A stretch of 64,000 nucleotides of DNA from Sphingobium amiense. Its GTDB lineage: Bacteria; Pseudomonadota; Alphaproteobacteria; Sphingomonadales; Sphingomonadaceae. Shown piece by piece: positions 1-64,000 of the stretch. The notes beneath the pieces were generated by a model. That model did not search any database and was not told the origin of the DNA. It was given only the letters and a program-made list of their open reading frames with translations. Location of the stretch: assembly GCF_003967075.1 (NCBI RefSeq), contig NZ_AP018664.1, positions 62,001 to 126,000 on the forward strand, given 5' to 3'. The translations under genes were made by a program, and so were the position numbers. Position 1 is the stretch's first letter; every line of letters begins with the position of its first letter.

Positions 1-65
1 GCCACCTGTCCCGCGATCCGGCGGACCCGCGCCAGCAATTTGTCCCTGTCAGCCACAATATGCAT
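1..65 (-). CDS. CsoR/RcnR/FrmR-family metal- or formaldehyde-sensing repressor, N-terminus only
   Basis: Read on the minus strand from the ATG at 65-63, the first 21 codons include DKLLARVRRIAGQV, the N-terminal helix of the DUF156 family (CsoR, RcnR, FrmR), whose members bind DNA as all-helical tetramers and release it on binding Cu, Ni/Co or formaldehyde. The rest lies outside the window, so the Cys/His sensing residues and the ligand cannot be judged. A GTG three codons downstream is an alternative start. The C-tract operator just upstream (68-81) supports autoregulation. The gene is divergent from the carotenoid operon. Family assignment rests on a short stretch plus the operator. Confidence 0.7.
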   Translation of the reverse strand, partial: MHIVADRDKLLARVRRIAGQV

Positions 66-67
66 AA

Positions 68-81
68 TATACCCCCCTATA
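68..81. promoter_or_regulatory. Putative CsoR/FrmR-type operator (TATA-C6-TATA)
   Basis: TATACCCCCCTATA, a run of six C (six G on the minus strand) flanked by A/T-rich arms, lies 2 bp upstream of the start codon of the divergent repressor. G/C tracts with A/T flanks are the known recognition pattern of RcnR and FrmR operators. It sits within about 60 bp of the crtY start region, so it may also touch the rightward promoter. Confidence 0.65.
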
Positions 82-155
82 CTATATGCATTGTGCGGGC
101 AAGCATGTCCGCAAGGGAGGTTCCTTTGGCGCGCCGCTTCCCCTACCAGCGTGAA

Positions 156-1298
156 ATGGACATGGAGCACGACCTCGTCATCGTGGGCGGCGGGCTGGCG
201 GGCGGGCTGATCGCGCTGGCGTTCGCGGCGCTGCGGCCCGAGGTCCGGCTGCTGCTGGTCGAGGCGGGGGAACGGCCCGGAGGCAACCATATCTGGTCCT
301 TCTTCGATGGCGATGTGGCGCGCGAGCATCGCTGGCTGGTCGATCCGCTGGTGGCGCACCGCTGGCCGCAGGGGCATGAAGTGCGCTTTCCGGGCCATGG
401 CCGCCGACTCGACACCCCTTATAACAGCGTGACATCTGTCCACTTCGCTGTCGCACTTGAACGGGCGCTGGGCGACCGGCTGCTGACCCAGGCGCCGGTC
501 AGCGGGGTCACGTCCCGTGCTGTGACTCTGGCCGATGGCCGCGCGATCGGGGCGAAGGCTGTCATCGACGCGCGGGGGGCGGGCGACCTGAGCGCGCTGC
601 GCTGCGGCTGGCAGAAGTTCGTCGGCCATGCCCTGCGCTGCGAAGCGCCCCACGGCATCGACCGCCCCGTCATCATGGATGCGACCGTGGAGCAGATCGA
701 CGGATACCGCTTCGTCTACCTCCTCCCATGGGACGAGCGGACCCTGTTCGTCGAGGATACCTATTATAGCGACACGCCCGATCTCGACGTCGCGGCCATC
801 GACGCACGTATCGCCGCCTACGCCGCCGGTCAGGGCTGGCGGCATGAGGTGGTGCATCGCGAGGAAGGGGTTTTGCCGGTCGTTCATGGCGGCGATTTCG
901 ACCGCTACTGGCCAAAGGACGACCCCGTGGCCCGGGCGGGCGTGCGCGCCGGGCTGTTCCAGCCGATGACCGGCTATTCCCTGCCCGACGCCGTCCGCTT
1001 CGCCATGTGGGTCGTCGATCAGCCGCTCAATGACCTGCCCCGCGCGACGCGCGCCTATGCGAAAGCGCACTGGCGGCGGGGCGGCTATTACCGGATGCTG
1101 GGCAGGATGCTGTTCGGCGCAGCGCTCCCCGACCGGCGCTGGCGCATCTTCGAGCGCTTCTACCGACTCGACCCGGCGCTGATCCAGCGTTTCTATGCCG
1201 GGCGTTCGACCCTGACTGACCGTTTGCGCATCTTGTGCGGCAAGCCCCCGGTCCCCATAAGGAGCGCCATGCGCACATTGTTGAACCCGCCCGCCTGA
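156..1298 (+). CDS. crtY: Lycopene beta-cyclase
   Basis: CrtY cyclises the ends of lycopene to beta-ionone rings, giving beta-carotene, and is a membrane-associated flavoprotein. The product (380 aa from the ATG at 156) opens with DLVIVGGGLAGG, the FAD-binding Rossmann motif, and carries PMTGYSLPDAVRFA near residue 270, a conserved cyclase block. The frame is open upstream to 60, but those residues do not resemble the family. A TTG at 126 has a strong AGGGAGG (114-120) at 5-nt spacing and is in frame, so the true start may be 126, 156 or 162. Its stop TGA overlaps the crtI ATG by one base, which argues for coupled translation. First gene of crtY-crtI-LOG-crtB. Confidence 0.93.
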   Translation: MDMEHDLVIVGGGLAGGLIALAFAALRPEVRLLLVEAGERPGGNHIWSFFDGDVAREHRWLVDPLVAHRWPQGHEVRFPGHGRRLDTPYNSVTSVHFAVALERALGDRLLTQAPVSGVTSRAVTLADGRAIGAKAVIDARGAGDLSALRCGWQKFVGHALRCEAPHGIDRPVIMDATVEQIDGYRFVYLLPWDERTLFVEDTYYSDTPDLDVAAIDARIAAYAAGQGWRHEVVHREEGVLPVVHGGDFDRYWPKDDPVARAGVRAGLFQPMTGYSLPDAVRFAMWVVDQPLNDLPRATRAYAKAHWRRGGYYRMLGRMLFGAALPDRRWRIFERFYRLDPALIQRFYAGRSTLTDRLRILCGKPPVPIRSAMRTLLNPPA

Positions 1299-2785
1299 TG
1301 TCCAGAACCGCCATCGTCATCGGCGCGGGCTTCGGCGGGCTGGCGCTGGCCATCCGCCTCCAGTCCGCAGGCGTCCAGACCACGCTGGTCGAGGCGCGCG
1401 ACCGGCCCGGCGGGCGCGCCTATGTGTGGGAGAAGGACGGTTTCACCTTCGACGCCGGTCCCACGGTCGTCACCGATCCCGACTGCCTGTCGGAGCTGTG
1501 GCGGCTGTCGGGGCACGACATGGCGCAGGACGTGACGCTGATGCCGGTCATGCCCTTTTATCGCCTCAACTGGCGGGACGGCACCAATTTCGATTATTCC
1601 AACGACGAAGCGCAACTGCGCGCCGAGATCGCCCGGCTCGATCCCAACGATGTGACCGGCTACGAGCGCTTCCTCGATTATTCGGCGGGCGTGTTCGAGG
1701 AAGGTTATCGCAAGCTCGGTTCGGCGGCGTTCCTCGACTTCGCCTCGATGATCAAGGCCGCGCCCGCGCTCGCCAAATATCAGGCGTGGCGGTCGGTCTA
1801 TTCGATGGTCGCGTCCTTCGTGAAGAACGAGAAACTGCGCGAGGCGCTGTCGTTCCACACGCTGCTGGTCGGCGGCAATCCGATGAAGACCAGTTCGATC
1901 TACGCCCTCATTCACAAGCTGGAGAAGGACGGCGGCGTCTGGTTCGCGAAGGGCGGCACCAACCGGCTGGTGCAGGGCATGGCCACGCATTTCGAGCGGC
2001 TGGGCGGCGTCATGCGGCTGGGCGATCCGGTGACGCGGATCGAAACCTATGGCGACCGGGCGACGGGGGTCCACACCGCGTCGGGCTGGCGCGCGGAGGC
2101 CGATGCGGTCGCGACCAACGGCGACCTGATGCACAGCTATCGCGACCTGCTGGCGCACCATCCGCGCGGGCAGAAGCAGGGCGAGAAACTGGCGCGCAAG
2201 CGCTGGTCGCCCAGCCTCTTCGTCCTGCATTTCGGTATCAAGGGGAGCTGGCCGGGCATCCCGCACCACATGATCCTGTTTGGGCCGCGATATGAAGGGC
2301 TGCTGACCGACATTTACGATCATGGCGTGTTGCCGCAGGATTTCTCGCTCTACCTGCATCACCCGACCGTCACCGATCCGTCGATGGCACCGGAGGGGCA
2401 TTCGACTTTCTACGCGCTGGCACCGGTGCCGCATATGGGCAAGCTGCCGATCGACTGGGAACAGTTCGCGCCCGCCTATGCCGAACGCATTCTGGACGAA
2501 ATCCAGCACCGCCTGATCCCCGACATCCGATCGCGCATCGTGACGCAGTTTCATTATACCCCGCGCGATTTCGGGCGCGATCTGGCGGCGCATATGGGCA
2601 GCGCCTTCAGCCTGGAGCCGCTGCTGACGCAAAGCGCTTTCTTCCGTGCGCATAATCGCGACGATGTGATCCCCAACCTCTATCTGGTAGGGGCCGGCAC
2701 CCATCCGGGCGCGGGCATCCCCGGCGTGGTGGGCAGCGCCAAGGCGACCGCGGCGTTGATGCTGGACGACCTTGGCAGGATGTAG
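1298..2785 (+). CDS. crtI: Phytoene desaturase
   Basis: A 495-aa CrtI-type desaturase that converts phytoene to lycopene in successive steps using bound FAD. The N-terminus TAIVIGAGFGGLALAIRLQ is the dinucleotide-binding fold. The C-terminal block NLYLVGAGTHPGAGIPGV is the characteristic carotenoid dehydrogenase signature. The ATG shares its A with the crtY stop codon, and the stop codon TAG is followed directly by the ATG of the next gene, so the operon is very tightly packed. The length is normal for bacterial CrtI. Confidence 0.96.
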   Translation: MSRTAIVIGAGFGGLALAIRLQSAGVQTTLVEARDRPGGRAYVWEKDGFTFDAGPTVVTDPDCLSELWRLSGHDMAQDVTLMPVMPFYRLNWRDGTNFDYSNDEAQLRAEIARLDPNDVTGYERFLDYSAGVFEEGYRKLGSAAFLDFASMIKAAPALAKYQAWRSVYSMVASFVKNEKLREALSFHTLLVGGNPMKTSSIYALIHKLEKDGGVWFAKGGTNRLVQGMATHFERLGGVMRLGDPVTRIETYGDRATGVHTASGWRAEADAVATNGDLMHSYRDLLAHHPRGQKQGEKLARKRWSPSLFVLHFGIKGSWPGIPHHMILFGPRYEGLLTDIYDHGVLPQDFSLYLHHPTVTDPSMAPEGHSTFYALAPVPHMGKLPIDWEQFAPAYAERILDEIQHRLIPDIRSRIVTQFHYTPRDFGRDLAAHMGSAFSLEPLLTQSAFFRAHNRDDVIPNLYLVGAGTHPGAGIPGVVGSAKATAALMLDDLGRM

Positions 2786-3367
2786 ATGAAGAGACTGGCG
2801 GTTTACTGCGGATCGGCGACGCCCGCCGACCTCACCTATGTCGATGCGGCGCGCCATGTCGGGCGGACGCTGGCGCGGCGGGGGATCGGCGTCGTCTATG
2901 GCGGCGGGCGCCTGGGCCTCATGGGGGCGGTCGCCGATGCGGCGCTGGAGGCGGGCGGCGAGGTGATCGGCGTCATTCCGCAGGCGCTGGTCGGCGCGGA
3001 AGTCGCGCACAAAGGCTGCACGGAGCTGCATGTCGTCGACACGATGCACCAGCGCAAGCAGATGTTCACCGACCTGTCGGACGGCTTCGTGACGCTGCCC
3101 GGCGGGGTCGGCACGATGGACGAACTGTGGGAAGCGATCAGTTGGGCGCAACTGGGCTATCACACCAAGCCTGTCGGCCTGCTCAACGTCGCGGGTTTCT
3201 ACGACCAGCTTATCGGCTTCAACCGGCAGATGGTGGAGGCGGGTTTCATCCGCGCGCAACATGCGGGCATCCTGATCCATGCGGACGGGATCGAGGCGCT
3301 GGTGGACGCCATGGCGGCCTATCAGCCGCACGAGACGATCTTCGCCATGAAGGCGGAGCGGCTGTAA
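2786..3367 (+). CDS. LOG-family nucleoside 5'-monophosphate phosphoribohydrolase (TIGR00730)
   Basis: A 193-aa protein of the Lonely-Guy/TIGR00730 family. The defining motif PGGVGTMDELWE is near residue 105 and the N-terminus LAVYCGSATP is typical. Members cleave the N-glycosidic bond of nucleoside monophosphates (cytokinin riboside monophosphates in plants and some bacteria; AMP in others). The substrate here is unknown. It starts at the base after the crtI stop and lies between crtI and crtB, so it is transcribed with the carotenoid genes although it has no known role in carotenoid synthesis. Confidence 0.9.
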   Translation: MKRLAVYCGSATPADLTYVDAARHVGRTLARRGIGVVYGGGRLGLMGAVADAALEAGGEVIGVIPQALVGAEVAHKGCTELHVVDTMHQRKQMFTDLSDGFVTLPGGVGTMDELWEAISWAQLGYHTKPVGLLNVAGFYDQLIGFNRQMVEAGFIRAQHAGILIHADGIEALVDAMAAYQPHETIFAMKAERL

Positions 3368-3395
3368 GTCCTCGACGCGGGGAGCGGGGGAGGGC

Positions 3396-4361
3396 ATGGA
3401 ATCCCCAATGACCGATGCCGCCATCCTCGACCGAACCGCTCTCGTCGCCCATGCGCGCGACAGCATCGCGCGCGGCTCGAAGAGCTTTGCCATGGCCTCG
3501 AAGCTGTTCGATGCGGAGACGCGCGAGCGGGCGTGGCTGCTCTATGCATGGTGCCGCAAATGCGACGATATTGCCGATGGACAGGACCATGGCGGCGCGC
3601 TGTCGGGCGTGACCGATGGCCCCGCCCGGCTCGCCGACATGCGCGCGCGGACCGACGCGGCGCTGCGGGGGGAGGCGACCGGCGATCCGGCGTTCGACGG
3701 CTTTGGCCTCGTGATGCGGGAGTGCGGGATTCCGGCCAGATATGCCCATGACCTGATCGACGGATTCGCGCTCGACGCGGAAGATTGGCGACCGGTGAGC
3801 GAAGCTGATCTGCTGCGCTACTGTTACCATGTGGCAGGCGCGGTCGGGTGCATGATGGCGGTGCTGATGGGAGTCGATCCCGCAGATGAGGCGACGCTGG
3901 ACCGGGCCTGCGATCTGGGGCTGGCGTTTCAGCTTGCCAATATCGCGCGCGACATTGGCGAGGATGCGGCGGCCGGGCGATGCTATCTGCCTGCTGACTG
4001 GATGGCGGAGATGGATCTGACGCCCGCTGCCCTGATGACGCGGGAGGCGCGGCCCCGGCTGACGCTGCTCGGACGGCGGCTGGCGGCGATGGCGGCGGCC
4101 TATGAGGAGAGTGCGCGGCACGGCACCGGCGCGCTGCCGCCGAGGGCCGCGTGGGCGGTGCTGGCGGCGGCGGGCATCTATGGCGACATTGCCCGCGAAG
4201 TCGCGCGCCGGGGCGGGGCGGCATGGGACGACCGGGTCGTGACGCCAAAGCGCGAGAAGCTCGGCTGGGTCGTGAAAGCGGGAATGCAGGTCATCGGCCG
4301 CGCGCGCCGCTGGCCCTCTGCGACGCCGCGGCCGGCTAAGCTCTGGACCCGCCCGCGCTGA
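3396..4361 (+). CDS. crtB: Phytoene synthase
   Basis: A 321-aa squalene/phytoene synthase that joins two geranylgeranyl diphosphates into phytoene. The first Asp-rich motif is DDIAD (residues 57-61) within YAWCRKCDDIADG. The second metal-binding region is NIARDIGEDA near residue 185. GGGAGGGC precedes the ATG at 3396. A second in-frame ATG (MTDAA) lies four codons later. Last gene of the crt operon, 28 bp after the LOG-family gene and followed by a hairpin that reads as a terminator mainly for the opposing amtB. Confidence 0.95.
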   Translation: MESPMTDAAILDRTALVAHARDSIARGSKSFAMASKLFDAETRERAWLLYAWCRKCDDIADGQDHGGALSGVTDGPARLADMRARTDAALRGEATGDPAFDGFGLVMRECGIPARYAHDLIDGFALDAEDWRPVSEADLLRYCYHVAGAVGCMMAVLMGVDPADEATLDRACDLGLAFQLANIARDIGEDAAAGRCYLPADWMAEMDLTPAALMTREARPRLTLLGRRLAAMAAAYEESARHGTGALPPRAAWAVLAAAGIYGDIAREVARRGGAAWDDRVVTPKREKLGWVVKAGMQVIGRARRWPSATPRPAKLWTRPR

Positions 4362-4366
4362 CATCC

Positions 4367-4402
4367 GAAAAAAGGGGCCGATGCTTTCGCATCGACCCCA
4401 GG
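4367..4402 (-). terminator. Rho-independent terminator after amtB (possibly bidirectional)
   Basis: GGGGTCGATGC / GCATCGGCCCC stem with a GAAA-type loop, followed on the minus strand by TTTTTT (plus-strand A-run at 4368-4373). It lies about 70 bp past the amtB stop and just after the crtB stop. The T-run faces the amtB direction. Confidence 0.8.
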
Positions 4403-4470
4403 CATGTTCGCAGGAGGAACATCGTGAGGGGCGGGGCGGCATGATCGCCGCCCGGCCCAATGGTGAAAAC

Positions 4471-5820
4471 TTACGGGTTGTAGGCGCGCTCGCCATGTTC
4501 GCCGAGGTCGAGGCCTTCATATTCGACCTCCTGGCTGACCCGCAGGCCGGTGACGGCCTTGGCGATGAAGATGGCGATGGCAGTGCCGATCGACGCCCAG
4601 ACGATGGTCGTGGCGACAGCTTCGATCTGGACGATCAGCTTGGCAGCCATGTCATAGTCCGCAGCGCCGGGGCCGCCGAGGCTGGGTGCGTAGACGACCG
4701 CGGTGCCGATTGCGCCGACCATGCCGCCGATGCCGTGGATGCCGAAGGCGTCGAGGCTGTCGTCATAGCCGAGCTTCGGCTTGAGGACGGTGACGGCGTA
4801 GAAGCAGATGATCGAAGCGACCGCGCCGAGCACGATGGCGCCGAACGGGCCGGAGTTGCCCGCTGCCGGAGTGACGGCGACGAGGCCCGCGACGATGCCC
4901 GAGCAGAAGCCCAGCGCCGAACCCTTATGCCCGTTGATACGCTCGGCAAGCATCCAGAACAGGGCGGCCGAAGCGGTGGCGACGAAGGTGTTGATCATGG
5001 CGAGAGCCGCCGAACCATTGGCTTCCAGAGCCGAACCCGCGTTGAAGCCGAACCAGCCGACCCACAGAAGGCCGGTGCCCACGCCCGTCAGCGTCAGGCT
5101 GTGCGGAGCCATCGGTTCCTTGGGGAAGCCGAGGCGCTTGCCGAGGATCAGCGCGGCGACCAGCGCGGAAACGCCCGCGTTGATGTGGACCACGGTGCCG
5201 CCCGCGAAGTCAAGCGCGCCAGCCTTGAAGAACAGGCCGCTCGCCGCCCAGACCATGTGCGCGATCGGGAAGTAGACGATCGTCAGCCAGATCGCGGCAA
5301 AGACCATCACGGCGGAGAATTTGATGCGTTCGACCACCGAACCCAGCACCAGCGCGACGGTGATCGCCGCGAAGGTCATCTGGAAGCAGATGAACACATA
5401 TTCCGGAATTTCGACGCCGGCGGTGAAGGTCGCGGCCTGCGACGCGGGCGTGACGCCCTTCAGGAACGCCTTGTCGAAGGTCGAGATGAAGTTGGAAAGG
5501 CCGCTGGTGTAATCCGGGCCGAACGCCATCGAATAGCCGTATATCACCCAGATCAGCATCGCGAGGCACGCGACCGCTCCGATCTGCGTCATGACCGACA
5601 GCATGTTCTTCGTGCGGACCAGACCGCCGTAGAAGAGGGCGAGTCCGGGAAGGATCATCGCCAGAACCAGAACGGTCGAGATCATCATCCAGGCGGTGTC
5701 GCCCTTGTCGACGGTGGCGGCGGGCGCCGCGGCATCCTGCGCCCAGGCGGGCAGGGCAGCGAAGAGCGTCAGGGCGGTCGCCCCCGCCACGCTGCCTAAT
5801 TTCTTGGAAAAGGTCATCAT
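4471..5820 (-). CDS. amtB: Ammonium transporter
   Basis: A 449-aa Amt/Rh channel for ammonium uptake in the inner membrane. The N-terminus (SVAGATALTLFAALPAWAQ) is a cleavable signal peptide, as in many proteobacterial AmtB proteins. The twin pore histidines are in VHINAGVSALVA and FGIHGIGGMVG. Start at 5820 is preceded by AAGGGGGGA on the minus strand. It lies 10 bp downstream of glnK, the usual glnK-amtB arrangement, in which GlnK plugs the channel when nitrogen is sufficient. A sigma-54 promoter stands upstream of glnK. Confidence 0.96.
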   Translation of the reverse strand: MMTFSKKLGSVAGATALTLFAALPAWAQDAAAPAATVDKGDTAWMMISTVLVLAMILPGLALFYGGLVRTKNMLSVMTQIGAVACLAMLIWVIYGYSMAFGPDYTSGLSNFISTFDKAFLKGVTPASQAATFTAGVEIPEYVFICFQMTFAAITVALVLGSVVERIKFSAVMVFAAIWLTIVYFPIAHMVWAASGLFFKAGALDFAGGTVVHINAGVSALVAALILGKRLGFPKEPMAPHSLTLTGVGTGLLWVGWFGFNAGSALEANGSAALAMINTFVATASAALFWMLAERINGHKGSALGFCSGIVAGLVAVTPAAGNSGPFGAIVLGAVASIICFYAVTVLKPKLGYDDSLDAFGIHGIGGMVGAIGTAVVYAPSLGGPGAADYDMAAKLIVQIEAVATTIVWASIGTAIAIFIAKAVTGLRVSQEVEYEGLDLGEHGERAYNP

Positions 5821-5830
5821 TCCCCCCTTC

Positions 5831-6169
5831 TTACAGCGCGGTTTCGCCGGTCTCGCCGGTGCGGATGCGCACGGCCTGACCCACATCGAGGACGAAGATC
5901 TTGCCATCGCCGATGGCGCCCGAGTTGGCCGCCGCCTGAGTCGCTTCCACGACGCGGGGCGCGAGATCGTCGTCGCAGACCACCTCGATCTTGATCTTCG
6001 GGACCATGTTGGTGGAATATTCCGCGCCGCGATAGATTTCGGTCTGGCCTTTCTGGCGACCAAAGCCCTTCACTTCGCTGACCGTCATTCCCGCGATGCC
6101 GAGCGAGGACAGCGCCTCGCGGACATCGTCAAGCTTGAACGGCTTGATGATAGCCATGACAAGTTTCAT
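5831..6169 (-). CDS. glnK: Nitrogen regulatory protein P-II (GlnK type)
   Basis: A 112-aa PII trimer subunit that senses 2-oxoglutarate and ATP/ADP and is uridylylated by GlnD. MKLVMAIIKPFKLDDVREAL is the canonical start, and Tyr51 in the T-loop (TEIYRGAEY) is the modification site. The frame is open 10 codons upstream, but the ATG at 6169 has AAGGGGG at good spacing and matches the family. It is co-transcribed with amtB. The upstream sigma-54 promoter (6203-6218) places both under RpoN and presumably NtrC, so expression should rise under nitrogen limitation. Confidence 0.95.
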   Translation of the reverse strand: MKLVMAIIKPFKLDDVREALSSLGIAGMTVSEVKGFGRQKGQTEIYRGAEYSTNMVPKIKIEVVCDDDLAPRVVEATQAAANSGAIGDGKIFVLDVGQAVRIRTGETGETAL

Positions 6170-6202
6170 GTCGCCCCCTTGATTGGTGTGCAGGGACATA
6201 CC

Positions 6203-6218
6203 AGCAAGGGCCGTGCCA
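6203..6218 (-). promoter_or_regulatory. Sigma-54 (-24/-12) promoter of glnK-amtB
   Basis: Minus strand TGGCACGGCCCTTGCT matches the RpoN consensus TGGCACG-N4-TTGC[AT] at every defined position. It ends 34 bp before the glnK ATG, leaving room for a short leader. rpoN itself is at 11,329-12,840. Confidence 0.88.
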
Positions 6219-6275
6219 ATTTGCTAATGACGGGTTAATGCGGCCTTTGCGCGGGACGGCACGAAATGGGGCGCT

Positions 6276-6317
6276 GCATTTTTGGGCAATGCCATGGCCG
6301 TGCCTAAAAAACAGGCA
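6276..6317. promoter_or_regulatory. Two 17-bp dyads, candidate NtrC enhancer sites
   Basis: GCATT-N7-AATGC (6276-6292) and TGCCT-N7-AGGCA (6301-6317) are 5-bp inverted arms with 7-bp spacers, 60-100 bp upstream of the sigma-54 promoter. NtrC sites have 17-bp dyads beginning TGC and ending GCA; the second copy fits that outline, though not the inner bases. It also lies just past the stop of the neighbouring DUF924 gene and could be a hairpin there. Confidence 0.35.
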
Positions 6318-6324
6318 AGGGCGG

Positions 6325-6900
6325 CTACCAGCCCTCGCTTTCGGCAATCGCATCCCGCTCCTCGGGTCGCGTCGTGCGGCCTAAAGCGGCATTGCGATGC
6401 GGAAAGCGGCCATAACGTTCGATCATCGCGCGGTGCCGGCGGGCGAAGTCGAGCGATTCCGCATCGCCCGCGCCTTCGAAGAGGGTGAGGGAAAGATCCT
6501 GATCCTCCATCGCCTCGCTGTGCATGAAGGGCATGTAGAAGAAGCGGCGGCCCGCGCCGCCGATCTGCACGTCATAGCCGCGCGCGATGGCGCCGCGCGC
6601 AATATCGCGCGCCAGCGCGTCGGTCTGGAAGGCTTCGGCGCCGCCGCGAAACATGTTGCGCGGCATCTGGTCGAACAGAAGGATGGCGGCAAGCGCCTCG
6701 TCCGCGCGGTCGAGGAAATCGCCCGGCTCCCGCGTCTGCATATTCTGCCAGAGGGCGAGGTAGAGATCGGCGCAGGCGCGGTCTGTCGCCTGATCGTGTC
6801 TCCACCAGCCCTTTTCGCCTACCTGATTGAACCAGAAATCGAGCAGGCCGACGGCCCAGTCGGCGGTCACGGCGTCGTGGCTGTCGGTCGCGGAGGTCAT
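6325..6900 (-). CDS. DUF924 family protein
   Basis: A 191-aa soluble protein. LLDFWFNQVGEKGWW at the N-terminus, ILLFDQMPRNMFRGG and FFYMPFMHSE are hallmark blocks of the DUF924 family (TPR-like alpha-helical fold). Function is unknown. Start at 6900 was chosen because the sequence upstream in frame is Arg/Gly-rich and unlike the family. Transcribed in the same direction as tldD, 53 bp downstream of it, so perhaps co-transcribed. Confidence 0.85.
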   Translation of the reverse strand: MTSATDSHDAVTADWAVGLLDFWFNQVGEKGWWRHDQATDRACADLYLALWQNMQTREPGDFLDRADEALAAILLFDQMPRNMFRGGAEAFQTDALARDIARGAIARGYDVQIGGAGRRFFYMPFMHSEAMEDQDLSLTLFEGAGDAESLDFARRHRAMIERYGRFPHRNAALGRTTRPEERDAIAESEGW

Positions 6901-6953
6901 GCCGGTCCAATGATGCAGGGGCCGGACGGTTCCGCGCCCCTGCACAATTTGGA

Positions 6954-8396
6954 TCAGGTCGCGGTGCCGCCCACGGTCAGCCCTTCCATCAGCAGCGTGG
7001 GCTGGCCCACGCCCGCGGGCACGCTCTGCCCGCCCTTGCCGCACATGCCGATGCCTTCGTCGAGCGCCCAGTCGTTGCCGACGCCGATCACCTTGGTCAG
7101 CGCGGTCGGCCCGTCGCCGATCAGCGTCGCGCCCTTGATCGGATCGCCGAGCCTGCCATTCTCGACCCTATAGGCTTCGGTGCAGGAGAAGACGAACTTG
7201 CCCGACACGATGTCCACCTGCCCGCCGCCGAAGCTCTTGGCGAAGATGCCGGACTTCATGCGCGACAGCAGCTCTTCCGGATCGTCCTGCCCGCCCTTGA
7301 TGAAGGTGTTGGTCATGCGGGGCATGGGGGCGTGGGCGTAGCTTTCGCGGCGGCCGTTGCCGGTGGGCGCGACGCCCATCAGCCGGGCGTTGAGGCGATC
7401 CTGCATATAACCGCGCAGGATGCCGTCCTCGATCAGGATATTTTCCTGCGTGGGCGTGCCTTCATCGTCGATGGAGAGCGAGCCGCGCCGGTCCATGATG
7501 CTGCCATCGTCCACGACCGTGACGCCGGGCGCGGCGACGCGCTGGCCGATGCGGCCGGAAAAGGCGCTGGTGCCCTTGCGGTTGAAATCGCCTTCGAGAC
7601 CGTGGCCGATGGCTTCGTGCACCAGCACGCCGGGCCAGCCGGGGCCGAGCAGCACGGTCATCTCGCCAGCGGGCGCGGCGACCGAGGCCAGATTGACGCG
7701 CGCCTGCGCCAGCGCCTCGTCAATGGCGCGGTTCCAGACGGCGGGGTCCATCACCTGATCGTAGAGATAGCGGCCGCCGACGCCGAACACGCCGGTTTCG
7801 CGGCGGCCATTTTCTTCAAGGATGACCGAGACGTTGAGGCGGACGAGCGGGCGGATGTCGGTCGCGGTGAAGCCGTCCGCGCGCACGATTTCCACCACCG
7901 ACCAGCTTCCCGCAAGGCTGACCGACACCTGTGCCACGCGGGGGTCGCGGGCGCGGGCGGCGGCGTCGATCGCGGCGCAGAGCGTGACCTTCTCGGCGAA
8001 GGGCACGATCTCCAGCGGGTTGGCGTCGGTGTAGAGATGGCGGTTGGTGTGCTGGGGCGGCGGAGCCGGTTGACCCTTTGCAGGATCGAGCAGGGTCAGC
8101 GTCTGCGCCGCCTTGCGGATCGCCGCTTCGCTGAGGTCATTGGCGTGGGCGAAGCCGGTCATTTCGCCCGACACGCCGCGCAGGCCGAAGCCTGCATCGG
8201 TGGAATAGTCGGCGGTCTTCAGCCGCCCGTCGTCGAAGCCGAAGCTCTCGCTCGCGCGATACTGGAGGTAGAGTTCGCCATCGTCGCAGCTCCTGAGCGC
8301 TTCGGCGGTCAGGCGGCGGGCGGAGTCGGGGTCGAGCAGGCCGGGGCGGTAGAGGAGGCCACGGGCGTCGGTGAAATGGGAAGCGGGATCGGTCAT
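6954..8396 (-). CDS. tldD: Metalloprotease TldD
   Basis: A 480-aa TldD/PmbA-family zinc protease. With TldE it forms a heterodimer that degrades unfolded peptides, processes microcin B17 and destroys some antitoxins. The zinc motif HEAIGH is at residues 260-265 within VLVHEAIGHGLEGDF. MTDPASHFTDARGLLYRPG matches the family N-terminus; longer upstream reading is unlikely. No tldE is present in the window, as is usual for alphaproteobacteria that carry it elsewhere. Confidence 0.95.
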   Translation of the reverse strand: MTDPASHFTDARGLLYRPGLLDPDSARRLTAEALRSCDDGELYLQYRASESFGFDDGRLKTADYSTDAGFGLRGVSGEMTGFAHANDLSEAAIRKAAQTLTLLDPAKGQPAPPPQHTNRHLYTDANPLEIVPFAEKVTLCAAIDAAARARDPRVAQVSVSLAGSWSVVEIVRADGFTATDIRPLVRLNVSVILEENGRRETGVFGVGGRYLYDQVMDPAVWNRAIDEALAQARVNLASVAAPAGEMTVLLGPGWPGVLVHEAIGHGLEGDFNRKGTSAFSGRIGQRVAAPGVTVVDDGSIMDRRGSLSIDDEGTPTQENILIEDGILRGYMQDRLNARLMGVAPTGNGRRESYAHAPMPRMTNTFIKGGQDDPEELLSRMKSGIFAKSFGGGQVDIVSGKFVFSCTEAYRVENGRLGDPIKGATLIGDGPTALTKVIGVGNDWALDEGIGMCGKGGQSVPAGVGQPTLLMEGLTVGGTAT

Positions 8397-8476
8397 GGGG
8401 CCGATATAGGCGCGCATCGCCGCCTTCCCAACAGCAAAAACGCAGCGCGGCTCGACGCTCTGCGGCGCGACCGGTG

Positions 8477-8704
8477 CTAGAGGCTGGCGCCCGATGCGAT
8501 GTCGGGCCTGTCGCCTGCGTCCGGGGTGTCCGCAACGCCGCCGATCAGGACGAAGCGGCGGTCGCAATAGCCGCAGTCGACATAGCCATGCTCGTCGATT
8601 TCGAGGAAGACGCGCGGATGGCCGAGGGCGGCGGGAATATCTCCCGACCCGTCGCAGGACACGCGGGATTTCGAGACTCGGATGATTTCAGGCGGCTGGA
8701 TCAT
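8477..8704 (-). CDS. Small zinc-finger protein (zf-CHCC, NDUFS6-like)
   Basis: A 75-aa protein with an SCDGSG...GHPRVFLEID...VDCGYCDRRFVL pattern: the Cys, His, Cys, Cys ligands of the zf-CHCC domain found in mitochondrial complex I subunit NDUFS6 and its alphaproteobacterial relatives. In mitochondria this subunit helps complex I assembly; the bacterial role is inferred to be similar. The start at 8704 (MIQPPEIIRVSKSRV) fits the family. It stands alone between tldD and the tRNA-Val. Confidence 0.85.
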   Translation of the reverse strand: MIQPPEIIRVSKSRVSCDGSGDIPAALGHPRVFLEIDEHGYVDCGYCDRRFVLIGGVADTPDAGDRPDIASGASL

Positions 8705-8829
8705 GGCGAAAGCCGTTAGCAGCGCGTTCGCAGGCCTGCAATATGGCCATTGCGTCGGTGGCACCATCGGCAGGATGGCGGACGGGCTTCAAGGCCGTCA
8801 CCCCTCGCTTGCGCTTGGGAGTTTTGCGG

Positions 8830-8934
8830 GAAAATGTCCCCCGGACATTTTCTCTTCGGCTGCACCCTCGCAGCATAGCTGCTCGGAGTTTTTCGGCACG
8901 CCCGTCCCCCGGACGGGCTTCAAGGCCGAAAAAC
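8830..8934. repeat. Two REP-like hairpins next to tRNA-Val
   Basis: The first hairpin is GAAAATGTCC-CCC-GGACATTTTC (8830-8852). The second is a nested one: outer arms GTTTTTCGGC/GCCGAAAAAC (8888-8934) enclosing GCCCGTCC-CCC-GGACGGGC (8900-8918). Both have the same TCC-CCC-GGA tip. A GGACGGGCTTCAAGGCC segment occurs both inside the second hairpin and again at about 8780-8797. The second hairpin starts at the base after the tRNA CCA and may help end its transcript. Confidence 0.6.
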
Positions 8935-9010
8935 TGGTGGGCGATGACGGGCTCGAACCGCCGACATTCTCGGTGTAAACGAGACGCTCTACCAACTGAG
9001 CTAATCGCCC
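8935..9010 (-). tRNA. tRNA-Val (anticodon TAC)
   Basis: Full cloverleaf on the minus strand: acceptor GGGCGAT/ATCGCCC, D-arm GCTC-AGTTGGTA-GAGC, anticodon stem TCTCG/CGAGA with loop TTTACAC (anticodon TAC), T-arm GGCGG-TTCGAGC-CCGTC, discriminator A, and an encoded CCA. It reads valine GTN codons. 76 nt including CCA. Confidence 0.97.
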
Positions 9011-9065
9011 CCTTTGCAGGTGGGCGCCTCTTGCGGGCAAAATGGGCGGCGGTCAAGCCGGTGCG

Positions 9066-10097
9066 TCAACCGCACAGCAGGCGGCGGCTCGCCCCGAACC
9101 AGCGGGTCAGCGCGTCGGCGGTCTCCTGCGTCAGCGAGATGAAGACGCGGCGGCCGTCATGCGGATCGGCCAGCCGCTCGACCAGTCCGCGGTCGGTAAG
9201 CGTGCGGATATGGCGCAGCGCCGTGGTCGGGGGAACGGCGGCGGCGATGCACAGGCTGGATACCGACACCCGATCCTGATCCAGATGCGCGGCCAGCAGG
9301 TCGAGCAGCATGTCCCATGCGGGGTCGGCGAAGAGGTCGCCCGGCAGGAAGTCGGCGCGCAGACGCCGCGCGCGCAGCATGTCGCGGACCTGCGCCGCCG
9401 TGACCGGACGGTCCGTATCCGTTCCGGCGGCTTTGGCCGGGCGCGAAAGATCCGGGCCGGTCATCGCCAGCGGCATGCCGATATAGTCGCTCGGCCGGTC
9501 GGAGATGCGCGGGCCGAGGTCGAAGCTGGGCGTTGCGCTGCGGGGGCGCTGGGTCAGGGCGTCAATGGTGCGCGCCAGCCGCCCCACCTCATCGCTCAGT
9601 TGCTGGAGACGCGCGCTTTCGCCGTTGATGTCGTGGACGAGACCGGCGTGCGGCCGCCGTTCCGCCGACGCGACCAGCGCGGCGGCCAGTTCGGTCTGGT
9701 CGGGATCGCACAGAAGCTGGGTATAGGGGCTGCGCAGGCAGGCGTAGGCGAGGTCCATCGTCTCCCACCCCGCCACCAGAATCACCGCCATCCCGGTCTG
9801 GATCGCCTGCGTTTCCGCCTGAACCAGAAGCCGTTCCAGCGTCGGTCCGGCAGCCGGGCAGAAGAGAAGCAGCGTATCGCAGCGCGTCTGTTCGTCGAGC
9901 CGGGCGGAGGCGTGGTCCAGATCGGTAACGCCCAGCAGGCGCAATCCCGCAGCTTCCGCGACCAGCGTCACATCGTCGATGTCGATCCAGTCGCCGATCA
10001 CCAGCAATCCCAGTCGCGCGTCGGGCGACGCGATCGGGGAAGAGACGATCGGGTCCATGTCTCTTGCAGACGGATAGGTGAAATCCGGCGTCATCAT
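9066..10097 (-). CDS. MarR-like winged-helix regulator with large N-terminal domain
   Basis: A 343-aa protein. The N-terminal 160 residues (LGLLVIGDWIDIDDVTLVAEAAG...) look like a response-regulator-like alpha/beta domain without an obvious phospho-acceptor pattern. A coiled segment near 165-185 (LQQLSDEVGRLARTIDAL) follows. The C-terminal 110 residues form a MarR-type winged helix, with LFADPAWDMLLDLLAAHL, VSSLCIAAAVPPTTALRHIRTLTDRGLV as recognition region and the wing DGRRVFISLT. The C-terminal half is clearly paralogous to the 157-aa protein at 30,180-30,653. Target genes are unknown. It stands alone. Confidence 0.75.
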   Translation of the reverse strand: MMTPDFTYPSARDMDPIVSSPIASPDARLGLLVIGDWIDIDDVTLVAEAAGLRLLGVTDLDHASARLDEQTRCDTLLLFCPAAGPTLERLLVQAETQAIQTGMAVILVAGWETMDLAYACLRSPYTQLLCDPDQTELAAALVASAERRPHAGLVHDINGESARLQQLSDEVGRLARTIDALTQRPRSATPSFDLGPRISDRPSDYIGMPLAMTGPDLSRPAKAAGTDTDRPVTAAQVRDMLRARRLRADFLPGDLFADPAWDMLLDLLAAHLDQDRVSVSSLCIAAAVPPTTALRHIRTLTDRGLVERLADPHDGRRVFISLTQETADALTRWFGASRRLLCG

Positions 10098-10297
10098 AAG
10101 CTCCCTGTTCTACCTTCGTTCCCGAGGATAAGGCAAGAACGGATTGAATCATCTCCATATCGTTCCGTAACGGACAGGAGTTGGTTCGATGCCGGAGCGC
10201 CGCCGCGCGAAACGGGCGGCGGGTGCATAGGAGACAGGGCTTTCGTCCGGATCGGCGGCAATCCGGCGCCGGATAGATCCATCCGAAATGGATTCAG

Positions 10298-11149
10298 TCA
10301 GACGCCCGTCTGTCTCGCAAATGCGAAGTAGAGCGCGCGCAGGCGGGTTGCGACCGGGCCGGGGCGGCCGTTGCCCACCGGCCTGCCGTCGATCCGCACG
10401 ACCGACTGGCAGAAGGTCGACGCGCTGGCGATGAAGGCTTCCGTAGCGTCCAGCGCCTCCGCCACGGTGAAGGGGCGGCGGACGACCGCGAGGCCGCTTT
10501 CCTGCGCCAGCGCGTTGAGTGCGGTTGCGGTGCAGCCCGCCAGCACCGCCTCGCTATAGGGGCGGGTGACGATGCCTTCGTCCGTGACGATGAAGGCGGT
10601 GGAGGACGCGCCTTCGGTCACGAAGCCGTCCTCGACCATCCATGCTTCCTGCGCGCCCGCGTCGCGCGCGGCCTGTTTCGCCATGGTCTGCGCCAGAAGG
10701 CCGACGCTCTTGATGTCGCGGCGCTTCCACCGCAGGTCGGGCATGGTCGCCACCGCGATCCCGTCGCGGGCGGCGGGGCTGGCGAGGAAATCCTTGTGCT
10801 GGACGAACAGGAAGAGCGTGGGTGTGAGGCCGGCGGGGGCGATGAAGTCGCGGCTCTCGTCCGCGCCGCGCGTGATCTGGAGGTAGACCAGCCCTTCGTC
10901 GACGCCGTTCCTGACGACCAGTTCCTTCTGGATCGCCTCGATTTCCGCGACCGGCATGGGGAGGGCGATGCCGATGGCGGCGGTCGAACGCTCCAGCCGG
11001 GCGAGATGGCTGGCGCTGTCGATCAGCCTGCCGTCGATGACTGCTGCGACTTCATAAATGCCGTCGGCGAAAAGGAACCCCCGGTCGAGCGGAGAGATGC
11101 GGGCTTGATCCAGCGGCAGGAACGCGCCGTTCAGATAGGCGATGGACAT
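10298..11149 (-). CDS. dat: D-amino acid aminotransferase (class IV PLP enzyme)
   Basis: A 283-aa fold-type IV aminotransferase. YLNGAFLPLDQARISPLDRGFLFADGIYE-type sequence (residues 5-33) is the D-alanine transaminase N-terminus, and the PLP lysine is in WKRRDIKSVGLLAQ. EGASSTAFIV contains the glutamate that contacts the cofactor ring. It supplies D-Glu/D-Ala for peptidoglycan or degrades D-amino acids. A branched-chain or aminodeoxychorismate specificity cannot be excluded from sequence alone. Start at 11,149 fits the family. Confidence 0.88.
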   Translation of the reverse strand: MSIAYLNGAFLPLDQARISPLDRGFLFADGIYEVAAVIDGRLIDSASHLARLERSTAAIGIALPMPVAEIEAIQKELVVRNGVDEGLVYLQITRGADESRDFIAPAGLTPTLFLFVQHKDFLASPAARDGIAVATMPDLRWKRRDIKSVGLLAQTMAKQAARDAGAQEAWMVEDGFVTEGASSTAFIVTDEGIVTRPYSEAVLAGCTATALNALAQESGLAVVRRPFTVAEALDATEAFIASASTFCQSVVRIDGRPVGNGRPGPVATRLRALYFAFARQTGV

Positions 11150-11328
11150 GGTCGGCGCGATCCTTTGCTGCGGGCGGGCGGCCTGCCCATGCCGGGCAGG
11201 CAGATAGGAATCAAGCCGCTTAACTTCGCATATTTCCCGCAAGTTTTGACATTTTGTTGCGCGCCCCTGATCCTATCGTAAAGGCAACTGCATTATAACG
11301 GGCCGCGCCTCGCATAGGACAGGAAGGG

Positions 11329-12840
11329 TCAGGCAGCCTTGCCCTTGAGCGCTTTCTGCCGCCGCCGCTGGACCGAGGAGCCGATGCCCATCGCCTCGCG
11401 ATATTTGGCGACGGTGCGGCGCGCGATGTCCATGCCCTTGGCGCGGAGCAGGTCGACCAGCGTGTCGTCGGACAGGATCGCCTGCGGGTCTTCCGCGCCG
11501 ATCAGCGCCTTGATGTGGCTTTTCACCGCTTCGGCGGACACCGCGCCGTCGCCGCCCGTCGCCGACACGCCGCTCGTGAAGAAATATTTGAGCTCGTAAA
11601 GGCCGCGCGGGCAGGCGAGATATTTGTTGGAAGTGACGCGGCTGACCGTGCTTTCGTGCATGCCGATGGCGTCAGCGACGGCGCGGAGCGTCAGCGGCTT
11701 CAGATGCGCGACGCCTTCGCGGAAGAAGGCTTCCTGCTGTTTCAGGATTTCGCTCGCGACCTTGATGATCGTTTTCTGCCGCTGGTCCAGCGCCTTCACC
11801 AGCCAGTTGGCGCTGGCGAGGCAGTCGGCGAGCCATGCCTTGCTGGTGCGGTTCTGCGGGCCGCTCGCCAGTTCGACATAATAGCTGCGGTTGATGAGCA
11901 GGCGGGGCAGGGTGGCGCTGTTGATTTCGATCGCCCAGCCTTCGCGGGTCGGGCGGACGAAGAGGTCGGGCGTGACAGGCGCGGCGCTCGATTGCGAGAA
12001 GCGGAGGCCGGGCTTTGGATCATAGGCGCGCAGTTCGGCGATCATGTCGGCCATATCCTCCTCATCCACGCCGCAGATGCGGCGCAGATGGGGGAGCGCG
12101 CCCTTTGCCAGCAGGTCGAGATTGGCGAGCAGCCGGGCCATGCAGGGATCGTAGCGATCAGCTTCCTTCGCCTGCAGCGCGAGGCATTCGGACAGGCTCC
12201 GTGCGCCCACGCCCGTGGGATCGAAACCGTGGATGACGCCCAGCACGCGCTCGACATCATGGAGCGGGACGCCGAGCGCATGAGCGGTTTGAAGCAGGTT
12301 CGCCTCCAGATAGCCGGCCTCGTCGATCTGGCCGATGAGCTGGGTCGCGATGACAAGGTCCATGCCCGACAGCGCGGCGCGGGCCTGATCCATCAGATGT
12401 TCGTGCAGGCTGGCGGCGGGTGCGGCGAAACTGTCGAAATCGGGCGCGTCCTCGGCATAGCTGCCGCCGCCCGGCCCCATGTCCATGCCGCCGCCCGCGC
12501 CCGTCATGCGGTCGGCGGGGCCGTCGTCGATGAAGGTGGACGCGCCATGATCCACGTCGAGCGGACTGTCCGCCGCGCCCAGCCCCTGCGCGATGAGGTC
12601 GTCGGCGGACCCGGTTTCGGCGGCGAGGGCGGGGCGGTCTTCCACCCGGTCGATGCCGTCCGCCAGCGGCAGGGTATCGTCGCCGCCAGTTTCGAGCAGG
12701 GGGTTTTTTTCGAGTTCGGCAGCGACGAACGCCTCGATTTCCAGATTGGAGAGCGCCAGCAGCTTGATCGCCTGCTGGAGCTGCGGCGTCATCACCAGCG
12801 ACTGGCTCTGCCGTATGTCGAGGCGCGGGCCGAGCGCCAT
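11329..12840 (-). CDS. rpoN: RNA polymerase sigma-54 factor
   Basis: A 503-aa sigma-54. Region I LDIRQSQSLVMTPQLQQAIKLL is the Gln-rich activator-interaction segment (residues 6-27), followed by an acidic linker, the core-binding region, and the RpoN box ARRTVAKYRE near 473-482 that contacts the -24 element. It directs transcription from -24/-12 promoters with enhancer-binding ATPases, and one such promoter occurs in this window before glnK. Downstream of lptB with a 45-bp gap, the lptB-rpoN order common in proteobacteria. Confidence 0.97.
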   Translation of the reverse strand: MALGPRLDIRQSQSLVMTPQLQQAIKLLALSNLEIEAFVAAELEKNPLLETGGDDTLPLADGIDRVEDRPALAAETGSADDLIAQGLGAADSPLDVDHGASTFIDDGPADRMTGAGGGMDMGPGGGSYAEDAPDFDSFAAPAASLHEHLMDQARAALSGMDLVIATQLIGQIDEAGYLEANLLQTAHALGVPLHDVERVLGVIHGFDPTGVGARSLSECLALQAKEADRYDPCMARLLANLDLLAKGALPHLRRICGVDEEDMADMIAELRAYDPKPGLRFSQSSAAPVTPDLFVRPTREGWAIEINSATLPRLLINRSYYVELASGPQNRTSKAWLADCLASANWLVKALDQRQKTIIKVASEILKQQEAFFREGVAHLKPLTLRAVADAIGMHESTVSRVTSNKYLACPRGLYELKYFFTSGVSATGGDGAVSAEAVKSHIKALIGAEDPQAILSDDTLVDLLRAKGMDIARRTVAKYREAMGIGSSVQRRRQKALKGKAA

Positions 12841-12885
12841 CAGCGCGCTTCCTTCCCCAAGGCAAAGGCGCGCGGCATCGTCATG

Positions 12886-13671
12886 TCAAAGCTGGAAATT
12901 CTCGCCCAGATAGAGGCGGCGGACATCGGCGTTGGCGACCAGTTCGGTCGGGCTGCCGGCGAAGAGCACCTGCCCGTCATAGATGATGCAGGCGCGGTCC
13001 ACGATCTCCAGCGTCTCGCGCACATTATGGTCGGTGATGAGGACGCCGATGCCGCGCGTCTTGAGCTGGCGCACCAGATCGCGGATGTCGGCGATGGAGA
13101 GCGGGTCGATGCCCGCAAAGGGTTCGTCGAGCAGCACGATGGACGGGTTGGCGGCGAGCGCACGGGCGATCTCGCAGCGGCGGCGTTCACCGCCCGACAG
13201 CGCCATCGCGGCGGAATCGCGCAGGCGGGCGAGGCCGAATTCGTCGAGCAACTGTTCCAGTCGGGCTTCGCGCGCCGTCTTGTCCGGCTCGGCGAGTTCG
13301 AGCACCGCGCCGATATTCTGCGCGACGGTCATGCCCCGGAAGATCGAGGTTTCCTGCGGCAGATAGCCAAGGCCCAGAATCGCGCGGCGATACATGGGCA
13401 GGTGGGTGATGTCCTGCCCGTCGAGCACGATGCGGCCATGGTCGGGGCGGACGAGGCCCATGACCGAATAGAAGCAGGTCGTCTTGCCCGCGCCGTTGGG
13501 ACCGAGCAGGCCGACGACCTCTCCCTTGCCCACGGTCAGCGACACATCGGACAGCACGACGCGCTTGTCATAGCTTTTGGCGATGGAGATGACCGACAGC
13601 CCGTCGCCCAGTTCGTGCGGGATCTGGGGCCGGGGACCGGCGGTGCGGTCGGGGGTCATCACATCGTCCAT
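12886..13671 (-). CDS. lptB: LPS export ABC transporter ATP-binding protein
   Basis: A 261-aa ABC ATPase that powers LPS extraction with LptFG. Walker A GPNGAGKT is at 57-64, the signature is LSGGERRRCEIARAL, and Walker B is IVLLDEPFAGIDP. The switch histidine lies in ITDHNVRETL, a typical LptB sequence. About 20 extra N-terminal residues precede the ABC fold. Upstream lies a glycosidase, not lptC/lptA, so the usual lptCA-lptB-rpoN string is broken here. Confidence 0.94.
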   Translation of the reverse strand: MDDVMTPDRTAGPRPQIPHELGDGLSVISIAKSYDKRVVLSDVSLTVGKGEVVGLLGPNGAGKTTCFYSVMGLVRPDHGRIVLDGQDITHLPMYRRAILGLGYLPQETSIFRGMTVAQNIGAVLELAEPDKTAREARLEQLLDEFGLARLRDSAAMALSGGERRRCEIARALAANPSIVLLDEPFAGIDPLSIADIRDLVRQLKTRGIGVLITDHNVRETLEIVDRACIIYDGQVLFAGSPTELVANADVRRLYLGENFQL

Positions 13672-13757
13672 ATTCTCGTCCTAGCAGGCATCTTGCCATT
13701 TGCGCCGGGAAAATGGCGTCCCCGGCGGCAATTGGCAAGCTCTGTGCATGGGCGGGA

Positions 13758-15320
13758 CTATTGCAGGTCGAGCACGACGACCGATTTGGGCGGCAGAGTG
13801 ACGGACAGAGCGCCTCCGCTGACGCTCGCGCCGGTGAAGGGGGCGGGCCTCACCGTTTCGGGCGCGTCGAAGCTGTTATGGGCGTTCATCGCGGACGCGG
13901 TGAGGATGCGGCCCGAAACGCTCGCGGCGGTCAGGCCGTCCAGCCTGATGCTGACGCTGTTCGTCTGACCCGGATCGGCGTTGGAGAGCGCGACATGGAC
14001 GCGCCCGTCCCTGCCGCGCACGGCAGAGCCGCTGACGGCGGGGATGACGAATTTATCTTTGTTATACCATGGCGTGTCGATGCTGATCGGCAGGACGGTG
14101 GCGTCCTGCCACGGCTTATACATTTCGAACACATGATAGGTGGGGGTCAGCACCATCCTGTTGCCGTCGGTCAGGATCATGGCCTGAAGCACGTTCACCA
14201 TCTGGGCGATGGCGCTCATGCGGACGCGGTCGGCATGTTTCGCGAAAATGTCGAGATTGATCGCGGCCACCAGCGCGTCGCGCAGCGTGTTCTGCTGGCG
14301 CAGGAAGCCGGGATGGGTGCCGGGGTCCTGGGCATACCAGGTGCCCCATTCGTCGACGGCGAGGAAGACGCGCTTTTGCGGGTCATATTTGTCCATCACC
14401 GCGCTGTGTTTCGTGATGAGTTCATCCATCTTCCACGTCGCGGCGAGCGTGTCGGCCCACTGGGTCTCGTCGAAATTGACGGGATCGGCCTTGGGCGGCC
14501 AGCCGCCCTGCGGCAGCGTGTAATAATGGAGCGAGAGCGCGTCGAGCTGCTTGCCCGCGTCGCGCATCATCACTTCGGTCCAGTTATAGTCGTCGCCGTT
14601 CGCGCCCGAGGCGATCTTCACCATCGTCTTGCCGGCGGGCACTTTCAGGAAAGTGGCGTAGCGTTTGGTCACATCGGCGGCATATTCGGGGCGCATGTTG
14701 CCGCCGCAGCCCCAGAGTTCGTTGCCGATGCCAAAGGCGGGGAGCGCCCATGCGTCCTTGTGGCCGTTCTTCGCGCGCTCGTCGGCGAGGCTGCCTGCGG
14801 GGGCGGTGACATATTCGACCCATTCCGCCATTTCCTGCGGGCTGCCGTTGCCGACATTGCCGGAGATATAGGCTTCCGCGCCGACTTGCCGCAGCAGTTC
14901 ATAATATTCGTGGGTGCCCACCGCATTGGGTTCGGTCACGCCGCCCCAGTTGGTGTTGACCTTCACCGGGCGCTTGCCGCCGATCCCCTCGCGCCAGTGA
15001 TATTCGTCGGCGAAGCAGCCGCCCGGCCAGCGGATGACTGGCACGGCGAGGTTGCGCAGCGCCGCGATCACATCGTTGCGAAAGCCGTTGGTGTTGGGGA
15101 TCGACCGGTCCTTGCCCACCCAGAGGCCGCCATAGATGCCGTTGCCCAGATGCTCGGCGAACTGAGTGAAGATGCGGCGGTCATAGACGGGGCCGGGCCG
15201 GTTCGCGCCGATCGTGGCGGTGGTGGGCCTGCCCGCCGTGTCGGCGCTGGCCAGCGGGGCGGTGAGCGCGCTCGCGCAGAGCAGCAGCGCGGCGGCGGCG
15301 CGGCGCAGGGTCGTGGTCAT
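13758..15320 (-). CDS. Secreted alpha-L-arabinofuranosidase (GH51)
   Basis: A 520-aa enzyme with a Sec signal peptide (ALLLCASALTAPLASA). Catalytic acid/base Glu201 is in GIGNELWGCGG and nucleophile Glu324 in LAVDEWGTWY, both matching GH51. It removes arabinofuranosyl side chains from arabinan or arabinoxylan, here probably in the periplasm. It is downstream of the AraD1-like gene with a 33-bp gap and shares its direction, so the two are probably an operon. A permease, an epimerase and a GntR regulator are nearby. Confidence 0.93.
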   Translation of the reverse strand: MTTTLRRAAAALLLCASALTAPLASADTAGRPTTATIGANRPGPVYDRRIFTQFAEHLGNGIYGGLWVGKDRSIPNTNGFRNDVIAALRNLAVPVIRWPGGCFADEYHWREGIGGKRPVKVNTNWGGVTEPNAVGTHEYYELLRQVGAEAYISGNVGNGSPQEMAEWVEYVTAPAGSLADERAKNGHKDAWALPAFGIGNELWGCGGNMRPEYAADVTKRYATFLKVPAGKTMVKIASGANGDDYNWTEVMMRDAGKQLDALSLHYYTLPQGGWPPKADPVNFDETQWADTLAATWKMDELITKHSAVMDKYDPQKRVFLAVDEWGTWYAQDPGTHPGFLRQQNTLRDALVAAINLDIFAKHADRVRMSAIAQMVNVLQAMILTDGNRMVLTPTYHVFEMYKPWQDATVLPISIDTPWYNKDKFVIPAVSGSAVRGRDGRVHVALSNADPGQTNSVSIRLDGLTAASVSGRILTASAMNAHNSFDAPETVRPAPFTGASVSGGALSVTLPPKSVVVLDLQ

Positions 15321-15353
15321 GGCATTCCTCTCCTGATGATTATTTGGGCGTGC

Positions 15354-16346
15354 TCACAGGCCGCGGACAGCGACGGGGACAGGTCGCGCGCGGGTCAGCG
15401 GATTGCGGGCGGGCAGGGTGAAGGGCGCGGCTTCGATTTCGAACACATCGCCTTCCTGCGTGCGCACGCCGTCCGAGAAGGAGAGGGTGGCGGTGCCGAA
15501 GAAATGGACGTGCACGTCGCCGGGGCGGCGGAACAGATCATATTTGAAATGATGATGTTCGAGGTTGGCGAAGCTGTGCGACATGTTCGCTTCGCCCGAC
15601 AGGAACGGCTTTTCCCAGATGGTTTCGCCGTTGCGGACGATGCGGCTGGCGCCCTCTACATGCGCCGGGGGCGGGCCGACGAGCAGTTCGGGACCGAGCG
15701 CCGCCTGCCGCAGCTTGCTGTGGGCGAGCCAGAGATAATTGTGCCGTTCGGTCACATGGTCGCTGAACTCGTTGGCGAGGGCGAGGCCGATCCGGTAGGG
15801 CGTGCCGTCTTCCCCGACGATATAGACGCCGGCCAGTTCCGGTTCCTCCCCGCCATCCTGCGCGAAGGCGGGCATGGCGAGCGGCGCGCCGGGTCCGACC
15901 AGTTGCGATCCGTCGCCCTTGTAGAACCATTCGGGTTGCTGCCCCGTCTGGCCCGGCGCGGGCTTGCCGCCCTCCAGCCCTTCGAGGAACATGCGCATGC
16001 TGTCGGTCTGCTTTTCGGCGGCGGCGGCTTCGCGGTGCATCCTGTCGCGCCCCTCGGCCGAGCCGAGATGGGTGAGGCCGGTGCCGGTCATCAGGAGGTG
16101 CGCGCCGTCTTCATGGTCGATGGGGGCGAGCAGCCGCCCGGCGGCATATTCGGCGGCGATGTCGACGGCGTCGCCCCGGTCCGCCGCCTCCACCGCCTGC
16201 ACGAGCGGGATGCCCCGCCGGATCGCATGGAGCGCCAGCGCGCGGACCGTGGCGAAGCCGGGGACGATATGAGCCGCGTCGCCCTGTGCCGCGATGACGG
16301 ACCGCACGCCCTGATCCGACCGGTGCTGCAACAGGCGCAAGGCCAT
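15354..16346 (-). CDS. AraD1/GguC family protein (FAH-fold, L-arabinose catabolism)
   Basis: A 330-aa protein of the AraD1/GguC group, related to fumarylacetoacetate hydrolases. Signature pieces include THLGSAEGRDRMHR, PEWFYKGDG, NEFSDHVTERHNYLWLAHSK and GDVHVHFFGTATLSF. Members occur in non-phosphorylative L-arabinose pathways, where a 2-keto-3-deoxy-L-arabonate dehydratase role has been proposed. The specific reaction here is inference. It shares the promoter region with the divergent GntR gene (16,347-16,470). Confidence 0.83.
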   Translation of the reverse strand: MALRLLQHRSDQGVRSVIAAQGDAAHIVPGFATVRALALHAIRRGIPLVQAVEAADRGDAVDIAAEYAAGRLLAPIDHEDGAHLLMTGTGLTHLGSAEGRDRMHREAAAAEKQTDSMRMFLEGLEGGKPAPGQTGQQPEWFYKGDGSQLVGPGAPLAMPAFAQDGGEEPELAGVYIVGEDGTPYRIGLALANEFSDHVTERHNYLWLAHSKLRQAALGPELLVGPPPAHVEGASRIVRNGETIWEKPFLSGEANMSHSFANLEHHHFKYDLFRRPGDVHVHFFGTATLSFSDGVRTQEGDVFEIEAAPFTLPARNPLTRARPVPVAVRGL

Positions 16347-16378
16347 CCCTATTCCCTTTCACGCAATCGACAGATAAT

Positions 16379-16392
16379 TACTCCGACATATT
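16379..16392 (-). promoter_or_regulatory. Candidate operator of the arabinose locus, copy 1
   Basis: Minus strand AATATGTCGGAGTA in the divergent region between the AraD1-like gene and gntR. It differs by one base from AATATGTCCGAGTA at 18,661-18,674, in the divergent region between the permease and the epimerase. Two near-identical 14-mers in the two control regions of one locus suggest a shared regulator site, presumably of the GntR protein. Confidence 0.45.
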
Positions 16393-16470
16393 ACAGCATA
16401 GTGTCATTGGCAATGCTTCTGTTATAGCCTCGCCCGTCTGTCTCATGGGGTGGAGAGGCAAAGGAACATC

Positions 16471-17223
16471 ATGGCCGAAGATAACCCGCCCGCCAGAGCA
16501 GGCGGCGCGATTGCCAAAGCGACCCGTGGACCGGGGCGGCGGCTGCATGGCGCGATCGCGCACCGGTTGGGGACGGCGATCCTGTCGGGCCGGTATCAGC
16601 CCGGCGACACGCTGCCGGGCGAGGTCGCCTTCGCCGAGGAACTGGAAGTGTCGCGCAGCGCCTATCGCGAGGCGGTGCAGGTGCTGACCGCCAAGGGGCT
16701 GGTCGAAAGCCGTCCCAAGGCGGGCACGCGCGTGCTGCCGCGCAACCGGTGGAACCTGCTCGACCCCGAAGTGCTGGCATGGGCCTTCACCGGCGAGCCG
16801 GACGTGCAGTTCGTGCGCGACCTGTTCGAACTGCGCTCCATCGTCGAGCCGGCGGCGGCGCGGCTGGCGGCGCAGCGGCGCGACAGGGATGACCTCAAGC
16901 TCATGAAGGATGCGCTTGCCGCGATGCGCCGTCATACGCTGGCGACAGACGCCGGGCGGGCGGCGGACCGCGATTTCCACAACGCGATCCTGAACGCCAC
17001 GCGCAACGACGCGATCCAGGTGCTGAGCGCCAGCATCGGCGCGGCGGTCAACTGGACCACGCAATATAAGCAGCGCGCCCGCGCCCTGCCGCGCAATCCC
17101 ATTCCCGATCATGTGCGCGTGTATGACGCCATCGCGGCGGGCGACGCGCAGGGGGCGGCGGAGGCGATGGGGGCGCTGGTCGATCTGGCGCTGGAGGATA
17201 CGGCGAGTTCGATGCAGGAGTGA
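16471..17223 (+). CDS. GntR-family (FadR-type) transcriptional regulator
   Basis: A 250-aa regulator. The N-terminal winged helix includes LGTAILSGRYQPGDTLPGE and ELEVSRSAYREAVQVL (the recognition helix), and a C-terminal FCD domain has the metal/ligand histidines in RDFHNAIL and PDHVRVYDAI. It probably controls the flanking arabinose genes in response to a sugar acid. The ATG at 16,471 has AAGGA at 5-nt spacing; a GTG at 16,450 is a weaker alternative. Divergent from the AraD1-like gene. Confidence 0.9.
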   Translation: MAEDNPPARAGGAIAKATRGPGRRLHGAIAHRLGTAILSGRYQPGDTLPGEVAFAEELEVSRSAYREAVQVLTAKGLVESRPKAGTRVLPRNRWNLLDPEVLAWAFTGEPDVQFVRDLFELRSIVEPAAARLAAQRRDRDDLKLMKDALAAMRRHTLATDAGRAADRDFHNAILNATRNDAIQVLSASIGAAVNWTTQYKQRARALPRNPIPDHVRVYDAIAAGDAQGAAEAMGALVDLALEDTASSMQE

Positions 17224-17226
17224 TGG

Positions 17227-17266
17227 AAAAAAAAGGGCCGGAGCGGCATCATGCGCTCCGACCCTT
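17227..17266 (-). terminator. Rho-independent terminator of the sugar permease
   Basis: GGAGCG/CGCTCC stem extended by GGG/CCC-type pairs (17,235-17,264). On the minus strand it is followed by a run of eight T (plus A-run 17,227-17,234), 28 bp past the permease stop. It also lies just after the convergent gntR stop. Confidence 0.8.
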
Positions 17267-17293
17267 TCCCCCGTCGAGTGCGACCCTCGACGC

Positions 17294-18601
17294 CTATTGC
17301 GTAACCTGCTGGTCGGGCAGCGCGTTCGTCGTCTTCGATCCCCAGAGCGCATAGAAGAGGACATAAAGTTCGCAGGCGGCGGTCAGCAGGAAGCTGGTCT
17401 GCAGGCCGTAGCTGTCCGCCAGCCAGCCCTGCACCACCACCAGCGCCCCGCCCGCGATGGCCATGATGAGCAGGCCCGATCCTTCCTCGGTCAGCGGACC
17501 CAGCCCCTTGATGCCCAGCGTGAAGATCGTCGGGAACATGATCGAGTGGAACAGGCCGACAAGGATCAGCGACCACATGGCGACAGGGCCGGTGGTGAAG
17601 ACCGTCACGAGCATGACCACGAACGCGCCGACCGAGAAGGCGGCGAGCACATGGCCGGCATCGAATTTCTGCATGATGGCGGAGCCGGCGAAGCGGCCGA
17701 CCATCATCCCGCCCCAGAGGAAGGTCAGATAATTGCCCGCCTGTTCATGGGTCAGATTGGCGATCTGCGGCTGGCTGACGAAGTTCACGAAGAGGTTGGC
17801 GACGCCGATCTCCGCGATCAGGTAGATGAAGATGGCGGGGATGCCGAAGACGAGGTTGCGGTGCGACCAGAGCGAATATTTCCGGCGCTCCTCCCGGTCG
17901 TGGCGCTGCGTCGCCGCGCCCATCGCGGGAAGGGGAAAGCGCGCGATGACGAAGGCCAGCACGACCAGCACGATCGCCACAAGAACATAGGGCAGGATGA
18001 CCGACTGCGCGTCGGCGAGCCGCTCCGCCTGCGTCAGCACGACATCGCCCTGCGCGGTGCCGCCTTTCGATCGCCCGAGGATCAGATAGGCGCCGAACAT
18101 GGGCGCGAGCATCGTGCCCGCCGAGTTCATCGCCTGCACCAGATTGAGGCGTGAGGAGGCTGTTTCCGGCCTGCCGACGACCGCGACATAGGGGTTGGCC
18201 GCGACCTGAAGCAGGGTGATGCCGCTGGCGATCACGAACAGCATGACAAGCGTCACGCCATAGGAAGGGATCGACGCCGCCAGCGTCATGCCGAGCGCGC
18301 CCGCCGCCATCACGAGCAGGCCGATCACCATCGACTTCTGGTAGCCGACCCGCTCGATCAGCTTGGCCGACGGGATGGAGGCGAAGAAATAGGCGATGAA
18401 CCAGACCGATTCGATCAGCGTCGTCTGGGTGTAGCTCAGCTCGAAGACGCTGCGCAGATGGGGCAGCAGCGTGTTGTTGATGACGGTGATGAAGCCCCAC
18501 ATGAAGAAGAGGCTGGCCAGCAGCGCGAGCGCCGGGCCGTAGCGCGTGCCGGGCGCATGGGGAGCGGTTGCGCCCGCGCCTGACGAAATCGGTCCTGCCA
18601 T
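17294..18601 (-). CDS. FucP-family sugar:H+ symporter (MFS)
   Basis: A 435-aa major facilitator with about 12 membrane segments. FFMWGFITVINNTLLPHL in the first helix and QVAANPYVAVVGRPETASSRLNL-type sequence (helix 4-5) are typical of the L-fucose/glucose/galactose permease (FucP, HexP) family. In this locus it would import arabinose or a related sugar into the cytoplasm; specificity is inferred from neighbours only. Start at 18,601. Divergent from the aldose epimerase and ended by a clear terminator. Confidence 0.88.
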   Translation of the reverse strand: MAGPISSGAGATAPHAPGTRYGPALALLASLFFMWGFITVINNTLLPHLRSVFELSYTQTTLIESVWFIAYFFASIPSAKLIERVGYQKSMVIGLLVMAAGALGMTLAASIPSYGVTLVMLFVIASGITLLQVAANPYVAVVGRPETASSRLNLVQAMNSAGTMLAPMFGAYLILGRSKGGTAQGDVVLTQAERLADAQSVILPYVLVAIVLVVLAFVIARFPLPAMGAATQRHDREERRKYSLWSHRNLVFGIPAIFIYLIAEIGVANLFVNFVSQPQIANLTHEQAGNYLTFLWGGMMVGRFAGSAIMQKFDAGHVLAAFSVGAFVVMLVTVFTTGPVAMWSLILVGLFHSIMFPTIFTLGIKGLGPLTEEGSGLLIMAIAGGALVVVQGWLADSYGLQTSFLLTAACELYVLFYALWGSKTTNALPDQQVTQ

Positions 18602-18660
18602 CCCATCCTTCTCCCTCAAGCGCTGCTGCGCGACCCTGCGGTCGAGGCTTGCGTCCTGCC

Positions 18661-18674
18661 AATATGTCCGAGTA
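18661..18674 (+). promoter_or_regulatory. Candidate operator of the arabinose locus, copy 2
   Basis: AATATGTCCGAGTA, 13 of 14 bases identical to the minus-strand motif at 16,379-16,392. It sits between the start codons of the divergent permease (18,601) and epimerase (18,727), where one bound regulator could control both. Confidence 0.45.
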
Positions 18675-18726
18675 TATCCGGTCCAACCGCTCGTCAATGG
18701 GCGTCGATATTATCGGGAGGAACCGG

Positions 18727-19881
18727 GTGCCAAAGGTCGTCGATCAAAAAATGATGCTGTCGTGTGGGCTTGCGCTGGGTATCGCCATGGGGAGCGCGGG
18801 CGGCGCGCATGCCGCAGAGGCGAGCCGCGCGCCCGCCGGGACCGCGAACGGGGAGGCGGTCGAAACGATCACGCTGTCCAACGGGCAGGGCGTGTCGGCG
18901 AAGATCCTGACCTATGGCGCGACGCTCCAGTCGCTCTACGGGCCGGATCGCGAGGGCAACAAGGCCGACGTGCTGCTGGGCTATGACGACCTCAAGGGCT
19001 ATGTCGAGGTGCCCAATTATTTCGGCGTGACCGTGGGCCGCTATGCCAACCGGATCGCGGGCGGCAAATTCACGCTCGACGGCAAGGCCTATCAGTTGCC
19101 GCTCAACGACAAGGTCAATTCGCTGCATGGCGGGGGCAAGGGATTCGACAAGCAGGTGTTCAAGGTCGTGTCGATCAGGAGCGGCCCGAAGGCGAGCGTC
19201 GTTCTGGGATACAGCAGCCCCGATGGCGATGCAGGCTATCCCGGCAAGCTGGACGTGACCGTTATCTACACGCTCGACGAGGCGGGCAATCTCGGCATCG
19301 TCTTCGACGCGAAAACCGACAAGCCGACCATCGTCAACATGACGAACCACGCGATTTTCAATCTGTCGGGCGAAGGGTCGCCGGACGGCGCGCTGGGCCA
19401 TGTGCTGACGATTCCGGCCAAGGCCTATACGCCGGTCGACGCCAACCTCATCCCGACCGGCGAGCTGAAGCCGGTGGACGGCAGCGTGTTCGACTTCCGC
19501 GCCGGGCGGCGCGTGGCGGACGGCATTCGCGACGGGCGCGATCCGCAGATCGTGGCGGGCCATGGCTATGACCATAATTTCGCGCTCGACAAGGGGCTGA
19601 CCAGAGCGCCCGAGCTGGCGGCGCGGCTGGAAGATCCGGCGTCGGGCCGCGTGCTCGAAGTGCTGACGACCGAGCCGGGGGTGCAATTCTACACCGGCAA
19701 TTTCCTCGACGGCAGCTTTGTCGGCAAGAACGCCCATGTCTATCGCATGGGCGACGGCATCGCTCTGGAGCCGCAGAAATTCCCCGACGCGCCCAACAAG
19801 CCCGCCTTCGTTTCAGCGCGGGTCGATCCGGGCAAGCCCTATCATCACGAGATGGTCTACCGCCTTTCTGTCAGGCGCTGA
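18727..19881 (+). CDS. Exported aldose 1-epimerase (galactose mutarotase)
   Basis: A 384-aa GalM-family enzyme that interconverts alpha and beta anomers of free aldoses. YGATLQSL, VGRYANRIAGGKF, NSLHGGGKGFD and the catalytic MTNHAIFNLSG and PGVQFYTGNF blocks are all present. A GTG at 18,727 with GGGAGG at 6-nt spacing is the best start; it gives a signal peptide (MLSCGLALGIAMGSAGGAHAA), so the enzyme is probably periplasmic. Longer readings back to 18,568 lack a ribosome site. Part of the arabinose locus. Confidence 0.92.
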   Translation: MPKVVDQKMMLSCGLALGIAMGSAGGAHAAEASRAPAGTANGEAVETITLSNGQGVSAKILTYGATLQSLYGPDREGNKADVLLGYDDLKGYVEVPNYFGVTVGRYANRIAGGKFTLDGKAYQLPLNDKVNSLHGGGKGFDKQVFKVVSIRSGPKASVVLGYSSPDGDAGYPGKLDVTVIYTLDEAGNLGIVFDAKTDKPTIVNMTNHAIFNLSGEGSPDGALGHVLTIPAKAYTPVDANLIPTGELKPVDGSVFDFRAGRRVADGIRDGRDPQIVAGHGYDHNFALDKGLTRAPELAARLEDPASGRVLEVLTTEPGVQFYTGNFLDGSFVGKNAHVYRMGDGIALEPQKFPDAPNKPAFVSARVDPGKPYHHEMVYRLSVRR

Positions 19882-19974
19882 GGCCGCGCGAATGAGGCTT
19901 GCGCGGGGGAGCGCGACGATGTAGACGGCACTAGACAGCGTTGTCATAGCCTCCAAGAGTGGCGACGCTGCGAT

Positions 19975-20022
19975 CCCGGACAGCCCGATGGCGAACTGCA
20001 CGCGCCTGACGGGCTGTCCGGG
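19975..20022. repeat. 13-bp perfect inverted repeat
   Basis: CCCGGACAGCCCG (19,975-19,987) and CGGGCTGTCCGGG (20,010-20,022) with a 22-nt loop, immediately past the stop of the small membrane gene at 20,024. No T-run follows either arm, so a factor-independent terminator is doubtful. Confidence 0.55.
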
Positions 20023-20023
20023 G

Positions 20024-20290
20024 CTATCCCGCCCCGTGATCGGCCGAGCGCCAGCGCGGCGCGACCGCGACAGGCTTCCACAGATCCGGTCCCAGCAGCA
20101 GAAGCGCCACCCCCGCGCTGGCCGTGACGAAACAGAGCATCGCCAGCAGCGCCTGCGCCGGGGTCGTCGCCGCCGACCGCAGAACGGCTGCGTGAAGCCA
20201 GCGGCTTTCGGGCCGCAGCCCCGCCAGCAGGGCAAGGCCCGTCAGCCGCAGGGCCGCCTTCGCCGCAAAACCCGGTCGCCATTCCGCCAT
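20024..20290 (-). CDS. Small predicted membrane protein
   Basis: An 88-aa hypothetical protein with a basic N-terminus and two hydrophobic stretches, LTGLALLAGL (near 17-26) and PAQALLAMLCFVTASAGVALLLLG (about 44-67). It has no family I recognise. Start at 20,290. The codon use is like the neighbours, but support is limited to open length and composition. Convergent with the epimerase and divergent from kup. Confidence 0.5.
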   Translation of the reverse strand: MAEWRPGFAAKAALRLTGLALLAGLRPESRWLHAAVLRSAATTPAQALLAMLCFVTASAGVALLLLGPDLWKPVAVAPRWRSADHGAG

Positions 20291-20374
20291 GATGCGCGCC
20301 TTTCCACGTCAGGAAACCGCGCTTCATCTAGTCCGTCCCGCCATAGCAATGCGAGAGCGGGAACCGGCCGCGTC

Positions 20375-20431
20375 CATAGTATTTGCATAGGAAATCGCGC
20401 TCTTCCGCCGGAATCCTATGCAAATACTATG
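20375..20431. repeat. 18-bp perfect inverted repeat upstream of kup
   Basis: CATAGTATTTGCATAGGA (20,375-20,392) and its exact reverse complement TCCTATGCAAATACTATG (20,414-20,431), separated by 21 nt. The A/T-rich arms stand out from the GC-rich surroundings and lie 75-130 bp before the kup start. It could be an operator pair or an RNA hairpin in the leader. Confidence 0.7.
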
Positions 20432-20506
20432 CAGATGCCCTATTCTCCCTATGGCAAATCAACCCCGTCCCGTGGCATCGGGCGCGGCTGAGGGTCGGCT
20501 GGGGTC

Positions 20507-22414
20507 ATGGTGTTGATGGAACAGACGGGGGAAGACGGGGCGCATCCCCATAGCGGGCCAAGGCAGGGCACGGGCGCTCTGGCGCTGGGCGCGCTGGGCG
20601 TGGTGTTCGGCGACATCGGCACGTCGCCCCTCTATGCGCTCAAGGAAAGTTTCGTCGGGCATCATCCGCTGACGGTCGATCCGCTGCATATCTTTGGCGT
20701 GCTGTCGCTCATCTTCTGGACGATGACGCTGATCGTGACGGTCAAATATGTGTTCATCGTCATGCGTGCGGACAATCATGGCGAAGGGGGCAGCATGGCG
20801 CTGCTGGCGCTGGTGCGGCGGACGCTGGGCGAATCGCGCTGGACGCCGCTGGTCGCGACGCTGGGCGTGTTGGCGACCGCGCTCTTTTACGGCGATGCGA
20901 TCATCACACCGGCGATTTCGGTGCTGTCAGCGGTCGAGGGGCTGACCGTGGTGGAAGCGGGGATGACGCCGCTGGTGCTTCCCATCGCCATCGTCATCCT
21001 CGTCGCGCTGTTCCTGATCCAGCGGCACGGCACCGCGCGGGTGGGGGCGATGTTCGGGCCGGTGATGGTCGTCTATTTCCTTGTGCTCGCGGCGCTGGGC
21101 ATCCTCAACATCCTGCGCCATCCCGACATCGTCGCCATCGTCAACCCGGTCTGGGCCGTCCGCTTCTTCGCGCTCGACCCGAAACTCGCCTTTCTGGCGC
21201 TGGGATCGGTGGTGCTGGCGGTGACGGGGGCCGAAGCGCTCTATGCCGACATGGGGCATTTCGGGCGGAAGGCGATCAGCATCGCCTGGCTCTATGCCGC
21301 GCTCCCATGCCTGCTGCTCAACTATCTGGGGCAGGGCGCGCTGATGCTCGACCGGCCGGAAGCGGCGCAGAACCCCTTTTTCCTGATGGCGCCGGAGTGG
21401 GCGCGGCTGCCGCTGGTCATCCTTGCGACGCTGGCCACCATCATCGCCAGTCAGGCGGTGATTTCAGGCGCTTTCTCGGTCACGCAGCAGGCCGTGCAAC
21501 TGGGCTTCCTGCCGCGTCTGCGCATCCAGCATACCAGCGCGGCGGCAGCGGGGCAGATCTATGTGCCGCTCGTCAATTTCGCGCTGCTCGGCTTTGTCAT
21601 CCTGCTGGTGCTGGGCTTTGGCAATTCGACCGATCTGGCTGCCGCCTATGGCATCGCGGTGACGGGGACCATGTTCATTACCGCCTGTATGCTGGGCATC
21701 CTGACCTACAAGGTCTGGAAATGGCCGCCCGCCGTGGCGGGGGGCGTGACGGCGCTGTTCCTGATCGTCGATGGCGCCTATTTCGCGTCCAACGCCACCA
21801 AGATACCCGATGGCGGCTGGTTCCCGCTGCTGGTCGCGGCCATCGCCTTCGTCGGCCTCACCACCTGGGCGACCGGGCGGCGGATCATGCGCGAGCGGCT
21901 GCGCGACGGGGCGATGGAACTGGACCTGTTCATCCGGTCCACCATGAACAGCCTGAAGCGGGTGCCGGGCACGGCGATCTTCCTGTCGTCCACCACCGAA
22001 GGCGTGCCGCCCGCAATGCTGCACAATGTGAAGCACAACCGCATCCTGCACGAACGCAACATCATCCTGACGGTGAAAACCTATGGCGTGCCGCACCTTC
22101 ACGCCACGCAGCGGTCGCGGGTCGAGGACCATGGCGCGGGCTTCTACCGCGTGATCCTGAGCCACGGATTCATGGAAGAGGTGGACATTCCCGCCGCGCT
22201 CAAGGGCGTGCATGACTGCTGCGGGCCGATCACGATCAAGGACAGCAGCTATTTCCTGAGCCGTCAGACCCTGGTGCCGTCGGCGCGGCCGGGTATGGCG
22301 ATCTGGCGGGAAAAGCTGTTCGCGTGGATGGTGCGCAATGCGGAAAGCCCGATGGATTTCTTCAAGCTGCCGGTGAACCGGGTGGTCGAGCTGGGATCGC
22401 AACTGGAGATCTGA
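20507..22414 (+). CDS. kup: Low-affinity potassium transporter Kup
   Basis: A 635-aa KUP/HAK/KT potassium uptake protein of the inner membrane with about 12 helices and a C-terminal cytoplasmic domain. LGVVFGDIGTSPLYALKE near residue 30 is the family signature; ADNHGEGGSMALLALV and GDAIITPAISVLSAVEG follow. Start at 20,507, with another ATG three codons in. A long inverted repeat lies upstream. It ends 3 bp before the stop of the convergent 50-aa gene. Confidence 0.95.
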   Translation: MVLMEQTGEDGAHPHSGPRQGTGALALGALGVVFGDIGTSPLYALKESFVGHHPLTVDPLHIFGVLSLIFWTMTLIVTVKYVFIVMRADNHGEGGSMALLALVRRTLGESRWTPLVATLGVLATALFYGDAIITPAISVLSAVEGLTVVEAGMTPLVLPIAIVILVALFLIQRHGTARVGAMFGPVMVVYFLVLAALGILNILRHPDIVAIVNPVWAVRFFALDPKLAFLALGSVVLAVTGAEALYADMGHFGRKAISIAWLYAALPCLLLNYLGQGALMLDRPEAAQNPFFLMAPEWARLPLVILATLATIIASQAVISGAFSVTQQAVQLGFLPRLRIQHTSAAAAGQIYVPLVNFALLGFVILLVLGFGNSTDLAAAYGIAVTGTMFITACMLGILTYKVWKWPPAVAGGVTALFLIVDGAYFASNATKIPDGGWFPLLVAAIAFVGLTTWATGRRIMRERLRDGAMELDLFIRSTMNSLKRVPGTAIFLSSTTEGVPPAMLHNVKHNRILHERNIILTVKTYGVPHLHATQRSRVEDHGAGFYRVILSHGFMEEVDIPAALKGVHDCCGPITIKDSSYFLSRQTLVPSARPGMAIWREKLFAWMVRNAESPMDFFKLPVNRVVELGSQLEI

Positions 22415-22417
22415 ACC

Positions 22418-22570
22418 CTATTTGCGCCGCCAGCGGCGGAACAGCGTTAGCCCGGCAAAGCCGCCGCCCAGCAGCGCCGCGATGCCCGCGCCCGCCGACG
22501 CCAGCGCCCATGCGCCAGCCGCGAGCAGGCCCGTCAGGAAATCGACGATGATGAGCGTCAGGTGGATCAT
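22418..22570 (-). CDS. Small membrane protein (50 aa)
   Basis: ATG at 22,570 to TAG at 22,418. MIHLTLIIVDFLTGLLAAGA then a Gly/Ala-rich second hydrophobic segment and a basic tail LFRRWRRK. It has two possible membrane helices. It lies 20 bp downstream of the XpaC-like gene in the same direction, so it could be the last gene of that operon. No strong ribosome site is visible. Function unknown. Confidence 0.5.
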   Translation of the reverse strand: MIHLTLIIVDFLTGLLAAGAWALASAGAGIAALLGGGFAGLTLFRRWRRK

Positions 22571-22590
22571 GAAGGGAGGAAGCGCAGGGC

Positions 22591-23301
22591 TTATTGCCCC
22601 AGTTCCTTCGCCTCCTGATATTTGAGTTCGAGAAAGCGGTTCTGCACCGCCAGCTTGTCCAGATCGCCGCTCGCCAGCGTCTCGCTCATCCGCGCGATTT
22701 CGGCGTCGATGACGGACAGCCCCTCGACCAGTTGCTTTTCGGGGACGCGCCCGTTGCGCTCCTCGCGGCGGAGCGGTTCGGGGATCGACTGGTAGCCCGT
22801 CACCAGTTCGGGCAGATGGTCGGCGAGCAGCCTGCGGATTTCCTGCGCGGCGGGATCGCCTTCGCCGACGCGCTCAAGCTGGGGGGCGAGCGTTTCGAGG
22901 CGGACGCCGATGCTGTCGACCAGAGTGACGGCGGGGGCGGGGAGCGCCTTGCGCTGGTTTTCCAGCCAGATTTCGGTCTTGAGGGGGAGCGCGGCGAGGT
23001 CTGTCTGCGCCAGCGCTTCGGCAGGCACGCGGCTTTCCGTGGGAATGAGGGCGATCAGGACAAGCGCGGCGATGATGACGCCCAGCGCGATCATGACGCC
23101 GGTGACGCCCAGCGGCATGATGAAACCTGCGGCGGCGCTGGCAAGGAGGATCGCGAGCACCGCCCAGAAAGCAAATTTGAGCTTGCGGATGAGGCCCGCG
23201 TTACGGCGCTGGCGCGCGCGCGTGGAGAGGCTGCGGCCGCGGTCGCTGTGGCGGCGCAGGACCGCTTCGGCATCGGCGAGGACGCGGTCGGAGCGGCTCA
23301 C
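22591..23301 (-). CDS. XpaC-like membrane protein paired with TelA
   Basis: A 236-aa protein: a basic N-terminal 40 residues, two adjacent membrane segments (about 44-65 and 68-86), and a helical cytoplasmic part ending LDKLAVQNRFLELKYQEAKELGQ. In Bacillus, xpaC precedes a telA homologue; the same pairing here (4-bp gap) is the main ground for the XpaC-like call. Its role is unknown, and such pairs are linked with toxic-anion or envelope stress. Confidence 0.6.
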   Translation of the reverse strand: MSRSDRVLADAEAVLRRHSDRGRSLSTRARQRRNAGLIRKLKFAFWAVLAILLASAAAGFIMPLGVTGVMIALGVIIAALVLIALIPTESRVPAEALAQTDLAALPLKTEIWLENQRKALPAPAVTLVDSIGVRLETLAPQLERVGEGDPAAQEIRRLLADHLPELVTGYQSIPEPLRREERNGRVPEKQLVEGLSVIDAEIARMSETLASGDLDKLAVQNRFLELKYQEAKELGQ

Positions 23302-23305
23302 GCGC

Positions 23306-24517
23306 TCACCCCTCGATGGCGCTGAGCAGCGGGTTTTCGACGCGGGCTTCCTGCGCGGCCTGCGCCTGGCCTTCGGCGCGGGCGATATAGCCCTTCGACT
23401 TTTCGACCTCGTTCGACAGCGTGTTGACCGTGGTCTTCATGCTTTCGAGCGCCTTGAGCTTGAACGTGTCGATATTGTCCATCGTGTCGTAGATGTTCTG
23501 GAAGGCGCGCTGGAGCGTTTCGACGGGGATGGTGCTGGACGCGGCCTGCTCGTGGATCTGCGCGGTCTGGCTTTTCAGCAGCTCGCCGGTCCGGTCGATC
23601 ATGTTCGCGGTCGTCGTGTTGAGCGCGGTGATCTGTTCGAGCACCAGCTTCTGCCCGACCAGCGCCTGCGCGACCGTCACCGCCGTGCGCAGTGCCGCGA
23701 CGGTCGTCGTCCCGGCGCGGTCCACGCCCTTCACCAGTTCAATATTGTTCTTCTTGACGAGATCGAGCGCGAGATAGCCCTGCACCGTCACCGCCATCTG
23801 CGTCAGCAAGTCCTGCGTGCGCTGGCGGATATAGAAGAGCGCGGTTTCACGGATCGCCTTGGCCTTGGCCGGATCGGTCGAATCCAGTTCCAGCGCCTTG
23901 GCCTCCAGCCGGGCGTCCATCGTTTTGCTGATGTGGATCATCTGTTCGAGGCGACCCATCGTCTGCCACATATTCTGCCGCTCCACGTCGATGGCGGCGT
24001 TGTCCTTGATGAGCGTGTCCTTGCCGCTGGCGAGGCTGCCGAGGATCGAGTTGATGTGCCCCTGCGCGCTTTTATAGCCGTCGAAATAATCGCGCATCCG
24101 GTTGCCGAAAGGGATGATGCCGAACAGCTTCCTGGGCGCGAGCAGGTTGCCGCGCCTGCCGGGGTCGAGATCCTCCACCGTGCGGCGCAGTTCGGCGAGG
24201 TCGGCGCCGACCTTGCTGTCGCTGTCCATCGCGCGGACCGGGCGGTCGAGGAAGCGGTTGCTGTGCCCTGCGGCCTCCGCGATTTCCTTGCGGCCCATAT
24301 TGGTGAGCTGGTCGACGCGCTTGCCGAATTCGGGCGAGTTGGCGTCCTGCGCGACGAGATCCTCGACGAAGGCGTCGACCTTCTCATCGAGCTTGCTGCG
24401 CGTGCCTTCCTCGATGGGAACGAGGCCCGCCGCCTTTTCCGGCGCGACCGCAGGCACAGGATCGGGCGGCGTCAGGTTCAGCGTGTCAGCGGTGGCGGTC
24501 GGCGCGGTCGAAGCCAT
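23306..24517 (-). CDS. Toxic anion resistance protein, TelA family
   Basis: A 403-aa, largely helical TelA/KlaA-type protein. Characteristic blocks are IPFGNRMRDYFDGYKSAQGHINSIL, FYIRQRTQDLLTQMAVTVQGYLALDLVKKNNIELVKGV-type sequence (residues about 225-262) and LVLEQITALNTTTANMI. Family members are associated with tellurite resistance, though their mechanism is not settled. First gene of a probable three-gene unit with the XpaC-like protein and a 50-aa membrane protein. Confidence 0.9.
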   Translation of the reverse strand: MASTAPTATADTLNLTPPDPVPAVAPEKAAGLVPIEEGTRSKLDEKVDAFVEDLVAQDANSPEFGKRVDQLTNMGRKEIAEAAGHSNRFLDRPVRAMDSDSKVGADLAELRRTVEDLDPGRRGNLLAPRKLFGIIPFGNRMRDYFDGYKSAQGHINSILGSLASGKDTLIKDNAAIDVERQNMWQTMGRLEQMIHISKTMDARLEAKALELDSTDPAKAKAIRETALFYIRQRTQDLLTQMAVTVQGYLALDLVKKNNIELVKGVDRAGTTTVAALRTAVTVAQALVGQKLVLEQITALNTTTANMIDRTGELLKSQTAQIHEQAASSTIPVETLQRAFQNIYDTMDNIDTFKLKALESMKTTVNTLSNEVEKSKGYIARAEGQAQAAQEARVENPLLSAIEG

Positions 24518-24673
24518 ATCATCTCCCAGATGGCCGTGGCGGCATCGACTGTCATATGTGCATAAAACAGTCGCGCCGCAAGTCTGTGCAAAGGGTTATA
24601 ACTAGCCCGGCCCCGCCATTGCAATCGCTCCGGCTGCGGTTAGCATGGGGGCGGACAGGGGAGAGGAGCGGCG

Positions 24674-24994
24674 ATGCAGAAAGCGGCGGAGGATGCGATG
24701 GTCGCGGCGGTGGCGGCCGATCCGCGCTATATCGCGCTGGTGGCGCGGCGGGCGCGGCTGGGATGGATGCTGTCCGCCGTCATCTTCTTCGCGTTCGTGG
24801 CCTATCTGCTGCTGATCGCATTTGACAGGGCGCTGCTGGGCGCGCCCATCGGCGATGGTGTGACATCGGTGGGCATCCCCGTGGGCCTCGGTCTCATCCT
24901 GCTCGCGATCGTGCTGACCGGCGTCTATGTCGCCCACGCCAACCGCCATCATGATGCGCAGATGGCCGCGATCCTGAAGGACCATGGCGCATGA
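24674..24994 (+). CDS. DUF485 membrane protein (ActP partner)
   Basis: A 106-aa protein with two membrane segments ([20 protein letters not shown] and [21 protein letters not shown]) and the N-terminal motif [16 protein letters not shown] of DUF485 (YjcH family). These small proteins accompany solute:sodium symporters. It overlaps the actP start by 4 bp (ATGA), so the two are co-translated. GGAGAGGAGCG precedes the ATG. Confidence 0.92.
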
Positions 24995-26682
24995 GGGCAG
25001 TGCTGGCGCTGCTGGCGCTGATCCCCGCTCCCGCCTTCGCCGCTGCGCTGGAGGGCGAGGCGCAGCGGCAGCCGGTCAACTGGGTGGCGATAGGCATGTT
25101 CGTCGCCTTCGTCGGCCTGACGCTGTGGATCACCAAGGCGGCGGCGGCGCGCACCCGCACCGCGTCGGATTTCTACACGGCGGGCGGGGGGATCAGCGGC
25201 TTCCAGAACGGCCTCGCCATGGCGGGGGACTATATGTCCGCCGCTTCCTTCCTCGGCATATCGGCGCAGATATTCAATGACGGTTATGACGGCCTCATCT
25301 ACTCGACCGGCTTCCTCGTCGGCTGGCCGATCCTGCTGTTCCTGATGGCGGAGCGGCTGCGCAACCTCGGGCGCTTCACCTTCGCCGATGTCGCGTCCTA
25401 CCGCTTCGCGCAGCCGCCGGTGCGCAGCTTCGCGGCGGTGAGCACATTGCTGGTGGTGAGCTTCTACCTCGTCGCGCAGATGGTGGGGGCGGGGCAGCTC
25501 ATCAAATTGCTGTTCGGCCTGCCCTATGGCGCGGCGGTGGGGATCGTGGGCGGGCTGATGATGCTCTATGTCCTCTTCGGGGGCATGCGCGCAACGACAT
25601 GGGTTCAGATCATCAAGGCGGTGCTGCTGCTGGGCGGCGCGAGCTTCATGGCGCTGATGGTGATGGCGCAGAGCGGCTTTTCGCTGGAGGCGCTGTTCGC
25701 GCGCGCGGTGGAGGTCAAGACGCAGGCCGCGCTGGCGGGCGGCGCGGGCGCGGCGGAAGCGGCGGAGCGGGGCCGGTCGATCATGGCGCCGGGCAATTTC
25801 ATCAAAGACCCGGTATCCGCCATCTCTTTCGGGCTTGCGCTGATGCTGGGCACGGCGGGGCTGCCGCACATATTGATGCGCTTCTTCACGGTCCCGGACG
25901 CGAAGGAGGCGCGCAAGTCGGTGCTGTGGGCAACCGGGTGGATCGGCTATTTCTATATCCTGACCTTCATCATCGGCTTTGGCGCGATCGTGCTGGTGGG
26001 GACGCAGCCGGCATATCTGGACGGCCAAGGCGCGCTGCGCGGCGGCGGCAACATGGCGGCGATCCACCTGGCCCATGCCATCGGCGGCAATGCGTTCCTC
26101 GGCTTCATTTCAGCGGTGGCGTTCGCGACCATCCTGGCGGTGGTGGCGGGGCTGACGCTGTCGGCGGCGTCGGCGGTGAGCCACGATCTTTATGCGACGG
26201 TGCTGAAGCGCGGGGAGGCGGATTCCGCCGACGAGCTGCGCGTGTCGCGCATCACGACGCTGGCGCTGGGGGCGTTCGCGGTGCTGCTGGGGCTGCTGTT
26301 CGAAAAGCAGAATGTGGCTTTCATGGTCAGCCTCGCCTTCGCGCTGGCGGCGTCGGGCAATTTCCCGGTGCTGATCCTGTCGCTGCTGTGGAGCGGATGC
26401 ACGACGCGCGGGGCGGCGTGGGGCGGGACGATCGGGTTGCTGACCGCGTTCGTGCTGACGCTGCTGTCGCCCGCCGTGTGGACCGCAACCTTCGGCTTGG
26501 GGGAGGCGCCTTTCCCCTATAGTTCGGCGGCGATCTTTTCGGTTCCGGCGGGCTTTATCGCCATCTGGCTGATTTCTCTTGTCGACCGCAGCCCGCGCGC
26601 GGCGGTGGACCGGGCAGGCTATGCGGCGCAGCGGGTGCGGGCCGAAACGGGCATAGGGGCGTTTGCCGCGAGCGAGCACTGA
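24991..26682 (+). CDS. actP: Cation/acetate symporter
   Basis: A 563-aa sodium:solute symporter of the ActP group, importing acetate and short monocarboxylates. It has an N-terminal signal-like segment ([15 protein letters not shown]), about 13 helices, and the SSS signatures [20 protein letters not shown] and [13 protein letters not shown]. Its ATG overlaps the DUF485 stop. No acetyl-CoA synthetase lies nearby in the window. Confidence 0.92.
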
Positions 26683-26797
26683 CTCGCCGCCCTTGCCGCC
26701 CGCCCTTGCCGCATTGCGTCATTTCCTGTAGGGGCGCGCCCGATAGATCCGGGCAGGCGTCGTGCCGGCCGGGAAGCCCGTTCCACAAAGGCCGTTC

Positions 26798-28618
26798 ATG
26801 TCCCAGCGTAATATCGCCATCATCGCGCACGTCGACCATGGCAAGACCACTCTCGTCGACCAGCTTTTCCGCCAGTCCGGCACCTTCCGCGACAACCAGC
26901 GCGTCGAAGAGCGCGCGATGGACAGCAACGATCTCGAAAAAGAGCGCGGCATCACCATTCTCGCCAAGCCGACCTCGGTCGAATGGAACGGCACGCGCAT
27001 CAACATCGTCGATACGCCCGGCCACGCCGACTTCGGCGGCGAGGTGGAGCGCATCCTGTCGATGGTCGACGGCGTCATCCTGCTGGTCGATTCGTCCGAA
27101 GGCGCGATGCCGCAGACCAAGTTCGTGACCGGCAAGGCGCTGGCGCTGGGCCTGCGCCCCATCGTCGTCGTCAACAAGGTGGACCGCCCCGACGAGCGCA
27201 TCCAGGAAGTGCTGGACGAGGTGTTCGACCTGTTCGTGACGCTGGACGCCACGGACGAGCAGCTTGACTTCCCGGTGCTCTACGCCTCGGGCCGCAACGG
27301 CTACGCCAGCGAAGACCCGCAGCGCCGCGAAGGCACGCTGGAGCCGATGTTCCAGAAGATCGTCGATCATGTGCCGCCGCCGTCGCTGGATGAAGAAGCG
27401 CCGTTCAGCTTCCTCGTGACGCTGCTCGACCGCGATAATTTCCTCGGCCGCATCCTGACGGGCCGCGTCCAGTCCGGCACGCTCAAGGTCAACCAGCCGA
27501 TCCACGCGCTCGATGGCGATGGCAATGTGATCGAAACGGGCCGCGCGTCGAAGATCCTGTCGTTCCGCGGCCTCGACCGCGTGCCGGTGGACGAAGCGAA
27601 GGCGGGCGACATCATCAGCCTTGCGGGCCTTACCGTCGCGACGGTGGCGAATACCATCGCCGATCCGCAGGTCAGCGTGCCGATCAAGGCGCAGCCGATC
27701 GACCCGCCGACGCTGTCGATGCGCTTTGCGGTGAATGACTCGCCGATGGCGGGCCGCGAGGGCAGCAAGGTGACGAGCCGCATGATCCGCGACCGCCTGA
27801 TGCGTGAAGCGGAAAGCAACGTTGCGATCAAGGTGACGGAGAGCGCGGACAAGGACAGTTTCGAAGTCGCAGGGCGCGGCGAACTGCAGCTCGGCGTCCT
27901 TATCGAGACGATGCGCCGCGAGGGCTTCGAACTCGGCATCAGCCGTCCGCGCGTGCTGTTCGGCGAGGATGAGACCGGGGCGAAGACCGAGCCATATGAA
28001 ACCGTCGTCATCGACGTGGACGACGAGTTTTCCGGCACCGTCGTGGACAAGATGAACATCCGCAAGGCCGAGATGACCGACATGCGTCCTTCGGGCGGCG
28101 GCAAGACGCGCATCACCTTCTCCGCGCCGTCGCGCGGCCTCATCGGCTATCATGGCGAATTCCTGTCCGACACGCGCGGCACCGGCATCATGAACCGCCT
28201 GTTCGAGAAATATGGTCCGCACAAGGGCAAGATCGAAGGGCGCAAGAACGGCGTCCTCATTTCCAACGGCGCGGGCGAAGCCAATGCCTATGCGCTGGGT
28301 CCGCTGGAAGAGCGCGGCATCCTGTTCGTGGGGGTTGGCGAGGCGCTCTACGAAGGCATGATCATCGGCGAGAACGCCAAGCCCGAAGACCTCGAAGTCA
28401 ATCCGATGAAGTCGAAGGCGCTGACCAACTTCCGCGCGAGCGGCAAGGACGATTCGATTCGCCTGACGCCGCCCAAGAAAATGACGCTGGAACAGGCCAT
28501 TGCCTATATCGACGACGACGAAATGGTCGAGGTCACGCCCAAGACCATCCGGCTGCGCAAGCGTTTCCTCGATCCCAATGAGCGCAAGCGCATGAGCCGG
28601 GCAAAAGCCGCAGCATAA
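26798..28618 (+). CDS. typA: Ribosome-associated GTPase TypA/BipA
   Basis: A 606-aa translational GTPase related to EF-G that assists 50S assembly and stress adaptation. G1 AHVDHGKT (10-17), the switch region [10 protein letters not shown]3 [14 protein letters not shown] and G4 NKVD are intact. The C-terminal BipA-specific domain includes [17 protein letters not shown] and [14 protein letters not shown]. Start at 26,798 ([15 protein letters not shown]). It is followed by a strong terminator, so it is probably monocistronic. Confidence 0.97.
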
Positions 28619-28626
28619 GAAAAACG

Positions 28627-28656
28627 GGGCGGGGAAACGGTTTCCCGCCCTTTTTC
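28627..28656 (+). terminator. Rho-independent terminator of typA
   Basis: GGGCGGGGAAAC paired with GTTTCCCGCCC, then TTTTT, starting 9 bp after the typA stop codon. Confidence 0.9.
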
Positions 28657-28757
28657 ATCATATTGATGCACCCGTTCGGGCGTCAGTCGGCGACCGCGCA
28701 TTGCATAATTGCGCCCGGTCGTGGCACTTTGCCGCCGATACGAACCGAATCGCAACC

Positions 28758-29309
28758 ATGGCCGGGCAAAAATGGACATGGTTTGACCGGCGGGGGCCAT
28801 TCAGGAGGATTTTTGGGGGTGGTCGACACTCTGCCTGCCTTGAGCGAGGGGAGAAGCAGTGCCTGCGACTCGTCGCGCAGGGCTTCAGTTCCAAGGAGAT
28901 CGCGCGCCAGTTGCACGTGTCGGAACACACGGTGGACCAGCGCGTCCGCAACAGCCTGCGCAAGTTCGGCGTGCCGTCCCGCAAGGAAGCGGCGCGCCTT
29001 TTCGTGTCGGGGCAGGAACATGCCGCGCTTTCAGACACATATCAGCCTTTGATACATCAATCGGAGCCGCTTGCCTCCGACACCGAACCTGCGTCATCCA
29101 CGGATCAGCCGGACAGCCCGGATGCCGAAACGGAACGCAGGTCGCTCCTTCTACGCATATTGGCTTTCGGCCCGCCGCTCGGGGGATCGACCAATGAACT
29201 GAGTATCGACGGACGCATATTGGCGATGGTTCGCGCCGCGGTTCTGACCGGGGCAGGCGTCGTCACCTTGCTGCTGCTGATTTCCGGAGCCTTCCGCGCT
29301 CTGGGTTGA
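28758..29309 (+). CDS. LuxR-type HTH protein with C-terminal membrane helix; 5' end probably frameshifted
   Basis: The clear domain is a GerE/LuxR helix-turn-helix, EKQCLRLVAQGFSSKEIARQL followed by VSEHTVDQRVRNSLRKFGV. An acidic linker and a C-terminal hydrophobic helix (MVRAAVLTGAGVVTLLLLIS) follow, so the protein may be membrane-tethered. The start is doubtful. An AGGAGG (28,803-28,808) serves a TTG (28,813) or GTG (28,819) in another frame reading VVDTLPALSE; adding one base after 28,848 would join it to give LSEREKQCLRLV, the normal family sequence. As written, the HTH frame has only an ATG at 28,758 without a ribosome site. Confidence 0.7.
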   Translation: MAGQKWTWFDRRGPFRRIFGGGRHSACLERGEKQCLRLVAQGFSSKEIARQLHVSEHTVDQRVRNSLRKFGVPSRKEAARLFVSGQEHAALSDTYQPLIHQSEPLASDTEPASSTDQPDSPDAETERRSLLLRILAFGPPLGGSTNELSIDGRILAMVRAAVLTGAGVVTLLLLISGAFRALG

Positions 29310-29376
29310 TCCTTCCCACATCGCCACGCTGACGAACGCACCGCCCGGAAGGGTTCTGGTGCGAGGGAGAAGACTT

Positions 29377-29721
29377 GTGCTGAACCTTGACCGCGAAAAG
29401 ACCCAGGCCGTTGCCAACCAGAACCGCTATGCCTTCGCCGCAATGGACGATGCGCTGGCGCAGGCCGCGCAGCTCACCACCGCCTTCCTGACCGCCGCTC
29501 AGGATTCGGGCCTCACCGCCAGCGAAAGCCAGCGTATCCTCAAGCAGATTCACGACAGCGCCAGCAAGATCATCGAGGGCCGCAGCGACATGCTGCGCGC
29601 CACGGCCTTGCTCACGCGCTGCATCGAGCATAGCCAGCATGAAGTCACGGCTTTCGGCTGTCCGCTGGGCCTCGACACCGAACAACGCGAAGAACCGCGT
29701 CACCTGACCCTGGTCGCCTGA
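29377..29721 (+). CDS. Hypothetical cytoplasmic protein
   Basis: A 114-aa soluble, helical protein from a GTG at 29,377 that has AGGGAG at 8-nt spacing. NLDREKTQAVANQNRYAFAAMD and ESQRILKQIHDSASKIIEGR suggest amphipathic helices. No membrane segment and no recognised domain. It lies between the LuxR-type gene and a four-helix membrane protein, all in one direction. Confidence 0.65.
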   Translation: MLNLDREKTQAVANQNRYAFAAMDDALAQAAQLTTAFLTAAQDSGLTASESQRILKQIHDSASKIIEGRSDMLRATALLTRCIEHSQHEVTAFGCPLGLDTEQREEPRHLTLVA

Positions 29722-29776
29722 CCAGGCGGGAAGCCGTCGGCCTTCGCATGACCCTTGGCCCCCCTCTCAATAGGTA

Positions 29777-30202
29777 ATGCGAATGCTGGCGGCTTCTTAC
29801 TGGCTTCTGATGGTAATGACCTGCGCCTTCGCCTTCTGCTTCGGCGGAAGGGATGGCCGGTGGCTTGCGGCGATTTCGGTCGCCGCAACATTGCTGACGA
29901 TGCCCGCCCAGCTCGCCGGATCGTGGCACGCCACGCAGATCTGGCTCACCCTCGTCGATGTCGGCGCATTCATCGCGCTGTTCTGGCTGATGGTGCGGAG
30001 CGACCGATACTGGCCGGTCTGGGTTGCCGCCTGCCAGTTGATGACGGTCCTGACGCACATAGCGACGCTGATCATCGGCAGCTTTTCGGACCGCATATAC
30101 GAAGGATTGAGCACGGTGTGGGTGATTCCGCTCATGCTGTTCACCATCATCGGCATAGAACTTGACCGGAAGGCCTTCCATGACCGTGCACAACCCGCCT
30201 GA
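29777..30202 (+). CDS. Hypothetical membrane protein, four predicted helices
   Basis: A 141-aa integral membrane protein with hydrophobic stretches near residues 5-23, 29-48, 55-73 and 106-126. Trp and Met are frequent. No catalytic motif is visible. Its 3' end overlaps the start of the winged-helix gene at 30,180 by 23 bp, so the two are co-translated and probably functionally linked. Family not recognised. Confidence 0.75.
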   Translation: MRMLAASYWLLMVMTCAFAFCFGGRDGRWLAAISVAATLLTMPAQLAGSWHATQIWLTLVDVGAFIALFWLMVRSDRYWPVWVAACQLMTVLTHIATLIIGSFSDRIYEGLSTVWVIPLMLFTIIGIELDRKAFHDRAQPA

Positions 30203-30653
30203 GCGGGCGCTCGACAGTCAGCAGGCGGTCGATCTGGTCGTCGCCCTGCAACGATGCCTGACCCGCTTCCACGCCGATCAGGCGGCGCCGCCGATCCTTG
30301 AAGGAGAGGCGGCCGATCGCCGTGCGGTGCTCGGCCGCTATATCCGGGGGCGCGGCGCGCGGGCGACGCTGTTCGGCCAGTCGCTGTTCTCGGACCCGGC
30401 ATGGGATATATTGCTGCTGCTGTTTCAGGCCGAACTGGACGACGATCCGCTGACGCTGGAGCAGATCAGCGAGACGGGGCGGCTGTCGCTCAACGCCACG
30501 GTGGGACAGGTGGGCGTGCTGGAACGGCGCGGGCTGGTCTACGAATATCGTGGCTCGCCCAACAGCCGCCGCCGCCGCGCGCTGCGTCTGACGCCGCTGG
30601 CGGTCGATGCGATGAGTAGCTGGTTCACGCTGACATTCGGGCCTGACGCCTGA
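30180..30653 (+). CDS. MarR-like winged-helix DNA-binding protein
   Basis: A 157-aa protein: LFSDPAWDILLLLFQAELDDDPLTLEQ, then SLNATVGQVGVLERRGLVYE as the recognition region and a basic wing SPNSRRRRALRLT. The pattern is paralogous to the C-terminal half of the 343-aa regulator at 9,066-10,097 (LFADPAWDMLLDLL...). The ATG at 30,180 lies inside the upstream membrane gene, with GAAGG at 6 nt. Possibly a regulator whose partner is that membrane protein. Confidence 0.75.
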   Translation: MTVHNPPERALDSQQAVDLVVALQRCLTRFHADQAAPPILEGEAADRRAVLGRYIRGRGARATLFGQSLFSDPAWDILLLLFQAELDDDPLTLEQISETGRLSLNATVGQVGVLERRGLVYEYRGSPNSRRRRALRLTPLAVDAMSSWFTLTFGPDA

Positions 30654-30725
30654 CGCAAAGCGCTGGCGCGGCGGAACGCCCGTCCATATAGTCACGCCCG
30701 TCCGTTCCCGTCGCGAAAGCGTTTC

Positions 30726-32039
30726 ATGCACCTCCTCATCGGCCTGGCCGGCATTCTCCTCATCCTTGCCATCGCCTTCGCTCTTTCCTCCGACCGGCGC
30801 GCCATCCGACCCCGCGTCGTGGGCGCGGCCTTCCTGTTGCAGGCGGGAATCGCGCTGCTGGTGCTCTATGTCCCGGCGGGGCGCGCGATCATCGGCGCGA
30901 TGTCGAAGGGGGTCGGCAATCTGCTCGGCTATGCGCAGGCGGGGACCGACTTCATCTTCGGCCCGCTCGCCAGACCGGAGATCGGCGGGGCGAGCTTCGC
31001 CATCGCGGCGCTGCCGGTCATCATCTTCTTCGCGAGCCTCGTGTCGATCCTCTATTATCTGGGCGTCATGCAGTTCATCGTCCGCTGGGTCGGGGGCGCG
31101 ATCGAGAAAGTGACGGGCGTGTCCAAGGTGGAAAGCCTGTGCGCGGCCGCCAACATCTTCGTCGGGCAGAGCGAAAGCCCGCTGGTGATCCGGCCCTATC
31201 TGGCGGGCCTGACCCCGCCGCAGCTCTTCACCGTGATGACCAGCGGCATGGCGGGTGTCGCGGGCACCATCCTTGCGGCGTATGCGTCGATGGGAATCAG
31301 GATCGACTATCTGCTGGCGGCGAGCTTCATGGCGGCGCCGGGCGGGCTGCTGATGGCCAAGATCATGATGCCCGACGAGCCGGAGCGCGAGCCGGAACTG
31401 CCGCTGGAAGACGACATCCACCTGCCCGACGCGCGGCGCAGCGGGGCGGGGCTGGCGGCGCTCAATGCCGAAACGGTTCCCGGCGAGCCGATGCCCGTCG
31501 CCACCCATGACGAGGAAAAACCCGCCAACCTCATCATGGCTGCGGCGCAGGGCGCGCAGACGGGCGTGAAGCTCGCCGTCGCGGTCGGCGCGATGGTGCT
31601 GGCCTTCGTCGCGCTGGTCGCGCTGGCGAACGGCATCCTGGGCGGTATCGGCGCGTGGTTCGGGCACCCCGACCTCAGTTTCCAGATGCTGCTCGGCTAT
31701 GTCTTTTCGCCGGTCATGTATCTGCTCAACATCCCCTGGGCCGAAGCGCAGGTGGCGGGCGGCCTGTTCGGCACGAAGGTCGTGCTCAACGAATTCGTCG
31801 CCTATATCGCGCTGGGGCAGGCGCAGGGCGGCCTTTCGCCCGCGACGGTCGCGATCATCACCTTCGCGCTGTGCGGCTTCGCCAATTTCAGTTCGATCGC
31901 GATCCAGATGGCGGTGACGGGCAATCTCGCGCCCAACCAGCGGCCGATGATTGCAAAACTGGGGCTGAAGGCGCTGGTGGCGGGCAGCCTCGCCAACCTG
32001 ATGAGCGCGGCGCTGGCGGGGCTGATGCTCAGCCTTTGA
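30726..32039 (+). CDS. nupC: Concentrative nucleoside transporter NupC
   Basis: A 437-aa CNT-family nucleoside:cation symporter of the inner membrane. Typical blocks are VFVGQSESPLVIRPYL-like sequence (IFVGQSESPLVIRPYLAGL), MTSGMAGVAGTILAAYASMG and the C-terminal ALCGFANFSSIAIQMAVTGNLAP. The loop between residues 215 and 262 is longer and more acidic than in E. coli NupC. The stop TGA overlaps an ATG (32,039) in frame with the following HAD gene. Confidence 0.93.
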   Translation: MHLLIGLAGILLILAIAFALSSDRRAIRPRVVGAAFLLQAGIALLVLYVPAGRAIIGAMSKGVGNLLGYAQAGTDFIFGPLARPEIGGASFAIAALPVIIFFASLVSILYYLGVMQFIVRWVGGAIEKVTGVSKVESLCAAANIFVGQSESPLVIRPYLAGLTPPQLFTVMTSGMAGVAGTILAAYASMGIRIDYLLAASFMAAPGGLLMAKIMMPDEPEREPELPLEDDIHLPDARRSGAGLAALNAETVPGEPMPVATHDEEKPANLIMAAAQGAQTGVKLAVAVGAMVLAFVALVALANGILGGIGAWFGHPDLSFQMLLGYVFSPVMYLLNIPWAEAQVAGGLFGTKVVLNEFVAYIALGQAQGGLSPATVAIITFALCGFANFSSIAIQMAVTGNLAPNQRPMIAKLGLKALVAGSLANLMSAALAGLMLSL

Positions 32040-32107
32040 TGGCGGGTGCAATCGCAGAGGCGCGCTTTGCAATGGAACCGGAGCGCGCCGATGCCATATG
32101 GGGAGGC

Positions 32108-32809
32108 ATGACGCTCGCTTCCCTCATTCCCGCCGCACCCCGGACCAAGCTGCCCGATCCGGTCAGCGCCGTCATCTTCGACATGGACGGCACGCTGCTG
32201 GAGACCGAGGCGGCGCACCGGCAGGCGTTTCGCGACACGGGCGCGGCGCTGGGCTGGCCGCTGTCGGACGCGCTGCTGCTGTCGATGGTGGGCATCCACC
32301 GTGACGAAAATGCGCGGATGCTGGCGGAGAAGATGGGGCCGGACTTCCCGCTCGACCGCTTCTACGCCGACAGCGACGCGCTGTTCGAAGCGGCGGTGGA
32401 TGCGGGCATCGCGCTGCGGCCGGGGGCGGAACTGGTGCTGGAGCATCTGGCGCGGGCGGGCGTTCCGCTGGCGCTCGCGACGTCCACCGCCGCGCCCTAT
32501 GCGCAGGACAGGCTGGAGAAGGCGGGGCTTGCGGCCTATTTCGATGTCGTGGTGACGCGCAACGATGTGGAGCATCCCAAGCCGCATCCGCAGCCCTATC
32601 TGCTGGCGGCGCACCGGCTGGGCGTCGATCCGGCGCTCTGCGTCGCGGTGGAGGACAGTCATGCGGGCGTGCGGTCGGCAACGATGGCGGGAATGGCGAC
32701 GGTGATGGTGCCCGACCTGTTGCCCCCGACAGAGGAACTGACGCTGGCCTGCGCGGCGGTGCTGCCCAGCCTTGCCGACCTGCGCGACCTGCTGCTGGCG
32801 ACGGGTTAG
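32108..32809 (+). CDS. HAD-superfamily phosphatase (beta-phosphoglucomutase-like)
   Basis: A 233-aa HAD hydrolase with motif I DMDGTLLE (nucleophile Asp), motif II ALATSTAAP, the motif III lysine in HPKPHPQPYL and motif IV VEDSHAGVRSA. The helical cap type resembles phosphoglycolate phosphatases and beta-phosphoglucomutases; the substrate is unknown. In-frame starts also exist at 32,039 (coupled to nupC by TGATG) and 32,072. The stop codon overlaps the convergent egtD stop by 4 bp. Confidence 0.88.
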   Translation: MTLASLIPAAPRTKLPDPVSAVIFDMDGTLLETEAAHRQAFRDTGAALGWPLSDALLLSMVGIHRDENARMLAEKMGPDFPLDRFYADSDALFEAAVDAGIALRPGAELVLEHLARAGVPLALATSTAAPYAQDRLEKAGLAAYFDVVVTRNDVEHPKPHPQPYLLAAHRLGVDPALCVAVEDSHAGVRSATMAGMATVMVPDLLPPTEELTLACAAVLPSLADLRDLLLATG

Positions 32810-33768
32810 CCCGCGCGGGCGAGGATGAGGCCGAAAAGTCCTTCGGCGTCGGTCCATTCCTCGACCGGTTCCCAGCCGCCTGCGCGCAGCATCAGTCGCC
32901 CGTCGCGCGCGCCATATTTGTGGCTGCTTTCGGTGTGGATGGTTTCGCCGGCCTCCATATGAAAACATTGGCCCGCGACGTGGAAATGCAGCGGGCGGGT
33001 CGCTTCCAGATGCATTTCGATCCGCGCTTTGGCGTCGTTCCAGACAGCGCGGTGGGCGAAGCTGCCGGTCGGCAGGTCGCCTTCCAGTTCGCGGTTGATC
33101 CGTTCGATCAGGTTCAGGTTGAACGCTGCCGTCACGCCAGCGGCATCGTCATAGGCCGCCACCAGCCGGTCGCGGTCCTTGATGCGGTCCATGCCGATCA
33201 GAAGCATCGACCCGTCGCCCAGCAGTTCGCGCATCGCCCGGAGCAGATCGACCGCGGCGGTCGGCTCCATATTGCCGATGGTCGATCCGGGGAAGAAGCC
33301 GAGGCGCGGCATGTCGCCGATGGCGGAGGGGAGGGCGAGCGGTCCGTTGAAATCGCCGACGACCGGCAGCACGGGGAGGGCGGGGAAGGCGCTCGCCAGT
33401 TCGGCGCTGCTGGCGTGGAGAAAGTCGCCGCTGATGTCGATGGGCACATAGGCCGCGGGCGCGATGGCGCGCAGGAGGTGCGGCGTCTTGCGCGAGGAGC
33501 CTGCGCCGAATTCGACGACAGCGCGGCCCTTGCCCACTGCCGCAGCGAAATCGGCGCCATGCGCCTTCAGCAACGCGGTTTCGGTGCGGGTGGGATAATA
33601 TTCGGGGAGATCGGTGATCTGCTCGAACAGTTCCGACCCCTTGCGGTCATAGAACCAGATCGGCGGCGTTGTCTTCGGCGTGCGTGACAGGCCGTCCAGT
33701 ATGTCGCGGCGGAATGCGGGATCTATCGTTGCGGCGGAAAAGGCGGGGGCAGGATCGGTCAGCAGCAT
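32806..33768 (-). CDS. egtD: L-histidine N-alpha-methyltransferase (ergothioneine synthesis)
   Basis: A 320-aa EgtD-type SAM-dependent enzyme that trimethylates histidine to hercynine. WFYDRKGSELFEQITDLPEYYPTRTE-type sequence (residues 38-64) is the family signature, VVEFGAGSSRKT is the SAM-binding loop and ESSHKY near 280 contributes to the histidine pocket. It lies 4 bp downstream of egtB, forming an egtBD operon, the minimal pair for ergothioneine. Confidence 0.95.
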   Translation of the reverse strand: MLLTDPAPAFSAATIDPAFRRDILDGLSRTPKTTPPIWFYDRKGSELFEQITDLPEYYPTRTETALLKAHGADFAAAVGKGRAVVEFGAGSSRKTPHLLRAIAPAAYVPIDISGDFLHASSAELASAFPALPVLPVVGDFNGPLALPSAIGDMPRLGFFPGSTIGNMEPTAAVDLLRAMRELLGDGSMLLIGMDRIKDRDRLVAAYDDAAGVTAAFNLNLIERINRELEGDLPTGSFAHRAVWNDAKARIEMHLEATRPLHFHVAGQCFHMEAGETIHTESSHKYGARDGRLMLRAGGWEPVEEWTDAEGLFGLILARAG

Positions 33769-33772
33769 GTCG

Positions 33773-35041
33773 TCACAGATCCTTCGCCAGCCGCAGCCCG
33801 GTGAACTGCCAGCGTTGATGGGGGTAGAAGAAATTGCGGTAGCTGGCGCGCATATGGCCGCGCGGGGTGGCGGCGCTGCCGCCCTTCAGCACGAACTGGC
33901 CGGACATGAACTTGCCATTATATTCGCCCACCGCGCCCTGAGCCGCGCGGAAGCCGGGGTGGGGGCGATAGGCGCTGCCGGTCCATTCCCACACATCGCC
34001 GAACATCTGGCCGAGCGCGCTGCCCGCCCCGGCAGGGTGGAGGCGGGGGCAGCCCGGCCCGTCGAGCTGGTTGCCGCCGGAGGGCGGGATATTCAGCGCC
34101 GCGCTTTCCCATTCCGCCTCGGTCGGCAGGCGCGCACCCGCCCAACTGGCATAGGCGTCGGCTTCGTAGAGGCTGATATGCGCGACGGGCGCGGCGGGAT
34201 TGACCGGCTGACGCCCGTCGAGGCCAAAGCGGGTCCAGCCCTGTTCTCCCTTCTTCCAGTAGAGCGGCGCTTCAATGTTTTCGCCCTGCACCCACGACCA
34301 GCCGTCCGACAGCCAGTGCGATGCGGTGCGGTAGCCGCCATCTTCGACAAATTCGATCCATTCGCCGTTGGTTATGGGTCGGTGGGCCAGCGCATGAGGG
34401 TGGAGCACGGTGCGATGGCGCGGCCCTTCGCAATCAAAGGCGAAGGCGGTGCGGCCATCGTCGCCAATCTCCACCAGCCCCTCGCGCCCCTCGATCCAGT
34501 GCAGCGGGCCGGGCAGATCGACGGGGGCGGCCGCAGGCGCGCCGAACAGCGCGGGTTCGAGCGGGTTGAGCGAGAAGAGGTGCAGCAGATCGGTCAGCAG
34601 CAGTTCCTGATGCTGCTGCTCATGATGAAGGCCCAGCGTCACCAGCGCGCGGGCCGCCTGCGGCAGCATGCCCATGGCGCGCAGCATCGCATCGTCCACA
34701 TGGGCGCGGTAAGCGCGCACCTCCGCCAGCGTGGGGCGCGTCAGCATGCCGCGCAGGGGGCGGGCGTGGCGGGCGCCTTCCGCTTCATAATAGCTGTTGA
34801 ACAGGAAAGCGAAGCGCGGGTCGAACGGCTTATATCCGGCAACATGATCGCGCAGCGCGAAGGTTTCGAAGAACCAGCTCGTGTGCGCCAGATGCCATTT
34901 GGCGGGCGAGGCATCGGGCATGGACTGGACAGTCGCGTCGGCGTCGGAGAGGGGCGCGGTCAGCGCATCGCTCAGGCCGCGAACGGCGCGGTAGCGATCC
35001 TCCAGGTCGTCCTGGCGGGCATCCATCCAGCTTTTGGCCAC
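33773..35041 (-). CDS. egtB: Ergothioneine sulfoxide synthase EgtB
   Basis: A 422-aa non-haem iron enzyme that couples hercynine with cysteine or gamma-glutamylcysteine and O2. The DinB-like N-terminal domain holds iron ligands in WHLAHTSWFFE (His53) and HHEQQHQE (His140, His144, with Glu146 nearby). The C-terminal formylglycine-generating-enzyme-like domain contains ARLPTEAEWESAA and GDVWEWTGSAY. First gene of egtBD. No egtA, egtC or egtE is seen nearby. Confidence 0.95.
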   Translation of the reverse strand: MAKSWMDARQDDLEDRYRAVRGLSDALTAPLSDADATVQSMPDASPAKWHLAHTSWFFETFALRDHVAGYKPFDPRFAFLFNSYYEAEGARHARPLRGMLTRPTLAEVRAYRAHVDDAMLRAMGMLPQAARALVTLGLHHEQQHQELLLTDLLHLFSLNPLEPALFGAPAAAPVDLPGPLHWIEGREGLVEIGDDGRTAFAFDCEGPRHRTVLHPHALAHRPITNGEWIEFVEDGGYRTASHWLSDGWSWVQGENIEAPLYWKKGEQGWTRFGLDGRQPVNPAAPVAHISLYEADAYASWAGARLPTEAEWESAALNIPPSGGNQLDGPGCPRLHPAGAGSALGQMFGDVWEWTGSAYRPHPGFRAAQGAVGEYNGKFMSGQFVLKGGSAATPRGHMRASYRNFFYPHQRWQFTGLRLAKDL

Positions 35042-35127
35042 GTCCGCCCCTTCCCGATAGGGTTGCGCCCTTCTCTTAGAGAACCAAGCGCATAAAGGGA
35101 AAGGTTGTTCCGTCGATGCCCTTTGGG

Positions 35128-35982
35128 TCAGGCGCTCTGGGCAAGGGTCGTTGCGCGGGCGATACGGTCACGGCCCGCCTGTTTGGCGTCGTAGAGCGCG
35201 GTGTCGGCGCGGGCGATGGCGTCCTCCACATCGCCGCCGCTCCAGCGGGCGATACCGGCGGAAAAGCTGATCGGGCGGCCATGGACTTCGCCGATGGGCC
35301 GGTCCCGCAGTTGGGCGGCGATGCGGGCGAGCGTCCAGCTCGCTTCATCCTCGATGCAATCCTCGAAGAAGATCGCGAATTCCTCGCCGCCCCAGCGCGC
35401 GACAAGATCGGCGCGGCGCACCAGGGCCGACAGGCGGGCTGCGAAGGCGCAGAGCACCCGGTCGCCTTCCTCATGGCCGCAAAGGTCGTTGACCCGCTTG
35501 AAATAGTCGATGTCGATGAGGGCGATGCAGCCTCTCTTTCGGTCATCGTCGCGCTGGGTGAGGTGCGACAGGAAACCGCGCCGGTTGGCGATGCCGGTCA
35601 GCGCATCCTCATGCGCGGCGCGGTGCAGATGGTCGATCCGCTCGCCCGTCGCGCGTGCTGCGCGGTCGAGGCCGCTGTAGAGCGAGCGGATCATATCGCC
35701 GACTTCCGGCAGGGCGCCGGATGCGGCCTGTCCCTTTTCCAGCGCGCCGGCCAGCGCCTGAATCGGCGTCAGCAGCGCGCCGATCCCGATAAGAGCGATG
35801 GCCGTGCCGATCACCGTCATGGCGGTAAGCAGCAGGAACTCCGCCAGCGCCATCCGTCCGCTGGCAAAGCCCCACAGCAGATAGCCGATCAGCGGCAGAT
35901 GCGTCGAGACGAAGCAGAGCGTGAAGAGACGCAGGCGGAGCGAACGGGGAAAGAGGAAGGATGTGGCGAGATAGAATTGCAC
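35128..35982 (-). CDS. Membrane-anchored diguanylate cyclase (GGDEF)
   Basis: A 284-aa protein: two N-terminal membrane helices (about 18-40 and 47-73), a HAMP-like linker and a GGDEF domain with active-site GGEEF in VARWGGEEFAIFF. The inhibitory I-site RRAD stands five residues before it. HEDALTGIANRRGFLSHL and LIDIDYFKRVND are conserved substrate and metal sites, so it should be catalytically active in making c-di-GMP. No sensory domain beyond the membrane part. Confidence 0.93.
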   Translation of the reverse strand: MQFYLATSFLFPRSLRLRLFTLCFVSTHLPLIGYLLWGFASGRMALAEFLLLTAMTVIGTAIALIGIGALLTPIQALAGALEKGQAASGALPEVGDMIRSLYSGLDRAARATGERIDHLHRAAHEDALTGIANRRGFLSHLTQRDDDRKRGCIALIDIDYFKRVNDLCGHEEGDRVLCAFAARLSALVRRADLVARWGGEEFAIFFEDCIEDEASWTLARIAAQLRDRPIGEVHGRPISFSAGIARWSGGDVEDAIARADTALYDAKQAGRDRIARATTLAQSA

Positions 35983-36112
35983 GGGCGGCCCCTTATGATG
36001 TGCCGATCCCCTTCCGGCCCCGCGCCTAAACCGCGCCTGAAGAAACGCGGTTAACGCGCCGCTATTGGATGGGCCGTGCCCCGGCTGAGTCGAACCGAGG
36101 GCAGCCCCCGAG

Positions 36113-36682
36113 TCAGCGCGACGCGCCGGGCACCCATTTCACATCGCCCGCGCCATTGCCGTTGAGCCGCCGGGCCATGACGAAGAGAAGGTCCGACAGG
36201 CGGTTGAGATAGGCGAGCGCTTGGGGGTTGAGCGCATCCTGCGCCGCTGCCGCAACGGCGCTGCGTTCGGCGCGGCGGGTGATCGCGCGGGCGAGGTGGA
36301 CGGCGGCGGCCGCCGCACTGCCGCCGGGCAGAATGAAGCTGTCGAGCGCGGCGAGATCGGCGTTCATGTCGTCGATCTGGGCTTCGAGCCGCGCGATCTG
36401 GCTTTCGACGATGCGCAGCGCCCATGGCTGGTCCGGGCCATCGGGGATCGGCGTGGCGAGGTCTGCGCCAAGGTCGAACAGGTCGTTCTGGATGGTGGTG
36501 AGCCACGCCGCCTCGGGCGCGTCACCCAGCGCCACGATGGCGACGCCGATGGCGCTGTTGGCTTCATCGACATCGCCCACCGCCTGCATGCGCGGTGCGT
36601 TCTTGGGCGTGCGGCTGCCGTCGACCAGCCCTGTCGTGCCGTCGTCGCCGGTCTTCGTGTAGATTTTGTTGAGCTTCACCAT
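36113..36682 (-). CDS. Cob(I)alamin adenosyltransferase, PduO type
   Basis: A 189-aa ATP:corrinoid adenosyltransferase. KIYTKTGDDGTTGL is the N-terminal ATP-binding motif, VGDVDEANSAIG follows, and the C-terminal RRAERS...LNRLSDLLFVMAR is the cobalamin-side signature. It converts cob(I)alamin to adenosylcobalamin for B12-dependent enzymes. It lies 16 bp downstream of a small HIG1-like gene in the same direction. Confidence 0.94.
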   Translation of the reverse strand: MVKLNKIYTKTGDDGTTGLVDGSRTPKNAPRMQAVGDVDEANSAIGVAIVALGDAPEAAWLTTIQNDLFDLGADLATPIPDGPDQPWALRIVESQIARLEAQIDDMNADLAALDSFILPGGSAAAAAVHLARAITRRAERSAVAAAAQDALNPQALAYLNRLSDLLFVMARRLNGNGAGDVKWVPGASR

Positions 36683-36698
36683 GGGCGGCGGTGTAGCG

Positions 36699-36935
36699 TC
36701 AGTTGTTGCCCTTCGCCAGCAGCAGGATGGCGACGATAATGATTGCCGCCGCCTGAAACAGGACGCGGTTGATCATCATTCTGTTCTGCTTGAGCCGCGC
36801 GGGGCTTGGCCCCGCGCTTTCCGGGCGGTTGAGATCCTCCTTCGTCGTCTGGAGAAAGGCGACGATGCCCCGGATCAGCGCGACCAGCGTCGCGATCATG
36901 GCGAGGATGAGGGCAATGACGAGGATCGTGTTCAT
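36699..36935 (-). CDS. Twin-transmembrane HIG1-domain-like protein
   Basis: A 78-aa protein with two membrane helices: MNTILVIALILAMIATLVAL, then a loop, then RMMINRVLFQAAAIIIVAILLL. The KQNRMMINRVLFQA stretch resembles the HIG1 hypoxia-induced family of alphaproteobacteria, whose eukaryotic members associate with respiratory complexes. Function here is inferred only. It sits between gluQRS (9 bp upstream) and the adenosyltransferase. Confidence 0.8.
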   Translation of the reverse strand: MNTILVIALILAMIATLVALIRGIVAFLQTTKEDLNRPESAGPSPARLKQNRMMINRVLFQAAAIIIVAILLLAKGNN

Positions 36936-36944
36936 GGACCGAAC

Positions 36945-37850
36945 CTAGGCGCTTGCCAGCGCGATGCCAACCGGAAAGCGCCTGTCTCTTAGGGCATGGG
37001 CGAGCGCATGGGGGTCGACGCCCTGTGCCCGCAGATCGGCGAGCGCGATGGACCCGTCGCGCTTCGCCAGCCTCCTGCCATCGGCCCCCACCAGCAGCGG
37101 ATGATGGATATAGGCGGGGGAGGGGAGGCCGAGCAGCGCCTGCAAAAGCCGGTGGATGTCGGTCGCGCCGCGCAGATCCTCGCCGCGCAGCACATGCGTG
37201 ACGCCCATCGCCGCGTCGTCGAGCGTGCAGGAGAGGTGATAGCTGGCCGGTGCATCCTTGCGCGCCAGCACCACGTCGCCGTGCGCGACCGGGCGGGCGG
37301 CGACCTTTTTGCCCGCTGCGTCGGGAGCGGACGGGAAGGGCAGCGCGGTCCATGCCAGCGGCCCGGCGCGCGCGGCGGCCTGCCCCATGTCGATGCGCCA
37401 TGCGTGCGGCTCTCCGCCGGCGATCCGCCGCGTCCTTTCGCTCTCCGTCAGCGGGCGGCAGGTGCCGGGATAGACCGGGCCGTCGGGTCCATGGGGAGCG
37501 GACAGGCTCGCCTGAATATCGGCGCGGGTGCAGAAGCAGGGGTAGAGCAGGCCCATGTCCCGCAACTGCCCCAGCGCCGCGTCATAGGTCGCCAGCCGTT
37601 CCGACTGGAACACGGCATCGCCATCCCATCGCACCCCCAGCCAGCGGAGATCCTCGACGATAGCGGCGACATGTTCGGGTCGGCTGCGCGTGCCGTCTAT
37701 GTCCTCGATCCGCAGGCGGAACGCGCCACCCGCCGCGCGCGCCATGTCGTGCGCCATCAGCGCCGACCAGCCATGGCCGACATGCAGCCGCCCGGTGGGA
37801 CTGGGCGCAAAGCGCGTCACCATATGCTGTGGGCCGGGGAGTTGTGTCAT
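36945..37850 (-). CDS. gluQ: Glutamyl-queuosine tRNA(Asp) synthetase
   Basis: A 301-aa truncated GluRS paralogue lacking the anticodon-binding domain; it attaches glutamate to queuosine-34 of tRNA-Asp. The class I HIGH-like motif is HVGHGWSA (TRFAPSPTGRLHVGH), the Zn-site cysteines are in YPCFCTRADI and YPGTCR, and the KMSKS equivalent is LAKRDGS. Start at 37,850, or nine codons later (MVTRFAPSP). Confidence 0.94.
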   Translation of the reverse strand: MTQLPGPQHMVTRFAPSPTGRLHVGHGWSALMAHDMARAAGGAFRLRIEDIDGTRSRPEHVAAIVEDLRWLGVRWDGDAVFQSERLATYDAALGQLRDMGLLYPCFCTRADIQASLSAPHGPDGPVYPGTCRPLTESERTRRIAGGEPHAWRIDMGQAAARAGPLAWTALPFPSAPDAAGKKVAARPVAHGDVVLARKDAPASYHLSCTLDDAAMGVTHVLRGEDLRGATDIHRLLQALLGLPSPAYIHHPLLVGADGRRLAKRDGSIALADLRAQGVDPHALAHALRDRRFPVGIALASA

Positions 37851-37945
37851 ACAGGCTCTTGACGCGGGATATTCGTTAATGCTGTCATGCCCCTGTCACG
37901 TTGCTGGTCAATCTGCGGCGGCGGCAAGGGGGTAGAAGGCTTTCT

Positions 37946-38512
37946 ATGTACCATCCCGACCTCATACGGCACCCGGAAAACTGCCCGGCGCTCGTTCTCA
38001 ATGCGGACTATACCCCGCTCAGCTATTATCCCTTGAGCCTCTGGCCCTGGCAGACCGCCATCAAGGCGGTGTTTCTGGATCGGGTGGACATCGTTTCCTC
38101 CTATGAGCGTGAAGTCCACAGCCCCAGTTTCCAGATGAAGATACCTTCGGTCATCGCGCTCAAACAATATGTGAAGCCGTCCGAACATCCCGCCTTCACC
38201 CGTTTCAACCTGTTCCTGCGCGACAAGTTCGCCTGCCAATATTGCGGCGCGATGCATGACCTGACCTTCGACCATGTGGTGCCGCGCCGCGCGGGCGGGC
38301 GCACGACATGGGAGAATGTCGCGACCGCCTGTTCGCCCTGCAACCTGCGCAAGGGGGGACGGACGCCGCGCGAGGCGGGGATGCGGCTGCATGTCCAGCC
38401 GATCCGCCCGACAAGCTGGCAGTTGCAGGAACATGGCCGCGCCTTCCCGCCCGGCTATCTGCACGAAAGCTGGCACGACTGGCTCTACTGGGACGTCGAA
38501 CTGCTGGCCTAG
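37946..38512 (+). CDS. HNH endonuclease family protein
   Basis: A 188-aa protein. [20 protein letters not shown] at the N-terminus and the HNH core [24 protein letters not shown]...[18 protein letters not shown], with CxxC pairs for structural zinc and the DHV histidine. This chromosomal HNH group is widespread in alphaproteobacteria and cyanobacteria; its biological target is unknown. ATG at 37,946 with AGAAGG at 6 nt. It ends 4 bp into the convergent Crp/Fnr gene. Confidence 0.9.
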
Positions 38513-39261
38513 GCGGCGGGCAGCCAGTCCAGATCCATGTCCTTGTGCCGGTTGGTGTAATGGCCGATCTCTTCGAGCCGCGCCATGTCGAGCAGGGTGA
38601 TGCGCCCGTTGGCGCGGCTGATGAGACCTTCCTGCTCCATCTGACGGATCATCCGATTGACGTGGACGGAGGTGAGGCCGATCGAATCGCCGATCTCCTC
38701 CTGCGTCAGCCGCAGGTCGAAACTGTCGGTAATGCTGTCGTCGGTGACGCGCAGCCGGTCGAACATGTCGAGCAGGAAAGACGCGACCCGCGCCTTGGCC
38801 GACGTGCGGCCCAGCGCCGCCAGCCGGTCGGTCATCGAAATCCGCTCCGCATTGGACAGCAGGAACAGAAGCGCGGCGACGCGCGGCGATTCCTCCAGCA
38901 GACGGCGCAGCGCATGCTTGTCGAACGGGCACACCACCGCGTCCGACAGCGCCACCAGCGATTCCGGCGCCCGGTTGTAGATGGTGCTGGCCGATCCGAT
39001 GAAATCGCCAGGGAAATAGACGCGCAGGATCTGCCGGCTGCCATCGGGCAGGATGACAAAACTCATCACGCGGCCTTCGCGCAGCACGAACAATTCCGTC
39101 ACGGTTTCATTCACCCGCTGGATCATCGCGCCACGCTTTACCTTGCGGGGATTTTCCTCCAGCCGGGCCAGCGCGGCCTTTTCCCCGTCTGTCAGAGGGG
39201 CCTGTTTCGACAGCCTCTCTGCAAAACAGCTCTTTGCCACAAAAAACCCTTTTCCTTGCAT
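38509..39261 (-). CDS. Crp/Fnr-family transcriptional regulator
   Basis: A 250-aa regulator with a cyclic-nucleotide-binding-like beta barrel ([32 protein letters not shown]), a dimerisation helix and a C-terminal winged helix ([30 protein letters not shown]). The N-terminus lacks the four-Cys pattern of oxygen-sensing Fnr, so the signal is unknown. A GTG eight codons inside ([10 protein letters not shown]) is an alternative start. Divergent from murA. Confidence 0.9.
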
Positions 39262-39450
39262 GTCGTTACGGAGGCAAAACGCCCAAGCCGCCTTTTGGCT
39301 CCATTTCGCGGCGGCGCACTAAACTCGATCAAGGATCGGGGGAGCGGAAAAATAATCTTGCGAAATGCCCCGAAAGCGCGGCGAATCCGCGGTGAAAGGG
39401 GTGCCGGGCCGCCTTGCGCGAGGCGCAGGACACGCTATGAACCCTGTCCA

Positions 39451-40734
39451 ATGGACCGTATTCACATTCGTGGTGGCAAGGCACTGTCCGGCCGCCTTCC
39501 GATCTCCGGCGCGAAGAACGCCGCGCTCACGCTGCTCCCCTGCGCGCTGCTGACCGACGAGCCGGTGACGCTGCGCAACCTGCCTCGCCTCGCGGACGTG
39601 GACAGCTTCGGCCATCTGCTCAACCAGCTTGGCGTATCGACGATGATCGAGGGTGCGCGGCCGGAGGATTTCGGCCGCGTCATGACGATGCGCGCGGGCC
39701 GTGTCACATCGACCGAAGCGCCCTATGACATCGTGCGCAAGATGCGCGCGTCGATCCTCGTGCTCGGTCCCTTGCTGGCGCGTGCGGGCGAGGCGCGGGT
39801 GTCGCTGCCGGGCGGCTGCGCCATCGGCAACCGTCCCATCGACCTGCACCTGAAAGCGCTTGAGGCGTTCGGCGCGAAGATCGAGCTGACGGCAGGCTAT
39901 GTCCGCGCGAGCGCGCCCGATGGCGGGCTGCCCGGCGGCATCTTCACCTTCCCGGTGGTGTCGGTCGGCGCGACGGAAAACGCCATCATGGCGGCGGTGC
40001 TGGCGAAGGGCACCTGCACGCTGGAAAATGCGGCGCGCGAGCCGGAGATTGTCGACCTGTGCAACCTGCTCGCGGCGATGGGCGCCGATATAGAGGGGAT
40101 CGGCACCGACAAGCTGGTGATCCATGGCCGCGACCGTCTGCATGGCGCGACCTATCGCGTGATGCCCGACCGGATCGAGGCGGGCAGCTATGCCTGCGCT
40201 GCCGCCATCACGGGCGGGTCGCTCGACCTTGTCGGCGCGAACGCCGATGATATGCACGCGATCCTCGCCGCGCTGCGCGAGGCGGGTGTGCAGGTCGACC
40301 CGCACCGGGACGGCATCCGCATATCGTCGGACGGGAAGCTCAAGCCCCTGTCCATCTCGACCGCGCCTTTCCCGGCTTTCCCCACCGACATGCAGGCGCA
40401 GTTCATGGCGATGCTGACGCTGGCGGACGGCGCTTCGGTCCTGACCGAAACGATCTTCGAAAACCGATACATGCATGTGCCCGAACTGGCGCGGATGGGC
40501 GCGGACATCGCGGTCAACGGGCGCACCGCCGTCGTGCGCGGCGTCAGCGGCCTCGTTGGCGCGCCGGTGATGGCGACCGACCTTCGTGCGTCGATGAGCC
40601 TCATCCTCGCCGGGCTTGCGGCGGAGGGCGAGACGCAGGTCCAGCGTGTCTATCATCTCGACCGGGGCTATGAGCGGCTGGAGGAAAAGCTGTCGGCAGT
40701 AGGCGCGGACATCGAGCGCGTCGGCGATGGCTGA
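39451..40734 (+). CDS. murA: UDP-N-acetylglucosamine 1-carboxyvinyltransferase
   Basis: A 427-aa EPSP-synthase-fold enzyme catalysing the first committed step of peptidoglycan synthesis from UDP-GlcNAc and PEP. Lys22 (SGAKNAAL) and catalytic Cys123 in [16 protein letters not shown] are present, the latter being the fosfomycin target. [17 protein letters not shown] and the C-terminal [13 protein letters not shown] are conserved. The frame is open far upstream, but the ATG at 39,451 (MDRIHIRGG) is clearly the start. Its end overlaps the kinase gene by 8 bp. Confidence 0.96.
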
Positions 40735-42253
40735 GGGACGCGGCCTGGCCACCGACCGCGCAGCGCTGCTGGCACTTTACGATCTCGACGCGGGCGGCTT
40801 TCGCACGCTGGACGAGATTACGGCTTTCTCCGCGCAACTGTGCGACGCGCCGATTGCGCTGGTGAGCATCGTCGAGGATGTGCGCCAGCGTTTCCTCGCC
40901 CGATGCGGCCTCGATGCGGAGGAGACGCCGCGCGACGTGTCCTTCTGTGCGCGGGCGATGCTGGGGGACGATCTGTTCATCGTGCCGGACGCGACCCGCG
41001 ATCCCCGCTTCGCCGACAATGCGCTGGTGACGGGACCGCCGCATATCCGCTTCTACGCGGGCGCGCCGCTCGTTGCGAGCAACGGCGATCCGCTGGGCGC
41101 TCTCTGTGTCATCGACACGGTGCCGCGCGAGCATCTGACGCCGCTTCAGCATCAGGGTCTGACCCTGCTTGCCAAGCAGGTCATGGCGGAACTGGAAGCG
41201 CGTCGCCGCAATCGCGACAGCATGTTGCGGCAACAGATGGACGCCGCCGCCGTGGCGGACAGCGACCGCATGTTCCGCACGCTGGCCGACACCATGCCGC
41301 AGATGGTCTGGTCGACGCTGCCGGACGGCTTCCACGATTATTACAATGCGCGCTGGTATGAATATACCGGCGTTCCGGTAGGATCGACCGATGGCGAAGG
41401 ATGGAACGGCATGTTCCATCCCGACGATCAGGACCGGGCATGGGGCCGGTGGCGGCACAGTCTGGAAACCGGCGAGCCTTACGAGATCGAATATCGCCTG
41501 CGCCATCATAGCGGCCAGTATCGCTGGACGCTGGGCCGCGCTCTGCCGATCCGGGACAGCGACGGGGCCATCGTCCGCTGGATCGGCACCTGCACCGAGA
41601 TCCACGAACAGAAGCTGATGATGGAAGAGCGCGAGATGATCGCGCACGAACTGTCTCACCGCATCAAGAACATCTTTTCGGTGATCGCGGGGCTGATCGC
41701 GCTGTCGGCACGGCAGCATCCCGAAATCCGGGAAGTTGCCGACGACCTGCGCGACCGCATCATGGCGCTGGGCCGCGCGCATGATTTCGTGCGCCCGCAC
41801 AGCGCCGATTCCGCGCCGCAGATGGGGCAGGGGCTGGGCCGCCTGCGCGGCGTGCTCGACCAGATTTTCGCGCCCTATCGCACGGCGACCGGGTCACGCA
41901 TCGTGATGACGGGGGACGATCCGCAGATCGACGACCGGTCCGCCACGCCGCTCGCCCTGCTGTTTCACGAAATGGCGACGAACGCGGCCAAATATGGGGC
42001 GCTGTCCGCCGACAGCGGCAGGGTGGAACTGCATATCGAACAGGAGGGCGCGGATATGCGCATCGACTGGATCGAGCAGGGCGGGCCGACCGCCGTTGCC
42101 GCCAATCCGGAAGGTTTTGGGAGCCGCCTCATGAAGCTGAGCGTGGAGCGTCAGTTGGGCGGGCGGCTGGAGCGTGACTGGCGGCCCGAAGGCCTGCGCC
42201 TCAGCCTCTGGATTCCGACCCGCTCGATGAGCCGCGCGGCAGGAAAGGCATGA
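40727..42253 (+). CDS. HWE-type sensor histidine kinase with GAF and PAS domains
   Basis: A 508-aa soluble kinase. The N-terminal GAF domain (about 15-155; [42 protein letters not shown]) is followed by a PAS domain (about 185-300; [21 protein letters not shown]). The kinase core has phospho-acceptor His in [14 protein letters not shown] near 306-310, N-box [17 protein letters not shown] and the WIE of the HWE family. No membrane helices. Its start lies inside the murA end, and its last 53 bp overlap the convergent response regulator. Alphaproteobacterial HWE kinases often act in general stress or light signalling. Confidence 0.92.
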
Positions 42254-42635
42254 AGCCCGCGATATCGGCGTCCGTCAGTTCCGGCTCCTCCGCCGCGGCT
42301 AGGTGCAGCGCGGCGACGATGCTGTTTGCCCGGAACGGCTTGGTGATGACACCGAGAGCGGCGACCGACGCTTCGCCGATCTGCGCGGGATTGGCGGTCA
42401 CGTAAATCACGCGGACGCCGTGACGGCTGGACAGCTCCATGCCGATCTGCGGCCCGGTAGGCCCGTCGCGCAGGTTAAGGTCGACAAGGGCGATGTCGCA
42501 GTCGTCGGCGCTATCCATCGCGGCCTCCCGGTCGGCGGCGATGGCCCGAACCGCGAAACCTGCATCCTCGACAATCTGCTCGATTTCCAGGGCGACGAAT
42601 ATCTCGTCTTCGACAATCAGAACTTTCTTGGACAT
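42201..42635 (-). CDS. Single-domain CheY-like response regulator
   Basis: A 144-aa receiver with acidic pocket VEDE (8-11), phospho-acceptor Asp52 in ALVDLNLRDG, Thr80 region YVTANP and Lys99 in VITKPFRANS. No output domain, only a 25-residue tail. FxxR/K-P-F type receivers are the usual partners of HWE kinases in sphingomonads. It is convergent with, and overlaps by 53 bp, the HWE kinase gene, so transcription of one runs antisense to the end of the other. Confidence 0.9.
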   Translation of the reverse strand: MSKKVLIVEDEIFVALEIEQIVEDAGFAVRAIAADREAAMDSADDCDIALVDLNLRDGPTGPQIGMELSSRHGVRVIYVTANPAQIGEASVAALGVITKPFRANSIVAALHLAAAEEPELTDADIAGFMPFLPRGSSSGSESRG

Positions 42636-42705
42636 TGAACGGCCCACACAACTCCGAAGGCGAAGAACGCAGAACAGGACTTCCGGTTCCAGAGACGCAC
42701 CAAAT

Positions 42706-42957
42706 TCAGGCCTTTTCGTCGCTTTCGCCGGTCCAGAGCGTGTCGAATGCGGTCCCGCGCATCAGCAGGACCGATGCGAGATAGCCGCCCTCGGCCGCCT
42801 TGCGCGCCGTCGCGGTGGCGCTTTCGATGGCGGCGTCGGCGGTGGGGAAGGGGCCGTAATAGCGGTTGTCGAGATTGATCTTCCACACCCCTTCATGTTC
42901 CAGCACGATGTAGCGCGCATGCGGCAGCGGGGCCGACTGGCCGGGAGTATCGGTCAT
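42706..42957 (-). CDS. DUF2188-like small protein
   Basis: An 83-aa soluble protein, with the core VWKINLDNRYYGPFPTADAAIESATATARKAAEGG resembling the beta-beta-alpha DUF2188 fold (a peptide segment followed by Ala-rich helix). Function unknown. It lies 4 bp downstream of the alkA-like gene and is probably co-transcribed with it. Confidence 0.75.
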   Translation of the reverse strand: MTDTPGQSAPLPHARYIVLEHEGVWKINLDNRYYGPFPTADAAIESATATARKAAEGGYLASVLLMRGTAFDTLWTGESDEKA

Positions 42958-42961
42958 GGTC

Positions 42962-43579
42962 TTAGAGAACCTCCGTATTATAATGGTGCCATGCCATCAC
43001 CGCCGCAGCGCCCCGGTGAGGCCGCCATGCTTCGGCCAGTTGCCGCGTCAGCGCTTCGCCCGGCCGTTCGGGAAGCCCCAGAATCCGCCCCACCTCGATC
43101 TGGACGGCAAGGTCGCCTGCAGGCCAGATGTCGGGCCGCCCCTCAGCGAAAAGCAGGTAGATTTCCGCAGACCAGCGCCCGATCCCCTTGATCCGCACCA
43201 GTTGCGCGATGGCTTCCTCATCGTCCTGCGGCAGGGCGTGGAGGTCGAGCGCGCCCGACACCACCAGTTCGGCGAGGCTGCGCGCATAGCCCTGCTTCTG
43301 CCGCGACAGGCCGCAGGCGCGGAGCGTGTCGAAATCGCGGGCCAGCAGCGCCTCGGGCGCGCATCCTTCGCCCAGTTCCGCCTCCAGCCGCCGCCACACC
43401 GCCGCCGCCGCCGCGACGCTGACCTGTTGCCCCAATATGGTCCGCAGCATGGTTTCATATCCCGGCGCCCGCACGCGCGGCTCGGGATAGCCCACGCGCG
43501 CGATCGCGGCGGCAAAGCCCGGTTCGAGAAGGGCGATCGCATCCAGACTGGCGCGCATTTGCTGGGCTGTCGTAACCAT
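42962..43579 (-). CDS. DNA-3-methyladenine glycosylase II (AlkA-like)
   Basis: A 205-aa helix-hairpin-helix DNA glycosylase that excises alkylated bases. TILGQQVSVAAAAAVWRRLE, the HhH LVRIKGIGRWSAEIYLLF and catalytic Asp in WPAGDLAVQIEVG are diagnostic. It lacks the AlkA N-terminal domain, as in the shorter MAG-type family. Start at 43,579. First gene of a two-gene unit. Confidence 0.93.
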   Translation of the reverse strand: MVTTAQQMRASLDAIALLEPGFAAAIARVGYPEPRVRAPGYETMLRTILGQQVSVAAAAAVWRRLEAELGEGCAPEALLARDFDTLRACGLSRQKQGYARSLAELVVSGALDLHALPQDDEEAIAQLVRIKGIGRWSAEIYLLFAEGRPDIWPAGDLAVQIEVGRILGLPERPGEALTRQLAEAWRPHRGAAAVMAWHHYNTEVL

Positions 43580-43658
43580 CAGGCGGATCGGCCGGAGCCT
43601 TGATTTCCTCGTTTCGCTCCGCCAAGGCGGGGGGAGCCAATAATGAGGGACTGGATAG

Positions 43659-43976
43659 ATGCCGAAGCTGATCGTGGTCAACCGTGCGGGCGAGGAACAG
43701 GAAATCGACGGCGAGACCGGCCTGTCGGTGATGGAAGTGATCCGCGACCACGGCTTTGACGAACTGCTGGCCCTGTGCGGCGGCTGCTGCTCCTGCGCCA
43801 CCTGCCATGTCTATGTCGATCCGGCCTTCGCCGGCGCACTGCCGCCGATGAGCGAGGACGAGAACGACCTGCTCGACAGCAGCGACCACCGCAACGAAAC
43901 GAGCCGCCTGTCCTGTCAGGTGCAGTTGACCGGCGCGCTCGACGGCCTGCGCGTCACCATCGCGCCGGAGGACTGA
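43659..43976 (+). CDS. 2Fe-2S ferredoxin, adrenodoxin/putidaredoxin type
   Basis: A 105-aa ferredoxin. Cluster ligands are Cys40, Cys46, Cys49 and Cys86 ([10 protein letters not shown] ... LSCQVQL), the C-x5-C-x2-C-x36-C spacing of vertebrate-type ferredoxins that serve P450s or Fe-S/haem synthesis. An extra Cys at 43-44 is present. [10 protein letters not shown] is the conserved acidic partner-binding region. GAGGGA precedes the ATG. Stand-alone, convergent with rlmB. Confidence 0.94.
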
Positions 43977-43991
43977 CGGCCCGCCGCGCCG

Positions 43992-44732
43992 CTACCGGTT
44001 GGTGGCGGCGTAGAGGGCGATGGCGGCGGCGTTCGAGACGTTCAGGCTCTCCATGCGCGGGCTGATCGGCAGTTTCGCGATGATGTCGCAATGGGCGATG
44101 CTGTTGTGGCGCAGCCCTTCGCCCTCCGCCCCGAGCACCAGCGCGACGCGGGATTCGCCGATGGCGTCGCCCAGCACCGTATCCGCGTCGCCATCGAGGC
44201 CGATCCGCCAGTAGCCCGCCTCCGCAATCTCGTCGAGCGCGCGGGCGAGGTTCACCACCCGCACCCACGGCACGATCTCCAGTGCGCCCGACGCCGCGCG
44301 CGCCAGCACGCCGGACTCCGGCGGGGCGTGCCGGTCCTGCGTGACGATGCAGAGCGCGTCGAAGGCCGCCGCCGACCGCAGGATAGCGCCGACATTATGC
44401 GGGTCCGTCACCTGATCGAGCACCAATATGCGGCGCCGGTCGTCCTGCCCTTCCTCCAGCACGTCGCCCAGCCACACATCGTCGAGCGGCTCGACCTCGG
44501 CGACGATGCCCTGATGCGGCGCGTCGGACGGGACCATCCGTCCCATGTCGGCGACATCGGAATAGACGATAGGCAGCACCGGCGGCAGTTCCAGCGCGTT
44601 GATCGCGTCGCGTGTGCCCCAGATCTTGCGCACGATGCGGTTGGGGTTGGCGAGCGCGGCAGTGACCGCGTGGCGGCCGTAGAAGCGGGGAAAGTTGCCC
44701 TTGGGCCTGGCGGAGCGATGCGTCTTTTTCAT
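43992..44732 (-). CDS. rlmB: 23S rRNA 2'-O-methyltransferase, TrmH/RlmB family
   Basis: A 246-aa SPOUT methyltransferase. The N-terminal L30e-like substrate domain (FYGRHAVTAALANPNR) precedes motif 1 LDQVTDPHNVGAILRSAAAF, motif 2 LVLGAEGEGL and motif 3 PISPRMESLNVSNAAAIALY. It probably methylates G2251 of 23S rRNA. ATG at 44,732; an in-frame ATG at 44,759 behind AAAGGAGG is a possible earlier start. Upstream on the other strand is the tRNA-Tyr. Confidence 0.92.
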   Translation of the reverse strand: MKKTHRSARPKGNFPRFYGRHAVTAALANPNRIVRKIWGTRDAINALELPPVLPIVYSDVADMGRMVPSDAPHQGIVAEVEPLDDVWLGDVLEEGQDDRRRILVLDQVTDPHNVGAILRSAAAFDALCIVTQDRHAPPESGVLARAASGALEIVPWVRVVNLARALDEIAEAGYWRIGLDGDADTVLGDAIGESRVALVLGAEGEGLRHNSIAHCDIIAKLPISPRMESLNVSNAAAIALYAATNR

Positions 44733-44836
44733 GGGCACGCTCTTTTCACAGGAGGCCATTGACAGGCAAGCCTCCTTTCGCCATTGAGCCGCCTCCAGCG
44801 CGGGAACCGAGCCTTCGGAACCCCGCGTCAGGCACT

Positions 44837-44923
44837 GGACAGGTGGCCGAGTGGTTAAAGGCAGCAGACTGTAAATCTGCCCGGGTTTCCCGTACGCTGG
44901 TTCGAATCCAGCCCTGTCCACCA
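44837..44923 (+). tRNA. tRNA-Tyr (anticodon GTA)
   Basis: Class II tRNA: acceptor GGACAGG/CCTGTCC, D-arm GCC-GAGTGGTTAAA-GGC, anticodon stem GCAGA/TCTGC with loop CTGTAAA (anticodon GTA), long variable arm CCGGGTTTCCCGTAC-type, T-arm GCTGG-TTCGAAT-CCAGC, discriminator A and encoded CCA. 87 nt. An integrase starts about 200 bp downstream, so the 3' end is the likely integration site of the accessory region. Confidence 0.97.
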
Positions 44924-45035
44924 CCCCCTTATCCGCAAGCATCCGCGAATGACCGTGGAAATCCCGGAAAACCTAGGGTATTCTGCACTTCTTGGCCCGC
45001 ATTTGTCCGCTGCTGTTTGCATGCAGCCGGAGGCT

Positions 45036-45114
45036 AGTGTGGGAGGGATGTGGGAGTAAGTTGGCTTACTCCCACACTGCGCCCCTCCCAAGGTGGGCTT
45101 GAAAGTGTGGGAGG
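45036..45114. repeat. Iterated GTGTGGGAG motifs before the integrase
   Basis: Direct copies AGTGTGGGAGG at 45,036-45,046 and 45,104-45,114 flank a perfect inverted repeat TGTGGGAGTAAG-TTGG-CTTACTCCCACA (45,049-45,076). Four copies of the same core in 80 bp, between the tRNA attachment region and the integrase start, are what arm-type binding sites of a tyrosine integrase or its excisionase would look like. Confidence 0.6.
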
Positions 45115-45119
45115 AAGAA

Positions 45120-46331
45120 ATGGGCAAGCTCACGGCGGTAGCGGTCAAGGCAGCGATGGCGAATCCTGGCACCTATCAGGATGGCGATGGATTGGTTCTC
45201 AGGGTCGATAAGCGTGGTGGAGCCTATTGGGTCCTAAGGCTCCAGCGAGACGGCAAGCGACAGGATATCGGCTTGGGTAGCGCCAAGCAGATGACACTCG
45301 CAGAGGCGCGGCAAAAAGCCACGGTCTTGCGTAAGGCGGTTAAGGTCGACCACCGCGATGTTCTGGCCGAGAAGAAAGACGAGGCCGCCGCCAAGGTGAC
45401 GTTCCGCGCAGCCGCGACTCAGTACCACAGCGAAAACGAAGCGGGCTGGAAAAGCACGGTCTATGCGCGCCAATGGCTCGCCAGTCTCGAAAACTATGCC
45501 TTTCCGAAGCTGGGTGACATGCCGACGGGCAGCATCAGCAGTGCTGATATCATCGCTGTGCTGACCCCGATCTGGCAGGAAATCCCCGATACCGCCCGCC
45601 AGGTCCGCAACCGGATTTGCGCCGTGCTGGATTACTCCCACGCGAAGGGCTGGCGCTCCCGCGAGGCTCCATCGGGCAATGGCAGCCTGAAGGCGGGTCG
45701 CGGTCTGCCACGGCAAGTGAAGGTGCGTGAGAATCGCAAAGCGATGCCCTATGTCGCGCTGCCCGGATTCCTCACCGCCTTACGGCGTAAGCCATCCTTC
45801 GGGCGGCTTGCGCTGGAGTTGCTCATCCTGACTGGAGTGCGCAGTCAGGAGGTCCGCCTGGCGACATGGTCTGAATTTGACCTAGAGAGCCGGTTGTGGA
45901 CGATCCCCGCCGAGCACATGAAGCGAAACAAGGCGCATATCGTGCCGCTGTCTGACGAGGCTCTGGCCGTGCTTGCAAAAGCCGATGCCCTGCGGATGTC
46001 TGAGAGCGACGTCGTGTTTCCCGGCGTAGCTGGTAAGCCTATGTCTGACATGACGCTGCTCAAGGTGCTGCGGGACATGAGCGAACCATACCACGTCCAC
46101 GGCTTCCGCTCTGCGTTCACCGATTGGGCAGCAAATGAGGGCATCCCCGATGCCGTGGTAGAAGCTGCTCTCGCGCACAAGACGCCCGACGCTGTCCAGG
46201 CGGCCTATCGCCGCACAACCTATCTCGGCACACCCGACCAGCCCGGCGCCCGCGTGAAGTTGATGGCAGCTTGGGGGCGTTACTGCCTAGGGGTGGCGAC
46301 GGGCGCGGACAAGGCAGCCCCGCCGGCTTGA
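45120..46331 (+). CDS. Tyrosine integrase of a tRNA-Tyr-associated island (P4-like)
   Basis: A 403-aa integrase with an N-terminal DUF4102-type domain (LTAVAVKAAMANPGTYQDGDGLVLRV), SAM-like core-binding domain (VTFRAAATQYHSENEAGWKSTVYARQW) and the C-terminal catalytic domain with Arg in LTGVRSQEVR, HGFRSAF, HK near the end and Tyr in AAYRRTTY. ATG at 45,120 behind GGAGGAAGAA; nine upstream codons are unlikely to be used. It probably integrates into the adjacent tRNA-Tyr. The right attachment copy was not found in the window. Confidence 0.93.
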   Translation: MGKLTAVAVKAAMANPGTYQDGDGLVLRVDKRGGAYWVLRLQRDGKRQDIGLGSAKQMTLAEARQKATVLRKAVKVDHRDVLAEKKDEAAAKVTFRAAATQYHSENEAGWKSTVYARQWLASLENYAFPKLGDMPTGSISSADIIAVLTPIWQEIPDTARQVRNRICAVLDYSHAKGWRSREAPSGNGSLKAGRGLPRQVKVRENRKAMPYVALPGFLTALRRKPSFGRLALELLILTGVRSQEVRLATWSEFDLESRLWTIPAEHMKRNKAHIVPLSDEALAVLAKADALRMSESDVVFPGVAGKPMSDMTLLKVLRDMSEPYHVHGFRSAFTDWAANEGIPDAVVEAALAHKTPDAVQAAYRRTTYLGTPDQPGARVKLMAAWGRYCLGVATGADKAAPPA

Positions 46332-46423
46332 GTGTGGGATCAGCTTACCGATGCTCTCGCGCAGCAACTGAGACGAGAGGCAAACTCTCACCTTGAGCGT
46401 CGCTCTACAATTCGGAGCGACCG

Positions 46424-47080
46424 CTAAAAGCGCCAATGGCGAAGCACTTCGCGGACGTAGCCAGGAGTCTCGCCATTGCGGGGAATGCCACCTGCACGCT
46501 CAACGGCGCCGGGACCTGCATTGTAGGCAGCTACCGCGAGGTGGACCACGCCAAACCTGTCGAGCATCTGCCGCAGGTATCGCGCTGCGCCGAAGATGTT
46601 GGCCATTGGATCGAAGCGATTGAAGACCCCAAGCTCTTTTGCCGTAGCGGGCATCAGCTGCCCAAGACCCGCGGCACCCGCCGGGCTGACAGCCAAAGGG
46701 TTGTAACGAGATTCTGTCCATACGAGCGCATCAAGCAGGCCCGCAGGCAATGAGTACTTCGCCTCAGCGGCATAGATGTGAGGCAAGTAGCTCGCTCGCC
46801 GAAACCCGGATGGGGCCGGCTTGGCGTTGGGTTCGTATCTGTATGGCAGGTTGACCCGGCCATCGTCCGCCACCGACAGGCGCGGTGCTGGGGCGGTCTG
46901 CGCGGACCGCCAGAGCCCATGCTCGACCAGTTGGAAGCCGTTTGATGCTTCTGCAATCCGAATGCCTTCGGAGGGGCTGGCCGCAGCGCCGTTCGTGGCT
47001 GGCGCTGTTATGTCCTGAGCACCGGCCGGGATAGCAGAAGTGATCGCGATGCCCGCGATCAAGAGAGTTCTGATTGTCAT
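46424..47080 (-). CDS. Periplasmic lytic transglycosylase (SLT, VirB1-like)
   Basis: A 218-aa protein with a signal peptide ([16 protein letters not shown]) and a C-terminal SLT domain: catalytic Glu in [14 protein letters not shown], then [20 protein letters not shown] and [13 protein letters not shown]. On conjugative elements such enzymes open peptidoglycan for the secretion apparatus. Start at 47,080 with AAGGA at 7 nt. Divergent from the Toprim gene. Confidence 0.9.
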
Positions 47081-47205
47081 TTCTCGATCCTTGTCTAGCC
47101 GAATCGAGTGAGAACATATAAAGAACAAGAGATGTAGGAAAATTGGATTGGCGCAAGTGCAGAGCGGAGGCTGCGCGGGGAGGGCACCTCAACCGGAGAA
47201 GGTCG

Positions 47206-48102
47206 ATGCCCCCGTTAGACAAAGTTCATCAACTCGAACGCCGCGCCCGCACGATCGTTGAAAGCCTTCAGGGGACATGGGGTCGGGGCAAAGGCATGTG
47301 CTGCTGCCCCGCACACGACGACCGCACTCCCTCACTGAGCGTGACACTGGGTCGCAAAGCGATACTCTTCCATTGCTTCGCGGGATGCTCGAACGAGGAG
47401 GTCATAGCGGCACTGGACCGCCAGGGTATTCGCAGCCGTGACCTTTTCGATGGCTCGGGTGCCGTTGCCGCGGATAGACCGGAAAAAAGCGCCTTCAATT
47501 CCAACGCGCGGCGTTTGTGGCATTCGGCGACGGCGATCTCGGGCAGCTCTGCCGAAGGATACCTCGCGCAGCGCGGGATTCTGCGTGCCTCTGATCAGCT
47601 CCGTTATCTCGAGCGTACGCCGCTCGGACCACGCGGTGCAGTACAGTACCTCCCTGCAATGTTGGCGGCCGTCACGACTGACATCGGCATAATCGCGATA
47701 CACAGGACATTTCTCGACGCGCCGAGCGCAAGGCTCGCCGCTTTCGATCGGCCGAAGCGTGCATTGGGAAGCCTCGGCTGTGGTGCAGTCAGACTTGCCC
47801 CGCCGGCCGCAGGCCGGTTGGGCCTTGCCGAAGGTATCGAAAGCGCCCTGTCAGCCACGCAGATGTTTGGCGTCCCTTGTTGGGCAACGCTTGGTAACGA
47901 GCGGTTCGGCCTCGTCGCGATTCCAGAGAGTGTGCGCGAGCTCCACTTGTTCATCGACAATGATCCGGGAGGCGAACTCGCGGATCAGCGCGCGCGACAG
48001 GCCTATTCTGCATCAGGCCGTGTGATCCGCTCGCGAGAACCAGCATCGATCGGTTTCGACTGGAACGATGAACTCAAGGCGAGGCTCGCTCGGCAAACCT
48101 GA
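47206..48102 (+). CDS. CHC2/Toprim primase-like protein of a mobile element
   Basis: A 298-aa protein with a zinc-ribbon N-terminus (MCCCPAHDDRTPSLSVTLG...FHCFAGCSNEEVIAAL) resembling DnaG/phage primases and a Toprim-like C-terminus (LAEGIESALSATQMFG, LHLFIDNDPGG). Such proteins are common on sphingomonad plasmids and ICEs upstream of strawberry-notch genes and are thought to act in element replication. ATG at 47,206; 61 bp with hairpins separate it from the next gene. Confidence 0.85.
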   Translation: MPPLDKVHQLERRARTIVESLQGTWGRGKGMCCCPAHDDRTPSLSVTLGRKAILFHCFAGCSNEEVIAALDRQGIRSRDLFDGSGAVAADRPEKSAFNSNARRLWHSATAISGSSAEGYLAQRGILRASDQLRYLERTPLGPRGAVQYLPAMLAAVTTDIGIIAIHRTFLDAPSARLAAFDRPKRALGSLGCGAVRLAPPAAGRLGLAEGIESALSATQMFGVPCWATLGNERFGLVAIPESVRELHLFIDNDPGGELADQRARQAYSASGRVIRSREPASIGFDWNDELKARLARQT

Positions 48103-48172
48103 TCAGCCAGCCAGAGGGGAGGGGGCCCTCGGCTGATTGAGGCCTGCGAGACGCAGGACCTCCTCAGGAGGT
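48102..48172 (+). promoter_or_regulatory. Leader hairpins before the strawberry-notch gene
   Basis: ATCAGCC...GGCTGAT (48,102-48,137) with inner AGGG/CCCT pairing, then ACCTCCTCAGGAGGT (48,158-48,172), whose right half contains the AGGAGG ribosome site of the gene starting at 48,178. The second hairpin could mask the site and limit translation. Confidence 0.45.
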
Positions 48173-50322
48173 TTCCCATGTCCAACTCTTCCCTCGCCTT
48201 CGCATTCGATCCACCATCTCCGCCGCTCGTCGTGACGGCAGCCAAAGCAATGGCGTTGCAATTGGCGGCAGGCAGCGCGATTTCGCGTAGCGACATCAAC
48301 CGCATCATGACGGACCACTTCGGCGGAACCGATGCACTCGGGGCATGGTCAGTCCGTGATGCTCACGCTGCGCTCGAGCTGGCGCAGGTTCAACACCTGC
48401 AAGCATCAGATCAAATCCAGCTCTCGAGCCCGATTGACGAGGCCGAACAGTTCTTCTGCGGTCTCGATGCCCGGGTTCCGACCCAGACCAATCGCAGCGA
48501 CGAGCAGATCGAATGGCAGCAGTTTGCAACGCCGCCGCGCCTTGCCTGGCTTGCTGCCCGGGCTTGCGCGCTGGCCACTGGCGAGCTTGTGCTGGAACCC
48601 TCGGCCGGAACGGGCATGCTCGCGGTCTGGGCCGCCAAGGCCGGCTCGCGCCTTGCCCTCAACGAAATCTCGCCGCTGCGCCGCGACTGCCTGAGCGCCT
48701 TGTTCCTTGCGGCCCGAGTGACCGGCCATGACGCTGAGCTGATCGAAGAACTGCTCGATCCACCCATCATCCCGAGCGTCGTATTGATGAACCCTCCCTA
48801 TTCCCACGGCATTGAGCGAGGGCACGATAGTCGCACTGGCTTGCGCCATCTGCGGTCGGCCTGGAACCGTCTGGTGTCCGGGGGGCGGCTTGTCGCGATC
48901 ATGCCTGAATGGTTCGACTGTGCGAAGTTCTTGGCGGGGCTGAAGGGACCGATCTCGCTGCTGCTCAATGCCGCCGTCGAACGCGCGTTCGTCAGGCAGG
49001 GCACCGGCATAACCACGCGGCTGCTGGTTCTCGATAAAGCGGCAAGCTCCGACGAGCCTGTCGCGATCCGCACAAACGACTTTCGCCAGCTGACCGAACT
49101 TGTCGATGCTATCCCAACTCGCGCCAGCCTGGAGGCTGTTCCCGAGCAATCGCGCCTCCCGCTTCGTGCGCCGTTCCGCCTGGTGGCCGCGCCGCGCAGG
49201 CCGCTGCCGACGCCAGCAAGGATCACGCCCACAGCCTTCGCGATCAGGTCGCTCACCTACCAGTCGCTTGAAACCCCTGCGCTGCTTGCCCCTCAGGTTG
49301 GCCACTATCTGCCCTATCGCCCGAGCAGGATTGTGATCGATGGCGCGGCCGAGCATCCGACGCCGCTCGTCGAGTCTGTTGCCATGGGGTCGATCGCCGC
49401 ACCGATGCCCGAAGCGGTGCCGCAGCTGCCCAACGGTCTGGTTCCCAACGGGCTGCTGTCGGCTGCCCAGGCAGAGACCCTGATCTACGCTGCCAGCGCT
49501 CATGCTCGCGATTTGACCGGCCGGTTCGAGCCCGAGGACAAGGGTTGTTCGCTCAAGGCCTCGGCGGAAGGTCAGGTGTACCGGCAGGGCTATTTCCTCG
49601 GGGACGGCACCGGCGCTGGTAAAGGACGCCAGGTCGCGAGCGTCATTCTCGATCGCTGGGTGCGCGGCGAGCGCCGCCATATCTGGATTTCGAAGAACGA
49701 GCCGCTGCTAGAAGACGCTCGCCGCGACTGGGCCGCCCTTGGCGGCCTCCCGATCGACATCCAGCCGCTGGCATCCTGGAAGCTCGGCATGCCCATCGCC
49801 ATGCGCGACGGTATCCTCTTCGTCACCTATCCGACCCTGCGTTCGGGCCGAAGCGACGCAACGCGGCTGGACCAGATCCTCGCCTGGGCCGGCGACGACT
49901 TCGACGGCGTGATCGTGTTCGACGAAGCGCACGCCATGGCCAATGCAGCCGGCGGCGAAGGATCGCGCGGCAAGGTTAAAGGATCGGAGCAGGGCATTGC
50001 CGGGGTGCGCCTGCAGAACCTCCTGCCCCGGGCAAGGGTGCTCTACGCATCGGCAACCGGCGCGTCCGACGTCAACAACTTGGCCTATGCGACGCGCCTT
50101 GGGCTCTGGGGTCCGGAAACCGCCTTCGCCAATCGCGAGGCCTTCGTCGCCGATATTCGTGATGGTGGAATCGCCGCGATGGAGCTGGTAGCGCGGGATC
50201 TCAAGTCGCTCGGCCTCTACACGGCCCGGGCCCTTTCGTTCGCCGGTGTCGAGTATGAAATCCTCGAGCATTGCCTGACCGAGGATCAGATCGCGGTCTA
50301 CGATGCCTATGCTGAGGCCTGG

Positions 50323-50354
50323 GCGATCTTATGCGCAGCTGCGCATAAGATCGC
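50323..50354. repeat. Junction palindrome at the left end of RIT-1
   Basis: GCGATC, then the 20-bp perfect palindrome TTATGCGCAGCTGCGCATAA (50,329-50,348), then GATCGC: 32 bp perfectly symmetrical. GCGATC is the last host hexamer (codons GCG ATC). The palindrome is not part of the host gene and lies outside the terminal inverted repeat. Its half-site TTATGCGCAG recurs with one change (TAATGCGCAG) inside the terminal repeat. Confidence 0.9.
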
Positions 50355-50390
50355 TTATCGCGAGGTAGCGATAATGCGCAGGAGCGCGGC
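50355..50390 (+). repeat. RIT-1 terminal inverted repeat, left
   Basis: Begins TTATCGCGAGGTAGCGATAA and ends GGAGCGCGGC; 35 of 36 bases match the reverse complement of 54,119-54,154. It contains the internal dyad TATCGCGA-GG-TAGCGATA (perfect in the right copy) and the TAATGCGCAG half-site. Confidence 0.92.
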
Positions 50391-50484
50391 ATAGTCGCTG
50401 AATTCCTGCACTGTCGTGCGATCTTGCTGCACATTATTTTGATTGCGAACCTCGGTGGTCTCTGGACCAGCTGAGGAAACAATC

Positions 50485-51717
50485 ATGTTGCAGACGCACG
50501 ACGAATTGATCGCCGAACTCTCGAATTTGCTCACGGCGCAGAATTATAACCCGGTGGTTGTGGCGAACCATCGACTCTACGCGCGCGCATTTCTCGATTA
50601 TCTGGCCGAGTGCGACATGCAGGTCGAGACTGTGACGCCTCAGCAGGTCGACCAGTATTTTTGCTATGCAATCCAGGATTTTCAGGCCCAGTATGGCCGA
50701 GTTCCCTGTCCGCGGTGGCACATGTTGCCCCGCACGTCAATCAACAAGCTCCTCCGGCTTGCTCAAGGCAAATGGCCGCCCGAGCCGGAGATAATCGAAC
50801 CGGAAACTGTGTACCGGCAGGCGATCTGCTGCGAATACGAGGCATGGCTGCGCGACGAGCGCGGTCTGGCAAGCGCTACCATCGCGGCGCTTATGTGGGA
50901 GGCACGGAACTTCCTGCGATGGCAGTTCGAACGGAGCGGTGCTGCCAGCCTCGACACGTTGAGCATCGTGGAAGTCGATCTCTACATGGACATGCGCGCG
51001 CCTGGATTAAGGCGCAAATCATTGGCCGATGTCGCTGAGCGGCTCCGGTCGGTGGTGCGCTATCTGCATCGGACGGGACGCATCCCGACTGATCTCACGC
51101 CGCACATCATCGGCCCCATGCTTTACGCCTATGAAGATGTGCCCTCGACGTTGGACAAGAGCCAAATCGCCGCGGTGTTGGCGACGACGAAGAAGGACGG
51201 ATCGCCGCGAGGAATGCGCGATTTTGCGGTACTTCAACTGCTTGCCACATATGGGTTGCGCGAAGGTGAGATATGCCGCCTTCGGCTTGAAGACGTGAAC
51301 TGGCGCGGAGAATCCCTGCGTATCCGTCACACCAAGACCAATGCGTACTCCTACATGCCGCTATTGGCGCCGGTTGGTGAGGCGCTGCTCGACTATCTGC
51401 GTCATGGGCGCCCCCAGGTCGAGGGGCGGGAAATCTTCATCCGATCCTGCGCGCCCTACATCGCAATGACAAACCTGTACGGCATGATCCGCGGGCGGTT
51501 AGCAGCCGCAGGCGTCGAGCCGCCGGGAAAGCGAGGAGCGCATGTCTTCCGCCACGCGCGAGCGGTCGAACTACTGCGGGCGTCGGTCCCGCAAAAGATC
51601 ATCGGCGACGTGCTCGGGCATCGATCAATCGAATCCACCAATGCCTATCTCAAGCTGGCGACAGATGATCTCCGAGCCGTGGCGCTCGAGGTACCCGGCT
51701 CGGAGATGCTGTCATGA
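50485..51717 (+). CDS. RIT-1 tyrosine recombinase, first of trio
   Basis: A 410-aa phage-integrase-family protein. An N-terminal core-binding domain (about 15-110), then the catalytic domain with box I Arg in TYGLREGEICRLRLED (near 256), HVFRHARAVELL (near 352), GHRSIESTNAYLKL with nucleophile Tyr near 387. ATG at 50,485 with GAGGA at 8 nt; a frame extension to 50,443 is less likely. Its stop overlaps the next start by 4 bp. In RIT elements the three proteins are all required-looking, but each one's role is not established. Confidence 0.9.
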   Translation: MLQTHDELIAELSNLLTAQNYNPVVVANHRLYARAFLDYLAECDMQVETVTPQQVDQYFCYAIQDFQAQYGRVPCPRWHMLPRTSINKLLRLAQGKWPPEPEIIEPETVYRQAICCEYEAWLRDERGLASATIAALMWEARNFLRWQFERSGAASLDTLSIVEVDLYMDMRAPGLRRKSLADVAERLRSVVRYLHRTGRIPTDLTPHIIGPMLYAYEDVPSTLDKSQIAAVLATTKKDGSPRGMRDFAVLQLLATYGLREGEICRLRLEDVNWRGESLRIRHTKTNAYSYMPLLAPVGEALLDYLRHGRPQVEGREIFIRSCAPYIAMTNLYGMIRGRLAAAGVEPPGKRGAHVFRHARAVELLRASVPQKIIGDVLGHRSIESTNAYLKLATDDLRAVALEVPGSEMLS

Positions 51718-53069
51718 GCGCCTGGCACGATCCCGATTGCACCGTTGTTGACGCCTTCCTGGAAAAATCGCAGTTCCGGCCGGGAAGCAGACCGACTTAT
51801 CGCTGGTTCCTTCGCAGCTTCGAGGATGTAGCCCGACGTCATCCCGCGGTTGACCGGCAGATGCTCGACGTCTGGCTGAAGGAAATGGAAAAACGTTGGC
51901 GAATGCCGACGCTGCTCAACCAGGTCTGCATTGTCGATCGCTTCCTCGAACACCTCGTCGAAATCGGGCTGATCGCCGAGAATCCCGTTGCTGTGCTTCG
52001 TCGTCAGTACAACGCCAAACAAAACAAGCCGATCTGGCGGGCTCTCGCTTCCCCCAATCCCGACGAAGCCCTGGCCGCATTGCGACGGCCCGCGCCCTAC
52101 GGCAGCGTGCTGGGGGACTTCATGCGCGAGCATGTCGCGTTGATGCGCAGCCGGGGCTATCAGTATGAGACCCAGGCTCACTGGCTATTGCGGTTCGATC
52201 GGTTCCTCCAGGCGAACCCCGAACTTGCCGGGGCATCGCTTGAGACAATGCTGGCGCGCTGGGCAACTGCCAAGCCGACCCGCAATCACGCGGCTGAATG
52301 TCAGAAGCTGGGGCGCATCCTGACCAAGGCGCGGTATCGCCTTGATCCCAGAATCCCGCCAAAACGCTTCAACGCCCGGCCAGAGCGGGAAGTGGCGCGC
52401 GAGCATCGACGGCCGCATATCTTCAGTCCGGCCGACGTCCGGCGGTTGCTCGATGTTGCCCGCTCGTATCCGTCGCCGGATGCTCCGCTGCGGCCTATGG
52501 TCCTCTACACGATGGTGGTTCTGGCCTATTGTGCCGGACTGCGCCGTAGTGAACTCGCCGGGCTTGATCTGGGTGACGTGGACCTTCAATCGGACACGAT
52601 CACGATCCGGGAAACGAAGTTCTACAAGACCAGGATCTTGCCGCTAACCGGCAGCGTCATGGCCGAATTACGGGCCTATATCGATGCAAGGCGGCGCGCC
52701 GGCGCCCCGCAGGATCCGCGGTCCGGGCTCTTCTGGCACGAGCACTTCAATGATCGCTATACCCCCGTGACGGTCTCAACGATGATTACCAACGTCATGC
52801 GCCGCGCCGGGTTCAAGCCCCCGACGGGGCGGGCGGGACCACGCGTTCATGACCTGCGCCACTCGATGGTCGTGAACCGAATCCTTCAATGGTATCGATC
52901 CGGCGTCAATCCGCAGGACAAACTGCGCTTTCTCTCCACCTATATGGGGCACCGGGACATCAACTCCACGCTGGTCTACATCACTGTCACGCAGGACCTG
53001 CTGCATGAGGCAAGCGAGCGGTTCCGTACCGTTGGCGTCCGATGCCTCACAATGGAGGCGCGGCCATGA
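51714..53069 (+). CDS. RIT-1 tyrosine recombinase, second of trio
   Basis: A 451-aa recombinase, longest of the three, with an extra helical N-terminal region (RWFLRSFEDVARRHPAVDRQMLDVW) before a SAM-like domain. Catalytic Arg is in YCAGLRRSELAGLDLGD (near 275), HDLRHSMVVNRI near 378 and Tyr in STLVYITVT near 421. Starts at the ATGA overlapping the first gene and ends in another ATGA with the third. Arrangement implies fixed stoichiometry by translational coupling. Confidence 0.9.
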   Translation: MSAWHDPDCTVVDAFLEKSQFRPGSRPTYRWFLRSFEDVARRHPAVDRQMLDVWLKEMEKRWRMPTLLNQVCIVDRFLEHLVEIGLIAENPVAVLRRQYNAKQNKPIWRALASPNPDEALAALRRPAPYGSVLGDFMREHVALMRSRGYQYETQAHWLLRFDRFLQANPELAGASLETMLARWATAKPTRNHAAECQKLGRILTKARYRLDPRIPPKRFNARPEREVAREHRRPHIFSPADVRRLLDVARSYPSPDAPLRPMVLYTMVVLAYCAGLRRSELAGLDLGDVDLQSDTITIRETKFYKTRILPLTGSVMAELRAYIDARRRAGAPQDPRSGLFWHEHFNDRYTPVTVSTMITNVMRRAGFKPPTGRAGPRVHDLRHSMVVNRILQWYRSGVNPQDKLRFLSTYMGHRDINSTLVYITVTQDLLHEASERFRTVGVRCLTMEARP

Positions 53070-54070
53070 CGAAGAGCAATCCGTTCCCCGCGTTGTTGCG
53101 GGCGTTCTTCCAGGAATGGTTGGCCGAGCAACGCAGTGCTTCGGTTCATACGATCCGGTCTTACCGCGACACCTGGCGATTGTTGCTTCGGTTTATCGCG
53201 GAGCGAAAAGGCGGCGGGGTTGCGCGGATCACGCTGGCCGATGTCTCGGCCGGCGAGGTGCGCGCGTTCCTCCATCATACCGAGCATGGGCGCAAAAGCA
53301 CAATCGGCACGCGAAACTGCCGGCTCGCAGCGATCCGCAGCTTCTTCAGCTACGTGGCGGACAAGGATCCCGAATACATTGCGCAATGCGCCGAGGTCCT
53401 GACCGTCCCGCTGAAGCGGGAGCCCACCGCTGCACCCTGCTATCTCGAGACGGGGGAGGTCGAGGCGATCCTTGCTCAGCCCGACCGATCGACAATCGAG
53501 GGGATGCGCGACCATGTGTTGCTCTCGTTCCTCTACAACAGCGGCGCGCGCATCCAGGAAGCTCTCGACCTCTGTACCGACGCGATCCGGTTCGACGCAC
53601 CGAACTTCGTGCGTCTTTACGGCAAGGGGCGCAAGGAACGCATCTGTCCGCTCTGGCCAGAAACAGTGACGTTGCTCCGGAAGTTGTTGGAACGCCAACC
53701 ACGTGGGGCAGAAGAGCGAATCTTCGTGAATCGATACGGTGAGCCCCTGGGCGCCTCCGGGGTGCGGTTCAAGTTGGCCGCCTATGTTGAGGAAGCCGCC
53801 AAATCCATGCCGACGCTTCGGTCCAAACATGTGACGCCGCACAGCTTCCGGCATGCCACCGCCGTTCACCTTGTCGCTGCCGGGGTCGACATCACCGTCA
53901 TCCGCAGTTGGCTTGGACACGTCAGCCTCGATACGACCAACCACTACGCACAGGCCAATCTGGAGACCAAACGAAAGGCGCTTGAACAGGTAGGCGCGCC
54001 GGCGGCGAGCAACGTCCCACCATCGTGGAAACGCGATGCCAGCCTGATGGAATGGCTCGACACCCTGTGA
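53066..54070 (+). CDS. RIT-1 tyrosine recombinase, third of trio
   Basis: A 334-aa XerC/D-like recombinase: N-terminal SAM-like domain (FFQEWLAEQRSASVHTIRSYRDTW), catalytic Arg in YNSGARIQEALDL (near 160), HSFRHATAVHLV (near 262), GHVSLDTTNHYAQA with Tyr near 293. It serves as the intact model for the truncated third recombinase of RIT-2. Ends 48 bp before the right terminal repeat. Confidence 0.92.
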   Translation: MTKSNPFPALLRAFFQEWLAEQRSASVHTIRSYRDTWRLLLRFIAERKGGGVARITLADVSAGEVRAFLHHTEHGRKSTIGTRNCRLAAIRSFFSYVADKDPEYIAQCAEVLTVPLKREPTAAPCYLETGEVEAILAQPDRSTIEGMRDHVLLSFLYNSGARIQEALDLCTDAIRFDAPNFVRLYGKGRKERICPLWPETVTLLRKLLERQPRGAEERIFVNRYGEPLGASGVRFKLAAYVEEAAKSMPTLRSKHVTPHSFRHATAVHLVAAGVDITVIRSWLGHVSLDTTNHYAQANLETKRKALEQVGAPAASNVPPSWKRDASLMEWLDTL

Positions 54071-54118
54071 AATAATGCGAAGGACGTGGCGAAGTGTGCC
54101 GCCGCTTTGCGGGGCCGC

Positions 54119-54154
54119 GCCGCGCTCCTGCGCATTATCGCGACCTCGCGATAA
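54119..54154 (-). repeat. RIT-1 terminal inverted repeat, right
   Basis: Reverse complement of 50,355-50,390 with a single difference (CGAGGTCGCG against CGAGGTAGCG). The change makes the TATCGCGA-GG-TCGCGATA dyad perfect here. Followed directly by GCGATC and host codons ATC CAC GCC. Confidence 0.92.
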
Positions 54155-54160
54155 GCGATC

Positions 54161-54478
54161 ATCCACGCCAACCTGCGCGATGCGCTGGAAGCCACGCGGA
54201 TCGTCGACGGCGAGACCGGGGGCACGCTCAACTCCGGTGCCAAGTCCGCAGCGCTGTCGATCTTCGAGGGAACCAAGCAGCGCTTCTTCGCGCAGCTGCT
54301 TTTATCGATGAAGCTCCCCAGCTTGCTGCCCGCGATCGATACGGCGATCGCCGATGGGCATGCCGTTGTCGTGCAACTCGTCTCAACGGCAGAGGCCATG
54401 CTCGACCGGCGACTTGCCGACCTGTCTGACGAGGAACGCGAAGCTCTCGAGATCGATCTGTCCCCGCGAGAAGCGATC
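54161..54478 (+). pseudogene. Strawberry-notch gene, middle fragment (106 codons)
   Basis: Open in frame from ATC CAC GCC (IHANLRDALEATRIVDGETG) through GTLNSGAKSAALSIFEGTKQRFFAQLLLSM-type helicase sequence to SPREAI, where GCG ATC is followed by TAA contributed by the RIT-2 junction palindrome. It continues the protein at 50,328 and is itself continued at 61,308 (DYLTKSFP). No start codon or ribosome site of its own, so it is presumably not expressed. Confidence 0.9.
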
Positions 54479-54498
54479 TAATGTTGAGCTCAACATTA
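54479..54498. repeat. Junction palindrome at the left end of RIT-2
   Basis: TAATGTTGAGCTCAACATTA, a 20-bp perfect palindrome directly after the host hexamer GCGATC (54,473-54,478) and directly before the 91-bp terminal repeat. It has the same layout as the RIT-1 palindrome: T[AT]ATG, three variable bases, AGCT, three complementary bases, CAT[AT]A. Confidence 0.9.
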
Positions 54499-54589
54499 CA
54501 CATATTCTTTGCAGTCGCAGTTTATGTCGAGCGTGGCGGCGGGAGGCGCAGGTTTTCTTCGGTTTTCCAGGATTTCACTCCAGATAATT
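54499..54589 (+). repeat. RIT-2 terminal inverted repeat, left
   Basis: Starts CACATATTCTTTGCAGTCGC and ends CTCCAGATAATT. 88 of 91 positions match the reverse complement of 61,214-61,304. Contains TTATGTCGAG, a half-site resembling half of the adjoining palindrome (TAATGTTGAG). Confidence 0.92.
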
Positions 54590-54729
54590 GCCTGAAAAGG
54601 TTGAATGCTGGGGCCGTTAGGATTGTCGGCACCGCTGGAATGGTGCAGGTTGTAGAAAATCCCCGAGGCAGTCGTTCGTCGCTTTCAATCGAGGTCCCGA
54701 TGCAAGGCTGTCCGCCATGGAGATCTGCC

Positions 54730-55779
54730 ATGCCGAACAAACTGCCCAAGCGCCCCATTATCGTTTTTCTCGCAGGGATTTTTCTGGGCTTGCCCGGCGT
54801 CGCAGGCGCAGTGACATTGACGTCATTAAAAGGCATGGATCTCGAAGGAAGCTATGGCTCGTATGCGCCGCGTGGCGATTGCTCTCGAGGGGCGAGCCTT
54901 GAGATCAACGAAACCGGCTTTACTTTCAAAGCGTCTGGTCAGACTGTAAAAAGCACCCGGTTTGAGTACGCGGCTTCGTTTCTTGGCCCGACCTATGAAG
55001 GCGTTAGCGCGGTCTTTTTTCCTTTTCCTGTCAATGCCAACGATTTCGGACGCGTGATCTTGACGGTCAATGACGACGAAAAGCGAGGCGTAGTCCGCCT
55101 TGAAGCAGACGTCGCGCCTGGACAGCGCCTGGATCCGTTCAAGTCAGCGCTCGTGTCGCAATCCCCACTGCTCTTGTGCAAGGGGTCTGGGCCGGCATCT
55201 GCTGCTTCAAAAGCACCTCTGCAAGCAAGGCCAGTCTTGGGAAAACCGACGCCGCTAGCCTGGACCAATCTTGCGAGTTCCATAGGAAAATTCCAAAGTG
55301 ATTCCGATCCCAACGGAATAGATCTTTTGACAAGTGGTCCGATAGCTGACGCGATACGTTCGCGTTTGGGCCGCAAAATAGACCTGCTGGCCAGCAATCT
55401 TTCGGCGATATCCGGTCTCCAACGACAAGGATCTCTCTATTGGGTTACGGGAAATGCGCCGCATCAAGGCGGTGTAGAGCAAGCCTATGTTTTGCTTGAT
55501 GCAAATCGCCGTGCTGTTCAAATTGGCCTTTGGGAAAAGGGAAAGTTGACGGTCTATGCGCCTCAAGGAGGCCGCTTGCCCGTGCCCCAGGACATTGCTC
55601 GCCTGCTTATGGACAGCCCACCTGAGGACGCAGTGCCGCTGCCTGGGACTGCTTGGGAGGTCGTGCCGGTCCAAGGTCGCGCCCCAATGGCCTATGTCGA
55701 TGTAGCTGCTTCGCCAAACATCAAGTCGTTTAGCCTGTTTTGTGAAGGCAACCGCCCCATGATGGCCATGCTCTGTTGA
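54730..55779 (+). CDS. Exported protein of unknown function (RIT-2 passenger), C-terminus fused to IS end
   Basis: A 349-aa protein with a signal peptide (RPIIVFLAGIFLGLPGVAGA). The mature N-terminus LEGSYGSYAPRGDCSRGASLEI, a beta-rich segment and a second part (WTNLASSIGKF, IRSRLGRKIDLL, YWVTGNAPHQGG) follow; no family recognised. Codon use is visibly more A/T-rich than in the neighbours. ATG at 54,730 with GGAG at 7 nt. The last two codons (TGT TGA) belong to the IS21 end, so the native C-terminus may be lost. It appears to be cargo, not a transposition gene. Confidence 0.7.
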   Translation: MPNKLPKRPIIVFLAGIFLGLPGVAGAVTLTSLKGMDLEGSYGSYAPRGDCSRGASLEINETGFTFKASGQTVKSTRFEYAASFLGPTYEGVSAVFFPFPVNANDFGRVILTVNDDEKRGVVRLEADVAPGQRLDPFKSALVSQSPLLLCKGSGPASAASKAPLQARPVLGKPTPLAWTNLASSIGKFQSDSDPNGIDLLTSGPIADAIRSRLGRKIDLLASNLSAISGLQRQGSLYWVTGNAPHQGGVEQAYVLLDANRRAVQIGLWEKGKLTVYAPQGGRLPVPQDIARLLMDSPPEDAVPLPGTAWEVVPVQGRAPMAYVDVAASPNIKSFSLFCEGNRPMMAMLC

Positions 55780-55867
55780 TTTCCACTGAGAGTTGACCCG
55801 GGATTTTCATCGAGAAGTGACCCGGTTGGAAGGTATGTCCCGCTATGCGGGTGGTGGGTCAAGCGGG

Positions 55868-56638
55868 TTATTTTTCCTTTCGTGATTTGGGGTCCGCGGC
55901 GCTGGCCCTGAACCGAAAGCTGTCATTGCCGGTCTCGAGGATGTGACAGTGGTGGGTGAGCCGGTCCAGCAGAGCCGTTGTCATCTTGGCATCACCGAAC
56001 ACGCCAGCCCATTCGCTGAAGCTGAGGTTGGTGGTGATGACGACGCTGGTGCGCTCGTAAAGCTTGCTCAGCAGGTGGAACAGCAGCGCGCCGCCTGACG
56101 GGCTGAACGGCAAGTATCCGAGCTCGTCGAGGATGACGAGGTCGAGGCGCAGGAGCCGTTCGGACAGTTGGCCTGCCTTGTTCATGGCCTTTTCCTGTTC
56201 CAGCGCGTTGACCAGGTCGACGGTGGCGAAGAAGCGGACCTTCTTGCGGTGATGCTCGACCGCCTGGACGCCAAGTGCGGTGGCGACGTGCGTCTTGCCG
56301 GTGCCGGGGCCACCGATCAGGACGACGTTATGGGCGCCATCGATAAACTCGCCGCGATGCAACTGGCGGACCATGGCTTCGTTGACCTCGCTGGAAGCGA
56401 AGTCGAAGCCGGCCAGGTCCTTGTAGGCCGGGAACCGGGCCGCCTTGATCTGGTAGGCGATGGACCGAACCTCGCGCTCGGCCATCTCGGCCTTGAGCAA
56501 CTGGGAGAGGATGGGGATGGCCGCATCGAAGGCGGGTGCCCCCTGCTCGATGAGGTCAGCGACGGCCTGGGCCATGCCGTACATCTTGAGGGAGCGCAGC
56601 ATGACCATGACGGCGGCGCTGGCGGGATCATGACGCAT
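55868..56638 (-). CDS. istB: IS21 helper ATPase
   Basis: A 256-aa AAA+ ATPase that assembles on target DNA and activates IstA. Walker A GGPGTGKT (109-116), Walker [12 protein letters not shown], sensor region [27 protein letters not shown]. Start at 56,638 ([18 protein letters not shown]) lies within the istA end, the usual coupled arrangement. Length normal and the gene intact. Confidence 0.95.
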
Positions 56639-58154
56639 GACGCAGATCCTTCCCGCGCAGCGTATCATAGCGCGCGACATTGGCCTTCGGCTCCCGGCGC
56701 AGGCTCAACGCCTGTGGGGTATCGATGGCGGCGATGCTGGTTGGCTTGCCGTCGAGCAGCCGGTGGAGGATGTTGAGGATATGGGTCTTGGTCGGCACGC
56801 CAGCTTCCAGCGCCAGTTCGACGGAACAGAGCACCGCCTGCTCATCATGTTGCAGGACCAGCGCGAGGATCTCCACCATCTCCCGGTCACCGCCGGGGCG
56901 CTTGAGCAGGAAGCCCTGCAACTGCCGGAAGGCCTCGGGCATCTCGGCAAAGGGCGCGCCGTTGCGCAGGGCGCCAGGCTTGCGCTGGATCACCGCCAGG
57001 TAATGCCGCCAGTCATAGATGGTCCGCCCTGGCTGGTCATGGGACCGCTCGATGATCCGGCCATGCTCGCACAGGACCTGGCCCTCGGCGGCGATGACGA
57101 GCCGGTCAGGGTAGACCCGCAGGCTCACCGGCCGGTTGGCGAAAGAGGCTGGCACGCTGTAGCGATTGCGCTCGAAGGAGACCAGGCAGGTCGGCGATAC
57201 CCGCTTGGTGTGCTCGACGAAGCCATCGAAGGGCCGGCCCAGCGGCATCAGACTGGCGACCTCTTCGGCATGCACATCGGCGATGGTGCCGGGCAGGACG
57301 CCATGCTGGATCTGACCCCATTGCGCGATGCACTGCTCCTCGAGCCAGACGTTGAGCGCATCGATGTCGGGGAAGCTGGGCATGGGTTGCCACAGCCGGC
57401 GCCGTGCATCCTGCACGTTCTTCTCGACCTGTCCCTTCTCCCAACCGGAAGCCGGGTTACAGAACTCGGGCTCGAACAGGTAATGACTGGCCATCGCGGC
57501 AAAGCGCGCGTTGACCTGCCGAGCCTTGCCCGTGCCGATCCGATCAACCGCGGTCTTCATGTTGTCGAAAATCCCGCGCTGCGGCACGCCGCCCAGCACC
57601 CGGAAGGCCTGGGTCAGAGCGTCGAACAGCATCTCGTGAGTCTGGAGCAGATAAGCTCGGACGGTGAAGGCGCGGCTGTGTGACAGCTTGGTGTGCGCCA
57701 CCTGCAGCTTGGTCTGCTTGCCGCCCAGCAAGGCCCAGTCCTCGCTCCAGTCGAACTGGAACGCCTCGCCCGGCGCAAAGACCAGCGGCACGAACGTGCC
57801 GCGACCACTGGTCTGCTGCTCGCGCTGACGATCGGCCTTCCAGGTCCGCACGAAGGCCGCAACGCGCCCGTATGAGCCGTTATAGCCCAGGACCACGAGA
57901 TCGGCGTGCATCTGCTTCGCCGTGCGCCGCTGCTTGCGCGACTTGCCAGCCTCGATCCGCAGCCAGCCTGACAGCTTCTCCGCATACGGGTCCAGCTTGC
58001 TCGGCCGCTCGGGAACCTTGAACTGCGGCTCTACCGTGTCCGCCCGCAGGTACTTGCGGATCGTGTTGCGCGACAAACCAGTGCGCCGCTCGATCTCCCG
58101 GATCGGAACCTGCTGCCGGAAATGCCAGCGCCGGATTACACTCAATAACGCCAT
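56628..58154 (-). CDS. istA: IS21 transposase
   Basis: A 508-aa DDE transposase. N-terminal HTH ([23 protein letters not shown]), RNase H-like core with Asp in [12 protein letters not shown], second Asp in IFDNMKTAV and Glu in [12 protein letters not shown], then a beta-barrel and C-terminal helical part. ATG at 58,154 ([15 protein letters not shown]). Overlaps istB by 11 bp. Intact, so the IS may still be mobile. Confidence 0.95.
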
Positions 58155-58250
58155 GTCGATCACTCCTGAATCCTCCGACCAATCAGCCAGAGGGAAGTCA
58201 AAACATGGGTCACTTCTCAGTGGAAACTTATGCCCCTCCCGGGTCAACTC

Positions 58251-58724
58251 TCAGTGGAAATCAACAGCCAGATGCAGCATCGCGCGATCGCGGGTGCCAA
58301 GGCGTGTCCGGGGATCCGGGGCATCGAGCAAAGCCTTGATCTCGGCCCGGTCGAGGTAGTCGATCAGCGCCTTGTCGGTCTTCTTGGTCGGGATCGATCT
58401 GACGCGGAGGGCCAGATCCAGGCAGGCCGGAATCCGATACTCGATGTACCGGAAGAAGGACCGGATCGCGGCGAGCCTGCCATTGCGGGTCCGCACACAG
58501 CTGCCGCGCCCGGTCTCGACATGGTCCAGGAAAGCCATGATCATGTCGGGGCCGAGATCCTCGATCTCAAGATCGGTCGGCCGACGCTTCAGCCGATCGG
58601 CAGCGAACTGAACGAGGAGGACGAAGCAGTTGGCATAAGTCTTCACTGTGTGCGGGCTGACAGCACGTTCGCGTGGCAGATGCTCACGCAGGTATGCCGA
58701 GAGATGCGGAGCGAGCGCCGTCAT
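58251..58724 (-). pseudogene. RIT-2 tyrosine recombinase, third of trio, truncated by IS21
   Basis: 157 codons read: an N-terminal SAM-like domain (SAYLREHLPRERAVSPHTVKTYANC) and the start of the catalytic domain up to RDRAMLHLA; VDFH and the stop come from the IS end. The Arg, His-x-x-Arg and Tyr boxes, about the last 180 residues by comparison with the RIT-1 protein, are missing. It starts in an ATGA overlap with the second gene. Non-functional as a recombinase. Confidence 0.92.
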
Positions 58725-59635
58725 GCCGCCTCTCCCCGGTAAAGCTGCTCGCTCGCAGCCGCAATGTCGCGCAGCAGCACCGGAGTGGCCTCGAGATACC
58801 AGTACGTGTTGGCGACCGACGCGTGCCCCAGATAGACACTGAGACCGGCCATGTGGTGAGCGATGGCCTCCCTGTCAGGTGGGCAGGACTCAAGGGAACG
58901 GACAGCGAAGGTGTGCCGCAGATCGTGGAGTCGCATGCCCGCCGTACCGGTTGGTCCACGATATCCGAGCTGCCGGGCCAATCTGACGAACACGACGTGG
59001 GCGCGCACCTTGTGCGGTGCCCGTCCCCGGATAGTGACGAACAGGTCGTTGCCCCTGGCCGCGTGCTTCTCGCGGAGGGCGAGATAGGCTTCGAGTGCTT
59101 GGCGCGTCGATGGCTGCAAGGCAATCAGCCGCTGCTTGCCAAACTTGCCGTTGCGGACGATCAGGCCATCCTCGACCAGATCTTTGCATTGTAATGCGAG
59201 GGCCTCGGAAATCCGGAGACCTGTCGCCGCCAGCAGCCCGAACAGGTAATGGTACGTGTGTGGGCTGATCGTGCCTTGGGGTGGAACGTCCAATGCAGCA
59301 GTCATGATCGCCCGCACCTGGTCCGGCTCAATGATGGTCGGCGTCGGGCGTGGCCGCTTGCCCCGACCGAAGACGCCGGCAGGCGGAACTTCGTGGCCTG
59401 AATCTTCGGCGTGAGCGAAAAGGCTGAAGTTACGTGCGGTGTCGAACCTCCGGCGGGCCACATATTGTGAGCTCGACGTATGGCACCAGTCGTAGATGCG
59501 CTGGACCTGAGTGTGCCGATCGCCGAAACCCCCGGCGTAGGCGGCGTACAGGCGCAGCATGCGTTCCTGTTCAGAGAACTTCAGCCCGAGGCTGCGATGC
59601 AGCGCCACGTATCTGGAAATGTGGATGTTCAGCAT
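58721..59635 (-). CDS. RIT-2 tyrosine recombinase, second of trio
   Basis: A 304-aa recombinase. Short core-binding region (LHRSLGLKFSEQERMLRLYAAYAG), catalytic Arg in AATGLRISEALALQ (near 137), HDLRHTFAVRSL (near 233), LGHASVANTYWYLE with Tyr near 277. It overlaps the first gene by 7 bp and the third by 4 bp. Much shorter than its RIT-1 counterpart (451 aa), so the two elements belong to different lineages. Confidence 0.9.
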   Translation of the reverse strand: MLNIHISRYVALHRSLGLKFSEQERMLRLYAAYAGGFGDRHTQVQRIYDWCHTSSSQYVARRRFDTARNFSLFAHAEDSGHEVPPAGVFGRGKRPRPTPTIIEPDQVRAIMTAALDVPPQGTISPHTYHYLFGLLAATGLRISEALALQCKDLVEDGLIVRNGKFGKQRLIALQPSTRQALEAYLALREKHAARGNDLFVTIRGRAPHKVRAHVVFVRLARQLGYRGPTGTAGMRLHDLRHTFAVRSLESCPPDREAIAHHMAGLSVYLGHASVANTYWYLEATPVLLRDIAAASEQLYRGEAA

Positions 59636-61176
59636 GACTGTTCTCCCGGCCAGGGCTGCGCGATCTTCATGAGCATCGGCAGATCGACCTTGGCGTAGAT
59701 GGCAGTGGTCTCGGGCGAGCTGTGACGCAGGATGGTCCCGACGGACTCCAGGCCTGCGCCCGCGCGCAGCAGGTTGGTGGCAAGCGAATGCCGGAATATG
59801 TGCGACCCGGTCGGCACTCCTTCGATCCCACCGCGGTCGCGCGTACGAGCGACGATGCCCGCTATCTCAGCGGACGAGCGGAATGGCCGAAACGGTGCTT
59901 GTGCACGCAGGAACAGATGCTCTTCGGCGGCCTTCGGGCGGGCTGCCGCAAGATATGCCAGGATCGCGTCGCCAACATCCTGCGGCAATGGCAGGCGGTC
60001 CGGTCGACGCGTCTTGCCCTTGACCGTCAGGTGGCCGGATCGCCAGTCGATGTCGTCGAGACGCATGTTCTGAATATCGGCAGCCCGCAGGCCGAGCCTG
60101 GCGAGCAGGAGAATGATGGCCTTGTCCCGGACTTCCACCGGACGATCTGTCGGACAGGCCGCAATGATCCTCTCGATCGTTGCCGGGTCGACGTGGCGCG
60201 GCAGCGTCGAAAGGCGGTAGCGCTGTACTGATGGAACTGCATGCAACAATGCCGGCCGGCACTCGCCACGCACGACCAGAAACCGGATGTAGCTCCTCAT
60301 TATCGTGACGAGCAGCGATGCCGACCCCGGCGTCTCCTTGCTTCGTCGTTGGAATGCGCTCCTGAGTCCGGCGGCATCCCATTGCGCAGGCTCGCCCAGC
60401 ATTGGCATGAGCCGTCTGATATCAGTCCGGTAGCGCCGGATCGTCTCGTCCGTGGCGCCGCGGTGTTGCTTGAGCCATGCCAAGTAAGCCGACATGTGCG
60501 GGTCATCGTCCGCCACCGGTTCAACCAATGGGATGGCGCCCCGGCCTCGCAGGAACTCGACGAAGTGCCGTGCGCATCGCCGCCGCCGCTTGGTGCCCGT
60601 TGCGACCAACTTGCCCCGCTTGCGCCAGACCGGGCATCGGCAATCATGCGCTGCATAGTGGTCGATGATCGTGTCATCGATATCGATCCATTGGCGCCGC
60701 GCCATGCGAAGCCAGGCCACGAAATGCTCGGCCTCGGACCGATAGGCCTGTGCCGGTCCCTCGGCAAGTTGCAGGCGATCGATCGCATCGGAATAGTCGG
60801 CGAGGTGCCGTGGCAGATCGTCGATCCCGTCGTCGACTTCGACGTAGCCTTGATCTTCCAGGAACCGGACGAAGCGCCTGACCCTTGCTGCTTGGTCAGC
60901 CTTGTAGTGCGCTTGCTGCGCCGAATACCGGTGGCACCGGCACCCATGCTTTTCGAACCGCCGGACAGCCCGATCGTCAATCGTGCGGATGGCGATCCTA
61001 TGCAGGCCCAGCCAATGCAGGAAATGGCGGACCGCCGCGCCATACAGAACCGCACAGCCTGACTTCTCGTCGAGCGACTGAGAGGAGAGGAATGTGGTGA
61101 GAAGGGTGCCGTGACTGGGCGGGTCTTCGACCCGGAGCGGGGCCGCTCGAAACGGCAATGATGATCTTGATCGCAT
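59629..61176 (-). CDS. RIT-2 tyrosine recombinase, first of trio
   Basis: A 515-aa recombinase with a long N-terminal region that includes two Cys/His clusters (KHGCRCHRYS and AAHDCRCPVWRKRG), which may bind zinc. The catalytic domain has Arg in LARLGLRAADIQNMR (near 359), HIFRHSLATNLL (near 457) and RHSSPETTAIYAKV with Tyr near 491; the usual GH is RH. ATG at 61,176; its AAGGA ribosome site lies in the stem of a hairpin (61,180-61,211). Confidence 0.9.
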   Translation of the reverse strand: MRSRSSLPFRAAPLRVEDPPSHGTLLTTFLSSQSLDEKSGCAVLYGAAVRHFLHWLGLHRIAIRTIDDRAVRRFEKHGCRCHRYSAQQAHYKADQAARVRRFVRFLEDQGYVEVDDGIDDLPRHLADYSDAIDRLQLAEGPAQAYRSEAEHFVAWLRMARRQWIDIDDTIIDHYAAHDCRCPVWRKRGKLVATGTKRRRRCARHFVEFLRGRGAIPLVEPVADDDPHMSAYLAWLKQHRGATDETIRRYRTDIRRLMPMLGEPAQWDAAGLRSAFQRRSKETPGSASLLVTIMRSYIRFLVVRGECRPALLHAVPSVQRYRLSTLPRHVDPATIERIIAACPTDRPVEVRDKAIILLLARLGLRAADIQNMRLDDIDWRSGHLTVKGKTRRPDRLPLPQDVGDAILAYLAAARPKAAEEHLFLRAQAPFRPFRSSAEIAGIVARTRDRGGIEGVPTGSHIFRHSLATNLLRAGAGLESVGTILRHSSPETTAIYAKVDLPMLMKIAQPWPGEQSC

Positions 61177-61179
61177 GTT

Positions 61180-61211
61180 GGTTCCTTCGACTTGTTGAGG
61201 TCGAGGGAACC
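61180..61211 (-). promoter_or_regulatory. Hairpin covering the ribosome site of the first RIT-2 recombinase
   Basis: GGTTCC-TTCGAC and its near-complement GTCGA-GGGAACC with an 8-nt loop. On the minus strand the 3' arm contains AAGGAACC, the ribosome site 6 nt before the ATG at 61,176. It may keep recombinase translation low, or be an operator. Confidence 0.5.
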
Positions 61212-61213
61212 GT

Positions 61214-61304
61214 AATTATCTGGAGTGAAATCATGGAAAACCGAAGGAAACCTGCGCCTCCCGCCACCACGCTCGACATAAACTGCGACTGCAAAGAATA
61301 TGTG
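61214..61304 (-). repeat. RIT-2 terminal inverted repeat, right
   Basis: Reverse complement of 54,499-54,589 except for three positions. Its outer end GAATATGTG abuts ATC GAC TAC of the host gene. No 20-bp palindrome is present on this side. Confidence 0.92.
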
Positions 61305-61307
61305 ATC

Positions 61308-63113
61308 GACTACCTCACCAAAAGCTTCCCGGTGCGGCTGATGGCTGTTTTCACCGACGAGAACGGCAATCCGCGTTCCGAGCCGATGAACGACGAGAAC
61401 GGTGCACCGGTGCTGTGCCGCTCGGCGCTCGCCGCGCGCGACCGGATGATCGAGCAGCTCTGCGCCTTGCCGCCGATCGCTACCGCGCTCGACGCGATCA
61501 TCGAGCGGTTCGGGGGCGACCAGGTCGCCGAGGTTACCGGGCGTACCCGCCGCCTGATCGTCGGGCGCGACGGGCGTCAGCAACTCCAGTCACGCAGCCC
61601 CCGCGCCAATGTCGCCGAGACCCAAGCGTTCATGGACGGAATCAAGCAGGTCCTGGTCTTCTCCGATGCCGGCGGCACCGGACGCAGCTACCACGCCGAC
61701 CTCGCCGCGAAGAACCAGGCTCGGCGGGTTCATTTCCTGCTCGAGCCGGGCTGGCGGGCCGATGCCGCGATCCAGGGGCTCGGCCGGACCAACCGCACCA
61801 ATCAGGCCTCGGCGCCGCTGTTCCGTCCCGTCACCACCGATGTGCGGGGCGAACGCCGGTTTATCTCGACCATCGCCCGGCGGCTCGACAGCCTCGGTGC
61901 GCTCACCCGCGGCCAGCGCCAGACCGGTGGACAGAACCTGTTCGATCCCGCCGACAATCTCGAAAGCGCCTATGCCAAGGAAGCGCTCCACCGCTGGTTC
62001 GGCCTGCTGTTCATCGGCAAGCTCGAAGCCGTGACCCTCGCGCGGTTCGAGGAACTGACCGGACTCAGGATCGAAGGCTCCGACGGCTCGATGGTCGATG
62101 ATCTCCCTTCGATCCAGCGCTGGCTCAACCGCATCCTCGCGCTACCGATCGGCTTGCAGAATGGCATTTTCGATGAGTTCCTCGGCCTCGTCGAAGCACG
62201 GATCGATGCCGCGCGGCAGGCGGGTACGCTCGATCTCGGGGTCGAGACCATCGCAGTCGAGCATTTCGATATGCTCTCCGACACGCTGTTGCGCACCGAT
62301 GCGCTTTCGGGTGCGACGACGCACCTCCTCGAACTTGAGATCGCCCGCGCGCTGAAGCCGTTGCGCCTTGAACGGCTTGAGGAGCTTTACGGCTTTTCGG
62401 GCGAGCGCCAGCAGTTTCTGCGCAATGCCCGTTCAGGCCGGATCGGGCTGCTTGTCCCGGCGCGCAGCCTGCTCGCTGATGACGGAACCCGGGTTGCCCG
62501 CTTCGAACTGGTCCGGCCCTTGAAACATGGCCATCTCACCGCCGAGCAGCTTGAGGAGAGCAACTGGGAGCCGGTCGATCCCGCCGAGTTCCACCGCCTC
62601 TGGCAGGTAGAGGTCGACGAGGCGGCCGCGAGCCACAAGCGCGAACGCCTGCATCTCGCGACCGGCCTGCTGCTGCCGGTGTGGGACAAGCTCCCGTCCG
62701 ATTATGTTCGGGTGAGCCGGATTTCGGCGCGCGACGGGCGCTCGCTGCTCGGCCGCGAGGTGCCGCTCCACTGCGTTCCCGAACTCTGCCAGGCGCTTGG
62801 TCTTGAGAACGAACACGCGTTCTCGGCCGAGCAGATCGTCGATACCGTGCTCGCGGCAGGACGGCCGATGCAGGTCAAGGGCCGCGAGGCGCTCACGCTC
62901 AAGCGCAGCCTGGTCAACGGGGCGCAGCGACTCGAGCTCGCCGGTTGGTCTGCGGCGCGGCTCGACTGGTACAAGGCGCAAGGGTGCTTTACCGAGATCA
63001 TCCGCTATCAGACGCGGTTGTTCGTGCCGACGGCAAGTGCCGCTGTGGTTCTGGCTCGGCTTGCCGGGCGAACGAAGCAAGTATTGCCAAATGACAGCAT
63101 ATATACCATATAG
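61308..63113 (+). pseudogene. Strawberry-notch gene, C-terminal fragment (601 codons)
   Basis: Continues from GCG ATC (54,478): DYLTKSFPVRLMAVFTDENGNPRSEPMNDENG. The second RecA-like lobe has VLVFSDAGGTGRSYHADL, RRVHFLLEPGWRADAAIQGLGRTNRTNQA (arginine-finger region), characteristic of SNO C-terminal helicase proteins, followed by a long alpha-helical tail ending NDSIYTI. An in-frame ATG at 61,233 lies inside the RIT-2 repeat and could permit expression of a separate C-terminal protein, but no ribosome site is seen. Confidence 0.9.
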
Positions 63114-63123
63114 TGCCATATGG
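63106..63123. promoter_or_regulatory. Repeated CCATAT motif, candidate toxin-antitoxin operator
   Basis: CCATATAGTGCCATATGG: two CCATAT copies 10 bp apart, the second forming the palindrome CCATATGG, in a locally A/T-rich stretch that overlaps the end of the strawberry-notch gene and ends 9 bp before the antitoxin ATG. One-turn spacing suits an antitoxin dimer array. Confidence 0.45.
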
Positions 63124-63132
63124 AGATTTGAT

Positions 63133-63546
63133 ATGTTGGCTTTGCAACCCGTTGATACCGTGCCCCAGGCGTTCCGGCCCGATCCTGTCACCCAGGAGGA
63201 GGCGGCCGCGATGTTCCGCGCGGTACTGAACCTGTTCGGAAAATGGGACCTCACCGATGAGCAAGCCGCGACTTTGCTCGATATGCCGGTGCGTTCCTAT
63301 CGGCGCTGGAAGGCCGAAGGGCCGGGCCGAGTCTCACGCGACGGCGCGGCGCGGCTCTCGAACCTGATGGGGATTCACAAAGCGCTGCGGATCATCTTTT
63401 CCGAAGCCCAGCGAGGCTTCGCTTGGATCAAGGCCGACAATGCGGCCTTCGCCGGATCGAGCGCGCTCGACGTCATGCTTGGCGGTGAACTTACCGACAT
63501 CATGCGTGTGCGCCGCTATCTCGATGCGACACGCGGTGGCTGGTGA
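63133..63546 (+). CDS. Antitoxin of the MbcA/ParS/Xre (DUF2384) family
   Basis: A 137-aa protein with an N-terminal Xre-like HTH region (LNLFGKWDLTDEQAATLLDMPVRSYRRWK) and the C-terminal toxin-binding domain (LSNLMGIHKALRIIFSE, GSSALDVMLGGELTDIMRVRRYLDATRGGW). It neutralises the adjacent RES toxin and usually represses the operon. ATG at 63,133 with GGAG at 7 nt. Its stop overlaps the toxin's GTG start (GTGA). Confidence 0.92.
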   Translation: MLALQPVDTVPQAFRPDPVTQEEAAAMFRAVLNLFGKWDLTDEQAATLLDMPVRSYRRWKAEGPGRVSRDGAARLSNLMGIHKALRIIFSEAQRGFAWIKADNAAFAGSSALDVMLGGELTDIMRVRRYLDATRGGW

Positions 63547-64000
63547 CCGACGCCGATATTCCCGTCAGCCATGTTGAGTGGAAGGGCGCGGTCAGAATCA
63601 TCCGCAGCGCCTTTCCGCCGATCGACCTGTTCGAGGATCTCGCCGACCCTGCCGACTGGCCCCTGCTGATTTCGGCCGAGCAGAAGACCAATCCCCGGAT
63701 CATGGCGACGATCGGCAATCTCGATCTTGTGCCGGTCGAACGCCGGGTTGGTGGAAACGGCGCATCCTATCTGATGGCGCCGTTTACGCATGTCAGCACG
63801 GACCGGCCAAGCCGCTTCACCGATGGCAGCTACGGCGTCCTTTATGTGGGACGGGTCTTCGAGACGGCGCTGTTCGAAACGATCCATCACCATGCCCGAT
63901 TCATGGCCCGGACGGCTGAAGCGCCCGGTTGGACTTCGCAGTTTCGCGAGATCGTCCTGTCGGTGGGCGCCGATCTTCACGATCTCAGGGGTGGCGATGC
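63543..64000 (+). CDS. RES-domain NAD+-degrading toxin (3' end outside window)
   Basis: At least 152 residues from a GTG at 63,543: VRIIRSAFPPIDLFEDL, then RFTDGSYGVLYVGRVFETALFETIHHH, which carries the RES family Arg, Tyr and Glu positions. RES toxins are ADP-ribosyltransferase-fold enzymes that hydrolyse NAD+ and stop growth until the partner antitoxin binds. The Ser-containing C-terminal motif is beyond the window edge. Translationally coupled to the antitoxin. Such pairs often stabilise islands and plasmids. Confidence 0.88.
   Translation, partial: MTDADIPVSHVEWKGAVRIIRSAFPPIDLFEDLADPADWPLLISAEQKTNPRIMATIGNLDLVPVERRVGGNGASYLMAPFTHVSTDRPSRFTDGSYGVLYVGRVFETALFETIHHHARFMARTAEAPGWTSQFREIVLSVGADLHDLRGGD

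What the first reader, a model, noticed from the sequence alone, without database searches (positions are those of the whole stretch)
48178..63113. One strawberry-notch gene split into three in-frame pieces by two different recombinase-in-trio elements
Fragments 48,178-50,328, 54,161-54,478 and 61,308-63,113 join without loss or gain of codons (717 + 106 + 601) into one methyltransferase-helicase. The junctions read EAWAI|IHANL and SPREAI|DYLTK. Each break is a RIT element flanked by short host repeats (GCGATC for RIT-1, ATC for RIT-2), so exact excision would recreate the gene. RIT elements are known, but two unrelated ones 318 bp apart in one gene suggest either a strong target preference or a reversible gene-interruption system on the island.
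Basis: partly seen in the sequence, partly recalled or inferred. Interest (0 to 1): 0.87.

Follow-up and report, generated by a model that had tools for sequence, protein, structure and literature searches.

The report
Jumping elements homing into one gene
Two kinds of three-recombinase jumping element each favour their own fixed spot inside the same plasmid-type gene and keep a six-letter trace of earlier landing sites, so the gene lies cut in many bacteria and, in this one, is stitched together from two versions.

Summary
The split strawberry-notch (sno) gene is real, with one correction: the third piece starts at 61,305, not 61,308 (intact homologues have one more residue there). It is not a local accident. 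All five sno paralogues of this genome (N-terminal pieces of the other four 43-83% identical to the window's) carry the same RIT-1 (body 3,800 bp, 0 mismatches) at the same codon; four carry RIT-2-type elements at the second site. Over all sources, 39 of 39 RIT-1-clade loci with a readable flank sit at site 1 and 16 of 23 RIT-2-lineage loci at site 2, in Sphingomonadales, Rhodobacterales and Rhizobiales; nine more distant RIT-1 relatives do not. Each insert is 6 bp - 20-bp palindrome - 6 bp - RIT - 6 bp. Near-identical empty sites show that the target hexamer stays on the 3' side (4 of 4 events), and one inheritance rule explains 8 of 13 near-identical copies. Site-2 RIT ends supply an in-frame start codon for the 3' piece (16 of 16). 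The window's gene is a chimera of two sno types that changes exactly at RIT-2. Strong target preference is supported; a reversible switch is not. Known element class; new target-dedicated variant with a testable mechanism.

The parts
48178..50328 (+). 5' piece of sno (methyltransferase-like region by eye, AAA_34 helicase lobe, 717 codons); last 6 bp (50323-50328, GCGATC) are spacer s1 of site 1
   Evidence: AAA_34 at 392-710
50329..50348 (+). 20-bp palindrome P of RIT-1, TTATGCGCAGCTGCGCATAA
   Evidence: found 11 times in 249 family genomes, only in the five genomes where RitA1 of 69% or more was found
50349..50354 (+). spacer s2 GATCGC (reverse complement of a sno hexamer)
50355..54154 (+). 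RIT-1 body, 3800 bp, with terminal inverted repeats; identical in five sno genes of this genome
50443..51717 (+). ritA of RIT-1 (424 aa)
51714..53069 (+). ritB of RIT-1 (451 aa)
53042..54070 (+). ritC of RIT-1 (342 aa)
54155..54160 (+). spacer s3 GCGATC of site 1
54161..54478 (+). middle piece of sno (106 codons); last 6 bp (54473-54478, GCGATC) are spacer s1 of site 2
54479..54498 (+). 20-bp palindrome P of RIT-2, TAATGTTGAGCTCAACATTA; its first codon is an in-frame TAA stop
54499..54504 (+). spacer s2 CACATA of site 2
54505..61298 (-). RIT-2 body (6794 bp here), opposite to sno
55774..58266 (.). approximate extent of the segment in RIT-2 that carries the IS21-type istA/istB genes; stands in place of about 809 bp of the L011 copy, with the 3' half of ritC missing
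58251..58724 (-). ritC fragment of RIT-2
58721..59635 (-). ritB of RIT-2 (304 aa)
59629..61176 (-). ritA of RIT-2 (515 aa)
61233..61298 (+). end of RIT-2 that encodes 22 codons from an ATG (MENRRKPAPPATTLDINCDCKE) in frame with the 3' sno piece, after a TCTGGAG Shine-Dalgarno-like stretch
61299..61304 (+). spacer s3 TATGTG of site 2 (codons YV)
61305..63113 (+). 3' piece of sno (starts with Ile; Helicase_C_4 begins 61 residues in)

Best explanation
Both inserts are RIT (recombinase-in-trio) elements of lineages that prefer fixed target sites in sno, a methylase-helicase type gene common on alphaproteobacterial plasmids. RIT-1 recognises the codons around A(W/F)xx|IH, RIT-2 those around SPRE(YV)|IDYL. 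Proposed reaction: the element closes into a ring RIT-[6 bp]-P-[6 bp]-RIT whose new hexamer is the donor's s3; the ring recombines across a 6-bp spacer with the target; the ring hexamer ends next to P on the 5' side, the target hexamer stays next to the 3' piece (s3). Opening the ring on either side of P gives either orientation, with P on the gene's 5' side. Shown from sequence: site specificity, anatomy, place of the target hexamer in 4 of 4 before/after events, pattern of the hexamers. Inferred: ring, RitABC chemistry, copying rather than cutting, and that recombination between RIT copies joined the two sno types in the window.
For: Five of five sno genes of the genome hold RIT-1 at one codon; a DNA search found no sixth full RIT-1 among the 40 of 106 candidates it scored, and the palindrome occurs five times in the genome, each at these genes; bodies 3800 bp with 0 mismatches. 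39 of 39 RIT-1-clade loci with a readable flank at site 1; 18 of 19 plasmid records by spacing. The 27 site-1 RitA rows put into the tree are one side of a branch, support 99/100. 16 of 23 RIT-2-lineage loci at site 2. Before/after: intact L168 and L160 are 99.7-100% identical to the host pieces of L012 and L014, and L127 99.95-100% to L012; target hexamer at s3 in 4 of 4 events. The rule explains 8 of 13 copies in four genome groups; shuffled hexamers reached this in 0 of 20,000 draws. The s2 hexamers tabulated for 25 RIT-1 copies (15 distinct) all reverse-complement into dipeptides seen at site 1, chance about 0.038 each; the list of allowed dipeptides came partly from the same copies. RIT-2 arm matches a sno of the DCKE type 20/27 in exact register, the best window of that gene.
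Against: RIT-2 is not exclusive: an identical RIT-2b copy sits between genes in this genome (L064), and six further lineage members examined are not in sno. Five of the 13 copies used to test the hexamer rule need a donor outside the genome, and if s2 and s3 are kept and s1 alone is redrawn, 1 of 20,000 draws reaches the observed value; the rival rule (ring takes donor s1) explains 7 of 13. No ring junction was seen. Window and L011 RIT-2 bodies differ by about 5%, so that fit is not a direct donor-recipient pair. The genome searches score a capped number of candidates per genome (5-7; 3), so copies may be missed; a class-wide draw of 385 genomes gave RitA2 only in the window's genome and one other, not read.
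Confidence: 0.85

Rival explanations
1. Reversible, regulated interruption: the RITs excise precisely and switch sno on and off.
For: Reading frames of the pieces are intact and hexamers on both sides encode sno-like residues, so clean excision would leave an open frame.
Against: Window sno is a two-type chimera; no ring in 179 loci (exact RIT-1 pattern); no lone palindrome among 11 in 249 genomes; near-identical copies within genomes fit copying. Intact frames can be explained by recency: host pieces of L012 and L014 are 99.7-100% identical to intact genes.
Confidence: 0.07
2. Domesticated split: RIT-2 turns sno into two working genes (stop in P, start in the element end), and the two-chain protein is the functional form.
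For: In-frame ATG in the RIT-2 end in 16 of 16 site-2 elements, behind a TCTGGAG stretch in the twelve with the Sphingomonadales type of end; in-frame TAA right after s1 in two of four RIT-2 copies tested.
Against: Both sites fall inside predicted helices of the helicase core; six of six Sphingomonadales RIT-1 copies tested have a stop right before the 3' piece; most sno genes listed are uninterrupted.
Confidence: 0.15
3. Spread by ordinary homologous recombination or gene conversion between sno paralogues, not by transposition.
For: Paralogues share a genome and the window gene is chimeric at site 2.
Against: The element is identical while the host genes around it are 43-83% identical; hexamers differ between insertions; orientation differs (L013).
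Confidence: 0.04
4. Chance clustering in a degenerate hotspot.
For: Islands and plasmids collect insertions; a group II intron-type RT and frameshifts hit other sno genes at other places.
Against: Codon-precise repetition in 39 of 39 loci across orders.
Confidence: 0.01

Closest known systems
RIT (recombinase in trio) elements of Cupriavidus, Bordetella and others (PMC2864759 passages; PMC3414803 section 11)
   Same: Three overlapping tyrosine recombinase genes ritA-ritB-ritC, about 3.5 kb, inverted repeats with a palindrome at the ends, insertions inside genes of mobile elements (radC, IS66 and Tn6049-like transposases).
   Different: Here two lineages each prefer one codon-precise site of one gene; hexamer inheritance worked out; element end codes for a start of the target gene. 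The texts read report 'sequence variation at the ends' without explanation, and RIT target specificity, empty site and movement as NT, not tested (PMC10214605 Table 1).
SE, strand-biased circularizing integrative elements (PMC10214605, passages)
   Same: 6-bp spacer, incoming and target hexamers kept on opposite sides, copy-out-like behaviour.
   Different: SEs have intA, tfp, intB, srap; no inner third hexamer or 20-bp palindrome is described in the passages read.
GInts (PMC5385486, passages) and Tn554 (as described in PMC10214605)
   Same: Several tyrosine recombinases, site specificity, 6-7 nt staggered exchange or 6-bp footprint.
   Different: A fourth gene (ginD), or tnpC in Tn554; other targets (six GInts in an ssb homologue; radC for Tn554 is recalled, from no call).
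Integron-like elements in rulB of pWW0 (PMC4542609, abstract and outline)
   Same: Elements with three recombinases that insert site-specifically in a plasmid gene.
   Different: tetR homologue as fourth gene, 3-bp repeat, different target.
DarB-like methylase-helicase dyad (PMC5512222, passages)
   Same: sno joins a methyltransferase-like region and a strawberry-notch helicase, on plasmids and islands.
   Different: This is the target, not the element; an antirestriction role is inferred from that paper.

Membership tests
RIT elements | three adjacent, same-strand, overlapping tyrosine recombinase genes | tested here: met
   RIT-1: 50443-54070, three genes with PF00589. RIT-2 in the window lacks half of ritC; the L011 copy has a longer ritC match
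RIT elements | H-x-x-R-H box of tyrosine recombinases | tested here: met
   HxxRH found in A1, B1, C1, A2, B2; the GH...Y pattern I used matched only C1
RIT elements | terminal inverted repeats | tested here: met
   42 bp (97.6%) in RIT-1, 91 bp (96.7%) in RIT-2
SE-like mechanism | 6-bp spacer with incoming and target hexamers on opposite sides | tested here: met
   target hexamer at s3 in 4 of 4 before/after events
SE | gene set intA, tfp, intB, srap | tested here: not met
   three recombinase genes fill the 3800-bp RIT-1
SE-like mechanism | circular intermediate without empty site | not testable with these tools
   no reads; no ring junction of the exact RIT-1 form in 179 loci
GInt | fourth gene ginD | tested here: not met
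   ritA-ritB-ritC fill RIT-1
DarB-like methylase-helicase (target gene) | adenine methyltransferase fused to SF2/SWI2-SNF2-type helicase | tested here: inconclusive
   AAA_34 and Helicase_C_4 found; no Pfam methyltransferase hit at the cutoff used; an NPPY motif is visible in the translation (motif recalled); annotators call relatives SAM-dependent methyltransferase/helicase

The most novel reading that the evidence does not exclude
RITs of these lineages are gene-homing elements that live on one antirestriction-type gene: they carry a piece of it in their own ends, convert it into a stop-start split pair, saturate its copies in a cell, and act as exchange points that shuffle its 5' and 3' halves between plasmids and islands.
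Probability: 0.35. Interest if true: 0.88.

Novelty: new variant of a known kind. Interest (0 to 1): 0.78.

Why it matters
How RIT elements move and whether they choose targets is listed as untested in the 2023 paper read here in passages (PMC10214605, Table 1). This locus and its relatives give a target, its exact edges, empty sites identical to within a few bases, and a rule that predicts the letters of new junctions. That turns an open question into a simple assay. It also shows a plasmid gene, matched in 508 of 72,556 plasmid records, used as a landing pad by two element lineages, with consequences for plasmid rearrangement, for the spread of cargo such as a TOTE conflict gene, and for gene calling (fragments annotated as separate proteins).

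Tried and rejected
Rejected: my first reading that the L012 ring gave the L013 RIT-2b (it stands in my notes). It assumed that the target hexamer goes to s1; the empty sites show that it stays at s3, which reverses the direction (L013 to L012). Rejected: strict exclusiveness of RIT-2 (L064). Rejected: that every sno fragment is a RIT split (L028, L034, L040 and L041 show other damage; L041 holds a reverse-transcriptase ORF of group II intron type). Considered: RIT-1 supplying a start codon; not so in six of six Sphingomonadales copies tested, open frame in seven of seven Rhodobacterales ones. Literature searches for RIT and for strawberry notch with recombinase, integrase, plasmid or Sphingobium found no report of this insertion in the library held; Ricker 2013 and Nielsen 2017 are cited by papers seen but I have read neither (Nielsen 2017 not held; Ricker 2013 not looked up). 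PADLOC and NCBIfam gave no useful name for intact sno.

L093 and L094 lie at the two ends of one scaffold and may be one insertion. One short-frame sno candidate (G159) was not fetched, and that call's match list was cut. Of 102 plasmid records with RitA1 I read 13 (L058-L061, L125, L132-L139), of 87 with RitA2 nine (L062, L063, L125-L131); the choice was mine, not random. CP005085 failed the spacing check; it has two places of each gene and only the best was listed.
Full report
What is there. The window holds a strawberry-notch gene (sno) in three open pieces. Pfam finds AAA_34 (lobe 1) in the first and Helicase_C_4 in the third; the middle 106 residues have no hit. Between the pieces lie two inserts with recombinase trios. 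Intact homologues fix the edges: in 20 of 20 empty sites fetched, site 1 reads A(W/F)xx|IH and site 2 has two codons (mostly YV) and one more residue before (D/E/S)YL; 20 of 28 intact cores have exactly the joined length, 778 residues, the rest 773-782. The third piece therefore starts at 61305.

The same split in every copy. The genome has five sno genes (all first-look candidates scored); all five N-terminal matches end at residue 717. All five hold RIT-1 there, 3800 bp with 0 mismatches, in either orientation, while the N-terminal pieces of the other four are 43-83% identical to the window's. A DNA search found no sixth full copy among the 40 of 106 candidates scored; the RIT-1 palindrome occurs five times in the genome, each in these genes. 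Four of five also hold a RIT-2-type element at the second site: one pair (window and L011) 94.5-98% identical, another pair (L012, L013) identical to each other over 3700 bp but 57-77% identical in protein to the first. L014 has RIT-1 alone.

Survey. In 249 genomes of the family, 92 have a match to the sno 3' piece (five candidates scored per genome) and most listed matches are uninterrupted. Of 18 regions fetched (13 short-frame candidates, five others), four show RIT-1 at site 1 (L030, L031, L032, L035) and five RIT-2 type at site 2 (L027, L029, L030, L033, L037); the rest are contig ends, other damage or nearly whole genes. A search by RitA1 instead of sno found ten copies of 69% or more in five of 249 genomes: nine in sno at site 1, the tenth on a contig without flank. 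A scan of genome contigs with RitA1 gave 34 loci. Over all sources, 39 of 39 RIT-1-clade loci with a readable flank are at site 1, in Sphingomonadales, Rhodobacterales, Mesorhizobium sediminum (three copies) and Martelella; the junction bases of L079 are N, and L093/L094 may be one insertion. RitA is identical in Mesorhizobium and several sphingomonads. Eight plasmid relatives with RitA 46-60% identical and one genomic relative are not in sno. For plasmid records listed in both searches, RitA1 and the middle sno piece have the spacing of a site-1 insert in 18 of 19; the nine RitA2 records have spacings that I read as site 2. RIT-2 lineage: 16 of 23 loci examined at site 2, including pCAR3, Dinoroseobacter shibae, Pukyongiella and Methylocystis. 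Sagittula MA-2 p5 repeats the window's double arrangement. One exception, Lichenicola (L126), seems to interrupt another methylase-helicase gene (ORFs; judged by eye). A class-wide draw of 385 genomes found RitA2 only in the window's genome and in one other, not read (three candidates scored per genome).

Anatomy and rule. Each junction reads host - s1 (6) - P (20-bp palindrome, in some copies imperfect) - s2 (6) - RIT - s3 (6) - host; P is on the 5' side of the gene even when the element is inverted. Near-identical intact genes give before and after: L168 has TCCATC and TATGTC where L012 has s3 TCCATC and TATGTC; L127, the same gene in Rhizorhabdus wittichii DC-6, is empty at site 1 and holds its own RIT-2b at site 2 with s3 TATGTC but other s1 and s2; L160 has GCTGTC where L014 has s3 GCTGTC. 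So the target hexamer stays at s3 in 4 of 4 events. The rule 'ring hexamer is donor s3; same orientation gives new s1 = donor s3 and unchanged s2; inverted gives new s1 = RC(donor s2), new s2 = RC(donor s3)' explains 8 of 13 copies in four groups of near-identical elements (bodies 99.95-100%), against a mean of 0.33 in shuffles, 0 of 20,000 as high; with only s1 redrawn 1 of 20,000 is as high; the rival rule (donor s1) explains 7. L011 to window RIT-2 also fits but the bodies are 5% apart.

Coding ends. In 16 of 16 site-2 elements the end that faces the 3' piece has an ATG in frame with it: 22 codons before s3 in ten and in L127 and L130, 20 in D. shibae, L129 and L125, 27 in L131 (in one search the distances include s3 and one codon). 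The encoded ...LDINCDCKE-YV continues into IDYL and resembles the native LDIAYDCKE-YV of one sno type (20 of 27 bases, best of all windows in that gene and exactly in register). pCAR3 has RIT-2 in just that type. P starts with an in-frame TAA in the window and pCAR3 copies, two of four tested. Six of six Sphingomonadales RIT-1 copies tested have a stop right before s3, seven of seven Rhodobacterales ones an open frame. A predicted model (21 sequences, mean pLDDT 77.7) puts both sites in helices of the helicase core, so a working two-chain protein cannot be assumed.

Chimera. Against two groups of intact sno genes, 288 sites separate the groups: window 5' piece 163 A / 8 B / 2 other, middle 13 A / 0 B, 3' piece 13 A / 80 B / 9 other. 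Identity to the A-type gene L156 is 100% in each 50-base step of the last 250 bases before site 2 and 84% in the step after. L012 and L014 are not chimeric; L011 shows no such break, L013 has no close relative in the set. RIT-RIT recombination is the likely cause; an older crossover at the same base cannot be excluded. N-RIT-N (L075, L092) and M-RIT-M (L102) arrangements in draft assemblies point the same way but may be misassembly.

Literature. RITs were described from Cupriavidus, with insertions in radC and transposase genes (PMC2864759, passages); PMC3414803 (passages; section 11) notes palindromes and 'sequence variation at the ends'. PMC10214605 (passages) lists RIT target specificity, empty site and movement as not tested and describes the 6-bp behaviour of SEs. 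GInts: PMC5385486 passages. PMC8138268 holds the RIT term only in its references. Methylase-helicase dyads: PMC5512222 passages.

Verdict. A known element class in a new, target-dedicated form, with a mechanism that can be tested. Not a demonstrated switch.

Noticed in passing
window 55868-58247: IS21-type istA/istB inside RIT-2, in place of about 809 bp including the 3' half of ritC; this copy could move only with RitC supplied in trans (inference).
   Followed up: partly
window 54481-55779: 432-aa ORF without Pfam hit in RIT-2, with a signal-peptide-like stretch by eye; possible cargo.
   Followed up: partly
L062:13370-15808: RIT-2 of Dinoroseobacter shibae pDSHI03 carries an AEP-TOTE primase plus helicase protein (TOTE conflict system) as cargo; a DEAD/DEAH gene of the same length lies beside RIT-2 in L125, L128 and L129 (domains not searched there).
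   Followed up: partly
L064 (G000:C1:24001-42000): Third identical RIT-2b copy lies between genes, next to a P-like stretch TTATCCTATCTATCATAAGG: an off-target landing.
   Followed up: partly
L126:6403-15353: RIT-2 relative in Lichenicola seems to split a different methylase-helicase gene near an ASGTPITN stretch.
   Followed up: partly
L041:13783-16018: sno of another genome is interrupted by a reverse-transcriptase ORF (group II intron type) at a different place.
   Followed up: partly
window 62797-63998: An Xre/ParS-type antitoxin (NCBIfam hit below cut-off) and a following ORF that looks like a RES toxin by eye lie directly downstream of sno.
   Followed up: partly
window 44831-45425: ARAGORN tmRNA call overlaps tRNA-Tyr and the start of an integrase-like ORF; probably false, the integrase suggests an island at tRNA-Tyr.
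   Followed up: no
L133, L136, L138, L139, L063: IS110-family transposases are annotated within the fetched flanks of RITs that are not in sno.
   Followed up: no
L075, L092, L102: RIT-1 flanked by the same sno part on both sides, in inverted order: rearrangement between RIT copies or misassembly.
   Followed up: no
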